From Fimbriimonadaceae bacterium (GTDB taxonomy: Bacteria; Armatimonadota; Fimbriimonadia; Fimbriimonadales; Fimbriimonadaceae), in assembly GCA_019638775.1 (NCBI GenBank), contig JAHBTD010000007.1:1-38541 (forward strand): DNA of 38,541 nucleotides, written 5' to 3'. The translations under genes and the position numbers were made by a program. Shown here piece by piece: positions 1-38,541 of the stretch (positions are counted from its first letter, which is position 1; every line of letters begins with the position of its first letter). The notes below the pieces were generated by a model. It saw nothing but the letters and a program-made list of their open reading frames with translations. It was not told the DNA's origin and searched no databases.

Positions 1-1242
1 TGTGAAGATGTCGAACGGCCGGCCGTAAAAATGCTCGCCAATCTCCATGGCCAAGAGATCCGCCGCACCTAGAATTTTCACCAGTCGCCGCAGCGTATCC
101 TCGCGATCGGTCGATCGAATGAGTCCCATTTCGACGATCTTCTTCTGCCGTGCCAACTCTTTGGCGGCCTCCAGAATGGCATCCGGTGTCACATACACCA
201 CCCCTTTCAGCGAAAACGCCGCCCACTTGTTTCCTTTGAGTGGACGATTGATCCGAGGCGCCACGATCGCCAAGACTTCTGGTCCCGCACACCAACTGTC
301 TAACGGCTTCTCCTGCATCTCCTGCGTGCTGAGGATCATTTCCTTCACGCGTGCCTGCCCATCGGCTTGCCGAAGAATCACGCCCAGCCGATCCTTCCCG
401 ATCCGATGATGGCCCTTGATGGCATCCAACACCTCACTGAACCATGGGATGGACGTGCCGGCAAAGCACTCTTGGAGCTTAATAGCGCTGACAACCGGAT
501 GATCCCCCATCGCATGGGCGGCCGTCGCACGAAAGCGCGGAATCTTACCCAGATCATGTCCTAGTGTGGCCACCAGTACCTTCGGGATCATAAGATCCCC
601 ATCCCGGTAGGTCTGCTTGAGCAACGCCAACGCTAACTCCGTGACCCGATACGTATGGTCTCGCAGCGTGATTTTCGCGAGCGTATCGCGAATGGAATAG
701 AGGTCCGTACATTCTTCGTCGCGTTCGATACCGGCCGTCACGATCGACGGACAGTCCCCATATTCCTCGAGAATTTTCACCACCGTGAGCAGCGGCTCCA
801 GTGCGCGCTGGCTCTCAATTACCGGTTGATAAGGCATGATGAAATCCCGAATAAGTGCGGACGACCGGCCAGACGACACCGGGCGTGTCGAGGTGGCGGG
901 ATCGAGTGTGGCGGCCTGTGCGCCTCCCTGAGGAGGCAGCACCGGCTGGGCAGAGGACGGGCCCTCCACAGAAGTTGATGCACTGGGGTATGTCAGGGCC
1001 GCAGGAGCGACGGCCACCTCAGGATCAGGCGGTGCATACTCTGCTGGACTACCCTCGGGCTCAGCTTCCTCGACCAGCTCCCCAGTTTGTTGAATGAAAT
1101 CCAAATTGAGCGGAAGCCACACGTCTTTAGCCAGATCCTCTAGGGTGATTTCGATCAGCCTCGGCACCACAAGCGGAGTTGCTACTCCGGTATGAACTCT
1201 TGCAGACTCGCCCCGCCAAGCTCCCCACAATCTCCCGAGCAT
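1..1242 (-). CDS. HD-domain protein, possible MobH-like transfer protein (3' end outside window)
   Basis: Reading leftwards from an ATG at 1242, 414 codons stay open to the window edge, so the C-terminus is missing. The start follows a GGAGG four bases upstream and lies one base past the stop of the NusG-like gene, so the two are translationally coupled. Residues 55-125 are Pro/Ala/Ser-rich. A metal-dependent HD domain follows, with H196, H229-D230 (in GHDLGK), H248, H278-H279 and D294 in family order. After it comes a segment around residues 330-370 that could be a winged helix. HD-fold relaxases of the MobH class have a metal-binding HD region followed by such a C-terminal domain, and the gene sits in a conjugation operon, so a MobH-like role is possible. 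I do not see the classical MobH HHH signature. A nucleotide phosphohydrolase is the alternative. The HD domain is well supported, the relaxase reading is not. Confidence 0.6.
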   Translation of the reverse strand, partial: MLGRLWGAWRGESARVHTGVATPLVVPRLIEITLEDLAKDVWLPLNLDFIQQTGELVEEAEPEGSPAEYAPPDPEVAVAPAALTYPSASTSVEGPSSAQPVLPPQGGAQAATLDPATSTRPVSSGRSSALIRDFIMPYQPVIESQRALEPLLTVVKILEEYGDCPSIVTAGIERDEECTDLYSIRDTLAKITLRDHTYRVTELALALLKQTYRDGDLMIPKVLVATLGHDLGKIPRFRATAAHAMGDHPVVSAIKLQECFAGTSIPWFSEVLDAIKGHHRIGKDRLGVILRQADGQARVKEMILSTQEMQEKPLDSWCAGPEVLAIVAPRINRPLKGNKWAAFSLKGVVYVTPDAILEAAKELARQKKIVEMGLIRSTDREDTLRRLVKILGAADLLAMEIGEHFYGRPFDIFT

Positions 1243-1243
1243 G

Positions 1244-1696
1244 TCACCTCCACGGTTCCGGTAACGGCATCACGCTCACATGCGTCGCTTTAGCCCGGAC
1301 TCGTACCACCCGCCCCATCAAACTCACATCCACCAGCACATCCTCACCGTCCAAGGCTCGGACGATGCCCGTCATCTGCGCATATGGGCCCGAACTCACC
1401 TGCACCACGTCGGCCACCTTGGCCAGGAGTGGTTCAACATTGCTAAGGTCCTCGAAGAGGTCGCTATCCAGCAAAGGAAGCGCTCGCACCACTCCAGACA
1501 GCCGCTTGATCACGGGAACGGCCGTTGGATCACAGTGAGCAATCACATAGCCCTTTGTCGGACGTTCCACGTCCGTGCACCCCAACTCCTGGAGCTGCAA
1601 GGCCACGTGTCGTTCACGGCCTGGCGTGACATCAAACGCCCACCGTGCATGTAACGCATTCTCAGTGGAGCACGCCTCTGTTTGTCTGTCGCTCAC
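1244..1696 (-). CDS. NusG/Spt5-like transcription elongation factor (NGN + KOW)
   Basis: A 150-residue protein starting at GTG 1696, which has a near-ideal AAGGAGG five bases upstream; a longer frame from 1855 would run into the transglycosylase gene and lacks that site. Residues 17-85 read as an NGN domain (ARWAFDVTPGRERHVALQ, then TKGYVIA). Residues 96-140 are a clear KOW domain (VVQVSSGPYAQMTGIVRALD, then GRVVRVRAKATHVSV). NusG-family proteins bind the RNA polymerase clamp and keep elongation processive; specialised paralogues (RfaH, LoaP, plasmid ActX) act on particular long operons. The short NGN loops and total length look closer to archaeal Spt5 than to a housekeeping NusG of about 180 residues. 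It lies between the lytic transglycosylase and the HD protein. A dedicated antiterminator for transfer genes is inferred from context. Confidence 0.85.
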   Translation of the reverse strand: MSDRQTEACSTENALHARWAFDVTPGRERHVALQLQELGCTDVERPTKGYVIAHCDPTAVPVIKRLSGVVRALPLLDSDLFEDLSNVEPLLAKVADVVQVSSGPYAQMTGIVRALDGEDVLVDVSLMGRVVRVRAKATHVSVMPLPEPWR

Positions 1697-1737
1697 AGTT
1701 CCTCCTTTTGAAAACCGCTCCACCTCACCCCGCGGAC

Positions 1738-2361
1738 TCATCGCAGCAAGCCACGGGCTCGTCTGATGCCTGCGAGGCGCTCCAATGCCCGATACACCTT
1801 CCAGCTGTAGCCCGCGATGTTGCGACTGCCGTTGTAACGGCCTACGGCTGTCCACGTTTCTTGGTACTCATTGATCTTCTGCCGCAAGACAAAGGCAGCC
1901 CATTGGATATTGATACAAGGATCGAGAAAATGGACTGGATCAATTTTGTACTGCCGCATGTGCACGCTATTGATCTGTGCAATCCCCACATCAAAATTCG
2001 CCCCCGCCTTCCACAGTTCAGCAACCAGATCCGTCGCTTGCTTGAAAGAAAGTGGTCCTCGCCGATCCCCCTTGCCGTCCCGATTCACATTCACCGCATG
2101 CGGATCCCCTTCACTCTCCACTAGAATAATGGCTTCCAATATTTGCACGGTCACCGCGTAGCGATTCGCCGCCGCCACAACACAACTGTGGTTCACATAC
2201 CAAAACCGGTCCGGAGGCATCTCCGCCGCAACACTGTCCGGCAAGACACCGAGACATACCACCGCAAGACAGAACCACGTCGAACGGCGACTTTTCGGTC
2301 TGGAGAATGCACCCAGAGGCCCACCATACCCCCGTCTTAACAGGTGCCTGTGTAGGTGCAT
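1738..2361 (-). CDS. Lytic transglycosylase of the conjugation apparatus (VirB1/TrbN-like)
   Basis: A 207-residue secreted protein. After a basic N-terminus, a hydrophobic signal peptide (about residues 28-46, ending VAA) precedes an SLT fold. The probable catalytic glutamate is E82 in ILVESEGDP, and the family's GIxQIN motif is present as VGIAQINS near residue 126. Such enzymes cleave the MurNAc-GlcNAc bond without hydrolysis and open the peptidoglycan for the secretion channel; conjugation systems usually carry one (F orf169, RP4 TrbN, VirB1). The ATG used overlaps the end of traN by 25 bases and has only a weak ribosome site, so the true start may differ slightly. The fold and catalytic motifs are clear. 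Confidence 0.9.
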   Translation of the reverse strand: MHLHRHLLRRGYGGPLGAFSRPKSRRSTWFCLAVVCLGVLPDSVAAEMPPDRFWYVNHSCVVAAANRYAVTVQILEAIILVESEGDPHAVNVNRDGKGDRRGPLSFKQATDLVAELWKAGANFDVGIAQINSVHMRQYKIDPVHFLDPCINIQWAAFVLRQKINEYQETWTAVGRYNGSRNIAGYSWKVYRALERLAGIRRARGLLR

Positions 2362-4295
2362 ATCTTCGTCGCCATTTCCTTCGTGATCACAGCCGGGTCA
2401 ATATTCGCTGAAACATTTTTGTACCATTCCGTGAAATCCATCGCCTGGAAGTTCAAAGCGCTGAACTGATCGACCGTAAATCCGTCGCACTGGGGCGCAT
2501 CCGCTGATCCCCAGGTCATGCCCAACTGCACACGGCCTTGTTCCTGCACCATCCGACCGAGCTCGGATTTCATAGTGCAGTAGACCTCTTCCTTTCGGAG
2601 GCACACACTGCCGACCAGAAAGGAGCCTTTATCCACACAATGTGTCCCAATTAGATGAGCCTTTCGATCGTGTTTATCCCTCGCAAGCGCGATCTCCTCC
2701 TCAGAGCATTTCCCAATCAATTTATCGGGGTCCGAATCGCAGCAATTGATTAGTGATCGCCCGATTGTGCTGAAATCACAGGTGCTCCTTTTGCCCGTGA
2801 AGATACGCAGACGGTCCGGATCCCAATCTTCTTCGACATTCTTGGTCATCGCCAGCCAGGTGGCCGCTAACGCCAGATTCTCATTGGGTGGCGTACTGGT
2901 ATCCACGCAAAACGGCACAGGACTGTCTGGTTTCCCACACTTCGTGCATTGAGTAATCGGTTGCGTCGTCGAACATTCCGACGGTCCCGGACACTTGTAG
3001 GTGTTCTCGTACATCAAGCAATATCCCGTCCCCGGCTGCACCGATGCGCAGCGAGAGCTGACTTGATTGCAGCCCTTGTCTCGATACTCGCCACAGGTGT
3101 CCCCGGCCGTGGACGTGACATCCCAGGTTTGCTCCTCTTGAAAGCATCCCGTTAAGGGCGCCACGCTGTACGTATCAAGAAAGGTTCCCGTTACCATGAC
3201 CGCAATCGAATGCGACTCGTAAGTAAATGTAAACGGAACTTGCCAGCTGAGCGGGCCGGTGGGACTGAAGGCGCCCATCGTAAACGTCATGGGATACCCA
3301 AAGCATGAGCACTTGCTATTGCAGTAGGCCGGCGAGCCATTTCCAGAGGCCGTCGGGTTCGCCGGAGTCAACACGTAAGGCCCGGTCTTCACCGAGCCAA
3401 CATTTGTGCAGCCGTATTTGTCTTCTCCGGCGGAATTGCCAGTGACGTTCAAGCCGACCACCCATCGAGTTCCATCCCAGATAGGAAACGCCGATTCGAT
3501 CGTAAAATTGCCCATGGCCATTCCCGGCGCATGGTCGTGCGCGTTGAATCCAGAAGTCCCCCCGGTCAGCACGGTGGCATACGGTTGAGCACACTTGAGA
3601 TCCCGCGCAGCTCCATCGAGACAGGTCGTAGTCACCAGTGCGGCGAGGCCACTGGCGCCAGCCGCTTCTAGATCCTTGCACCCATTGACCTCCGTCTCAG
3701 AGGTATAGGGAGGGCTGGGAATTCCAGGAACCGTGCACGCGTTCGGTAGCAGGGTGGGGTTGCGAATCTTGAGGCAGGTCTGCCGTGAGCCCCCAGGCAC
3801 TTGGCAGGTCCCCGTGACGCCAGCCCCTTCGGTGTAACTCGTGCACATATTCACCACGGAACAGCTCTCCGTCATGATGGAATCGGTCGGCAGCGTCGCT
3901 GCCGTCGATTGCGCCGTCGTCACCGGGCTACTAGTCCGTAGATCCCACCCATCTCGGTCAATCCTGCTCTGTTGGATTTTCGAGTAACGCTCATCGGAGC
4001 TCGCCGCCGCACCGCCGGCCGCGCTCAAACTGCCAGGATCATCGTAATACCTCTCTTCAGCAGCCCCAGAGCACCCTGCCGTGACACAACCCGGCGACCC
4101 TGAGTACTGCGGCACTTTGGTCATGTTCGGCGCCAGAATACCTGCACCGACTAATCCTGAGGCCTTCTGCCCCTCTACCTCACACTTCGCTTTGAGGTAC
4201 GGATCGTCAATCCCACTGCAATCTGCGCGTACCTCCACAACACCACACACCAAACAGATCGCGAGGCAAATCCCTATGAGCATGCGCTTCATCAC
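2337..4295 (-). CDS. traN: TraN, cysteine-rich outer-membrane mating-pair stabilisation protein
   Basis: A 652-residue protein with a cleavable signal peptide (ends EVRA before DCSG) and many scattered cysteines, many in CxxC or CxC arrangements (for example CTKCG, CSCFG, CCDSD). Size, signal and cysteine load fit F-type TraN (about 600 residues), an outer-membrane protein exposed on donors that contacts the recipient surface and fixes mating pairs. Folding would need the periplasmic thiol enzymes encoded in the same element (the DsbC-like protein and TraF). A GTG at 4295 and an ATG at 4292 share one GGGGAGG site, so the start may be either. The variable middle part, which decides recipient preference in known TraN proteins, cannot be matched to a known type by eye. 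Confidence 0.85.
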   Translation of the reverse strand: MMKRMLIGICLAICLVCGVVEVRADCSGIDDPYLKAKCEVEGQKASGLVGAGILAPNMTKVPQYSGSPGCVTAGCSGAAEERYYDDPGSLSAAGGAAASSDERYSKIQQSRIDRDGWDLRTSSPVTTAQSTAATLPTDSIMTESCSVVNMCTSYTEGAGVTGTCQVPGGSRQTCLKIRNPTLLPNACTVPGIPSPPYTSETEVNGCKDLEAAGASGLAALVTTTCLDGAARDLKCAQPYATVLTGGTSGFNAHDHAPGMAMGNFTIESAFPIWDGTRWVVGLNVTGNSAGEDKYGCTNVGSVKTGPYVLTPANPTASGNGSPAYCNSKCSCFGYPMTFTMGAFSPTGPLSWQVPFTFTYESHSIAVMVTGTFLDTYSVAPLTGCFQEEQTWDVTSTAGDTCGEYRDKGCNQVSSRCASVQPGTGYCLMYENTYKCPGPSECSTTQPITQCTKCGKPDSPVPFCVDTSTPPNENLALAATWLAMTKNVEEDWDPDRLRIFTGKRSTCDFSTIGRSLINCCDSDPDKLIGKCSEEEIALARDKHDRKAHLIGTHCVDKGSFLVGSVCLRKEEVYCTMKSELGRMVQEQGRVQLGMTWGSADAPQCDGFTVDQFSALNFQAMDFTEWYKNVSANIDPAVITKEMATKICTYTGTC

Positions 4296-4308
4296 AGACA
4301 GCCTCCCC

Positions 4309-4800
4309 CTATCGACGCGTGCCTAACCGAGCCGTATCCAATGAGGGCACCGTCATCTCGTCCATCCCTACCGCTTCTCCCAGTGAATTTCCGTCCGGCG
4401 GATGTCGAGCGGACTGGTCCCTTGCAACGAAGGGGGACAGTTCACCGGCCAAAATCGTCCCAAGCGCGTCACGATCCATAAACTGAATCGGCGTTCCCCG
4501 CATGATGATTTGTGCCATACCCCACCCCCAGTATCGTGCCGTCACCTGATGAATCTGAATGTCGAAACCAATGATCAGGTCAGCTCCCAACGCCGCAGCG
4601 CTTTGCGCAAGCCTATTCACCATGCTCTGAGTCGCATGGACGATCGGACTGTCATACGTCTTCGCGCGCCCTCCCCAGAAATCGGTGAATCGGACAACGG
4701 CATCCCGCCAGGAAGCGATCCCGACGGTCTCGATCTGAATCAATGCCTGAAAATACCGATAGGTATGTCCGGGAATGACATCCACCGTAAGAATTTTCAT
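4309..4800 (-). CDS. YbjQ/UPF0145-like protein
   Basis: A 163-residue cytosolic protein with no signal peptide. It shows the pattern of the YbjQ/UPF0145 (DUF74) family: an opening strand (MKILTVDVIPGHTY), a long helix ending ALGADLIIGFDIQIHQV, and a hydrophobic strand (YWGWGMAQIIMRGTPIQF). The family forms pentameric rings; its function is poorly known, and it is sometimes annotated as heavy-metal-binding without firm proof. The C-terminal 40 residues are polar and probably disordered. It starts six bases after the coiled-coil lipoprotein and precedes traN by about 13 bases, so it is co-transcribed with transfer genes. Its role there is unknown. Confidence 0.65.
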   Translation of the reverse strand: MKILTVDVIPGHTYRYFQALIQIETVGIASWRDAVVRFTDFWGGRAKTYDSPIVHATQSMVNRLAQSAAALGADLIIGFDIQIHQVTARYWGWGMAQIIMRGTPIQFMDRDALGTILAGELSPFVARDQSARHPPDGNSLGEAVGMDEMTVPSLDTARLGTRR

Positions 4801-4806
4801 TCGGGC

Positions 4807-5778
4807 CTATCGCTTTTCGGTATCAGACGGTGACACCTCGGCCTTCTTCGGAGCATCTGCGTCGATACTGATCGTCAATGTGTTCATGGGCGCGGCCATC
4901 ACTTCCCCATCGACAGCCGGAAGAAGGGGACGTCCAGTTGAAGCTTTTCCGGACATCCCAGAAGCTAGAGGAGGAGGCACCAGTTCCGCGTTTTGCCCAT
5001 TCCCCCCACGGAAGCCATCCAGAAATCGTCGTAACCATCCTTTGTCCGCATCGGGCTTGGTTCGAGGCGATTCGACCTTAGCCTCTATCACCCTCTGAGG
5101 AACGGGCATCGGCACATCCGGTTTGGCAGGGACAGTGGTCGTCGCCACTGGACTTGGAGCGACCGCCAGGCTCGTCCCGCTCGGCTCAACACCCGAGCCC
5201 CCAGCGCCTACGCTCCCCTCCATATTCGGACTGCCAGCCTTGGCGACAGGTTCAGTTTTGGGAGCACTTCCTGACTTACCCTCACCCAACTGGACGCGCG
5301 TTTTCTGGACGTCGGGAGCACCCCCTCTAGCCTGCAAGGACTTCCCAAGTTTCCCAATCGACAGTTCAACACGTTCGAAGCGATTGGCTAAGGCGACCGT
5401 CGTTTCTGTGAGGGTTTCGATCTTCCCCGCAATATTTTGCAGGCGCGCGTCGACTCCGGACAGTTGTTGCGCCTGCTGCGCAAACTGCGCCCGCTGGGAC
5501 TCGTACTGATTCTGGGTGTCTTTCACCACCCCCTTCACGGTCAGGATGTCCCCCTGCAGTTTTTCCGCTTGGGCCTTTAGTCCCATCTGCTCTTGCGCAA
5601 CATGCCGATACACCTGGGATACATTGTCGACTCGCTGGGACAGCTCGTCGTGCTCGGTCTCCATGACTTCCTTCACCGCGAGTTGATGCTGGTACTTGGT
5701 TTCCAAATCCTGATATTCACCGGTGCTGACGCAACCGGACAACAGTGCGAGACTAAGGGCTGCCATGCGTTGCCACAT
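4807..5778 (-). CDS. Coiled-coil lipoprotein of the transfer operon
   Basis: A 323-residue protein with a short lipoprotein signal (LALLSGC, lipidated C16) and a good AAAGGAG site before its ATG. Residues about 20-150 form long heptad-patterned helices rich in Q, E, K and V, a predicted periplasmic coiled coil that probably oligomerises. Residues 150-250 are Gly/Pro/Ser/Ala-rich and likely disordered, followed by a short basic segment (WLRRFLDGFRGG) and a Pro-rich tail. I do not recognise a named family. Lipid anchor plus periplasmic coil suggests a structural or spanning part near the mating apparatus. It sits between the helical protein gene and the YbjQ-like gene in a compact run. Confidence 0.6.
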   Translation of the reverse strand: MWQRMAALSLALLSGCVSTGEYQDLETKYQHQLAVKEVMETEHDELSQRVDNVSQVYRHVAQEQMGLKAQAEKLQGDILTVKGVVKDTQNQYESQRAQFAQQAQQLSGVDARLQNIAGKIETLTETTVALANRFERVELSIGKLGKSLQARGGAPDVQKTRVQLGEGKSGSAPKTEPVAKAGSPNMEGSVGAGGSGVEPSGTSLAVAPSPVATTTVPAKPDVPMPVPQRVIEAKVESPRTKPDADKGWLRRFLDGFRGGNGQNAELVPPPLASGMSGKASTGRPLLPAVDGEVMAAPMNTLTISIDADAPKKAEVSPSDTEKR

Positions 5779-5822
5779 ACCGTGCTCCTTTCATACGAGA
5801 GGGGTGACTACCTCCCTTTTCC

Positions 5823-6467
5823 CTATTGGTTCAAAAATGCTTTCACCGCGCCCCGCGGCTCATACTCTGTCACCGTCACGCGAGCGACATGCCCGATGAC
5901 ATCGTGCAAGGCCACTACAAGCTCATCGACGGCCTGAAAATGTTTCACATACGGAGTGAGATCTTCCGCTCGGAGACGAATGCTATTGAGCGCGTTATCT
6001 AGGGCGCGAATCACCGGCACCAGTCTCACCGTGTCTCCGACGCGGGGCGTAATGACACGCGCATTGCGCCACGCCGCCTTCACGCTCCGTTCTTTTAGGT
6101 CGGGATATGGGTCTTGAGGGAGCAACTCGAACTCCCCCACTCCAAGCTCTCGCAAGATCACCTTTGCCCGCGCCACCCATTGCTCCACACGAGCCAACTC
6201 GTTGCGCACTTGCTCAATGGAGAGCTGAGATCCTGCTGCCCGCCGAAGACGATGAATTACCTTGTCAAACATGTACAGCATGGAGACACAGGCCATCCCC
6301 GCTTTTGTTTGTGGTAAAAGGAGCACCGAATTCGGATCTTCCAGCCGCCGCTTGTTCTCCTCCGCCCGATCGGGCCTTCGTCCATTCGTCGGAGACGCGC
6401 TCCGAAGAGACTGGCCCTCGCGCCGTACCATCCCCAGTTGTCGCTCTGCGTCCACCCCATGAGCCAT
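5823..6467 (-). CDS. Helical protein of unknown function next to the NusA-like gene
   Basis: A 214-residue protein with no signal peptide or membrane segment. The first 50 residues are polar and probably disordered. The rest is mostly amphipathic helix: one pair around residues 60-115 (FDKVIHRLRRAAG to ILRELGVGEFELLP) and another near residues 150-205 (VPVIRALDNALNSIRLRAED to VVALHDVIGHVARV). I do not recognise the family. The ATG has a strong GAGGAGGTGAGGC site and lies 15 bases after the NusA-like stop, so the two are co-expressed. A partner of the NusA-like protein is conceivable but rests on adjacency alone. Confidence 0.5.
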   Translation of the reverse strand: MAHGVDAERQLGMVRREGQSLRSASPTNGRRPDRAEENKRRLEDPNSVLLLPQTKAGMACVSMLYMFDKVIHRLRRAAGSQLSIEQVRNELARVEQWVARAKVILRELGVGEFELLPQDPYPDLKERSVKAAWRNARVITPRVGDTVRLVPVIRALDNALNSIRLRAEDLTPYVKHFQAVDELVVALHDVIGHVARVTVTEYEPRGAVKAFLNQ

Positions 6468-6482
6468 GCCTCACCTCCTCGA

Positions 6483-7136
6483 TTACGCCCGAGCTGTCTT
6501 CCCCAGATCCGCTTCGTCCACGAGCACCAGTCCATAGCCGGTCAATTTGCTGGCCACCGCAGCATTCATCCCCTTGCGACCAAGAAACTGTGCGATCGTG
6601 CCCCGTTCAACAATGACTCGCGCCTGATGTTCTTCCCGATACACGTCCACTCGTCGCACTGACCGGCTCGGGGCCGGCGCTAATGCCTCACGAATGTAGG
6701 CTTCCACCTCCGTGTGATACTTCACGAGTGCGATCGTGCGGGATGTGTAGGTCCGGAACTCGTACAACAGAGGCTTGCAGGTCGCGATGACATCTTCCCC
6801 CGTGCGATAAGTCTCGACCGCAATCTTCACAAACGACGCGGCTTGAGCCGTCGCCACACGCTTGATGTGCACATGGTCGTCCGCCAACACCGGAGCCAGC
6901 ACTAACTCCGCAATACGCCGGAAATAGTGCATCGATCGCTGCGACAGCATCGGAAACTCGTCACCGACCTTGTACACAGCTCCCATCAATGAGTCGCGTA
7001 CCTTGTACTGACGGTCGGCATACTGATGCGGCAAGATGGCATACCTCCCGATGGAATCCGCCCACAGCAGATATGCGCTGTGCCCCGGATCCATCCGAAT
7101 GACCCGAGCCATTACTAAGTCTCCCACCTGCACCAT
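6483..7136 (-). CDS. NusA-like RNA-binding protein (S1-KH-KH, no N-terminal domain)
   Basis: A 217-residue protein colinear with the central part of NusA. Residues 1-65 are an S1 domain (VQVGDLVMARVIRMDPG, ILPHQYADRQYKVRDSL), ending in MLSQRSMHYFRRIAELVL where NusA has its LSRTxPxFLxxLFE motif. Residues 80-155 match KH1 and the linker (HIKRVATAQAASFVKIAV, IREALAPAP as in NusA ALSPA). KH1 has lost its GxxG loop (KPLLYEF in its place). KH2 at 160-206 is intact: VIVERGTIAQFLGRKGMN, with the GxxG at 186-189, then ASKLTGY. Missing are the N-terminal domain that docks on the RNA polymerase flap (about 125 residues) and any acidic C-terminal repeats. NusA modulates pausing, termination and antitermination by binding nascent RNA. 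This gene opens the left transfer operon, divergent from the lipoprotein pair. An antitermination role is inferred. Confidence 0.85.
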   Translation of the reverse strand: MVQVGDLVMARVIRMDPGHSAYLLWADSIGRYAILPHQYADRQYKVRDSLMGAVYKVGDEFPMLSQRSMHYFRRIAELVLAPVLADDHVHIKRVATAQAASFVKIAVETYRTGEDVIATCKPLLYEFRTYTSRTIALVKYHTEVEAYIREALAPAPSRSVRRVDVYREEHQARVIVERGTIAQFLGRKGMNAAVASKLTGYGLVLVDEADLGKTARA

Positions 7137-7218
7137 TCGTTACTCGCCTGTGCTATAGTTTTTCGACCCGTATACGCACCTGCCACCTGCGTGTAGTTCG
7201 AGACTCGGTCTCACAACT
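7137..7218. promoter_or_regulatory. Divergent promoter region between the NusA-like and lipoprotein genes
   Basis: An 82-base gap separates the start codons of two divergent genes, so it must hold both promoters. A TATAGT hexamer (about 7155-7160) could serve as a plus-strand -10, but no convincing -35 was found. A small inverted repeat, GAGAC-tcg-GTCTC at 7200-7212, ends seven bases before the plus-strand ATG and could be an operator or hinder initiation. That ATG has no clear Shine-Dalgarno sequence. Confidence 0.35.
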
Positions 7219-8517
7219 ATGCCCAACAGGTATTACCGGATCACTCCCACTCCGCTTCTATCCTCATCCAGAGGGAAGATCCGCTCTCTTGCGTACCTTG
7301 CTTGGCTGTGGTCTAGTCGGACGATCAGCGTGCTCCTCCTCGTGCTCGTCACCTTGGTATCTTGTGCCCCCGTCTTCACGCCGACCACTTTGCAGAACTT
7401 CAAAGAATCGCGTGAAACCAGCTCAACGACGGCTGTAGAACGTCCTCGATTGGCACTATCACCCCACAGTGATGGCCTGGGATGGACGGTGAGAGTCACC
7501 CAAACCGTTGAGGAGAAGAATCGGATCAGGCGAGAAGAAGTCTGGGGAGGATATACCTATGAACGTCGGCTCAATCTTGTCACGATGGTGGGAGGGGGAC
7601 TACTCTGTGCTCCAAATCTCCTGTTGAATACCCTCTTTTCCATGGGAACACCAAACCAGCCGGGATGGAGTTCACCATGGCAATACTGCCTGGCCGCCGC
7701 CGGATATGACGTGCCTGGCCGCGCCGATACCCGAACTCGGATCGCTGATGACCTCGATCCCCAGGTTCAGACTGTTACGCGGATAATTGTGGACGGTGAC
7801 CTTCGGCTCACTTTTGCCGCCGATGGACGGGACCGCATTGGGATTGCCGTCCCTGTGAGTAAGGATTCTCAAGGGACGCACATCCGCCTTCGATGGCTTG
7901 CAATGGCTTTACGGGAACAGGGCGTGAATCCTGCCGACGTCCCTGACGGGACCGTCGAGATTTCCTACAGTCCAACTGTCGGCAACCCCGGCCCGACCAC
8001 ACAGTTGCCGATCGACGGGCACGTACTCACCGCTATGCTGCAGCACGATCTCGCAGTGCTCCCCCAAGATCGCTGGCCGAAGCAGCCTCGCCTCAGGCTG
8101 GCGGTCAACAATGACTGGGGACACGAACAGTCCCAGTTGATAGTAGACAGGCTTATTGGCCGTATGAAGGAGCGCGGCCTTCCGCTGGTCATCCGAAACG
8201 AACGGTATCGGAAACTAGTTCCTGTCCAGGTCCGGCAACTCGCTCCGTTCTTTAATGATGAGCGACAACCGTCAGCCGGCATGGGCACCGGAGCAAATCT
8301 GCTCGTATCCATCGACATCGCCTCTGCTTCAGATCAGGGGCTGCTGCTCACCACGACTCTTGTCTCTGTTGAGACCGCACAAGTGCTGGCTCAGTTTGTC
8401 CTCGAATGTCCGATCAACGCCGTCGCGCCAACGGCCGAAACTCTGGCGGCAGTTGTCACCGATCTCGTCCTGCCCCATGGTCCCACTCTCACACGGGGAT
8501 GGTTCGTCACACCATGA
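7219..8517 (+). CDS. Outer-membrane lipoprotein with FlgO/CsgG-like C-terminus (paralogue 1)
   Basis: A 432-residue protein. A hydrophobic stretch (residues 36-48) ends in a lipobox (TLVSC, C49). Residues about 70-200 contain the segment SPHSDGLGWTVRVTQ, which recurs as TPHHDQQRLTIRVTQ in the next gene, making the two paralogues. Residues about 290-420 resemble the FlgO/CsgG/LpoB fold: helix (QLIVDRLIGRMKERGL), then GANLLVSIDIASAS and LLLTTTLVSVETAQVLAQF, the family's strand pattern for ring-forming or envelope-assembly lipoproteins. It lies on the opposite strand to all surrounding transfer genes and overlaps the next gene by four bases (ATGA). A role as an accessory outer-membrane channel or assembly factor is a guess. 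Confidence 0.6.
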   Translation: MPNRYYRITPTPLLSSSRGKIRSLAYLAWLWSSRTISVLLLVLVTLVSCAPVFTPTTLQNFKESRETSSTTAVERPRLALSPHSDGLGWTVRVTQTVEEKNRIRREEVWGGYTYERRLNLVTMVGGGLLCAPNLLLNTLFSMGTPNQPGWSSPWQYCLAAAGYDVPGRADTRTRIADDLDPQVQTVTRIIVDGDLRLTFAADGRDRIGIAVPVSKDSQGTHIRLRWLAMALREQGVNPADVPDGTVEISYSPTVGNPGPTTQLPIDGHVLTAMLQHDLAVLPQDRWPKQPRLRLAVNNDWGHEQSQLIVDRLIGRMKERGLPLVIRNERYRKLVPVQVRQLAPFFNDERQPSAGMGTGANLLVSIDIASASDQGLLLTTTLVSVETAQVLAQFVLECPINAVAPTAETLAAVVTDLVLPHGPTLTRGWFVTP

Positions 8518-9638
8518 CACGATATGGCACATTCCTCATCTGCTTCCTCGCCACCAGTGCGGTCGGCTGTTCGTCTCTCATACTCTCCAACACCCCGGTG
8601 CAGGGAGAAAATACCTCGACTCGAGAAATCGCGCGCACTCCGATCGATGTACCAGAGGTTACCCTTACACCCCATCACGATCAGCAACGCCTCACCATTC
8701 GCGTGACACAACGCTCCCAAATCACCCTCGAGACGGACACGCCGATGAAGGTCGAGGCACGACGCTATGTGTTTTCGCCTACCGCTCCCCTTGCCGGCGC
8801 TGTTCATTGTCCGGTACTGACTGTTGCCTATGTGATTTCAGCCGGACACCTAGGCTCACAATCTCTTGCTCCCGCCTGCCGACGGCTCCTGATGCAGGAA
8901 CCTCTTGCCGGATCACCGCGGGTTGCCACCGAAATCGAACACCGCTACGAGACACACACCACAACAGAGCCCGTGCGCTACGCCACACTGAGAGTGGCAT
9001 GGGACGATGCGATACATCCGCCACTGGTCTATGACGTGAATCCCGATGGAGAGGTGTCCATTCCTCAACACGCACTCCGTTCGGGGACGGAGCGCGACCC
9101 GTCGACGCTTCCCACACTGTCTATCCTCGTCGACAATCGCGTCCTCTGGACTCATCGCCTTACCCCTAGCGAGATGACACCAAGTGGCCCATTGCCAGAC
9201 GAACCGCACACGGCAGGTACGAGCTGGCCACCGATCGTCGCACTCGTCCTCGAACCGCTCGATGGCGCTGCACCACCTGCGTTGAGAGCATGGGGACGTT
9301 TGGTGACACAGGCTTTATTGGAACGCCACATCTGTGTGGTCGCACCAATAACCTTCGCTAAAGACTTACAGGATGAGCTGCTACTCCACCAATCCGGGCG
9401 GATCAGTGACCAGACGGCTGTTCACTTTGGCAAATGGATACCCGCCACTGTGGCGCTCACCATCAGAAACGGGGCCGCCAATCAGGGAATAGCTATTCTA
9501 GAATTTGTGGATATTCAAAGGGCGGAACGAATCAGATACGACGTCCTACGGTATAGCAGCGACTGGAAAGAGGATGCGCAGATGGTGAAGGCCTATATGC
9601 AAACGATCTTCCCCAAAGGATATCAATCCTGCTCATAG
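8514..9638 (+). CDS. Outer-membrane lipoprotein, FlgO/CsgG-like (paralogue 2)
   Basis: 374 residues from an ATG that overlaps the upstream stop as ATGA. This start is preferred over a longer frame from 8406 because it opens directly on a lipoprotein signal (FLICFLATSAVGC, C19). An N-terminal beta-rich region (residues about 40-120) matches its neighbour. The C-terminal part contains a helix (RAWGRLVTQALLERHICVV) and strands (TVALTIRNGAANQGIAILEFVDIQRAERI) in the order expected of a FlgO/CsgG-like domain. It ends five bases before the convergent small secreted protein gene, with no obvious terminator in the gap. The pair probably forms a two-gene operon; function unknown. Confidence 0.6.
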   Translation: MTRYGTFLICFLATSAVGCSSLILSNTPVQGENTSTREIARTPIDVPEVTLTPHHDQQRLTIRVTQRSQITLETDTPMKVEARRYVFSPTAPLAGAVHCPVLTVAYVISAGHLGSQSLAPACRRLLMQEPLAGSPRVATEIEHRYETHTTTEPVRYATLRVAWDDAIHPPLVYDVNPDGEVSIPQHALRSGTERDPSTLPTLSILVDNRVLWTHRLTPSEMTPSGPLPDEPHTAGTSWPPIVALVLEPLDGAAPPALRAWGRLVTQALLERHICVVAPITFAKDLQDELLLHQSGRISDQTAVHFGKWIPATVALTIRNGAANQGIAILEFVDIQRAERIRYDVLRYSSDWKEDAQMVKAYMQTIFPKGYQSCS

Positions 9639-9643
9639 CAATC

Positions 9644-10039
9644 TCACTTCGCATCCTGTACCTCAAGCACGCAATCACCATACACAGTGACAAGCAATGA
9701 TCCTGGATAGGTCCTATAGGTCTTCTTGTCTGCCTGAAGGTCAGAGGTTTCCCCAACAGTGTTTACGATTCTAATGTTAACCATCGCTCGCCCTCTGCTG
9801 GTCGTCCGGCACTGTTCTACAACTTCATGCAATACAGAGAGAGAATTCCCGCTGGATGAGGGGCTAAATTGCTGCGATCCGACAGCAATGGTTGAGCGTT
9901 TGATTGGTACTCCTGGAATCTCTGAACCAACGAACGATCCCAGCCATCCATCTTTTGGCGTCTCAGCTCTCGCGCCTCCTGACTGACTGATAACGATCGC
10001 GACCAGGACCATGAAAAGCGCTAGCTGACACAGCCGCAT
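9644..10039 (-). CDS. Small secreted protein closing the main transfer operon
   Basis: 131 residues with a classical signal peptide (cut after GARA, about residue 25) and a GGAGG five bases before the ATG. The mature part has a helix with one cysteine (SVLHEVVEQCRTTSRGRAM), then strand VNIRIVNTV and a C-terminal strand with a second cysteine (VTVYGDCVLEV), so one disulfide is possible. The helix followed by a VNIRI strand faintly recalls the YbjQ fold, but this is not enough to assign it. It follows traG by about 39 bases and is probably co-transcribed. Unknown periplasmic function. Confidence 0.6.
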   Translation of the reverse strand: MRLCQLALFMVLVAIVISQSGGARAETPKDGWLGSFVGSEIPGVPIKRSTIAVGSQQFSPSSSGNSLSVLHEVVEQCRTTSRGRAMVNIRIVNTVGETSDLQADKKTYRTYPGSLLVTVYGDCVLEVQDAK

Positions 10040-10078
10040 GAGAACCTCCGCTCCGGACAGAACGATTCACTGCCACTT

Positions 10079-13000
10079 CTATTTACCAGTATTCGGGGAC
10101 GATGGCTGCGTCCGTTCAACTCTTAATAACGACTCTTGGCCTTCCTGCCATTTAGGCATAGTCCCAAACGCATTCGACGCCTCTTCACCCATCATGCCGA
10201 GGGCCGATGTACGCACCGCATTATAAGCGGCATTGGCAGCAAAGTTCTGTAATTCTTCGGGAGACATGCTTTGTGCACGCCCGGTCTTTTCTAAATGTTC
10301 GACAGAACTGCGCGCAAACGAGATAGCATTATCCATCACTCCGGAATATTCTTTCCACCAGGCGCCCATATTTTGATGCGAGTCCAAAAGACCGCTCGGT
10401 CCCCCACCTCCACCAGGGCCATTCGGCACGGGTCCACTACCTGGCTGAATCGGTGTTCCTCCAACCCCTCCCCCACCAAATTTCCCCATTCGTCCTTTGA
10501 GGATCAAATATCGCGAAGCCCCATCCATTCCGATCCGACCAAATTCAAGCCCATAAGCAATCGCCTCGTCCGTCTGCGTAGGGTTTGTAATATCGGTGCC
10601 TTTGGCCGCAAACGCCATTTGTGTAATCGTTAGATTCGCCCCACTGTCATGATGAAATTGCACACGATTGAAGTCATGAAAATCGGAGCCTTTGTGACCG
10701 GACGAACTCAGCACATTCCCGCTACCGTCAAGTACATCGTTAACCGCAAATCCATGTGCCGCATACTCATTCTTCGATAGCTCCTTCGTATTTGCAATCA
10801 CGCTCGCCCCATCGGGCGACTGTGAATACTCCACTACCTGGAAGTGTTCTTGCCCTTGTGCATCAGTACGGTACTGACCGATTTTCCCTGTTTGCAAGTC
10901 CGTTACTTCTGACGCAATTAACTGGCCAGACTGAGGACTATAGTAGAACGTCCCCTGCAGCTCTTTGGTCTGCCCGGGATGCATAGCATCAGGCACGGTG
11001 AAAATGCCGGATTTACGCTCATTGTTATAGTACTGTGAGTCCAATCCGCCCAACACCGAATGATACAAGACTTCGCGCTGGCCGCCATCATCCTTCATAG
11101 GACCAAGGACTTGTGTGTCTATCGCTCCGTTTTTCGCCGCCACGACCTTCACGGTCTGATCGATAGAGCCGCTCATAGCCCCGCTGTTTGGATCCTCCAG
11201 TGACCTGGCGATTCCCCACACCTCGTTGCCTTCCCCATCTTTCATAAAGGTGGAATAGGTGTTATCGGTCACGTTGGTAATCGTCCCGCCCAGTAGCTTG
11301 CGCTCGCCAGTCTCACTACTGGTCGGGCCGTAGTAGAGATTGGCGAATACATCCATATCGCGATGGCCGTCATTGATCCGACGCCAGCCTGACTCTTTAT
11401 CGATCGACTGTACCTCGTTGTTGTACCCGCGCAGGGACTGCTCGAACTCAACGGTCATTTGACGCGATCCCCTCATCTGATCGCTATAAACGCGGACGCC
11501 ATCGAGCTCGACTGCAGAACTTTTGAACGCTCGCCCTTGGGCGTCCACAGACACGCCGTCAAAGGTACTTACCGAATGTGTGCCTCCTGGAGCCATCATG
11601 GTGTCCTCAACCCCGTACTGCAAACCCGACACACCAGATCCTTTTTCGATTATGTCCCTGGTTTGAGACCCAGAGGTCCCTTTAAACGCCACAATGTTGC
11701 CATTATCAATAAGGCCCGTCACATCGCGGGCCGGCGCCCCCGGTTGTTGCGCATACCCATGAAACATCTCAACTTGATGTCCATCTTGTCCCATCACATT
11801 TAACTGCGTGAACTGCCCAGACAAATGAGTGCCATCCACCAGATTACGTTCCCCGGAAATACTCTTGGTACCTCCCTCCCGCCCGTCAAAAAAGCTCACC
11901 TGGCCGTCGTATAACAGCGCATTGGCTTGAAACGCCGGAGAACCTGGCTTGCTATTGTCGATGGCAGAGCCGAAGAAGGCTGTCGGCACTCCTGGTTGAT
12001 TGGCTTCCCCATGACTCAGAGCCGTGAACGTGCCGCTCAGGGTGTAGGAACCGACCGTGTGGGTGTCGTGGGCAACACCGCTCGTGCCTGACTCAAAATG
12101 TTCCGTGGCTTCCACCAAGAACTGTCGTCCTGATGCATCGGTGCCCAATGTTCCTGTCACTGTGTGCGTGTGACCACCCTCATCACTGGTCAGACTGTAA
12201 CTGGAATAGATGTCTCGCGGATGCACCGGGTCCGAGCGATCGACTGACCCAAACGCCCTGACATATCCCTCCATCGGCCGAGTCACCCCATCTTTCCCTA
12301 AGACCATCTGTTCCGCTTGCCCAGTCTCCACAAAATAATTGGAACCGTCAGGGGAAACGAACGATTCCCTGTGGACGCCGGCCTCCGTATCCTTGTTGTC
12401 AAATCCTCGGACGGCCCCGCCCTCGGTCGCCAGAAAATGAAACTGTCCATCGCGTTCTACCAGTCGCCCGGTATACGATTGTTTCGCACCCATCGTGCTC
12501 TGAAATGTCGACTGTGTGAGGGTGTCTACCCGCTCGCCTGGCCCACGCTCACCCATCATCTGGACAAATCCGGCATCGGGACGTGTCTCGCCCGCGACTT
12601 CCAGAAACAACGGCACATTCCCCGATCGTGCAAAACTTTGACTACCGTCTTCAGCAATCGTACGCGTCTCGGACAGGCCTTTCCGAACGGATTGTTCCGT
12701 GCGCGCCACTAATTCTCCGGTATCCTGATTTTCCTGCACAAGCACGCTCTTCCTGGAGCCATCCTCCCCCATCGTATCGAAGCGATGCTCCACCATCGAA
12801 CCAAACACCGAGGTTTGTGCATCGACCTGCTTCCCGGACTGTGGATCAAACATCTTGTGACGGAACACCCCACTCAGCAGATGCCCCTTTGAATCCATTG
12901 AATACTGTCCTTCTGGCCCCTTGTAGTTCTGAATGCCGTTCGCGCCAATACTGGTGATGCCGCCCTGGGAGTCGTGGATCTCACTCGTGCCGGATTGACT

Positions 13001-14539
13001 ATCCACACGAAACCCACCCTGACCAGTCGGCACAGTCATCTGTGGTTCGACGTCATGGCCGATCATCTCGCCGAACTGGGCCCCACGCTGTTCGTGTCGA
13101 TAGGACGGGCCTTCCTCCAAATTGGCACCAAGCCCACGTGAGAACTGTCCTCCCACTTGCCCCGCGACGGTTTCCGCAGTCCGCGATCCTGCCAGGATCG
13201 ATCCCAACACCTGGCTTCCGCCCCACATCAGACCGAAACCGATCGCTGGCACGAGCCACACATAATCTGCGGCTGTGGAATTCAGCATGGCGACATGTTC
13301 ATTGATTCTGTCTAACGTTGCATAGTTGACGGATTGGCCAACCCCGTTTGAGCTCAGGATCGCGCCGAGCCGGCTTCGCGCTTCCCAAAACATGACAAAA
13401 TTCAGCACGGCATACAGAGGCGACCAGGTCTGGAGCCACATGAACAAGCGCCAATAGGTGCCCATCAACCGTGACATCCCAGGCGAAATGGCAAGCACTA
13501 GAAGGAACGGGGTCATGATGTACACAACCCCTTCCACAATGGTCCGTAATAGCGGTACGACCTTTTGAGCGACATAGGACTTCGAGTAGCTTTGGAACTT
13601 TAAGTCCTTTTGGATCGCCTGCTGCTGCAGAAGCACAGTGTCCGCAGTCGCCGCGCGCCGTTTGGCATCGGCGGATTCGGCGTTTTTCCACGCATGGATG
13701 AGCAGCACATTATTAATCATGTCTCGGGCCGATTGCCCGACGGATAACAAGAGATTCGCCCGGATGTCCTCAGTGAGCCCTTCCTCATCGCCGGTGGCCG
13801 GATCAAGCTGCAACTGTGTCCGCAAATGCCGCATCGCCCCTTCGTAGTCAGGCTGCCCCGTGGTATACGCAGGAAGGATGAGAGAACTATAGAAGTCGGG
13901 ACACACCCGCGGGGCCGCTTCCAACGTCCCACCTGTATATCCGAGTGCCGTGAGTGCGTTATTCGTAGCCCCGATATCATTGAGCAGATTCGGAGAATTC
14001 ATCAGCGTCCCGAGGTTCTTCTGGAGCAGGCCCACCTCCCGAAACACACACATCATAAAATATGAATCGGTATTGCGGGCCAGATCCGAGTCTTGCAATC
14101 TCGCATTGAGGACTTTTTGCAGATCGAATAGCGGGCGATTGAATGACGCTTGTCCCTGGGTATATTGCACGGGCATCGGAAACGACGCTTCGACAAGCTG
14201 AGTCGTGTAGTACCCTACTTGCCCCGAGAGGTATGCCGGTAACGCGATCGCCAGCGGCACACTGTTCACAATTTGATCCGGCACATCGGGATTGACTTGG
14301 TCTTCCACGGACACGTCGACCGTGATTCGGACACTGACAAAGAGAATGAAAAATGCCCCGACGACCAGCGGGACCAAGAAGCGCCGATTGAACACAAAAT
14401 ACACGAGTCCGAACATCGCGAAGACAAGAAGTGCGAGCTCCATCAAGCTTTCGAAGCGTCCGGTGGTCATCATGATCCGGATGCCCAGCAGAATCTGCGT
14501 CAGCACATCGCCGTTGCCAAACGTATAGATCGTCCACAT
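10079..14539 (-). CDS. traG: TraG, inner-membrane mating-pair protein with greatly extended C-terminus
   Basis: 1,486 residues; F TraG has 938. The N-terminal TraG_N domain is recognisable: MWTIYTFGNG, two membrane helices at about 30-75, a periplasmic part, and further helices near 340-450 (VYIMTPFLLVLAI, FMWLQTWSPLYAVLNFVMFW, VPAIGFGLMWGG). TraG_N works with TraN in mating-pair stabilisation and is needed for pilus assembly. From about residue 470 the protein is a Gly/Ser/Thr-rich, beta-prone periplasmic region with loosely repeated units (forms such as VTGTLGTDASGRQFLVEATE and LSGTFTALSHG), several hundred residues longer than in F, ending in a helical tail (about 1,400-1,486). In F TraG this end mediates entry exclusion together with TraS. 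No traS candidate is obvious nearby. Strong GGAGAGG start site; 44 bases after traH. Confidence 0.9.
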   Translation of the reverse strand: MWTIYTFGNGDVLTQILLGIRIMMTTGRFESLMELALLVFAMFGLVYFVFNRRFLVPLVVGAFFILFVSVRITVDVSVEDQVNPDVPDQIVNSVPLAIALPAYLSGQVGYYTTQLVEASFPMPVQYTQGQASFNRPLFDLQKVLNARLQDSDLARNTDSYFMMCVFREVGLLQKNLGTLMNSPNLLNDIGATNNALTALGYTGGTLEAAPRVCPDFYSSLILPAYTTGQPDYEGAMRHLRTQLQLDPATGDEEGLTEDIRANLLLSVGQSARDMINNVLLIHAWKNAESADAKRRAATADTVLLQQQAIQKDLKFQSYSKSYVAQKVVPLLRTIVEGVVYIMTPFLLVLAISPGMSRLMGTYWRLFMWLQTWSPLYAVLNFVMFWEARSRLGAILSSNGVGQSVNYATLDRINEHVAMLNSTAADYVWLVPAIGFGLMWGGSQVLGSILAGSRTAETVAGQVGGQFSRGLGANLEEGPSYRHEQRGAQFGEMIGHDVEPQMTVPTGQGGFRVDSQSGTSEIHDSQGGITSIGANGIQNYKGPEGQYSMDSKGHLLSGVFRHKMFDPQSGKQVDAQTSVFGSMVEHRFDTMGEDGSRKSVLVQENQDTGELVARTEQSVRKGLSETRTIAEDGSQSFARSGNVPLFLEVAGETRPDAGFVQMMGERGPGERVDTLTQSTFQSTMGAKQSYTGRLVERDGQFHFLATEGGAVRGFDNKDTEAGVHRESFVSPDGSNYFVETGQAEQMVLGKDGVTRPMEGYVRAFGSVDRSDPVHPRDIYSSYSLTSDEGGHTHTVTGTLGTDASGRQFLVEATEHFESGTSGVAHDTHTVGSYTLSGTFTALSHGEANQPGVPTAFFGSAIDNSKPGSPAFQANALLYDGQVSFFDGREGGTKSISGERNLVDGTHLSGQFTQLNVMGQDGHQVEMFHGYAQQPGAPARDVTGLIDNGNIVAFKGTSGSQTRDIIEKGSGVSGLQYGVEDTMMAPGGTHSVSTFDGVSVDAQGRAFKSSAVELDGVRVYSDQMRGSRQMTVEFEQSLRGYNNEVQSIDKESGWRRINDGHRDMDVFANLYYGPTSSETGERKLLGGTITNVTDNTYSTFMKDGEGNEVWGIARSLEDPNSGAMSGSIDQTVKVVAAKNGAIDTQVLGPMKDDGGQREVLYHSVLGGLDSQYYNNERKSGIFTVPDAMHPGQTKELQGTFYYSPQSGQLIASEVTDLQTGKIGQYRTDAQGQEHFQVVEYSQSPDGASVIANTKELSKNEYAAHGFAVNDVLDGSGNVLSSSGHKGSDFHDFNRVQFHHDSGANLTITQMAFAAKGTDITNPTQTDEAIAYGLEFGRIGMDGASRYLILKGRMGKFGGGGVGGTPIQPGSGPVPNGPGGGGGPSGLLDSHQNMGAWWKEYSGVMDNAISFARSSVEHLEKTGRAQSMSPEELQNFAANAAYNAVRTSALGMMGEEASNAFGTMPKWQEGQESLLRVERTQPSSPNTGK

Positions 14540-14583
14540 GATGCGCTATCCTCTCCCTCACATCGCAGACAGACTTACTCCGA

Positions 14584-15918
14584 CTACCGCAGCGATCGCA
14601 TTTCGCCCTGCGTCTTCGTCAACTGCATAAGCTGGTTGATGTTATTCACCATACGTTGCCGCTTCGCGAGACTCTCACTAGCCCCCCTTAGGATCTGATG
14701 CAGCCGCCCCTGAAAGTCTTGCAGATTGCCTGGCCACTCGGGTTTGACCTTTTGGATATAGCTAACGTTCCTGGACGTTTCGGTGGCCGCCCACTTCACC
14801 CATTGATACCCCATGTCCGCAGCGACCACTTCTGAAGACAATCGCGCAATCTGATTGCCGACATCCCGTGGACGCCCATAATCGGCGAGCATGGTCAGAA
14901 TGGGGACCGGGGTCATGTTGATGATTTGCTGATCTGTCGCGCTGATAGCTGAGCCGGAGTAGAGGTCTTCGATCAGGTTACTCATGGACGTATACACGCG
15001 ACTCTCGAATCCTTCGATATCGGTCGCGTCAGTAATCGTGGGGTTCAAACATTCCGAGTCGCCCCCACAATTAAACACTTTCACCACGTCGCCCAGATGA
15101 CTATCGACCAGCTGTTCGAAGGTCATCGTCGGATCGCGGGTTTGAACATCGCCATCGTTCCCGACTATAACGGTCCCGGTGACCGACATCACCATGACGA
15201 TGAGATTCTGATCCAGGCCAGCCTGCGTCAGGACATCCCACACCAGATTGCCAGTGACATCGTATTCCGTGCCTTTCAATGCTGAGGCCGCATCCGCATT
15301 CGACTGGTTCTTGACGGTATCCCGGTCTTCAAACACGTCTCCAATGGCGCCGCCCGCTTCCTTCATCTTCTGCCAGGCATCGCCGAATCGACTCGCGAGC
15401 TTTTGTTTGGAGGCTTCGTTCCCGGCTAGCGCTTTGCCCAATTCAATCCCTGTTTGACAGGGTTGGATCCGTCCCGCAGCATTGAGCGCTCTCGCAGCCG
15501 CTTCAATCTTGTTGAGCACGTCCGCGCAGTCTTCACAAATGGCTTTCATCGCCAGCTGGAAAGCGTACCCCAAGACGGCACCGGTCCCGATTTGCTGCAG
15601 CAATTGGACGTACCGATCTAGTTTGCCGTAGGAAAACGAGCCCAGGTAAACGTCGATGCCCTGGCAGCCCACGCTCAATCGCGGCGGGGCAATCGACCAC
15701 AACCGCATCGGGTCCTGCCACAAACGGACCGAGACCCCGCCGCCGCTGAAGTAGCCTCGACTTTGACTTTCGTAGGCACCTGGAGGACTCGTGATCCCGA
15801 CACCCCACGACGTGAACATGTTCGTAAGGGCATCATTCATCGACTGCGCCTGTACCAGGGGAGGCCAGACCAGTACTGCCCACATACACACTCCCACCAG
15901 AATCAGTTTGCTTCGCAT
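14584..15918 (-). CDS. traH: TraH, periplasmic pilus assembly protein
   Basis: 444 residues (F TraH: 458) from the ATG at 15918, preceded by AAAGGA; a frame extension to 16005 would overlap traF and lacks a signal. The signal peptide (LILVGVCMWAVLVWPPLVQA) is followed by the TraH hallmarks: an amphipathic N-terminal part (MNDALTNMFTSWGVGITSPP), a glycine-rich YFSGGGVSVRLW segment, a central CEDCADVLNKIEAAARALN helix and a C-terminal coiled coil. TraH interacts with TraF, TraU and TrbI in the F system and is needed for pilus extension and mating-pair stabilisation. It lies between traF and traG as in F. Confidence 0.92.
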   Translation of the reverse strand: MRSKLILVGVCMWAVLVWPPLVQAQSMNDALTNMFTSWGVGITSPPGAYESQSRGYFSGGGVSVRLWQDPMRLWSIAPPRLSVGCQGIDVYLGSFSYGKLDRYVQLLQQIGTGAVLGYAFQLAMKAICEDCADVLNKIEAAARALNAAGRIQPCQTGIELGKALAGNEASKQKLASRFGDAWQKMKEAGGAIGDVFEDRDTVKNQSNADAASALKGTEYDVTGNLVWDVLTQAGLDQNLIVMVMSVTGTVIVGNDGDVQTRDPTMTFEQLVDSHLGDVVKVFNCGGDSECLNPTITDATDIEGFESRVYTSMSNLIEDLYSGSAISATDQQIINMTPVPILTMLADYGRPRDVGNQIARLSSEVVAADMGYQWVKWAATETSRNVSYIQKVKPEWPGNLQDFQGRLHQILRGASESLAKRQRMVNNINQLMQLTKTQGEMRSLR

Positions 15919-15928
15919 CGTGTGTCCT

Positions 15929-16831
15929 TTATCCCTGAGACCGTCGCTCGCCCAACATTCCTCGGTTACGCAACAACACCAGCAAGCGCTCCCGTAGATC
16001 CGCATTCGTCATGAGACCGGCTCCGAGCGGCTTTAAGAAGTTCTCCTCAGGAATTGCCAAATAAATCATGGGCACCATATGCACGCCCACATTCTCCGCC
16101 ATGCCATTGTTAGTGGCGGGCTGCGGGTACTCCGGCAATCCCACCCCGTCCAGCGACACAGGTTTCACCGTCAGTCCGTAGGTATCGGCAAAGACCTTTA
16201 ATACCTTGGACTGTTCTTGACAAAACGGGCAGGTCGAGGTGAAGAAGAAGAACAGTCCGACCCGGTCGGCTGTGCCCGCCAGAAGCTGCTCTTCGGTGTT
16301 CCGCTTGATCTCGGCTTCGACGCTATGCCCATAGGTGGACGTGGGGTGTTGCGACGCATAGTCGAGTTTGGGGTCCGTGTACATGGCGATCTGCCATGCA
16401 TCGGTGAAGCGTTGCGAGCGGTCATACGCTTCCTTTTGCACTTTGATGTAAATCGTCACATTCTCGACCGAAGGATGATCCAACGCGCGTTCCTTCTTGG
16501 CCGACACCAGTTCACGCAATACCGTCATCGGAAGGGCGTTCAACTTCACGCCCTCGACCGAAAGCCCCTTAAACAGAGTTCGGTACTTCGACGGGTCCAG
16601 CCAAGCCTCTGGTGGTAAGCTATCCATCGTAACGGGGACAGGACTCTCTTCTGCGTCCTCCTCTGCCTCGGCTGACGGGTCCTGATAAGAGAACCACCCC
16701 TGCCTGGGATGGTCGATAAAAGTCTGAGACCCAGGAGGCTCAGCGGCCAGCACAGCACTGCTCACCACTCCCACCGAGCAGAAGGTCACGCAATACCAAG
16801 CTAGAGCATGCAGCAGTTTTGTCGTTTCCAT
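15929..16831 (-). CDS. traF: TraF, periplasmic thioredoxin-fold conjugation protein
   Basis: 300 residues from ATG 16831, which opens directly on a signal peptide (METTKLLHALAWYCVTF to VLAAEPPG) and overlaps the end of traU by 31 bases; a longer frame to 16918 lacks a signal. The C-terminal half is a thioredoxin fold with an intact CPFC active site near residue 200 (FFFTSTCPFCQEQSK), where F TraF itself has lost both cysteines. It is therefore probably an active thiol oxidoreductase acting on TraN, TraU and TraH. A cis-proline loop follows (VHMVPMIYLAIP). Residues 60-150 are the TraF-specific helical part. The ribosome site is weak, suggesting coupling to traU translation. Confidence 0.9.
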   Translation of the reverse strand: METTKLLHALAWYCVTFCSVGVVSSAVLAAEPPGSQTFIDHPRQGWFSYQDPSAEAEEDAEESPVPVTMDSLPPEAWLDPSKYRTLFKGLSVEGVKLNALPMTVLRELVSAKKERALDHPSVENVTIYIKVQKEAYDRSQRFTDAWQIAMYTDPKLDYASQHPTSTYGHSVEAEIKRNTEEQLLAGTADRVGLFFFFTSTCPFCQEQSKVLKVFADTYGLTVKPVSLDGVGLPEYPQPATNNGMAENVGVHMVPMIYLAIPEENFLKPLGAGLMTNADLRERLLVLLRNRGMLGERRSQG

Positions 16832-17889
16832 AGCAGCCACACAAAATCCTCTCCAACGGCTGGCACGATTTTCCCGAGCCCCCACATCATGAGTGTCCGT
16901 CCTAGAGGCTGACAGCACGGGGGAGGGAGTCCTGTGTTTGGAATCGGCCAGAGTAATTGAAACTTGTACTGGCTTTTCACAATGAGTGCGGTCGGGATGT
17001 CCTCACACAGCAGCGGACCATTAGCGGAGGTCCAAAACTCTGTTCCCGCGCGGGCCAGTTTCGCTAACAATCGCGTCATCGACAGCGCGGCAGGTTTGAG
17101 GTCCCCATCCGCTCCTGAGACATGCCCAGTCGGCGGATACATGAATCCAAAGCTCCCGGCGCACCAGAACAGCGGATCAATTGGGAAACCGACTGCTGCA
17201 GCTACCGAATCGGCCGCGCAGGCCGCGAGTGCCACCGGATTGGCCAGGACCAATGCCTCCGGAAAGAGAATGAGTGAAATCAGGTCGTCGTCCCACAAGG
17301 GATCAATCTCGGAGGCATAGGCCAAATCGATTTCGTCTGCGATCCCGGTAGGATTCAGACACAGAATGTCCATTCCGATACCAACGATGGCCCATAGGGG
17401 AAAAACGAAATAATGCACATGAAAAAAGGCATAATTTAGCTCGGAGTCCATCTGTGTCGTAGCCATGCCACGCCCGATGTAACTGAACCCCCCGGCCAAA
17501 GACACACCGAGCGTCGGAAAGCACAGTGGATCGTGGACCGCCTCGACAAGATTCTTCGGCTCCCAGATGCCCAGAGGTAGCCCAGGAATGCAGATCGGAC
17601 CAAGACACACACACCCACACAACTGCGGCGGAAACGGGGCGTGTCCAGGACCGATGGCCGGTTCGGTAAAATCTTCTCCCAGGTTAAACACCGTGACCCC
17701 GCTGAGAGAAATGGGAAACATGCACTCCCAACACGTCGTAGCGAGACTATTCGCCAACACATTGGTCCCTGTCGTGCACACCGCCTCTGCGGAGCCCGAC
17801 GGCCACAGAGTCGCCACGCTGATCAGGACACAACTCAGGCAGACCAGCAGCAGCATATGCTGTATCCGTCTTTTCGAGGGCTTATTCAT
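16801..17889 (-). CDS. traU: TraU, periplasmic DNA-transfer/pilus protein
   Basis: 362 residues (F TraU: 330) with a signal peptide (LLLVCLSCVLISVATLW to GSAEA) and many cysteines, including CWECMFPISLSGV and CGCVCLGPICIPGLPLG, both typical of TraU, and the family's C-terminal pattern WKRQNCC. In F, TraU is needed for DNA transfer more than for pilus growth and acts in the periplasm with TraW, TrbC, TraF and TraH. The ATG overlaps the end of the trbC-traW gene by eight bases, after GGAGGAGGTGG, so expression is coupled. Confidence 0.93.
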   Translation of the reverse strand: MNKPSKRRIQHMLLLVCLSCVLISVATLWPSGSAEAVCTTGTNVLANSLATTCWECMFPISLSGVTVFNLGEDFTEPAIGPGHAPFPPQLCGCVCLGPICIPGLPLGIWEPKNLVEAVHDPLCFPTLGVSLAGGFSYIGRGMATTQMDSELNYAFFHVHYFVFPLWAIVGIGMDILCLNPTGIADEIDLAYASEIDPLWDDDLISLILFPEALVLANPVALAACAADSVAAAVGFPIDPLFWCAGSFGFMYPPTGHVSGADGDLKPAALSMTRLLAKLARAGTEFWTSANGPLLCEDIPTALIVKSQYKFQLLWPIPNTGLPPPCCQPLGRTLMMWGLGKIVPAVGEDFVWLLWKRQNCCML

Positions 17890-19087
17890 GAATCGCCACC
17901 TCCTCCACCCGCAGATGCCGACCTAGCTGAGAGACGATACTGGGTACCGCACCGACCCCCATGCGACTGACAAGCAGAGGATTCGCCCAATAGACCCGCT
18001 GATGAAGTTGCTCCATCACTTTCTGCACGTCGCCGTCAGAGATGATCAGCTTCACAAACTTCGGATCATGCTCTTTTAAATACTGCTGCACCCAACCTAC
18101 CTGCGAGGAACTGGTGCCATCGAAAAACACCAGAGTTCGAATCCACCGTACCTTGTCGAAGGGATTAATTTTGGTGCCGGACTTGATCAACACCGTGTTC
18201 GTCGTGGGGTCCTTAATATCCTCGGGGTACTCGACCGTTGGATCAACGAGCACGACCCTCGCTTCTTCGGCATGCGGAAGGGCCAACCCTGGGCCCTTTG
18301 CGAACTGACGTTTGAGGGCGTCGCCAGACCGCCGTTGAATATCCGGCCAGTCCGCCTTCGCCAACCGCTCCTTCATCACATCGATCATGTCCCGCTCCGC
18401 GATGTCGGCTCCACGTGCGTCGCCCTGCACCTTCACACTCCGCCCAATGGTCGGAACCTGTGGCGGAGCTTCTTCCGTCGGCCCCCCCTGAAGAAACCCT
18501 CGGTGCCGGCGCTCGAACCATTCGATCCATGGCGTCACACCGGCCTGTTCCTTCGACAACAACGTCAGGAGATGCGCGACCGAGGCTCCTCCGCTCGCTA
18601 TTAGGAATTTATCGTCTTTCACAAACACCAGGGCCGGAACTTCTGCCGCACCAACCGTCCGGTAAATGACTGGATCAATCCCGATTCCAACCAGCAGTGA
18701 GTCATCTGGATGATCCCCGGTGAAGAACAGATGCTTGATCCGCTCCTGTGTAACCTTGAACGAATCCTGCACCAGTCCACGCAAGAGCACCTTGGCGCCA
18801 AGTAATTTCGCCTCTCGCAGGTAGTCTTTGAAGGTGTCGTTCGGTAACGAGAAGGAGAGTAGAAGGTAGACGCCGTCGCGGCGCACTTCTTTTGGTGACT
18901 CCTGAGGACGCCCATGCCGCAACGCTTGGCGCGAGTACCTTGCGATGTCCTGCGCCATCTCCTCAGGAGATGGGATACTTGGACGTACTGCTGATTGCGA
19001 GTTTCCCGCGAAAACAGAAGACCCGATGCTCAGAAGGGAGAGCCCTGCGACCGCTACCACACAGACAATACCGCTCGATACGTTCAC
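17882..19087 (-). CDS. traW: TrbC-TraW fusion, periplasmic pilus assembly protein
   Basis: 401 residues from a GTG at 19087 with GGAGG just upstream. After the signal peptide (cut near VFAG, about residue 28), residues 65-180 match F-type TrbC (LLLSFSLPNDTFKDYLREA, GAKVLLRGLVQDSF). Residues 200-395 match TraW (VVLVDPTVEYPEDI, LIKSGTKINPFDKVRW, RTLVFFDGTSSSQVGWVQQ). In F these are two separate genes (trbC, about 212 residues; traW, about 210) whose products bind each other. As I recall, the R27/SXT lineage also carries a joined form, so this fusion hints at that branch. A charged linker (about 185-205) joins the halves. Confidence 0.88.
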   Translation of the reverse strand: MNVSSGIVCVVAVAGLSLLSIGSSVFAGNSQSAVRPSIPSPEEMAQDIARYSRQALRHGRPQESPKEVRRDGVYLLLSFSLPNDTFKDYLREAKLLGAKVLLRGLVQDSFKVTQERIKHLFFTGDHPDDSLLVGIGIDPVIYRTVGAAEVPALVFVKDDKFLIASGGASVAHLLTLLSKEQAGVTPWIEWFERRHRGFLQGGPTEEAPPQVPTIGRSVKVQGDARGADIAERDMIDVMKERLAKADWPDIQRRSGDALKRQFAKGPGLALPHAEEARVVLVDPTVEYPEDIKDPTTNTVLIKSGTKINPFDKVRWIRTLVFFDGTSSSQVGWVQQYLKEHDPKFVKLIISDGDVQKVMEQLHQRVYWANPLLVSRMGVGAVPSIVSQLGRHLRVEEVAIHE

Positions 19088-19132
19088 GGTACCTCCATTT
19101 CAGAATGTCTGTATGGAGTATTACCGACCTAG

Positions 19133-19711
19133 CTAGATGAGTGGTGTCACCGTGCCGAGAATATCCGCCTTCCGAATTAGGCCATAGTATCGAGAGTCGA
19201 ACGACCGCGGGTGTGGCAGCGCCACATAGTATTCCCCTTCCGGAATCACCTCCGGAAGTGACGCTAAATCGATCCGTTGCCCGTAACGATCGATCCCAAA
19301 TCCACGCCCCACGGATTGCCCGTTGATATAGACCTCGTCCTCTTTGATCACGATATGGTCACCCGGCACTCCAACGATTCGTTTCATCCACCGATTCCCC
19401 ACGTCCGCATAGTCACGGTGTAAATGGCCTGGCTGCACGCGTTCCACGTAGTCCCGCCGCATGATGAACGCCACGAGATCCCCTCGTCCTACGGGCTGCC
19501 CCTTTTGAATGAGGAAAAAGTTATGGTGCGGCCAACTCCCGCTCATGCGAGCGGCGACCTCATACCAAGGGGCGATAACGCCGGCAGTAACAATCGCACC
19601 ACAGAACAACATCAACCCCACATGCGTCCAGCGATGCCGATCAAGCCAGTCGAGGATTGTCGGCGCCCGCTTGAGCACGTTCAGCAGCGATAATGCATTG
19701 AATAGCTTCAT
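19133..19711 (-). CDS. S26 signal peptidase of the transfer system (TraF-RP4/TrhF-like)
   Basis: 192 residues: an N-terminal membrane helix (GLMLFCGAIVTAGVIAPWY), then an S26 catalytic domain. The likely nucleophile is S59 (MSGSWPHHNFF, an altered SMxP box) and the general base lysine is K110 in RWMKRIVGVPGDH, a highly conserved box. VALPHPRSFDSRYYG near the end is the third family box. Such peptidases in R27/SXT (TrhF) and RP4 (TraF) process the propilin or other secreted parts. It sits between traC and traW, as in that lineage. The ATG lies 71 bases inside the end of traC with AGGAG 11 bases upstream, an unusually long overlap. Confidence 0.9.
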   Translation of the reverse strand: MKLFNALSLLNVLKRAPTILDWLDRHRWTHVGLMLFCGAIVTAGVIAPWYEVAARMSGSWPHHNFFLIQKGQPVGRGDLVAFIMRRDYVERVQPGHLHRDYADVGNRWMKRIVGVPGDHIVIKEDEVYINGQSVGRGFGIDRYGQRIDLASLPEVIPEGEYYVALPHPRSFDSRYYGLIRKADILGTVTPLI

Positions 19712-22154
19712 CGATGGAGAGCTCCTTTGGTCCTTCTTTTCTCACGCGATCAATCATCGACAGTTCATCCGGATTCGTCGTAAACAACAGCTGTGTCTCA
19801 CGCGGCACGGTTAGCCTGCAAATGCCTCTCCCAAATGGGGTGATCATAAAAATCTCAGAGTACTCCGTGGTCTTTGTGACGGATGACAGGAGTCGGTATT
19901 CCATTTCCGACAATACAATGCGCCCATTGTTCCTAAACGCCGCGATGCTTTCGGTCTTTTGCTTGAGCAGTCCCACAAATTCCGCATTTTCAAGCAAATA
20001 GCGCCCAACATCCCGCATCTTGTCGTAGTAGTCGTTGATGCCCTGCGTGATGGTGATCATTGAGCCACCGGACTTCCGGACCCGGCGCGCGCCTGTTTCA
20101 AAAAACGCAGCGGTATTGCCTCCCTGAGACAACAAATCCCACGCCTCATCTAGAATGACGAATTTCCGCCGACCACGGTTCTCCTTTTTGTACATTACCG
20201 CCTGGATATTCATCTGCATCTGCAGGAGAATAACTGACCGTAACTGCTTCTGTTCATTCAATCCGTCGAGTTCAAGCACCACAAAGTCATTTTCAAAATT
20301 GACGTTGTTCGCCCCGTTAAAGAGATGGGAATACATACCCCCCTTCGCATAGGAAGCCAGCACACGCGCGAGATCTCTGGCTCGAGGATCAGTCATGCTC
20401 TTCAACACCTTGTGTACCGAATCCGGACATCCCTCACATCCCTCTCCTTCGAGTACCCGCATGATCGCCTCTTCGATGAACGAGAGCTCGACATCGGAGA
20501 GAGGGCGCGAAGGTGACGCCATTTGCGCGTGCAACGCTTTGAGGGTCGCCAGTTCATCGGCTCGGTCACTTGGATCGTCAACCCCGCCGGCATTACTCCC
20601 CCAATGCACAAGTTTGCTGAACGGATTAAAACAAAGGCGTTGAGCGTTTGCGCCGTACTGGATGTATTGCCCCTTGAGCAACTCCACAAGTTTGACGTAG
20701 CTGAAGCCAGCATCGATGACCCACACCTGACCACCAATACCCAAGTAGCTCTTGATCCAATTGTTCATAAAGAACGATTTACCCGCCCCCGATGTCGCTG
20801 CGATCGCCATGTTGTAATTCGTCTGTTGATTGGCGAACACATCCATGGTGATCAATTGACCTGAACGAGACGTCAGCAGCACCACTGGAGCTCCTCCCCC
20901 CTTCCAGTCAGCCACAATGGGGCAAATATGCGCCGGGACCTCGGTATGGTAAGTCTTCATTCGTCGCAGACCATCAATGAGCGCTTTGTCATCCGACGGC
21001 AGTCCGAGGGGTAGACCCGTCATAAGGATTTTCCATCCAATGAAGTGATCTTCCTGCAAGTTGATATCCTTCGCCCGATAGAGAGCCCGAAGGGCGCCTG
21101 TCTGCTCCTCCACATGTCGCGGTGTATCCCCATACAGAACGACCTGGAAATAGGACCCTATGAGCTGTCTGCCATTTTCAAGTTGCGCTTGGACGCCATT
21201 GAAATGATCCAATTTGAACTTGAGGGAGGGAATGAGCCCCAGAAGAAACCCACTGGCCTGCTGATTAATAATGACGTGCTTCTTTCGTAACTTGCCTTTC
21301 GCTTTGACCTGATCAAATTTCAACACATTCAGCGTCAGAAAAAATGGACAGGTAATTTGATCGGTGAACCGGATCAAGCTCCCAATCAACTCGCGATTGT
21401 TCCCGCCATGCCACTGCACAGGCCAGGACTGAACAGTCAGCGTCTTGAGAAACTTTCCGTCCAGTTCAATCATCTTGGTGCGAAGCGTCGCCTTCGTATC
21501 GAGACGGACCGCCTGATCTCGTATCGGCAGTTGGTCGCTGTACGCCGGCGGCCGACTCTCCCAGCTGTGGCCCGGATTGAGCAACACATGCAAGAGACTC
21601 AATAATTGCAGCGGTCCTACGCGCTCGGGCAATAATCCCAACGTGTTCAATTGCCCCTCAATGCCCGACACCGCTTGATGAATCCGCTCGTCTTCCCATC
21701 CTTGCGCCGTCGATTCCTGCGTTGGGAACGCCACGGATACATACACCGTGAAATCTCGTGGGCGCAGAGGTGGGTTAGACGTCAGTTGTGTATCTCTGGC
21801 ATGCAGATAGAACTCTGCGGTCTTTCTCGCATCAGCTACATAACGTTCCCCTGCCTGACCTCGTTGCGCCAGAATCACGTGATTGTCCAGATATGGCTCG
21901 ATAATGGGGGACGCATGAAGCATGAATTGAAACGTGGTTCCAATTGGCAGGTCCGACTCGAAGAGATTCGTCAGCTTCTGAATAGACTCTTCCGACAATC
22001 CCAGTAGGGGCTTGCTAGAAAACACCACACCGATGCGCCCATCATCCAATCGATAGACCTGATTGGTGTCATCCCAAGCCTCATAGGGCAGCCAGTCACT
22101 GATGGCTGTCCGATCGACCAGCTGCTTTACCTTCCACTCAAGGATCGTTGACAT
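19641..22154 (-). CDS. traC: TraC, conjugation ATPase (VirB4 family)
   Basis: 837 residues (F TraC: 875). The N-terminal TraC domain (about 30-300) is followed by the ATPase domain. Walker A is at about 454-460 (AATSGAGKSFF), Walker B near 666 (KFVILDEAWDLL), and downstream ITQGINDYYDK matches the family's motif region. TraC is the cytosolic, membrane-docked motor for pilus assembly. A good AGAGGAG lies seven bases before the ATG. It follows traV by about 24 bases. No frameshift or loss of catalytic residues is visible. Confidence 0.96.
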   Translation of the reverse strand: MSTILEWKVKQLVDRTAISDWLPYEAWDDTNQVYRLDDGRIGVVFSSKPLLGLSEESIQKLTNLFESDLPIGTTFQFMLHASPIIEPYLDNHVILAQRGQAGERYVADARKTAEFYLHARDTQLTSNPPLRPRDFTVYVSVAFPTQESTAQGWEDERIHQAVSGIEGQLNTLGLLPERVGPLQLLSLLHVLLNPGHSWESRPPAYSDQLPIRDQAVRLDTKATLRTKMIELDGKFLKTLTVQSWPVQWHGGNNRELIGSLIRFTDQITCPFFLTLNVLKFDQVKAKGKLRKKHVIINQQASGFLLGLIPSLKFKLDHFNGVQAQLENGRQLIGSYFQVVLYGDTPRHVEEQTGALRALYRAKDINLQEDHFIGWKILMTGLPLGLPSDDKALIDGLRRMKTYHTEVPAHICPIVADWKGGGAPVVLLTSRSGQLITMDVFANQQTNYNMAIAATSGAGKSFFMNNWIKSYLGIGGQVWVIDAGFSYVKLVELLKGQYIQYGANAQRLCFNPFSKLVHWGSNAGGVDDPSDRADELATLKALHAQMASPSRPLSDVELSFIEEAIMRVLEGEGCEGCPDSVHKVLKSMTDPRARDLARVLASYAKGGMYSHLFNGANNVNFENDFVVLELDGLNEQKQLRSVILLQMQMNIQAVMYKKENRGRRKFVILDEAWDLLSQGGNTAAFFETGARRVRKSGGSMITITQGINDYYDKMRDVGRYLLENAEFVGLLKQKTESIAAFRNNGRIVLSEMEYRLLSSVTKTTEYSEIFMITPFGRGICRLTVPRETQLLFTTNPDELSMIDRVRKEGPKELSIDEAIQCIIAAERAQAGADNPRLA

Positions 22155-22178
22155 ATTCGCTCCTCTGGGTTCCTTCCA

Positions 22179-22910
22179 CTACTGGGGTGGCAGCGGCCCA
22201 TCATCGGTCAGATAATTGGACGCCCCGGTCTGAGGGAGCTGAGGAAATCCCTGCGGCATGATGCCACCCGAGCCAAGAGGGTTCACGGACATCGGCGCCG
22301 AACGTTGTCCAACTTCAGGAACATTCTCCGTCATGGCGTTCGCCGCCGCATTCCCACTGGGTGTTCTCTTTCCGTCTCGTTTCTCGACCATCCGCCCCAT
22401 TCTCGGATACAGATCCTTTCCATGACCCGAACTCGACCCAGCACTCACCCCCTGCGCCATGTGTCCGAAAATAAAATCTGGTTCGTCGACAATGAGATAG
22501 TGCCGCGACTGATCATGGAGGCGCTTTTTCGTATCCTTCCATGGAAATACCGTCACACGAAGAGCCGACACCGGCGTAATCACCGGCTTGCCTATGGCGC
22601 TGTCCGTCTTGCCGCTGAAGATCATCGGAGGAGTGACCTGACCAGGGCCAGAGCTTGAGCTGGTGTCTTGTCCAACGCCCTTTTGGTCTTTCGTGTACTG
22701 CGTCACCTTCTGCCCAGCAGAGAACCGCTTCTCGTAGGCTTCCGAGACGGACTCACACGTCGCTTGATCCGGATACCCCTTACAACTGAAATTAGACTCA
22801 TAGCCCCCACAGCCCGCCAGAAGGACAGACAGGCCCATAGCTACCCCAGATCCCAAGCCGTACCATGATCCGCCTCGTGTGATGTAGCGCCTGATATACC
22901 CAGACATCAT
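22179..22910 (-). CDS. traV: TraV, outer-membrane lipoprotein of the T4SS core (VirB7 role)
   Basis: 243 residues with a lipobox (SVLLAGC, C34) directly followed by the TraV signature: cysteines in FSCKGYPDQATCESVSEAYEK. F TraV (171 residues) anchors the TraK/TraB core to the outer membrane. Here the region after residue 70 is longer, with a probable linker and a segment (VITPVSALRVTVFPWKDTKK) that resembles TraV C-termini. Two adjacent ATGs share a GGAGGAGG site. It lies between the dsbC-like gene and traC. Confidence 0.88.
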   Translation of the reverse strand: MMSGYIRRYITRGGSWYGLGSGVAMGLSVLLAGCGGYESNFSCKGYPDQATCESVSEAYEKRFSAGQKVTQYTKDQKGVGQDTSSSSGPGQVTPPMIFSGKTDSAIGKPVITPVSALRVTVFPWKDTKKRLHDQSRHYLIVDEPDFIFGHMAQGVSAGSSSGHGKDLYPRMGRMVEKRDGKRTPSGNAAANAMTENVPEVGQRSAPMSVNPLGSGGIMPQGFPQLPQTGASNYLTDDGPLPPQ

Positions 22911-22948
22911 GTCGCATGCCTCCTCCAGAATCCGCCCACTCGACTTCT

Positions 22949-23734
22949 CTACTTCTGCTGGGCCTCTATCTGCAGTAAAGCCAATACTTCACTGGCAGGA
23001 CGATAGCCGGCAAACGATTGCCCATTTGGCAAAAATACCATTGGGGTGGAGTTCACTCCCAAACGCTTCCCCAATTTGATGTTTTCGTCGATCGGATGAC
23101 TGCAAGCCCCTACCTCACCCATTACCGGTTTTGACATCAGCGCGCGCCCCAGCGCCTCGGCTTGATCGGGAGCACACCAAATGGCGACAGACTTGCGATA
23201 GGCATCCGGATGCGTCCGTACCAGTGGATACAGAACCACGGCCACCGGAACACCTGCCTCAACAAGCTTCTGCACCTCCGGATGAAACTGCTGACAGAAC
23301 CGACAGTCTGGATCGTCAAAGACCAGCACCGGACGCTCCAACTTCGATTGCATGGGAGACAACAGAATGGTTTTCGAGGTATCCATTCCGGCCAAGAGCG
23401 CCTGCTGACGGTCTCTCACATACTCTTGCGTAACATTTCGGCCCATTTGAATATCGAAGAGTGCCCCGGAGAGCACGTACCGCCCAGACTCATGCACGTA
23501 CATATAGTTTTCCACCCGGTCACTGTCGCTCTCCACCAAGAGCCATCCAGGAATTTCCGTCTTGGACACTCGCAACACTTTCATGCCAGGAAACTTTTGC
23601 TCGATCACCGTTTTGATAGGCCTCACGGCATCATCCGTTTCGGCTCTCAGGATCGACTCTCCCGCAACCGACACACACACGGCACACACCAGCCCCGCGA
23701 TTATCTGCTGATAGGATCGTCTCATCGCCATCAT
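22949..23734 (-). CDS. dsbC: DsbC-like periplasmic disulfide isomerase
   Basis: About 261 residues. Several in-frame ATGs (23734, 23731, 23725) follow an AAAGGGGG site; the last two have the better spacing. The signal peptide ends near SILRAE. An N-terminal dimerisation domain (about 30-110; VRPIKTVIEQKFPGMKVLRVSKTEIPG) precedes a thioredoxin fold with active site CRFC around residue 145 (VFDDPDCRFCQQFHPE) and cis-proline loop NSTPMVFLPNG. DsbC family proteins rearrange wrong disulfides; F-type systems often carry one (TrbB, SXT DsbC) for TraN, TraU and TraH. Placed between traB and traV. Confidence 0.92.
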   Translation of the reverse strand: MMAMRRSYQQIIAGLVCAVCVSVAGESILRAETDDAVRPIKTVIEQKFPGMKVLRVSKTEIPGWLLVESDSDRVENYMYVHESGRYVLSGALFDIQMGRNVTQEYVRDRQQALLAGMDTSKTILLSPMQSKLERPVLVFDDPDCRFCQQFHPEVQKLVEAGVPVAVVLYPLVRTHPDAYRKSVAIWCAPDQAEALGRALMSKPVMGEVGACSHPIDENIKLGKRLGVNSTPMVFLPNGQSFAGYRPASEVLALLQIEAQQK

Positions 23735-23754
23735 GCCCCCTTTCACACTACGAA

Positions 23755-25041
23755 TTACTGGAAGAACCCCTCTAACTCACGTCCTGTCCCAACGATGAAA
23801 TCCACTTCCCGTTGCGCGTCGATTTCAATCACCGGGAAAATGGAGGCAGCCATCATGCTGTAGTGGCGAGCCAACAATTCAGCCGCCCGACCGGCACCAC
23901 CGGCCATTCCCGACATCGCCACAGGCCCGGCCGGCGGTAAGTTGAAGGCTTGGCTCGGGCTTTGTGCGACGAAAAATCCGGACTGGTAGGGCATAAAGGC
24001 TCGGGAGATGCCTGACACAAAACCAGCGAGCAGCGTGCGACCCAACAATGCCCCCTCTTTCAAGACAACCCGCCCACGCATTCCCTGTTTGCCATCTTCC
24101 CCACTCACAAACCCTTTCAATTCGATATCTACCGCTTCCCCATTCTTCTTCACGCACGACAAGGCATTGCCACGAATCATCACGCGTTCCGAGGACAAAT
24201 CTCCCAAGCCTTCTCCCACTAGGAAACAGTCCTTCGCATCAATCCTCGCCTCATTCGGGAGCTTCATGATGTCACGCACCATCATCAGCACCGGGTAGGG
24301 ACTGTTTGCGGAGGCGCCCCCACCCTGCGCCCCCGTCGAACGGGCCGGTGCATCCATGCCAGAAAGCAATTTGACGGGAATAATCGTCCCCGTATTCAGC
24401 CACAATTTCTTCTCGTTCTTTTTGGCGCCAGGCACTATCTCTGGCCGAAATACCTGAAACCCCTCGGTCAACCCGCCCCCGGCCCCAGGGGCCGGTAGCG
24501 TCCCGCCTGCCGGTTTCGGGGTGCTTTGCACCGGAATGGGGCCTTTCGGAACCGGCATGGCCGAGACAGGCGTCGCACTTCCTCCACCCACGGGAGTGGC
24601 ACTGAGCGGAGGCGGCAGCGGCGGCAACGCGCCACTCTTCGTCCCGGCTGAGACCACGCCACCAGACCGCGCCACTGACTCAATCCGCTTCTGCAGGTCA
24701 CTCAACTGAGTCTTAATCTCGGTCTTGTCTCGTCCGTCCTGCTCCAACAATCTCCGCATTTGATCCCGCTGCTGCTCCAACGCTTCGATCCTGGCCCCGG
24801 CGTCTTTCATATAAATTTCTTTGTCGGTTTCCTCGCGATTGATCGACACGGTCTTGGCTGGAGACTTCCCACGGACAATCCCCGGTTGATTCCCTCGGAA
24901 TTGCTGAAGCACCATGCTCAGCACGATGAACCCACCCACCAGAACCACTCCCGCGAGCAGTTTGGATGGAGCGGGTTTCTCTGGACGAATCGGGTCGCCA
25001 GGGTTGAGAATCGCGCTCTCCGTCGGTTTAATCGATGCCAT
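23755..25041 (-). CDS. traB: TraB, inner-membrane scaffold of the T4SS core (VirB10 role)
   Basis: 428 residues (F TraB: 475). A short cytosolic tail, one membrane helix (about 29-47), a coiled coil (about 75-125, EALEQQRDQMRRLLEQD), a Pro/Gly-rich stretch (about 130-200), then the conserved TrbI/VirB10-like domain (LNTGTIIPVKLLSGMDAPARS, DCFLVGEGLGDLSSERVMIR, GMRGRVVLKEGALLGRTLLAGF). TraB spans from the inner membrane to TraV/TraK at the outer membrane. GGAG seven bases before the ATG. It follows traK by about 20 bases. Confidence 0.95.
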   Translation of the reverse strand: MASIKPTESAILNPGDPIRPEKPAPSKLLAGVVLVGGFIVLSMVLQQFRGNQPGIVRGKSPAKTVSINREETDKEIYMKDAGARIEALEQQRDQMRRLLEQDGRDKTEIKTQLSDLQKRIESVARSGGVVSAGTKSGALPPLPPPLSATPVGGGSATPVSAMPVPKGPIPVQSTPKPAGGTLPAPGAGGGLTEGFQVFRPEIVPGAKKNEKKLWLNTGTIIPVKLLSGMDAPARSTGAQGGGASANSPYPVLMMVRDIMKLPNEARIDAKDCFLVGEGLGDLSSERVMIRGNALSCVKKNGEAVDIELKGFVSGEDGKQGMRGRVVLKEGALLGRTLLAGFVSGISRAFMPYQSGFFVAQSPSQAFNLPPAGPVAMSGMAGGAGRAAELLARHYSMMAASIFPVIEIDAQREVDFIVGTGRELEGFFQ

Positions 25042-25061
25042 CCTAGGTCTCCGGTCTGAGG

Positions 25062-25835
25062 TTAGCTTTTTGCGTCTGGATCCACTTTCGGCTCGGGCTT
25101 GGGTTTGGGCGGTTCAGGCGGTGCGTCATCCAGCAGGTACACCACCACTTCTTCCCCTGACTCGACCACCTCGCGATTTAAGGCGATTGCTTTTTGAACC
25201 CCGGTCAGGAATTCTTGTTCCCGCAGTGTGTACTTGTGTCCCGCGGTATTCACCAATCGATACACAATCACCCGGTACTTCGGCCCTCGATACTCGATTC
25301 CCTGCACCACCTTCAGCTCAAGCCACTTCGGATACCGTTCTTCGGCAATCGACGTCTGCCGATACCCTTTCGGTAACGCTCCCCGCGCAGCCATCTGCAA
25401 AGTCTCGAGTAGCCCATCCACATAGTCAGCGGCTTGGCGAGCAGGATCCGTGTCATAGACCACAGTCCCCACGCGCCTATCTTCAATACTAATGGTCTGC
25501 GCGCCTAACGACACGCTCACCCCGACCTCAAAGACGTAGGTTTGCTCGCCGGCCATCACGACCAGATCAGCGGGGCCAGTCTTCACCTGGACAATCAAGT
25601 TGCGCCCTTCCGGCTTCGCTTTGAGATCCGCCCTAGAGCTCGTCGCCATGGTAATCGGGGCAGGAAAGGTCAGGACGTTCAAATCTCTTCCAGACAATGT
25701 GAGGGACGTCGCACCCTCATCACCAACCACCACCGCAGCTCCTACCGACTTGGCCCAAGACAGAAACAACAGCAGGCCAAGGACGCACATCGCCATCGCC
25801 CGGTGCTTCGAGTCTCGATACACGCTGGATGTCAT
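25062..25835 (-). CDS. traK: TraK, periplasmic T4SS core secretin-like protein (VirB9 role)
   Basis: 257 residues (F TraK: 242). The signal peptide (MAMCVLGLLLFLSWAKSVGA) leads into a beta-rich protein with TraK landmarks: SLTLSGRDLNVLTFPAPI, the central KTGPADLVVMAGEQTYVFEV, and the C-terminal KYRVIVYRLVNTAGHKYTLRE. The C-terminus is Pro/Lys-rich (PPEPPKPKPEPK). TraK joins TraV and TraB in the outer-membrane core complex. GGGGGAGACGT precedes the ATG. Confidence 0.93.
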   Translation of the reverse strand: MTSSVYRDSKHRAMAMCVLGLLLFLSWAKSVGAAVVVGDEGATSLTLSGRDLNVLTFPAPITMATSSRADLKAKPEGRNLIVQVKTGPADLVVMAGEQTYVFEVGVSVSLGAQTISIEDRRVGTVVYDTDPARQAADYVDGLLETLQMAARGALPKGYRQTSIAEERYPKWLELKVVQGIEYRGPKYRVIVYRLVNTAGHKYTLREQEFLTGVQKAIALNREVVESGEEVVVYLLDDAPPEPPKPKPEPKVDPDAKS

Positions 25836-25845
25836 ACGTCTCCCC

Positions 25846-26427
25846 CTACCCCTTTGCCGGATCTGATTGACTATCCTGCCGTGAACGATCTAAATGAACC
25901 GCAGAGAGCCCAACCACCCACGGCCTGCCCTGATCCCACCGCATCGAGATACGGTACTCCCGCTCTTCTTCCCGTATCTCGCTCTTTCCCACAAATCGGC
26001 GCTCAATGCCCTCGAACACGGCCACGTCCCCGTCCACACGACTAGCCGTCACAAAAAACACACGACTGAGATTGTTGGTCTTCACGTACACGGCCTCCGC
26101 CCCGAGAGACTCTGACATAAGCCCATAGTGGCTTGACGGTACCCACTGCAGAAGCTGCCGATGGTGAAACTCAACAGAGGCCGGCGTGACATTGGCAATC
26201 CAGGGCAACATGGCCATGGCAATGGACTTTTTGTAATACTCGTCGCCGCCCATTGCGTTCGCCCAATATTCCTGCGTCGGATTGATCGGCACCACATGAA
26301 CCGCGACGTTCTGCCGAAAAAATCCGTTCGCCACCAACGCCACCGCTAATACTGTTGCCAGGGCGGCGAACACCAGATTCAAGACCTGGGCGTTATGCAA
26401 TTTTGATTTCCACAGCTCGATTGTCAT
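25846..26427 (-). CDS. traE: TraE, T4SS inner-membrane/periplasmic protein (VirB8 role)
   Basis: 193 residues (F TraE: 188) from ATG 26427, with GGAG upstream and five bases after the traL stop; a longer frame to 26628 overlaps traL and is rejected. A single N-terminal membrane helix (LNLVFAALATVLAVALVANGF) and a periplasmic NTF2-like domain (IAMAMLPWIANVTPASVEFHH, RFVGKSEIREEEREYRISMR) fit TraE. Confidence 0.94.
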   Translation of the reverse strand: MTIELWKSKLHNAQVLNLVFAALATVLAVALVANGFFRQNVAVHVVPINPTQEYWANAMGGDEYYKKSIAMAMLPWIANVTPASVEFHHRQLLQWVPSSHYGLMSESLGAEAVYVKTNNLSRVFFVTASRVDGDVAVFEGIERRFVGKSEIREEEREYRISMRWDQGRPWVVGLSAVHLDRSRQDSQSDPAKG

Positions 26428-26432
26428 CGTCG

Positions 26433-26714
26433 TTACTCCATCATCTCTCGGGTTGTTCCGTGAGGTGATCCCGTCAGCTGAAACGTGGGCACACCAGACC
26501 AATAGGCCCAATGGAAGAGGAATCCTTCTGATTTCCCGTTCTTCATTTTCGACAAAATCAACGTGCTCACGATCCCCACCACTATCAGGTAGGTCAGGAA
26601 CTTCGTCACAATGCCGAGAAAGATGCACACAAAGAGCACGGCCAACTCATCAATCTCCCACCAAAATATCTGGGGCAGGCTATCGAGATATCGTGGAATA
26701 AATGTGCCGTTCAT
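26433..26714 (-). CDS. traL: TraL, small membrane protein of T4SS (VirB3-like position)
   Basis: 93 residues (F TraL: 91). The opening IPRYLDSLPQIFWWEIDE matches the TraL consensus; two hydrophobic stretches follow (about 26-58). The C-terminus is polar. Order traA-traL-traE is that of F. It begins 78 bases after the end of traA. Confidence 0.93.
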   Translation of the reverse strand: MNGTFIPRYLDSLPQIFWWEIDELAVLFVCIFLGIVTKFLTYLIVVGIVSTLILSKMKNGKSEGFLFHWAYWSGVPTFQLTGSPHGTTREMME

Positions 26715-26792
26715 CTGTCCCTCTTCTGCTTCATTGTGACGGCGGGGCCATGATCTGTCCCGCCGTCACGACACCATGCCTGTACCGCCCGC

Positions 26793-27113
26793 TTACATCA
26801 GTCCCGTGGTAATGGTCGGAATGATGTTGGGGATATAGAAGGCTGCTGCCGCCACACCGAATCCGGTGAACATGCCGGCCCACCGGCCCGCCATCGCCGA
26901 TCCCAACCCGATCGCCCCCGCCACCAGGGCTAACAACGTCCCCAGCGACCCCTGCATATAGTTGGTCAACAACGTGACCAGCGGACCAAACGTCGCATCC
27001 GCACCTGCGAACGCGGGCACGGCCAGAACCACAAACGAGGCAAGCACCATGAGCCCCAACAAGAGACTCATTCGCCACATTTCTCCGGTCACTCTCTTCA
27101 AGACGTTGCCCAT
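26793..27113 (-). CDS. traA: TraA, conjugative pilin precursor
   Basis: 106 residues (F propilin: 121). A long N-terminal leader (hydrophobic, cut likely after AVPAFA near residue 36) leaves about 70 residues with two hydrophobic helices (LLALVAGAIGLGSAMAG and FTGFGVAAAAFYIPNIIPTI), the usual two-helix pilin. The first gene of the F-order transfer cluster, with GGAG four bases before the ATG. Maturation could involve the element's S26 peptidase. No TraX or TraQ homologue is seen in the window. Confidence 0.9.
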   Translation of the reverse strand: MGNVLKRVTGEMWRMSLLLGLMVLASFVVLAVPAFAGADATFGPLVTLLTNYMQGSLGTLLALVAGAIGLGSAMAGRWAGMFTGFGVAAAAFYIPNIIPTITTGLM

Positions 27114-27226
27114 ACTCCAGCCCCTCCTCTGGCTCGTCGCTCACTGTTTACAAGACGTGTGGTTGCCAAACCGAATGAGCGCCCTTAGTTCATTCCAGCA
27201 TAGCCATGCTCCTCCTCAGCCTCTCC

Positions 27227-28072
27227 TTATGGTTTTACTGAGTCGCCTGTGACACCAGTGGACACAACAGATGTTACTGGAGGTATTTGGGATCGCTCCT
27301 CAACCGATGAGGGATCTCCACACCTACCTCGCAGCAGCATCGTGATCTCCACGCGTCGACTGTCTGCATGATTCGGCATAAAGCAGCAGCCTCCGCGGCC
27401 GACCACTTCCACCTGAGTCGAGACCTTCAAGCCAGCCTGCAATGCTTTCGCCACCGCGTGCGCCCGAGCCGTCCCAAGTTCTTCGTTTGTCTCCCGAGAC
27501 CCCGTCGGATCGGTGTATCCCTCCACCCGCAGATAGAAGACCTCCTCTGTGGACAGTTCCGTTAAGTCTCGTTGCGCACGCTCCGGTACAGCAGCCGAAC
27601 CCATGGCAAACAAAACGGTTCGATGCCGCACCTCAGGATCGCGACGACAGGCGGACGGGGACGTCCTTCCTGTGAAACCAGGAGGTGCTGGTTTGTCCAC
27701 GCTGCTCACCGCAGCGCGAGACATGTCACCTTGACGGCCTGCCAGCGCACCCGCAGAAAACGTCGGCAATGTCTGGAGCCGATGCATCACCGCCTTAATC
27801 GGTTTCGGTGTGAGATCCGCCACCAACGGTTTGTTTGGGACCTGCGTCAGGGGTGTTGGCTCTGGGCATCCAGCGGGACGAGACAGAAGCCATTGCGGAC
27901 CAGATTGGACGGAAACCACCGTAGTCGGGAAGGTGTAGCCTTGCCCGCAGAGTCGCGTTGCCTCGGACATTGTTGGCGACGCAGCAGGTCGCGTCGTACA
28001 GCCCCCGACGGTCAGCAGTCCCATACAAACGAGACCGGCCCATGGCATGTAAGTCGTCCGTCCCCCTGTCAT
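27227..28072 (-). CDS. OmpA-like lipoprotein
   Basis: 281 residues from ATG 28072, preceded by AAAGGGGGGAG; a frame extension to 28204 has no signal. The lipobox LLTVGGC puts the lipidated cysteine at 25. A linker (30-150) precedes an OmpA/MotB peptidoglycan-binding domain (about 155-262): TVLFAMGSAAVPERAQRDL, FYLRVEGYTDPTGS, and ARAHAVAKAL with VEVVGRGG and NHADSRRVEI. It probably ties the outer membrane to peptidoglycan near the mating channel. It lies just upstream of traA, where no F gene has this fold. Confidence 0.85.
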   Translation of the reverse strand: MTGGRTTYMPWAGLVCMGLLTVGGCTTRPAASPTMSEATRLCGQGYTFPTTVVSVQSGPQWLLSRPAGCPEPTPLTQVPNKPLVADLTPKPIKAVMHRLQTLPTFSAGALAGRQGDMSRAAVSSVDKPAPPGFTGRTSPSACRRDPEVRHRTVLFAMGSAAVPERAQRDLTELSTEEVFYLRVEGYTDPTGSRETNEELGTARAHAVAKALQAGLKVSTQVEVVGRGGCCFMPNHADSRRVEITMLLRGRCGDPSSVEERSQIPPVTSVVSTGVTGDSVKP

Positions 28073-28178
28073 ACTCCCCCCTTTCACCACGGCTTCCGAG
28101 TCGCCAGGTTCATCTTTGGTATTACCGACTGCCACGGTGTATCGAACGGAAACAGGGGTTGCCGGATATCGGAAGGGA

Positions 28179-28197
28179 CGTCGTCGACGCGACGACG
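28179..28197. repeat. 8-bp perfect inverted repeat in the operon leader segment
   Basis: CGTCGTCG, a three-base loop, then CGACGACG, lying in the roughly 150-base gap between the zinc-ribbon gene and the OmpA-like gene. It forms a stable GC hairpin in the minus-strand transcript but has no T-run, so an intrinsic terminator is unlikely; an RNA processing or pausing site is possible. Confidence 0.5.
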
Positions 28198-28221
28198 GAA
28201 CCAAGAAAAGACGCCAGCGGG

Positions 28222-28425
28222 TTAAGAAGCGATCAGATTAACAGTAGCCACCCACCCACCCCAGGCCCGGAAGGTCCCGTCGGGACATTGCTGGAATAAA
28301 CGCGCGCACTGAAGACACTGATGAAGGTACCTATCCATGAATTCGTCACCATCGTGTGAACGATACCCAAACAACTCTCCGTTACAACGAGGACACGGTT
28401 TCAACAAATTTGCATACAGTCCCAT
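28222..28425 (-). CDS. Small zinc-ribbon protein
   Basis: 67 residues from ATG 28425, with CGAGGAG upstream. Two CxxC pairs (CPRC near residue 12 and CLQC near 40) are spaced like a zinc ribbon. No membrane segment or signal. Such small proteins often bind nucleic acid or proteins. It follows the DUF1016-like gene directly and precedes the OmpA-like gene. Unknown role. Confidence 0.6.
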   Translation of the reverse strand: MGLYANLLKPCPRCNGELFGYRSHDGDEFMDRYLHQCLQCARLFQQCPDGTFRAWGGWVATVNLIAS

Positions 28426-28445
28426 TGTTTGCTCTCCTCGCTTCA

Positions 28446-29207
28446 CTACAAGACACTCGTATTATTATCTGGGATAACTGCATGCATCACCGGTGCATGG
28501 ATCAGCGTGCCGAGGGTCGCCATTCTGGAGGCAATCCTCGCGATTGCCTCCTGCGACTCACGCAGCGCCTCCAATTCGACGCCTCGCTGCTGAGCTTTTC
28601 CTTCCAGTGCCTCGCACAACACATCAAGCCGCCGCACAATGGTTCTGACGGCCATCTCTTGAAATTCTGCGGATTGCGTACAGGCCCCCACGAACCCTTC
28701 GGCTTCGAGATCCGTCGATCTTTCCTTGCCACCTTCCTGCTGCCGCGTACGATGAGCCTGCACACGCGCCTCGATACGCAAGACCGCACTCTCGAAGCCC
28801 CGTAATTCAGAGTCGTTGGAATACGTCACCTGTTCGGCATTCCAGGCACTATCCATAGTCAAGGCCGGCAGACAGAATCGGACGAGATAACTATAGGAAA
28901 GGGGAAAGCTCAATTGGGCGCGCAGGGCTTCAATCCGCTCCCACTGCCCTCCGAAGGCGTTGTAGATCCTCGCGGACTCGTACAGCATGTGTGGACGAAT
29001 ACACTTCCCGACCGCTGCGGACATACGTTCTGCCATCTTCACGACGACAGCATCCCCATGCTGGCTCCGTTCCAGGGCTTCAACCACTATACCGCCAAGC
29101 CGAAAGCGTTCACGGATCAACTCTCCCGCCACATACGTGATGGACCTCGCACACTGTTCAGCCCGTTGCACCAACGATTCCTGCCAATCAGCCGCGTACT
29201 CCAGCAT
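28446..29207 (-). CDS. DUF1016_N-like helical protein
   Basis: 253 residues from ATG 29207 (TAGGAGG five bases upstream); an earlier ATG at 29234 would overlap the barrel gene. The region 30-125 (RLGGIVVEALERSQHGDA, RPHMLYESARIYNAFGG) resembles the N-terminal DNA-binding-like part of DUF1016 proteins (YhcG), where a PD-(D/E)XK nuclease domain normally follows. Here the remaining 120 residues are helical and charged with no visible nuclease motif. Its place at the head of the transfer operon suggests a regulator, without proof. Confidence 0.55.
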   Translation of the reverse strand: MLEYAADWQESLVQRAEQCARSITYVAGELIRERFRLGGIVVEALERSQHGDAVVVKMAERMSAAVGKCIRPHMLYESARIYNAFGGQWERIEALRAQLSFPLSYSYLVRFCLPALTMDSAWNAEQVTYSNDSELRGFESAVLRIEARVQAHRTRQQEGGKERSTDLEAEGFVGACTQSAEFQEMAVRTIVRRLDVLCEALEGKAQQRGVELEALRESQEAIARIASRMATLGTLIHAPVMHAVIPDNNTSVL

Positions 29208-29223
29208 CAGCCCTCCTACTGCG

Positions 29224-30036
29224 CTAGAAGGCATAGATCACTCCCACTGACCCACGAAACGCCGCTTGCCCAACAGATCCGAGGAAATCACGGGAGGCAC
29301 TCAACGAGAACAACCAGTGTTTGTCCAACGCCAAGACATACCCCAGCTCCGGACTAGCGACTTGCTTCTTGGAATTGAGCGGGTCTTCTTGGAATCGCAA
29401 GCCACCCACAATCGCAGAAGATTCATCCAGGGCTTTTACAAATCCCAAGTTCACAAGAATAATGCTCGAACGATGCGGGACCCAATGGCCTGGCTGAAAT
29501 GACGGCACGACCTCATATCCCAGATTCCCATGGAGCCACCACCGATTCCCAAGATTCCAGGACGTGACCAACGCCCCGCGCAAGCCAGGATTCGTTCGGT
29601 CTCCCGCATAGGGCACCTCACCCAATACGCGCACGCTAATCGATGGCAGCAGCTCTCGTTCTTCGGCCTGTTTCCGGAACCGCGCTAAAATTCCCAACTG
29701 GATCGACCTAGGATCGTCCATCGTCCCAGGATTGAGCGGACCTCGGAGCGACGTCCCACTGACCGTCAATTCCATATTTTCTGTGGCGCCATAGCGAATA
29801 TCGTGAGTTGCCCGGAAGCGCCCACTCTCAGAGCCCGAATCATTCCGCGTGATGTCGGGCCGGATCGCCGACTGGATCACCACTTGATCTGTGGGCACCG
29901 GGTAGGCGTCATCGAGAGACGTAGGGTAGCCCGGACTGATATTTGCCGGGGAGAGTGCCATCACCACGTTGCCCCCCAGGCATACGAGCCCCAGGGCCCC
30001 CGCAACCGCCAGTAACCACTTCCTGCCTCCACGCAT
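29224..30036 (-). CDS. Outer-membrane beta-barrel protein, first gene of the transfer operon
   Basis: 270 residues from ATG 30036, with AAGGAG ten bases upstream; a TTG at 30045 is too close to that site. A signal peptide (LLAVAGALGLVCLGGNVVMA) is followed by alternating beta strands with aromatic girdles and a C-terminal phenylalanine (GVIYAF), the outer-membrane insertion signal. Strand content suggests about 10-12 strands. It resembles the general MetA-type/porin-like barrel group, but I cannot name a family. No counterpart in F; role in the transfer system unknown. Confidence 0.65.
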   Translation of the reverse strand: MRGGRKWLLAVAGALGLVCLGGNVVMALSPANISPGYPTSLDDAYPVPTDQVVIQSAIRPDITRNDSGSESGRFRATHDIRYGATENMELTVSGTSLRGPLNPGTMDDPRSIQLGILARFRKQAEERELLPSISVRVLGEVPYAGDRTNPGLRGALVTSWNLGNRWWLHGNLGYEVVPSFQPGHWVPHRSSIILVNLGFVKALDESSAIVGGLRFQEDPLNSKKQVASPELGYVLALDKHWLFSLSASRDFLGSVGQAAFRGSVGVIYAF

Positions 30037-30248
30037 TAGTCCCAAGCTCCTTATAGGAATTGCACAACATAGAAGGTTGTTACCCTCGTATTACCGAAGG
30101 ACCAAGGACAGGAAAGGCAGGAGATTTTGGATTGAGTAGACGTCAGGGGCAGAGGAGAGAAGATGTCAGTGTCACGCCCCCTGACAGGTCCCTAATGGCC
30201 CATTCCAGGGACCATGAGCCAGGCACAATTCGCAAGGAGAGCCGTGGA
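30037..30248 (-). promoter_or_regulatory. Leader and probable promoter region of the main transfer operon
   Basis: About 200 bases without a gene, upstream of the barrel gene. It contains inverted repeats that can form hairpins in the minus-strand RNA: GGTCCCT at 30187-30193 with AGGGACC at 30207-30213, enclosing AATGG-c-CCATT; GTCAGGGGC at 30142-30150 with GCCCCCTGAC at 30176-30185 (one bulged base); and ACAAC/GTTGT near 30062-30078. No strong -35/-10 pair was found. It would be the leader of the roughly 20-kb operon. Confidence 0.4.
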
Positions 30249-30398
30249 TCAGCGCGATCCATTGGTCGTGTGATCCGGTAATTCCTGTATGAGTCTGCAC
30301 CTCAGCCCAGCAGGCAGCTCAATACCCCGTTGAAGCTTTTCACAGAGCGTGCGGACATGATCGTGCTCACTTCTCAGAGGCATCACTAGCAGTTCGTC
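30249..30398 (-). pseudogene. rusA-like gene, 3' part (split by the IS)
   Basis: The last 49 codons of the resolvase gene, ending in TGA at 30249, starting DELLVMPLRSEHDH. Joining this to 31689-32033 with the IS removed keeps the frame (…RFGI + DELLV…) and gives a 164-residue protein, a normal RusA length. The DELLV piece falls where RusA proteins have their DD-containing strand after the RDLP motif. The IS supplies no in-frame continuation of the full gene, so it is broken. Confidence 0.6.
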
Positions 30399-31688
30399 AT
30401 GAAGCGCATACAAGCCTACAAATTTGAATTGATGCCAGATGGCCAGCAGCAGAACCACATGCGTCGCTTCGCTGGTTCGTGTCGATTCGTATTTAATAGG
30501 GCTTTGGCGCTGCAGAAAGAGCGCTATGAGCAACGCGAAAAGAATTTGGGCTACGCCGGCTTGTGCAAGCTACTCACCGAATGGCGCAACAGCCAGGAAA
30601 CGGCATGGCTGGCCGATGCACCGGTGCACCCCTTGCAGCAATCGCTCAAGAATTTGGAGCGAGCCTATGCCAATTTTTTTTCCCAGCGTGCAGCCTGTCC
30701 ACGTTTCAAGAAGAAGGGCCAGAGTGAGAGGTTCCGCTATCCGGATACTAAACAGATCAAGCTGGAGCAAGGTAATAGCCGCCTATTTCTCCCAAAACTT
30801 GGCTGGCTACGATATCGCAACAGCCGCGAAGTACTCGGCACGGTCAAGAACGTCACCGTGAGCCAGTTGTGCGGAAAATGGTTTGTCTCCATCCAGACAG
30901 AGCGAGAGGTTGAGCCGCCCCTCCCCAATGGCGACGCAGTCGGTATCGACATGGGAATCGCACGGTTCGCAACATTCTCTAATGGCAGCTATTTGGCCCC
31001 ACTGAACAGCTTCACACAGCACGAAACTCGCCTGCGCAAAGCGCAGCGAGCGATGAGTCGCAAAACCAGATTCAGCAACAACTGGAAGAAGGCGAAAGCC
31101 CGCATTCAGCGCATCCATGCCCGCATCGGCAATGTCCGCCGTGACTACTTGCACAAAGCCACGACCGCGATCAGCCACAACCACGCTCTCGTAATCGTCG
31201 AGGATTTGCAGGTAAGAAACATGTCCGCGTCAGCGGGAGCCAGCCTCGAAGCACCGGGTAGACGCGTTCGGGCTAAGTCAGGCCTGAACAAACGCATTCT
31301 CGACCAGGGCTGGTTCGAATTCCGCCGCCAGTTGCAGTGTAAGCTGGCGTGGAATGGTGGATGGCTGCTCGCTGTGCCACCACGGAACACCAGCCGAAGC
31401 TGCCCAGACTGCGGCCACGTCTCAAGGCACAACCGACAGACTCAGGCGGAATTCAGGTGCGTCGAATGCGGGTTCGAGGGCCACGCCGATGTGGTCGGGG
31501 CGATTAATATATTAAGGGCGGGACACGCCCAGTTAGCCTGTGGAGAGGATGTCAGTCACGCCACACCTGCAAAGGTGAAACGTGCAGCCTCTGCGAAGCA
31601 GGAACCCACCGAAGCGACTCTGGCGCGGTTCGATCACTCGCCTGAGCGCCGTAAGAATCTCCGGTCTTCAGGCCGGGGAGGATGTCAA
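30399..31688 (+). mobile_element. TnpB-only IS200/IS605-type element (IS1341-like) inserted in rusA
   Basis: About 1.29 kb carrying only tnpB, no tnpA. The right end is a typical family terminus: a hairpin at 31659-31678 (CTCCGGTC, loop TTCA, GGCCGGGG) followed by GGAGGATGTCAA ending near 31688. The left end is placed by reconstruction of the interrupted gene, right at the tnpB start, give or take a few bases. There are no terminal inverted repeats or target duplications, as expected for the family. Movement would need a TnpA in trans. Confidence 0.75.
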
Positions 31689-31805
31689 AATCCCAAATCG
31701 TTCGCACATATGCCAGACCGCATCCTGCATCCCCGGGAGATCCCGTGTGATAAGATCGCCCGGCACATACTCCACAATCGCATAACACTCCCCCTGGATC
31801 GGTAG
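30399..31805 (+). CDS. tnpB: TnpB RNA-guided nuclease of an IS200/IS605-type element
   Basis: 468 codons. An N-terminal helix-turn-helix-like part (AYKFELMPDGQQQNHMRRFAG) leads to a split RuvC domain with all three acidic residues: D184 (AVGIDMGIA), E268 (LVIVEDLQV) and D364 (HADVVGAIN). The zinc ribbon has CPDC at 335-338 and CVEC at 354-357. TnpB cuts DNA next to a TAM, guided by an RNA made from the element's right end. The frame has no stop inside the element: roughly the last 38 residues are read from the antisense of the rusA fragment, so the native C-terminus has probably been altered. Catalytic residues look intact. Confidence 0.93.
   Translation: MKRIQAYKFELMPDGQQQNHMRRFAGSCRFVFNRALALQKERYEQREKNLGYAGLCKLLTEWRNSQETAWLADAPVHPLQQSLKNLERAYANFFSQRAACPRFKKKGQSERFRYPDTKQIKLEQGNSRLFLPKLGWLRYRNSREVLGTVKNVTVSQLCGKWFVSIQTEREVEPPLPNGDAVGIDMGIARFATFSNGSYLAPLNSFTQHETRLRKAQRAMSRKTRFSNNWKKAKARIQRIHARIGNVRRDYLHKATTAISHNHALVIVEDLQVRNMSASAGASLEAPGRRVRAKSGLNKRILDQGWFEFRRQLQCKLAWNGGWLLAVPPRNTSRSCPDCGHVSRHNRQTQAEFRCVECGFEGHADVVGAINILRAGHAQLACGEDVSHATPAKVKRAASAKQEPTEATLARFDHSPERRKNLRSSGRGGCQNPKSFAHMPDRILHPREIPCDKIARHILHNRITLPLDR
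31540..31688 (+). ncRNA. Probable omega RNA scaffold at the tnpB right end
   Basis: TnpB guide RNAs in characterised elements end at the right terminus of the IS, with the guide taken from the flanking DNA just beyond it. Here the terminal hairpin at 31659-31678 and the GGAGGATGTCAA end fit, and the guide would begin at about 31689 (AATCCCAAATCG…), which is rusA sequence. The 5' limit is a guess. Confidence 0.4.
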
Positions 31806-32033
31806 GTACGGCTGCATCCCCTTTAGCTGAGTCCTAAACTCCCGTTCCACATTCGTCAGCCACCGCATGAAGCGCTTCGTTGGATACCGGCGAATCCGGC
31901 CATCGACAAGCAACAGCCCCATCTGATTCTTCCCCGACGGACTCGTATCGTGATATTCCAATGTCAGAATACGGTCCAGGCTCCGTGTCGCCATGGGCTT
32001 TACCACTGTGGCTCCGAAAGCACGCAAGGTCAT
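31689..32033 (-). pseudogene. rusA-like Holliday junction resolvase, 5' part (split by the IS)
   Basis: 115 codons from ATG 32033 (GGAGG five bases upstream). The opening part (SPSGKNQMGLLLVDGRIRR, YPTKRFMRWL) and GDLITRDLPGMQDAVWHM follow the RusA pattern of an N-terminal PxSxN loop and an aspartate-rich RDLPG motif (catalytic metal ligands). RusA-type enzymes cut Holliday junctions and are common on phages and integrative elements. The frame ends after a few codons inside the IS right end (TSSPA, stop at 31668). Inactive unless precise IS loss occurs. The gene follows the RecD-like helicase by about 57 bases. Confidence 0.65.
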
Positions 32034-32090
32034 AGGCCTCCGTTGCTGTGAACCTCGACATTGACCGGGCCTCATGCACCAGCCCCCACG

Positions 32091-33878
32091 CTAATACACC
32101 ATACAGACTGTCGCCTCACGTCCACGTGTTCTGCCAACATATTGCATGCGCTCCTCGACTGCAAAGGCCCCACATTCCCGCTCTGGAATGATAAACACCA
32201 CGCACTGGTAGCGACTCCCCTGCGCTTTATGCACGGTAATGCAATAGCTTAACTGCAACTCATCCGCCCTGAGTGCTACCTCGCGCCCAGAGTCCAGGCG
32301 CAACGCTATCGTGTCACCCATTCCCCCAAGCACCCGCCCTTGCTCACCATTGACTGCTCGCTGACCGCCATCGTATCGAGTCTTCGTGACAATGACGCGA
32401 TCGCCCGTTCGAAACCCACCGTGACATGGCAGTCCGTCCGGATTCACAATCTCCTGCAGCAATCGGTTCAACCGATCCACACCAAGGCCTCCTGCGTACA
32501 CAGGGGACAACGCCTGCCACTCGACCCCAGTGTCTTGATAGCCACACACCACTTTCCGCAACTGATGCAGCAAAAGCGCCTCGGATGCGAAGCGAATCAC
32601 CTGGACCTTGACCAGCAACGACCCCCTGGATCCTTCTTCGCCCAAGTGCACCACAGGCAAGACGGTCAACAGCTCCGCCATCACAGGAGTCGCTCCCACC
32701 GGGGCTAGTTGCTGCGGATCGCCGATCAACACGATTTGCCCGCGACAGCTCAACAACAATCGATACAGGATATGCCAGGTCAGCATGCCAGCCTCATCGA
32801 CCAAGACCAAGTCGGCACCCACACTCGACACCGAATAGCCGCCGCCTCCATACCCCAGCAACTTGTGCAACGTCGTGGCGTCTTCCCCGAGGAGGGTCGC
32901 CGCTTTCCCGGTCATCGCCGTGGCCGCCACAGTCCCTCCTCGCTCACGCACCTGAGCACTGAGAGACCTCGCTAGCTCAGTCTTTCCACTTCCAGCCCCA
33001 CCGGTAACCACCGTATACCGAAAGCGCAACGCCCTGGCTTGCACGCTGGGACTCGCGTTACCTGAGTCCTGCTGATTCGCTCGAATCATGGCCAGGGCTT
33101 TCTTCCGCACAAAATACACCCCTGGGGAAAACCACAAGCCCTGCTCGCATTTCCCCGCACGTCCTGCCTGCAGTGTGATTGACGACGCTACCCGATCCGC
33201 AGGCAGTCCAATCAGCTCTGCGCACCGTGCCACAAGATGAACGTCAGAAAGCCCTCCGATCCCTTCTTCATCGGCTTGTGCAAGGGCCTCCATCACTGCG
33301 GCCTTATAGTGTTCGTCACTATACAAGTCGTGCCCCAACACCTGTGCGGCCGCCACCGCAGCCTGAAATGGGAGGCCTCGACGTCGATATAGTAGAAACG
33401 GATCTGCAGCGATGGCCTGCACTGATCGTAGCGTTCCCTTGACGAGTTTGCGCGCCACGGCTTTCCAGCCTGCACAACACAGCCATTCCACCAGCGGGCC
33501 CAACAATTGAAACACCTTCACGACCTGACGTGGGGGCGAACGACGCAAGTCGAGCACCCCCAACAACTCCGATGAGCTCGCGCAGGCTTCGAATCGTCGT
33601 GATCGTATCCTGGACACCATCAGAAAAGGATCGGGCCCATTGGCTATCACTCGCCCCCAGCACTCTCCCACCTCTCCGACCGAAGGGACTGGCAGTCCGT
33701 CCGGAATAAACGCCCGATGCTTACGAGCTATTTCGATCCAATCGCCAGACCCACGGCGCGCACGGGTCCGACTCGTGATCACCCCAACCACCTTAGGCAT
33801 TTCCTCAGGACTGCCCGCCATCTCGTCTGAGACAACCTCCCCTTGCACGCGCACTTCTAAGGATCCAGAGCAGACCAT
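32091..33878 (-). CDS. RecD-like SF1 DNA helicase
   Basis: 595 residues from ATG 33878 (GGGAGGGAG upstream); a longer frame from 33935 is possible but would cover part of the large palindrome's left arm. An N-terminal region (to about 270) includes helix-hairpin-like repeats as in RecD2. The helicase core has Walker A GGAGSGKT at about 293-300, DEAG at 361-364 (motif II), GDPQQLAPV at 386-394 (motif III) and a C-terminal UvrD-type part with YCITVHKAQGSRYQ and YVGRTRGRE. SF1B helicases of this type move 5' to 3'. It heads a unit with rusA, divergent from the Fe-S nuclease. Function in element replication or recombination inferred. Confidence 0.88.
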   Translation of the reverse strand: MVCSGSLEVRVQGEVVSDEMAGSPEEMPKVVGVITSRTRARRGSGDWIEIARKHRAFIPDGLPVPSVGEVGECWGRVIANGPDPFLMVSRIRSRRFEACASSSELLGVLDLRRSPPRQVVKVFQLLGPLVEWLCCAGWKAVARKLVKGTLRSVQAIAADPFLLYRRRGLPFQAAVAAAQVLGHDLYSDEHYKAAVMEALAQADEEGIGGLSDVHLVARCAELIGLPADRVASSITLQAGRAGKCEQGLWFSPGVYFVRKKALAMIRANQQDSGNASPSVQARALRFRYTVVTGGAGSGKTELARSLSAQVRERGGTVAATAMTGKAATLLGEDATTLHKLLGYGGGGYSVSSVGADLVLVDEAGMLTWHILYRLLLSCRGQIVLIGDPQQLAPVGATPVMAELLTVLPVVHLGEEGSRGSLLVKVQVIRFASEALLLHQLRKVVCGYQDTGVEWQALSPVYAGGLGVDRLNRLLQEIVNPDGLPCHGGFRTGDRVIVTKTRYDGGQRAVNGEQGRVLGGMGDTIALRLDSGREVALRADELQLSYCITVHKAQGSRYQCVVFIIPERECGAFAVEERMQYVGRTRGREATVCMVY

Positions 33879-33926
33879 GCTTCTCCCTCCCCATGCTTCA
33901 GCCATCACGCACTCATCTCTGCAACT

Positions 33927-33966
33927 CTGTGACATACCGTTTTGGTTCCAAAACGGTATGTCACAG
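33927..33966. promoter_or_regulatory. 40-bp perfect palindrome between divergent helicase and nuclease genes
   Basis: The left arm CTGTGACATACCGTTTTGG (33927-33945) and its exact reverse complement (33948-33966) are separated by two bases. The repeat lies 49 bases from the helicase ATG and 72 bases from the nuclease ATG, so a shared operator is the likeliest role. A cruciform or DNA-processing site is the alternative. No T-run follows either side, so it is not an ordinary terminator. Confidence 0.8.
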
Positions 33967-34037
33967 CTCGTTCACTTCAGCGAACCGCACGACCTTCCGG
34001 TCGATCGACGCGCTGCACGAACTCACCCGGAGGCCCT

Positions 34038-35174
34038 ATGCTCGCTGAACTCATTCATCCACTCGCTCTCATGGAACATCAGGAATGGGAGTACCGGCCT
34101 CGTCCCTCGAATGCCGGTCCAGACCACTGCATCCGCAAACTCACGTACCATGCCCGGCATGCTCCCGCAAAAAGTCCAAGCGGTCGATTCCTCGTTGTCC
34201 TCGACGACAGTACTTGGCACGAAGAACTGGTGTTAAACTGGATTGCTAAGAGCACGTTTCATCTCCACAGCCAGCAGCTTGAACTGACCTGCGCGACCAC
34301 GACCTTCCAGGGTCAGCCCTTCCCAATTAAAGGCCACATTGACGGCGTCATCACGGACCTCTTGGGAATTGATCGCCTTCTAGAGTTAAAGGCTGTCGAA
34401 CACTTCACCTTCACTCGCTATGCAGAAGGAAATTACCCGACTAACTATCTCGTACAAGTGGTCTTCTATCTGGTTGGTTTGGCCGCACTGAATCCTCATA
34501 TCGACGAAGCTCTCCTCCTCATCAAAAACAAGAACCAAAGCGCATTCCTTGAATATCGAGTCCGCTACGACCGGGAAAACGACCGCCTGACGGTCCTGGA
34601 AATCACCCACAGTACAGGCACACGCGTATACCCCCACCAAGACTTCGTGGGCTTGTATCAAGAGGCACTCCGACGCTTTGAAGAGGTGGAACAGTACCGT
34701 GATCAGGACGCGTTGCCCCCACGCCCGTACCCCAATGACGACAACTTCCATTGCGCCTACTGTCCGTATCAGTTTTGCTGGGAAGGGGTTGACCAGGTCC
34801 CCATTGAGGGAATCGCGGAACTTCGTACTGGGCTGGTGCCGGCCGTGGAGGAGTATCTCAACCTACAAACTGAGCTTGCAGCGCTCACTCCGAAACAAAA
34901 GCGACTGGACGCCCTAAAGCAGCAATTCAAGTTGGAATTGCGCACCGAGGGGATCACGCGCGCGGAGGGGCATGGCTACTACATCGCGTCATCACCCTAT
35001 GAACAGAGCAAATTGGATCAAACCAAACTCTCTAAAGCCACTATTGAACGCGCGACCGTGAAGGAAACTTACAGCCGTTTCTCAGCAGGCCGACTGTCCA
35101 AAGTCGTCGACGCAACCAAACCGAAACGCCGGTCCCCTCTCAAAAAGCCTAAACCGACGACTCAAATCGCGTAA
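34038..35174 (+). CDS. Cas4/RecB-like PD-(D/E)XK nuclease with Fe-S cluster
   Basis: 378 residues from ATG 34038 (GGAGG five bases upstream); a longer frame from 33942 is rejected because it starts inside the palindrome. Motifs: H61 (STWHEELV), D102 (GHIDGVITDL), E116-x-K118 (LLELKAV) and QxxxY at 140-144 (VQVVFYLV). Four cysteines, C31 (DHCIRKLTY) and C239, C242, C247 (CAYCPYQFC), have the arrangement that holds a 4Fe-4S cluster in Cas4 and AddB. No CRISPR array or cas1/cas2 is nearby, so this is a stand-alone DNA-end-processing nuclease. The C-terminal third is helical and basic. Co-oriented with the RDF-like gene, 38 bases downstream. Confidence 0.85.
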   Translation: MLAELIHPLALMEHQEWEYRPRPSNAGPDHCIRKLTYHARHAPAKSPSGRFLVVLDDSTWHEELVLNWIAKSTFHLHSQQLELTCATTTFQGQPFPIKGHIDGVITDLLGIDRLLELKAVEHFTFTRYAEGNYPTNYLVQVVFYLVGLAALNPHIDEALLLIKNKNQSAFLEYRVRYDRENDRLTVLEITHSTGTRVYPHQDFVGLYQEALRRFEEVEQYRDQDALPPRPYPNDDNFHCAYCPYQFCWEGVDQVPIEGIAELRTGLVPAVEEYLNLQTELAALTPKQKRLDALKQQFKLELRTEGITRAEGHGYYIASSPYEQSKLDQTKLSKATIERATVKETYSRFSAGRLSKVVDATKPKRRSPLKKPKPTTQIA

Positions 35175-35212
35175 CTGTATTCATCAGCTGATTATCATGA
35201 CTAGGAGGCATC

Positions 35213-36547
35213 ATGTCCGACGCAGACAAACCCACGTTCATTCCCATGAACCGCATTAACGGCATTTCTAACCGACGCCGCATGCCTATCATCGGCAAGA
35301 TCCGTCTCGGCGTAAAAGTGAGCGGCCCCAGCGGGTTCTACCCCAAGGAAACGCCTCATTTCGTGGTCCCAGAAGAAGTAGCCAAGGTCTTCGGGGCGCA
35401 ACCCAAGGAGTTGGAGGTGATGTTCGTCTCCAACGATCCCACGGTCAACTGCCCGCAAGCTCTCCGCTGGTATGGAGAATCCGCCGGACTACAATGCATT
35501 GGGAACAATCAGGTGGCTCGTCGCCTGAATCAAGACACCTGGAAAACTGAATCGCGATCTTGTCCATGCGAGAAACTCGAGTCCGGAGAATGCGGACCAC
35601 GCGCAAATCTCATCTTCATGATCCCGAAAGTCAGCAGCGGCGGCCTGTTTCAGATCGATTCCAGTAGTATCAACTCGATGGAGAAGATTAACTCCTATTT
35701 CGATTTCCTCGCGCTCACCCTCGGACGTATTGCCATGATCCCGCTGAAACTCCGTCGCGTGCCCGTCACTAGACGCCGCGAAGGACGCCCGACCACTCAT
35801 TATCCGCTCGAATTGCGCTATGAAGGCTCAGCGGACGAGACGACCAGGCACCAACAGGAAACGGAGACGGTCCTGAGAAAGATCAAGATGTTGGAAATTC
35901 AGGAGCCGATTGAAATCAACCCGGTTCTGGATCCAGGCGCACACGTCGTCATGGAAGAGGAGTTAGAAGAAGATCCCAGCCCCATACCAGCAGAGTCCGT
36001 GGGAGAGCCCGGGCCTGAGACGCACAATTCGGCGATCCCACCGATGTCCACGCCCGAGACAGCCGCCGCGAAAGCGCCGGAGGCCACTCACCCACCAGCA
36101 GGTCCGCCCATCTCACTGGCCCAGACCAACTACCTGCTTCGGCTAACCAAGGACTTGCCACTCACAGAGGATGAGGTCCGCGTGAAAGTCCGCGCACTCA
36201 CACAGCGCGAAGCGTCGGGACTCATCAAGAAACTCCTCGCTGAAGACTTTTCTTTCTTCACACCGAGCCCGAACGCTCCTCCGGCCACGCCTGTGAACAC
36301 AGGGTCAGCAGCCGATACCATGACCGATCCTCAGTTTAAGAAAATCATGGGCCTCGTCCTCTCGATGGGTATCTCAGAGCCGCACGTGAAAAGTCTCACC
36401 GCTGGGTACACCAAACGACAAGCCTCGACGCTCATTGACCAGCTCGTTGGTGGAGATTTTTCCGCATTCCAGGAGATCAAAGAGGAAGAATTGCCAGTCC
36501 TTACAACTCCGAAACCAACTCCAGTGGAAGAACGGGTAGGATTCTAA
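35213..36547 (+). CDS. Gp3-like recombination directionality factor family protein
   Basis: 444 residues; AGGAGG seven bases before the ATG. Residues 8-205 match the Gp3-like RDF domain, often annotated 'hydrolase or metal-binding protein': PTFIPMNRINGISNRRRMP, YPKETPHFVVPEEVAKVFG, cysteines in SRSCPCEKLESGECG, and IDSSSINSMEKINSYFDFL with GRIAMIPLKLRR. In phages with serine integrases, Gp3 turns integration into excision. Residues 225-300 are acidic and Pro-rich. The C-terminus holds two copies of a roughly 50-residue unit (LAQTNYLLRLTKDLPLTEDE and FKKIMGLVLSMGISEPHVKS, each followed by T-(Q/K)-R-x-A-S-x-L-I). No integrase is in the window, so the role is from family alone. Confidence 0.65.
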   Translation: MSDADKPTFIPMNRINGISNRRRMPIIGKIRLGVKVSGPSGFYPKETPHFVVPEEVAKVFGAQPKELEVMFVSNDPTVNCPQALRWYGESAGLQCIGNNQVARRLNQDTWKTESRSCPCEKLESGECGPRANLIFMIPKVSSGGLFQIDSSSINSMEKINSYFDFLALTLGRIAMIPLKLRRVPVTRRREGRPTTHYPLELRYEGSADETTRHQQETETVLRKIKMLEIQEPIEINPVLDPGAHVVMEEELEEDPSPIPAESVGEPGPETHNSAIPPMSTPETAAAKAPEATHPPAGPPISLAQTNYLLRLTKDLPLTEDEVRVKVRALTQREASGLIKKLLAEDFSFFTPSPNAPPATPVNTGSAADTMTDPQFKKIMGLVLSMGISEPHVKSLTAGYTKRQASTLIDQLVGGDFSAFQEIKEEELPVLTTPKPTPVEERVGF

Positions 36548-36592
36548 ACTCTTTGAAGATATCTCCTCATACCACTGTCCGAACAGTGAAAC

Positions 36593-36622
36593 ACCGCTCC
36601 AGCAAAGTAGCGTGGCGGTTTT
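36593..36622 (+). terminator. Possible terminator of the nuclease-RDF unit
   Basis: ACCGC at 36593-36597 pairs with GCGGT at 36615-36619, followed by TTTT (36619-36622). The loop is long (17 bases), so the hairpin is weak. It lies at the convergent end of the RDF-like gene and the Sel1 gene. Confidence 0.35.
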
Positions 36623-38084
36623 ACCGATTCAGTATTGGTTCAGTCCCATGCAGGTGACCTGCCCCGATGTGTTGAACGACGTTTCGCGGGCTTATTGAAC
36701 TGCCTTCTTGCCGAGCTCCCGTGCTCCCACTTTTTGCGGCTTCCCAAGCTAATTCCTTGCATTGGTCCGGCCAATACCAACAGGCAAAGGCGCCAACTGC
36801 AACAGCAGCGAGTCCTAACGTTTCATCCGGAGTAATGTTTGTGTCGGATTGGTTTCTTGCAGAAGATTGCGCTGCCAACGATTCTCTCGTCTGTGCTGGG
36901 GGAGACGATTGTTTGAAGGCCACTTGGTTTTTTGGATCGAAAGCATATCTTGCCAAATCTGGGAAGGACACTTTGTTTTCCAATGCGATGGAGTAGATCC
37001 TACGAAAGGACTCTACAGTTTCCTGTGGAAAGGTACACCCCTTCGCTTGGCGCACCCAGTCTGCGTGTGAATCGGTTTGAGGATATTCTCTGGTCCACTC
37101 CCAGATATAAACATTAACCTTCTCTTTAGTCGTACCGCACTCAATAGGAACTGTGAACTTCACTCCGTGCTTAGGAGGAAAGTCCGCACGAGCCTGATTG
37201 TATGCAGCCGTTTGCATCACATTCTTAGCTCCCATTTGAACAAGGGTGTCATACAACCCGAAAGAAGTCCATTGGTATGGCAGCCACGCTTCTTCACTAT
37301 CCGAGGGGGCAGAGAATGCGAGCCGATATGCTAAAAGAGCATACTTTGCAGCTTGTTGAATGTCTTCAGCCGTAGCAGCTCTGTCGTTCAGCAAGTACGC
37401 TAAACGAGAAGCTGATAAAAATCGATTTTTGCTGGCAGCTATCGTGAGGTGATTGACAACTTCGCTAGAATCCAAAGGGACAACTTTTTTGTCTAAGATT
37501 GCTAACCCAACTTTTTCAGCAGCTTCCGGATCCCCTGCATTGGCTAGGGACCGCCAATACATGGCAGCTCGCTCTAGATTTGGAGCTGCTAGCCCTTCGC
37601 CCTTTTCCAAAATGTCAGCAGCATTTCGCTTGGCAATATCAACGCCGCCCTGTGCAGCAAATTCATACCAAACGAGGGCTGCCTTATTGTCTGGCTTAGC
37701 ACCTGAATATCCACGAGATAAAAGTGTACCGACATTATTAGCAGCTAAGAGTGACCCGAGATCAGACGCCTTTTTATAGGTCTCAATTGCCAAGGACTCT
37801 CGCTTCCCTGCGTTGAGCGCCCGGCCGTACTGATATAGAATTCTTGCATTGTTAGGTTGAGTCTTAACTGCAGCCTCGCACGCAGGGATAGCTTTCTCAA
37901 AATCGATGGTTTCGTACCTGACACCAGAAATCTCTATAGGTTTGGTGGAGTCAAACACTGAAGCCGCTAGACGATCACATTCGCTTATGGCTTGAGCAGT
38001 TTGCGCCACAGAAAGCTGAGGAGGAAGAAGGATAAGTCCTCCCATGATCGCCCACACTATCCTGCCGTACGAATTCTTGCGCAT
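36621..38084 (-). CDS. Secreted Sel1/TPR-repeat protein
   Basis: 487 residues from ATG 38084 (AAAGGTG upstream). Signal peptide (IVWAIMGGLILLPPQLSVAQ). Residues about 40-240 carry TPR/Sel1-like helical repeats (AIPACEAAVKTQPNNARILYQ; AANNVGTLLSRGYSGAKP; KAALVWYEFAAQGG; AAMYWRSLANAGDPEA). The rest has four cysteines and a hydrophobic stretch near 440 (TLGLAAVAVGAFACWYWP). Sel1 proteins mediate protein contacts. The gene is visibly richer in A+T than its neighbours, suggesting a different origin, and shares no operon with the transfer genes. Function unknown. Confidence 0.8.
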   Translation of the reverse strand: MRKNSYGRIVWAIMGGLILLPPQLSVAQTAQAISECDRLAASVFDSTKPIEISGVRYETIDFEKAIPACEAAVKTQPNNARILYQYGRALNAGKRESLAIETYKKASDLGSLLAANNVGTLLSRGYSGAKPDNKAALVWYEFAAQGGVDIAKRNAADILEKGEGLAAPNLERAAMYWRSLANAGDPEAAEKVGLAILDKKVVPLDSSEVVNHLTIAASKNRFLSASRLAYLLNDRAATAEDIQQAAKYALLAYRLAFSAPSDSEEAWLPYQWTSFGLYDTLVQMGAKNVMQTAAYNQARADFPPKHGVKFTVPIECGTTKEKVNVYIWEWTREYPQTDSHADWVRQAKGCTFPQETVESFRRIYSIALENKVSFPDLARYAFDPKNQVAFKQSSPPAQTRESLAAQSSARNQSDTNITPDETLGLAAVAVGAFACWYWPDQCKELAWEAAKSGSTGARQEGSSISPRNVVQHIGAGHLHGTEPILNR

Positions 38085-38446
38085 GCCGACACCTTTCGTT
38101 GTGAACGCGGATCAGGCCTGATGATAACGTCTGCCAAGAATTGATTGAGCTATCGTGGCGGCTACGTATACCTGATTATTTATTTTTTTCTAGCGGAGAT
38201 ACCGAGAGGAGAGTGGCGCAACGCTGAAGGTCAAAACTTATCTCCGGGAGAACACCCCAAGAACACTTCACCCGAAGACCGAGAGCCGGTGAACCTGTAA
38301 CTCGTTGAAATTTAGCCTCGCCCCACAATTCAGTTTGATAAAAAAGCGGGGCCATAAATGGCTGGCTTTAGCCAACACGCGGGGGAGCCTGGAGTAACCA
38401 ACGGACGGAACGCTGCCGTCCTTGAGAGTCCGCAGCGCGGAATAGG
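38085..38446. other. Gene-poor stretch with inverted repeats
   Basis: About 360 bases without a clear gene. It holds a 12-base palindrome (ATCAGGCCTGAT, 38111-38122) 27 bases upstream of the Sel1 ATG, which may be an operator. An AT-rich run lies at 38175-38190. A 59-codon frame on the minus strand (38176-38355) lacks a ribosome site. I see no tRNA or clear attachment site. Confidence 0.4.
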
Positions 38447-38454
38447 TTACTCAT
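38390..38454. repeat. Nested inverted repeats resembling a three-way junction
   Basis: GAGTAACC (about 38392-38399) pairs with GGTTACTC (38445-38452). Enclosed are two further perfect stems: GGACGG/CCGTCC (38402-38420, loop of seven) and TCCGC/GCGGA (about 38429-38441, loop AGC). The outer stem overlaps the stop codon of the right-edge gene, so the structure may be that gene's 3' element. No T-run follows, so it is not a standard intrinsic terminator. Confidence 0.45.
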
Positions 38455-38541
38455 GAGGCGCAGACTGCGGTATACCATCTGAAACTGAAAGACTTCCGGA
38501 CGCCTCCCCAAAGCGCAACAATTCTTCCTGCGTTTCTGGGC
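38447..38541 (-). CDS. C-terminal tail of a gene entering from the right edge
   Basis: Reading leftwards, one frame stays open for 31 codons to a TAA at 38447-38449: PETQEELLRFGEASG then SLSVSDGIPQSAPHE. The acidic and polar composition is protein-like, but the piece is too short to identify. Another frame also stays open from the edge, so the call is tentative. Confidence 0.35.
   Translation of the reverse strand, partial: PETQEELLRFGEASGSLSVSDGIPQSAPHE

Follow-up and report, generated by a model that had tools for sequence, protein, structure and literature searches.

Does a conjugative element that carries both a NusA-like and a NusG/Spt5-like gene use them to transcribe its transfer genes? 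A sequence-only reading of this locus had proposed that the two proteins form an element-encoded antitermination pair serving a very long transfer operon. We analysed the window, that is, the whole 38,541-bp stretch of DNA, which is a complete contig (G000:C7) within a 4.3-Mb genome and whose genes have their nearest named relatives in Nitrospira MAGs. No overlap proving a circular molecule was found between the contig ends.

Organization and conservation of the transfer gene clusters

The window contains a full F-type T4SS gene set, and the minus-strand T4SS operon of about 20 kb described previously was recovered (Table 1). The run, which is the proposed target of the pair, comprises o273, DUF1016, OmpA, pilin-like, TraL, TraE, TraK, TraB, DsbC, TraV, TraC, S26 peptidase, TrbC-TraW, TraU, TraF, TraH, TraG and o131; the pilin-like and TraL genes were assigned by eye and position. 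Orthologous runs are present at L045 (99.5%), at L046 (85%) and on contig C10. Adjoining the T4SS run, a second minus-strand cluster extends from position 7136 to past the contig end, in the co-directional order NusA-like, helical, coiled coil, YbjQ, TraN, transglycosylase, NusG-like and HD. The NusA-like and NusG-like genes had been described as flanking an operon; they are instead both members of this one longer cluster, in which the HD gene begins 2 nt past the NusG-like stop codon and runs off the contig. The complete HD protein at L042 has 459 aa. The helical gene does lie directly after the NusA-like gene, as first noticed.

Table 1. Features of the window, with positions counted from its first nucleotide
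Feature	Position	Strand	Evidence and remarks
HD-domain protein	1-1242	-	PF01966, E 1.8e-7; cut by contig end
NusG/Spt5-like protein, NGN + KOW	1244-1696	-	150 aa, GTG start; Foldseek, hhalign
Lytic transglycosylase	1738-2361	-	PF01464, E 7.9e-15
TraN mating-pair stabilisation protein	2337-4295	-	PF06986, E 1.4e-41
YbjQ-domain protein	4309-4800	-	PF01906, E 4.2e-13; present in 5/5 copies
Coiled-coil protein	4807-5778	-	Weak coiled-coil Pfam matches; present in 5/5 copies
Helical protein	5823-6467	-	214 aa; 15 nt past NusA-like gene
NusA-like protein, S1-KH1-KH2 core	6483-7136	-	217 aa; TIGR01953 (NCBIfam), E 2.8e-13
Two divergent lipoprotein-like genes	7219-9638	+	Between T4SS run and NusA-like cluster
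Motif CCGGTAATAC	7230-7239	-	93 nt before NusA-like start; unchanged in L039, L041, L042
F-type T4SS gene run	9644-30036	-	About 20 kb; proposed target; profile matches
Motif TCGGTAATAC	19118-19127	-	30 nt before TrbC-TraW, just past S26 stop codon; unchanged in C10, L045
Motif TCGGTAATAC	28119-28128	-	Before OmpA-family gene; unchanged in C10, L045, L046
Motif TCGGTAATAC	30088-30097	-	42 nt before o273, first gene of T4SS run; unchanged in C10, L045, L046

A single search of 84,980 species genomes, with the NusG-like protein as query, found four loci, which together with the window make five copies of the cluster: L039 (Nitrospira RBC083), L040 and L041 (both Nitrospira) and L042 (a MAG labelled Mesorhizobium). 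All eight cluster genes, from NusA-like through HD, keep their order in every copy. Relative to the window, the NusG-like protein is identical in L039, and in the scan it was 84% identical in L040, 78% in L041 and 78% in L042; the comparison used for dN/dS gave 83-85% for diverged copies. Identity across the other four copies is 93-100% for the NusA-like protein (93-99% in the independent ones) and 90-99.5% for the helical protein, the latter being 90-95% in the diverged copies. Between diverged copies, dN/dS was 0.06-0.09 for the NusA-like gene, 0.10-0.22 for the helical gene and 0.19-0.23 for the NusG-like gene; judged by these sequence comparisons, all three genes are under purifying selection. 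By contrast, residues 141-452 in the middle of TraN could not be aligned from one lineage to another, and among the copies the lipoprotein genes show divergence or partial deletion. The refuting outcome named beforehand, a lack of co-occurrence of the two genes, thus failed to appear: both were kept in 5/5 copies. All of these fall within one closely related element lineage, however, and therefore the pattern may owe more to common descent than to function. We take it as support for shared membership, not as proof of shared function.

The helical protein had no match in Pfam, NCBIfam or plasmids, and its AlphaFold2 model (pLDDT 48) was too poor to use. Co-conservation is the one basis on which it may be counted as a third part of the system.

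The NusA-like and NusG-like proteins

Homology of the NusA-like protein to NusA was confirmed by three lines of evidence that agree: the TIGR01953 match, matches to NusA chains in the PDB (E 5e-7 and weaker) and hhalign comparison with six chromosomal Nitrospirota NusA proteins (probability 97.7, E 1.8e-12). In the last of these, residues 3-213 aligned with NusA residues 161-373, which correspond to S1-KH1-KH2. NusA docks on RNA polymerase through its N-terminal domain. This domain is absent from the NusA-like protein, whose gene begins at S1, with the alignment starting only at NusA residue 161. A single GxxG is present, at residue 186 in KH2 (GRKG), and the KH1 GxxG loop is missing from the sequence. 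The protein therefore shares with NusA the S1-KH1-KH2 core and the KH2 GxxG, but at 217 aa it is well short of host-type open frames of about 350-460 aa, it shares about 25% identity with the NusA of the host itself and, unlike bacterial NusA, it sits in a transfer gene cluster. Searches of mobile DNA with this protein returned several candidates that were rejected. The plasmid matches that were examined proved to be chromosome-type nusA by annotation or neighbours, an example being Niveibacterium nusA with rimP and rpsO alongside. A huge-phage match was a full-length NusA of 423 aa, and a viral-contig match (L038) was a chance match inside a helical phage protein.

The NusG-like gene was found to be shorter than first described. 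Its extent, originally taken as 1244-1855, was corrected by a GTG codon at position 1696 that lies behind a strong Shine-Dalgarno sequence (AAAAGGAGGAACTGTG; also given as AAAAGGAGG). HMM searches detected the KOW domain alone, with weak matches. When an AlphaFold2 model was searched with Foldseek, every one of the top 40 matches was a NusG/Spt5 chain (best E 7.6e-5, probability 1.00); the mean pLDDT of the model is 56.9, with values of 75-91 across most of residues 20-70, in the N-terminal domain. Comparison with three NusG proteins by hhalign gave E 8.8e-6 and a probability of 83 over residues 48-140. The Foldseek ranking and the hhalign score uphold the proposed NusG/Spt5 homology, and the protein is clearly recognised by predicted fold and profile only. 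A VIA-align comparison of the model gave Z scores of 6.4-7.0 for NusG, RfaH and Spt5 and higher scores, of 8.6, for unrelated rows; this method did not separate NGN from other ferredoxin-like folds, many families scoring alike, and the result was not used.

The NGN + KOW architecture is common to the NusG-like protein and the NusG paralogues RfaH, ActX and LoaP. On conjugative plasmids, ActX is encoded within pilus operons (PMC7819879), and the position of its gene beside a long transfer operon is mirrored by that of the NusG-like gene beside the T4SS run. The NusG-like protein differs from RfaH, ActX and LoaP in its length of 150 aa and short NGN, in having a NusA-like gene as its partner and in the absence of ops elements beyond chance. 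No relative was found by tblastn (E 0.01) among 72,556 plasmids, and therefore the protein is not ActX; no element-type relative of the NusA-like gene was found among these plasmids either. Among 291 Nitrospirota genomes, a clear match was found in the host only, the single other weak match being a chromosomal NusG. Neither the NusG-like protein nor TraU had a relative among the viral contigs scanned.

A common leader signal and a sigma-like protein

When 120-nt leaders were compared, CGGTAATAC was the sole 9-mer present in 4/35, a four-leader 9-mer being reached in only 1/1000 second-order Markov simulations. It occurs four times in the window, always on the minus strand and always ahead of genes. 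The extended form, YCGGTAATAC, was found four times as an exact match, against 0.038 expected at the rate of three big chromosomal contigs (P 8e-8). Genome-wide there are 17 exact matches and none to the pattern read backwards. One match lies on each of the three megabase-size contigs, and chromosomal CGGTAATAC lies inside long open frames in 11/11 cases and never in chromosomal leaders. Three further exact matches, on C24, C41 and C52, also overlap long open frames.

Seven YCGGTAATAC sites are shared out among contigs C10, C11, C20 and C31. C10 and C11 belong to a second element in the same genome bin, about 84% identical to the window element, while C20 and C31 match contigs of the sister genome G291 (C28 at 99.6% and C42 at 98.7%, respectively). 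The C10 sites precede orthologues of T4SS genes, three of them at spots orthologous to those in the window. On C11, one site lies 16 nt before the start of the TraD coupling-protein gene, 5 nt before its Shine-Dalgarno sequence, and one is intergenic. The C20 site precedes a TSCPD gene and the C31 site an unassigned gene; the TraT leader carries exact or one-mismatch copies. The TraD, TraT and TSCPD sites constitute an independent test, these contigs having been outside the motif discovery set. The motif shares the strand of the gene that follows it and is placed 16-93 nt ahead of start codons. In the orthologous copies of the four window sites, all ten letters are unchanged although the surroundings differ by 13-21%. 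Diverged sites (CAGTAATAC, CTGGTAATAC and CGGCAATAC) vary in the CGG part and keep AATAC. The divergent region between TraD and TSCPD has CCGG, TCTGG and TCAG variants before TAATAC; AATAC is therefore the more strictly kept end of the motif. Alignment of the motif sites revealed no conserved columns around them and no -35 element.

A search of the genome for sigma region 2 gave one match, a 238-aa protein encoded on C10 (PF04542, E 6.4e-10, residues 36-101). All Pfam, NCBIfam and PDB matches ended near residue 110, and none was to region 4. In this genome the gene was found in the second element copy only and not on the window contig. Orthologues are present in the sister genomes G291 (87% identity) and G292 (83%), and the G291 gene shares contig C28 with TraD; the other end of that contig corresponds to window positions 30414-36508 at 99.2%. 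In phage T4 late transcription, the sigma factor gp55 has region 2 and no detectable region 4, and the promoters lack a -35 element. The element's protein and signal resemble this arrangement, and differ in the motif sequence, in having no known gp33/clamp partners and in belonging to a conjugative element. A sigma in which a -35-binding region was not detected and a signal without a -35 appear to fit each other. We infer from this sequence evidence a link between the two, and consider YCGGTAATAC more likely to be a -10-type promoter of the element's sigma than an antiterminator loading site. Other element regulators comprise a LuxR-type response regulator with a PAS kinase (C11) and an XRE regulator (C10). 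The LuxR-type or the XRE regulator could own the motif.

Antitermination and its alternatives

Transcription of F-like tra operons requires host RfaH and an ops site (PMC7303359). In the window, ops elements numbered 8 (allowing up to two mismatches) against 5.65 expected and were mostly inside genes. A scan for intrinsic-like terminators in the T4SS region found them at or below shuffled expectation (12 versus 15.2; 15 versus 18.6), and a sigma-70 promoter scan did not exceed shuffles. A nut-like linear box plus hairpin after the motif sites did not stand out against shuffled sequences or control leaders (mean z -0.45 versus -0.07); the same controls ruled out hairpins that had been seen by eye after several sites. 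No Rfam family matched in the window. The antitermination pair of the sequence-only reading is therefore sustained only in part. Its homologues are real and co-conserved, but an excess of intrinsic terminators, ops beyond chance, a nut-like hairpin and an Rfam match were all lacking, the NusA-like protein has no polymerase-binding domain, and the motif is at least as well explained by the element's sigma. Antitermination as stated there is possible. That the pair helps polymerase through the 20-kb operon is a reasonable proposal by analogy, because F-like tra transcription needs RfaH and ops and because NusG paralogues occur on conjugative plasmids. The RfaH-ops system of F and R1 likewise combines an F-type T4SS operon, a NusG-family factor and a short leader signal; in that system the host encodes the factor and ops serves as the signal, whereas in the present case the element supplies the factor and YCGGTAATAC, likely a promoter element, is the signal. 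Element-encoded processivity control of conjugation operons is also known from conAn of pLS20 and from antitermination in Tn916 (PMC8955417, PMC11658703). Those systems are Gram-positive and use a protein plus RNA or other parts; the proteins here are different, and the pLS20 operon is rich in terminators whereas this T4SS run has no excess of intrinsic terminators.

The reading that we favour, with a probability of roughly 45%, is that an element-owned set of sigma-, NusA- and NusG-type factors runs the transfer genes on host RNA polymerase. The element's sigma, of which region 2 is detected, would direct polymerase to the -10-type YCGGTAATAC before the transfer genes. By homology, the NGN domain of the NusG-like protein would then clamp onto the elongating polymerase, and the NusA-like core would bind nascent RNA through S1/KH2. 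As a result, transcription of the long T4SS operon would be more processive, or coupled to translation, as with host RfaH on F-like tra. It is more doubtful that a region-2 sigma, a NusA core and a compact NusG together drive the YCGGTAATAC regulon as a private trio, from initiation through elongation.

The motif itself invites a different explanation, in which it is a recruitment site within the leader, either an ops-like element on non-template DNA for the NusG-like protein or an RNA site for the KH/S1 core of the NusA-like protein, and the pair is a complete antitermination system with a loading site of its own, close to what the sequence-only reading proposed. The motif is asymmetric, lies on the gene strand 16-93 nt before starts without a conserved -35, precedes the NusA-like cluster itself and has CGGTA in common with the ops core (ops-like GGCGGTAG is quoted in PMC2871177). 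However, the diverged sites vary in CGG and keep AATAC, the opposite of what an ops core predicts; the TraD motif is just 16 nt from the start codon, and no downstream hairpin exceeds chance. The sigma region-2 protein is also a simpler owner of the motif, and finding its gene therefore lowered the ops-like reading, which we regard as unlikely. A real, though also improbable, alternative is that the NusA-like core works against host NusA as a decoy or antagonist, undocked from polymerase and competing for nascent RNA or NusA partners, so that NusA-stimulated pausing and termination would be relieved while the NusG-like protein acts as clamp factor. The precise truncation, which keeps S1-KH1-KH2 and lacks the N-terminal domain, would suit such a role, and the NusG paralogue LoaP offers a precedent in that it achieves antitermination specifically via NusA antagonism (PMC12691694). 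Loss of the KH1 loop would nevertheless weaken competition for RNA, and an action of this kind would be genome-wide and costly.

S1 and KH are general RNA-binding modules and the motif sites lie close to Shine-Dalgarno sequences, which would accord with a post-transcriptional role in which the NusA-like protein controls how transfer mRNAs are translated or how stable they are, and the KOW domain of the NusG-like protein links to the ribosome. We give this little weight; the homology is specifically to NusA and NusG and not to generic KH or S1 proteins. Little credence likewise attaches to the suggestion that the two genes are independent passengers in one lineage with no joint role in transfer transcription. 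In its favour, a single element lineage is known and no element-type relative was found among the 72,556 plasmids, but both genes are kept in order under selection while the neighbouring lipoprotein genes and the TraN middle show variation or partial loss.

NusG paralogues on conjugative plasmids and the host-RfaH dependence of F-like tra operons were already known. In the literature searched, we found no conjugative element with a NusA-like core, and none in which NusA-like, NusG-like and sigma-like factors occur together. The original observation of paired elongation-factor homologues is right, and the presence of a sigma-like factor and a shared leader signal on the same element makes it more interesting than first described. 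The YCGGTAATAC regulon is directly useful here, its few sites being the places at which a promoter could be told apart from an antiterminator loading site. The host group comprises the Nitrospira nitrifiers, in which mobile elements have received little study. If the three factors act as a set, this would be a rare transfer system that brings both initiation and elongation factors with it, and such a private trio, if true, would free the element from the specificity of host sigma, NusA and NusG.

Inverted repeats and the o273 leader site

Inspection of the region between the divergent RecD2-like and PD-(D/E)XK genes revealed an inverted repeat (CTGTGACATACCGTTTTGG TT CCAAAACGGTATGTCACAG) whose 19-bp arms match perfectly on either side of a 2-nt spacer. 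The repeat is kept in L046 (the sister copy of the T4SS run), in C10 (a contig of the second, diverged element in the same genome bin) and in contig C28 of the sister genome G291, and this conservation suggests that it is probably an operator. A dyad was also observed in the 82-bp gap separating the NusA-like gene from the divergent lipoprotein gene. Most of this dyad is retained in L041, another locus with the NusA-like cluster, and it is a possible operator. The two lipoprotein-like genes, which overlap, are diverged in L041 and present only as fragments in L042.

The sequence at the leader site of o273, the first gene of the T4SS run, also occurs within the 530 loop of 16S rRNA, which is universally conserved. 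The site is followed by GAGGGT, a continuation much like that of 16S; the resemblance is possibly a coincidence.

Coordinates of features in the window and in related records
Feature	Record	Position	Strand
TraN	window	2337-4295	-
Dyad AGTTnnGAGACnnnGTCTCnnAACT	window	7195-7220	
Lipoprotein-like genes	window	7219-9638	+
TrbC-TraW gene	window	17882-19087	
16S-like stretch with CGGTAATAC and its continuation	window	30088-30113	-
TnpB/OrfB-type gene	window	30399-31805	
Inverted repeat	window	33927-33966	
Sigma-like gene	G000:C10	734-1447	-
XRE regulator	G000:C10	1785-2465	+
E2-like and ThiF genes, full-length DNA polymerase III alpha gene, exonuclease VII large subunit	G291:C42 (L092)	4180-17009	
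NusA open frame	LR756504.1 (L048)	2557-3828	+

Related copies and contigs

C10 carries a second, diverged F-type T4SS (L080, L081), and the tabulated segment of G291:C42 likely belongs to the same element as the window. L042 (contig JAHBYX010000018.1) is the same element inside a MAG labelled Mesorhizobium, reflecting either mis-binning or transfer between phyla. Separately, a complete NusA open frame (423 aa) is present in a 636-kb huge-phage record.

A probable insertion and the transfer proteins

The TnpB/OrfB-type gene, which has the T4SS run on one side and the helicase genes on the other, is mostly missing from the sister copy L046, and for this reason we consider it probably an insertion. 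Within the transfer genes, TrbC and TraW are fused in a single 401-aa protein. TraN is a mosaic in which both ends are 79-91% identical across lineages and residues 141-452 are not alignable, the pattern expected if the variable middle selects recipients.

Follow-up and report, generated by a model that had tools for sequence, protein, structure and literature searches.

A NusA-like gene without the RNA polymerase-binding domain and its NusG-like neighbour in F-type transfer clusters of Nitrospira genomes

Transfer genes and the NusA-like and NusG-like genes of the window

Profile searches revealed that the window, which is the whole stretch of DNA analysed (contig C7, 38,541 bases), carries an F-type transfer system. 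TraL, E, K, B, DsbC, C, a signal peptidase, TrbC, U, F, H and G were recognised by profile, and TraA and TraV were placed by position and conserved gene order (Table 1). A second minus-strand cluster has a NusA-like gene in first place and, further down, genes for TraN, a lytic transglycosylase and NusG-like and HD proteins. The product of the gene directly after the NusA-like gene gave no Pfam, NCBIfam or convincing PDB match. A Pfam MiaE_2 match in the window was rejected, being under its cut-off. Contig C10 of the same assembly carries a sister version of the element at about 86% identity and is uninformative on the presence of the NusA-like gene because it stops inside TraG. An IS605-type TnpB gene of the window (30399-31805, plus strand) lies in a stretch without an aligned counterpart in C10. 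A further plus-strand gene (35213-36547) encodes a Gp3-like, recombination-directionality-factor-like domain (E=1e-39), adjoins PD-(D/E)XK-type and RecD-like genes and is conserved in relatives.

Table 1. Features of the transfer clusters, the NusA-like and NusG-like genes and the GTAATAC sites
Feature	Coordinates	Strand	Basis
HD-domain protein, truncated by contig end	1..1242	-	profile
NusG-like gene (NGN + KOW), 150 aa, GTG start after AGGAGG ribosome-binding site	1244..1696	-	profile, model, Foldseek
Lytic transglycosylase (SLT)	1738..2361	-	profile
TraN	2337..4295	-	Pfam/NCBIfam profiles
YbjQ-family protein	4309..4800	-	profile, E=4.2e-13
Lipoprotein-like coiled-coil protein	4807..5778	-	ORF, profile search, synteny
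Conserved protein, family unknown, next gene after the NusA-like gene	5823..6467	-	syntenic in relatives
NusA-like gene, S1-KH1-KH2, no N-terminal RNA polymerase-binding domain	6483..7136	-	NCBIfam, PDB, profile-profile, tree, Foldseek
S1 domain, residues ~1-77, invariant LSQR near end	6906..7136	-	profile-profile alignment, nine-relative alignment
KH1 domain, residues ~78-155, GxxG loop deleted	6672..6905	-	profile-profile, alignment
KH2 domain, residues ~156-210	6507..6671	-	alignment
KH2 GxxG (GRKG)	6570-6581	-	alignment
GTAATAC, 100 nt upstream of NusA-like start	7230..7236	-	motif search
Two divergent genes (7219-8517; 8406/8526-9638), adjoining the NusA-like gene in most relatives	7219..9638	+	ORFs, synteny
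Main F-type transfer gene run: OmpA-like, TraA, L, E, K, B, DsbC, V, C, S26, TrbC, U, F, H, G, 9644 gene	9644..28204	-	profiles; order for TraA, TraV
GTAATAC, 37 nt upstream of TrbC-type gene	19118..19124	-	motif search
GTAATAC, upstream of likely OmpA-like start, head of main transfer run	28119..28125	-	motif search
GTAATAC, 49 nt upstream of 29224 gene	30088..30094	-	motif search
Sigma region-2 gene	L038 731-1447 (contig C10); also L171, L163, L173		Pfam

The NusA-like frame (7136..6483, read on the minus strand) begins with ATG and encodes 217 aa; the plus-strand frame over the same interval is interrupted by stops. The NCBIfam NusA model (TIGR01953) matched residues 48-203 at E=2.8e-13, with a score of 49.6 bits against a curated cut-off of 253.4 bits, so that the criterion of the model was not met. 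PDB NusA chains matched the protein at E about 5e-7, and a profile built from nine relatives matched NusA structures at 9e-14. When these nine relatives were compared with six chromosomal NusA proteins, the profile-profile probability was 99.4% over 202 columns, covering NusA positions 132-345, which is S1-KH1-KH2 only. The protein starts at NusA position 132; it has the S1-KH1-KH2 order of bacterial NusA and is without the N-terminal RNA polymerase-binding domain. Open frames of the relatives span 215-249 aa. An AlphaFold model made with two sequences was weak (pLDDT 55) and its best Foldseek matches were all NusA; the assignment rests on the profile comparison and not on this model.

Comparison of the family members found that the GxxG of KH1 has been removed by a five-residue deletion rather than by mutation, and it is gone in all 17 members read. 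KH2 keeps its GxxG in 16/17, with G186 and G189 invariant across the nine relatives. The sole member read with an altered KH2 motif (GKAA) is G403:C4:90627-91262 (L205). LSQR stands where an LSRT-like motif was expected, and is invariant in the same nine relatives. The protein is a relative of NusA, not a NusA: both the polymerase-binding domain and the KH1 GxxG were tested for and are absent. That KH2 looks active is inferred from sequence alone.

The preliminary description of this locus, made from sequence alone, had proposed a stand-alone NusA-like protein in the S1-KH1-KH2 order without the domain that docks NusA on RNA polymerase, with an intact KH2 GxxG at residues 186-189 and a lost KH1 GxxG, at the head of a transfer operon. 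All of these claims held, although the strand had not been given, and the profile match to NusA over S1-KH1-KH2 that it had put forward as a check was positive. In the place of its LSRT-like linker stands LSQR, and it overlooked the NusG-like gene.

The family profile of the NusG-like protein matched NusG at E=3e-9, and the best Foldseek matches of its model were NusG and Spt5. An NGN domain followed by a KOW domain was found by both approaches, the NGN being well predicted and the KOW part modelled at low confidence.

Recurrence in Nitrospira genomes and evolution of the NusA-like gene

Alignment of TraU revealed ten relatives with 54-100% identity in Nitrospira or Nitrospirae genomes, including the complete chromosome of N. 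moscoviensis. The NusA-like gene was present in all ten genomes, nine of which also have an ordinary NusA with about 24% identity to the NusA-like protein. The NusG-like gene was found in 9/10 of these genomes and in 8/8 further genomes, and wherever both genes share a contig it lies 3-6 kb downstream of the NusA-like gene on the same strand. The order NusA-like, TraN, SLT, NusG-like, HD is kept across relatives as far as the contigs allow. These data show that the pairing and the gene order are conserved, and the recurrence beside traG/traN in related elements that had been proposed as a second check was positive. Seven of the eight further genomes have a second, weaker NusG match, mostly in frames of ~181 aa, which fits the housekeeping NusG. 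In the element J017 (L170 1852-2511) the NusA-like gene is present without a recognisable NusG-like gene or an upstream GTAATA motif; the partnership is therefore not obligatory.

In the Nitrospiraceae, the family of N. moscoviensis, 17/175 genomes carry the NusA-like gene and 16/175 an F-type TraU, with both in 15. Co-occurrence of the two is thereby shown, the NusA-like gene being found in 15/16 TraU-bearing genomes versus 2/159 others (Fisher p=1.2e-18). Two genomes have the NusA-like gene without TraU; in both it lies on a short contig (21.6 and 9.9 kb), and TraU may for this reason be elsewhere or unassembled.

At the sequence-similarity sensitivity used, neither gene was found in about 70 non-Nitrospira F-type loci with flanks of up to 10 kb, and no such NusA-like gene was found in 72,556 PLSDB plasmids. 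Those PLSDB tblastn hits that were opened proved to be ordinary nusA beside rimP, and the rest were annotated as nusA or lay on megabase-sized records. Viral contigs scanned with TraG and TraU gave nothing; the single viral-contig hit (L001) covers only 48 residues inside a longer non-NusA protein of a virus-like contig. We regard it as likely that the family of elements with the NusA-like gene consists of Nitrospira-centred F-type conjugative elements.

Contigs of Nitrospira sp. RBC083 match the window at 98-99.4% identity over nearly all of the matched length, and identity between the NusA of the assembly itself and that of Nitrospira is only 44%. A search of the phylum around the assembly found no relative apart from the window, TraU being absent from all other of 291 genomes in that phylum; the lack of relatives there is probably explained by the assembly not being Nitrospira. 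Tetranucleotide composition left the host of the window undecided. The window is probably a Nitrospira contig binned with another organism, while recent transfer of the element instead of misbinning remains possible. Both the window (1-38541, G000:C7) and C10 look like Nitrospira DNA, and the chromosomal NusA of the assembly is not that of Nitrospira. The stated contamination of the assembly is 3.96%.

In the tree, a 100/100 branch sets the NusA-like proteins off as one clade from every chromosomal and phage NusA in the comparison. Their dN/dS was 0.06 between the window and S0bin1, 0.14 between N. moscoviensis and CR1.3, and about 0.12 between BO4 and Ga0074138, with synonymous sites near saturation; that of the NusG-like gene was about 0.2. 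The NusA-like gene is under purifying selection (dN/dS 0.06-0.14). A decaying piece of host nusA acquired by the element would account for the absence of both the N-terminal domain and the KH1 GxxG. This explanation is contradicted by the selection test, by the single fully supported clade outside every NusA compared and by open frames that are intact in every element found, and can be all but excluded. We conclude that the gene is a maintained, long-separated paralogue rather than a decaying fragment.

The GTAATAC motif and a region-2 sigma factor relative

The minus strand of the window holds four copies of a 9-mer, CGGTAATAC, all a short way upstream of a gene start as placed here; two of them precede the NusA-like gene and the first gene of the main transfer run. 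In six elements, GTAATA[C/G] was seen 16 times within 120 nt upstream of genes in the sense direction versus 2.2 expected, with 3 in reverse, the gene starts for this count being predicted by a simple ORF rule. It was not found upstream of about 355 sampled chromosomal genes of Nitrospira and of the assembly of the window. GTAATAC was also the most shared 7-mer upstream of the NusA-like gene, in 5/7 lineages versus 4 or fewer in 500 shuffles. Because the motif was spotted before testing, these counts are in part post hoc. The motif was present in six of eight later genomes, five of these six being closely related to elements seen before; one of the three new lineages had the exact motif.

The motif resembles the ops site, GGGCGGTAGCGT (PMC8955417), solely in CGGTA. 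At least four related elements encode, next to a helix-turn-helix gene, a sigma-70 relative whose only Pfam-recognised part is region 2 (E=6e-10). GTAATA[C/G] could then be the -10 element of this element-encoded sigma factor and not an ops-like site, in which case the Nus-like proteins would have no role in site recognition. The presence of the sigma relative in four related elements, the lack of a conserved -35 partner and the enrichment upstream of element genes, with none upstream of the sampled chromosomal genes, all speak for this. Against it, BO4, Ga138 and REEB have a purine-rich, RBS-like stretch between motif and start codon; their start codons lie 12-19 nt from the motif start, and the RBS-like stretch would go untranscribed if the motif were a -10 element. 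The exact motif is also missing in 2/3 newly seen lineages. The sigma explanation is a serious possibility, short of likely; the present evidence does not decide between the two roles.

Proposed function and comparison with known systems

Specialised NusG paralogues are well known. F-like tra operons have RfaH as their known antiterminator, which acts through ops sites to promote F tra transcription (PMC8955417), and some plasmids encode their own NusG paralogue inside tra operons (PMC7593976), ActX of R6K being a NusG paralogue (PMC13250579). LoaP antiterminates by antagonising NusA (PMC12691694). The NusG paralogue studied here arrives with a NusA that lacks the polymerase anchor, an arrangement that fits a dedicated antitermination complex, which we propose by inference. 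The cut-down NusA lies nearly always upstream of the NusG copy in the same cluster, which suggests that the elements bring their own factors for long transfer operons. The NusA-like protein would be a specialised NusA paralogue cut to its RNA-binding part, i.e. S1, a loop-less KH1 and an active-looking KH2. The NusG-like protein would bind elongating RNA polymerase via its NGN domain, and the NusA-like protein would sit at the exit channel bound to the nascent transcript, with RNA and its NusG-like partner holding it there in place of an N-terminal domain of its own. Together they may antagonise host NusA and NusG or take their place, and prevent early termination along the long transfer operons.

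Joint antitermination is the reading we favour, though it might equally well prove wrong: binding to RNA polymerase, antitermination and contact between the two proteins are all inferred, with no experiment behind them. Antitermination factors are usually encoded early (PMC8955417), and against this reading the NusG-like gene sits late in the cluster; J017, without a recognisable NusG-like gene, also counts against it. A terminator scan found fewer sites than in shuffles, and an Rfam search found no family; no nut-like RNA or boxA was shown. The role suggested in the preliminary description, an RNA-binding adaptor rather than a full replacement of NusA, fits the missing N-terminal domain and is likewise inferred, with no functional data.

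Alternatively, the NusA-like protein may be a competitor of host NusA that acts independently of the NusG-like protein. An undocked NusA-like protein on nascent RNA near the exit channel could relieve NusA-dependent pausing or termination on the element. This possibility is supported by the lack of the N-terminal domain, the retention of the KH2 GxxG in nearly all members and the one element without a NusG-like gene. Against it, the NusG-like gene accompanies the NusA-like gene nearly always and in a fixed order, whereas a stand-alone competitor would not need a partner.

It is also conceivable that the protein is an RNA-binding regulator off RNA polymerase, acting for example on translation or stability of transfer mRNAs or on its own operon. 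Stand-alone S1 and KH proteins commonly bind RNA, and the NusA-like gene is the first of its cluster, as autoregulators often are. However, the similarity is specific to NusA and follows the NusA order S1-KH1-KH2, and the cluster also encodes a NusG-like protein.

A bolder form of the joint antitermination reading, which can be offered only as a possibility, is that the elements carry a private transcription kit, consisting of the sigma region-2 protein, the NusA-like RNA-binding subunit and the NusG-like elongation factor, which may act on operons marked by the GTAATAC element. If true, this would be an antitermination complex whose NusA has been parted from its polymerase anchor, with a dedicated NusG paralogue holding it in place.

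The protein resembles bacterial NusA (TIGR01953; PDB 2asb, 6flq) in S1-KH1-KH2, in an LSxR-type motif after S1 and in the KH2 GxxG-x-N. It differs in the absent polymerase-binding domain, the deleted KH1 GxxG and an identity of only ~24% to the NusA of its carriers, and in that its gene belongs to a transfer cluster and is found together with transfer genes. The N-terminal RNA polymerase-binding domain is missing from archaeal NusA as well, which consists only of KH1-KH2 with no S1 (PMC7289017); the NusA-like protein keeps the S1 region and is encoded on a bacterial conjugative element, so that the KH1-KH2-only criterion is not met.

Like RfaH, ActX and LoaP (PMC12691694, PMC13250579), the NusG-like partner is an NGN-KOW protein of a transfer cluster, and its gene, like that of ActX in R6K, lies beside a lytic transglycosylase gene; unlike them, it is paired with a NusA-like protein. 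conAn of pLS20-type plasmids, comprising ConAn1 and conAn2 (PMC8955417), is similar in being an element-encoded control of a long conjugation operon. Neither a NusA-like/NusG-like pair nor a NusA paralogue on a conjugative element was found in the open-access literature searched, which leaves out most subscription papers. No specialised NusA paralogue was met with in that literature, in contrast to the well-known specialised NusG paralogues. A natural anchor-less S1-KH1-KH2 protein beside a NusG paralogue lets the RNA-binding part of NusA be tested alone, and the pair is a candidate antitermination module of conjugative elements in Nitrospira, an ecologically important nitrite-oxidising nitrifier.

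The preliminary description had known of no element-borne NusA of this kind; taken by itself, carriage of a NusA by an element is not unique. The 636-kb phage LR756504 carries a full-length NusA of 423 aa (L044 4557-5828), which is likewise borne on a mobile element; in contrast to the NusA-like protein, it keeps the N-terminal domain and falls with ordinary NusA in the tree.
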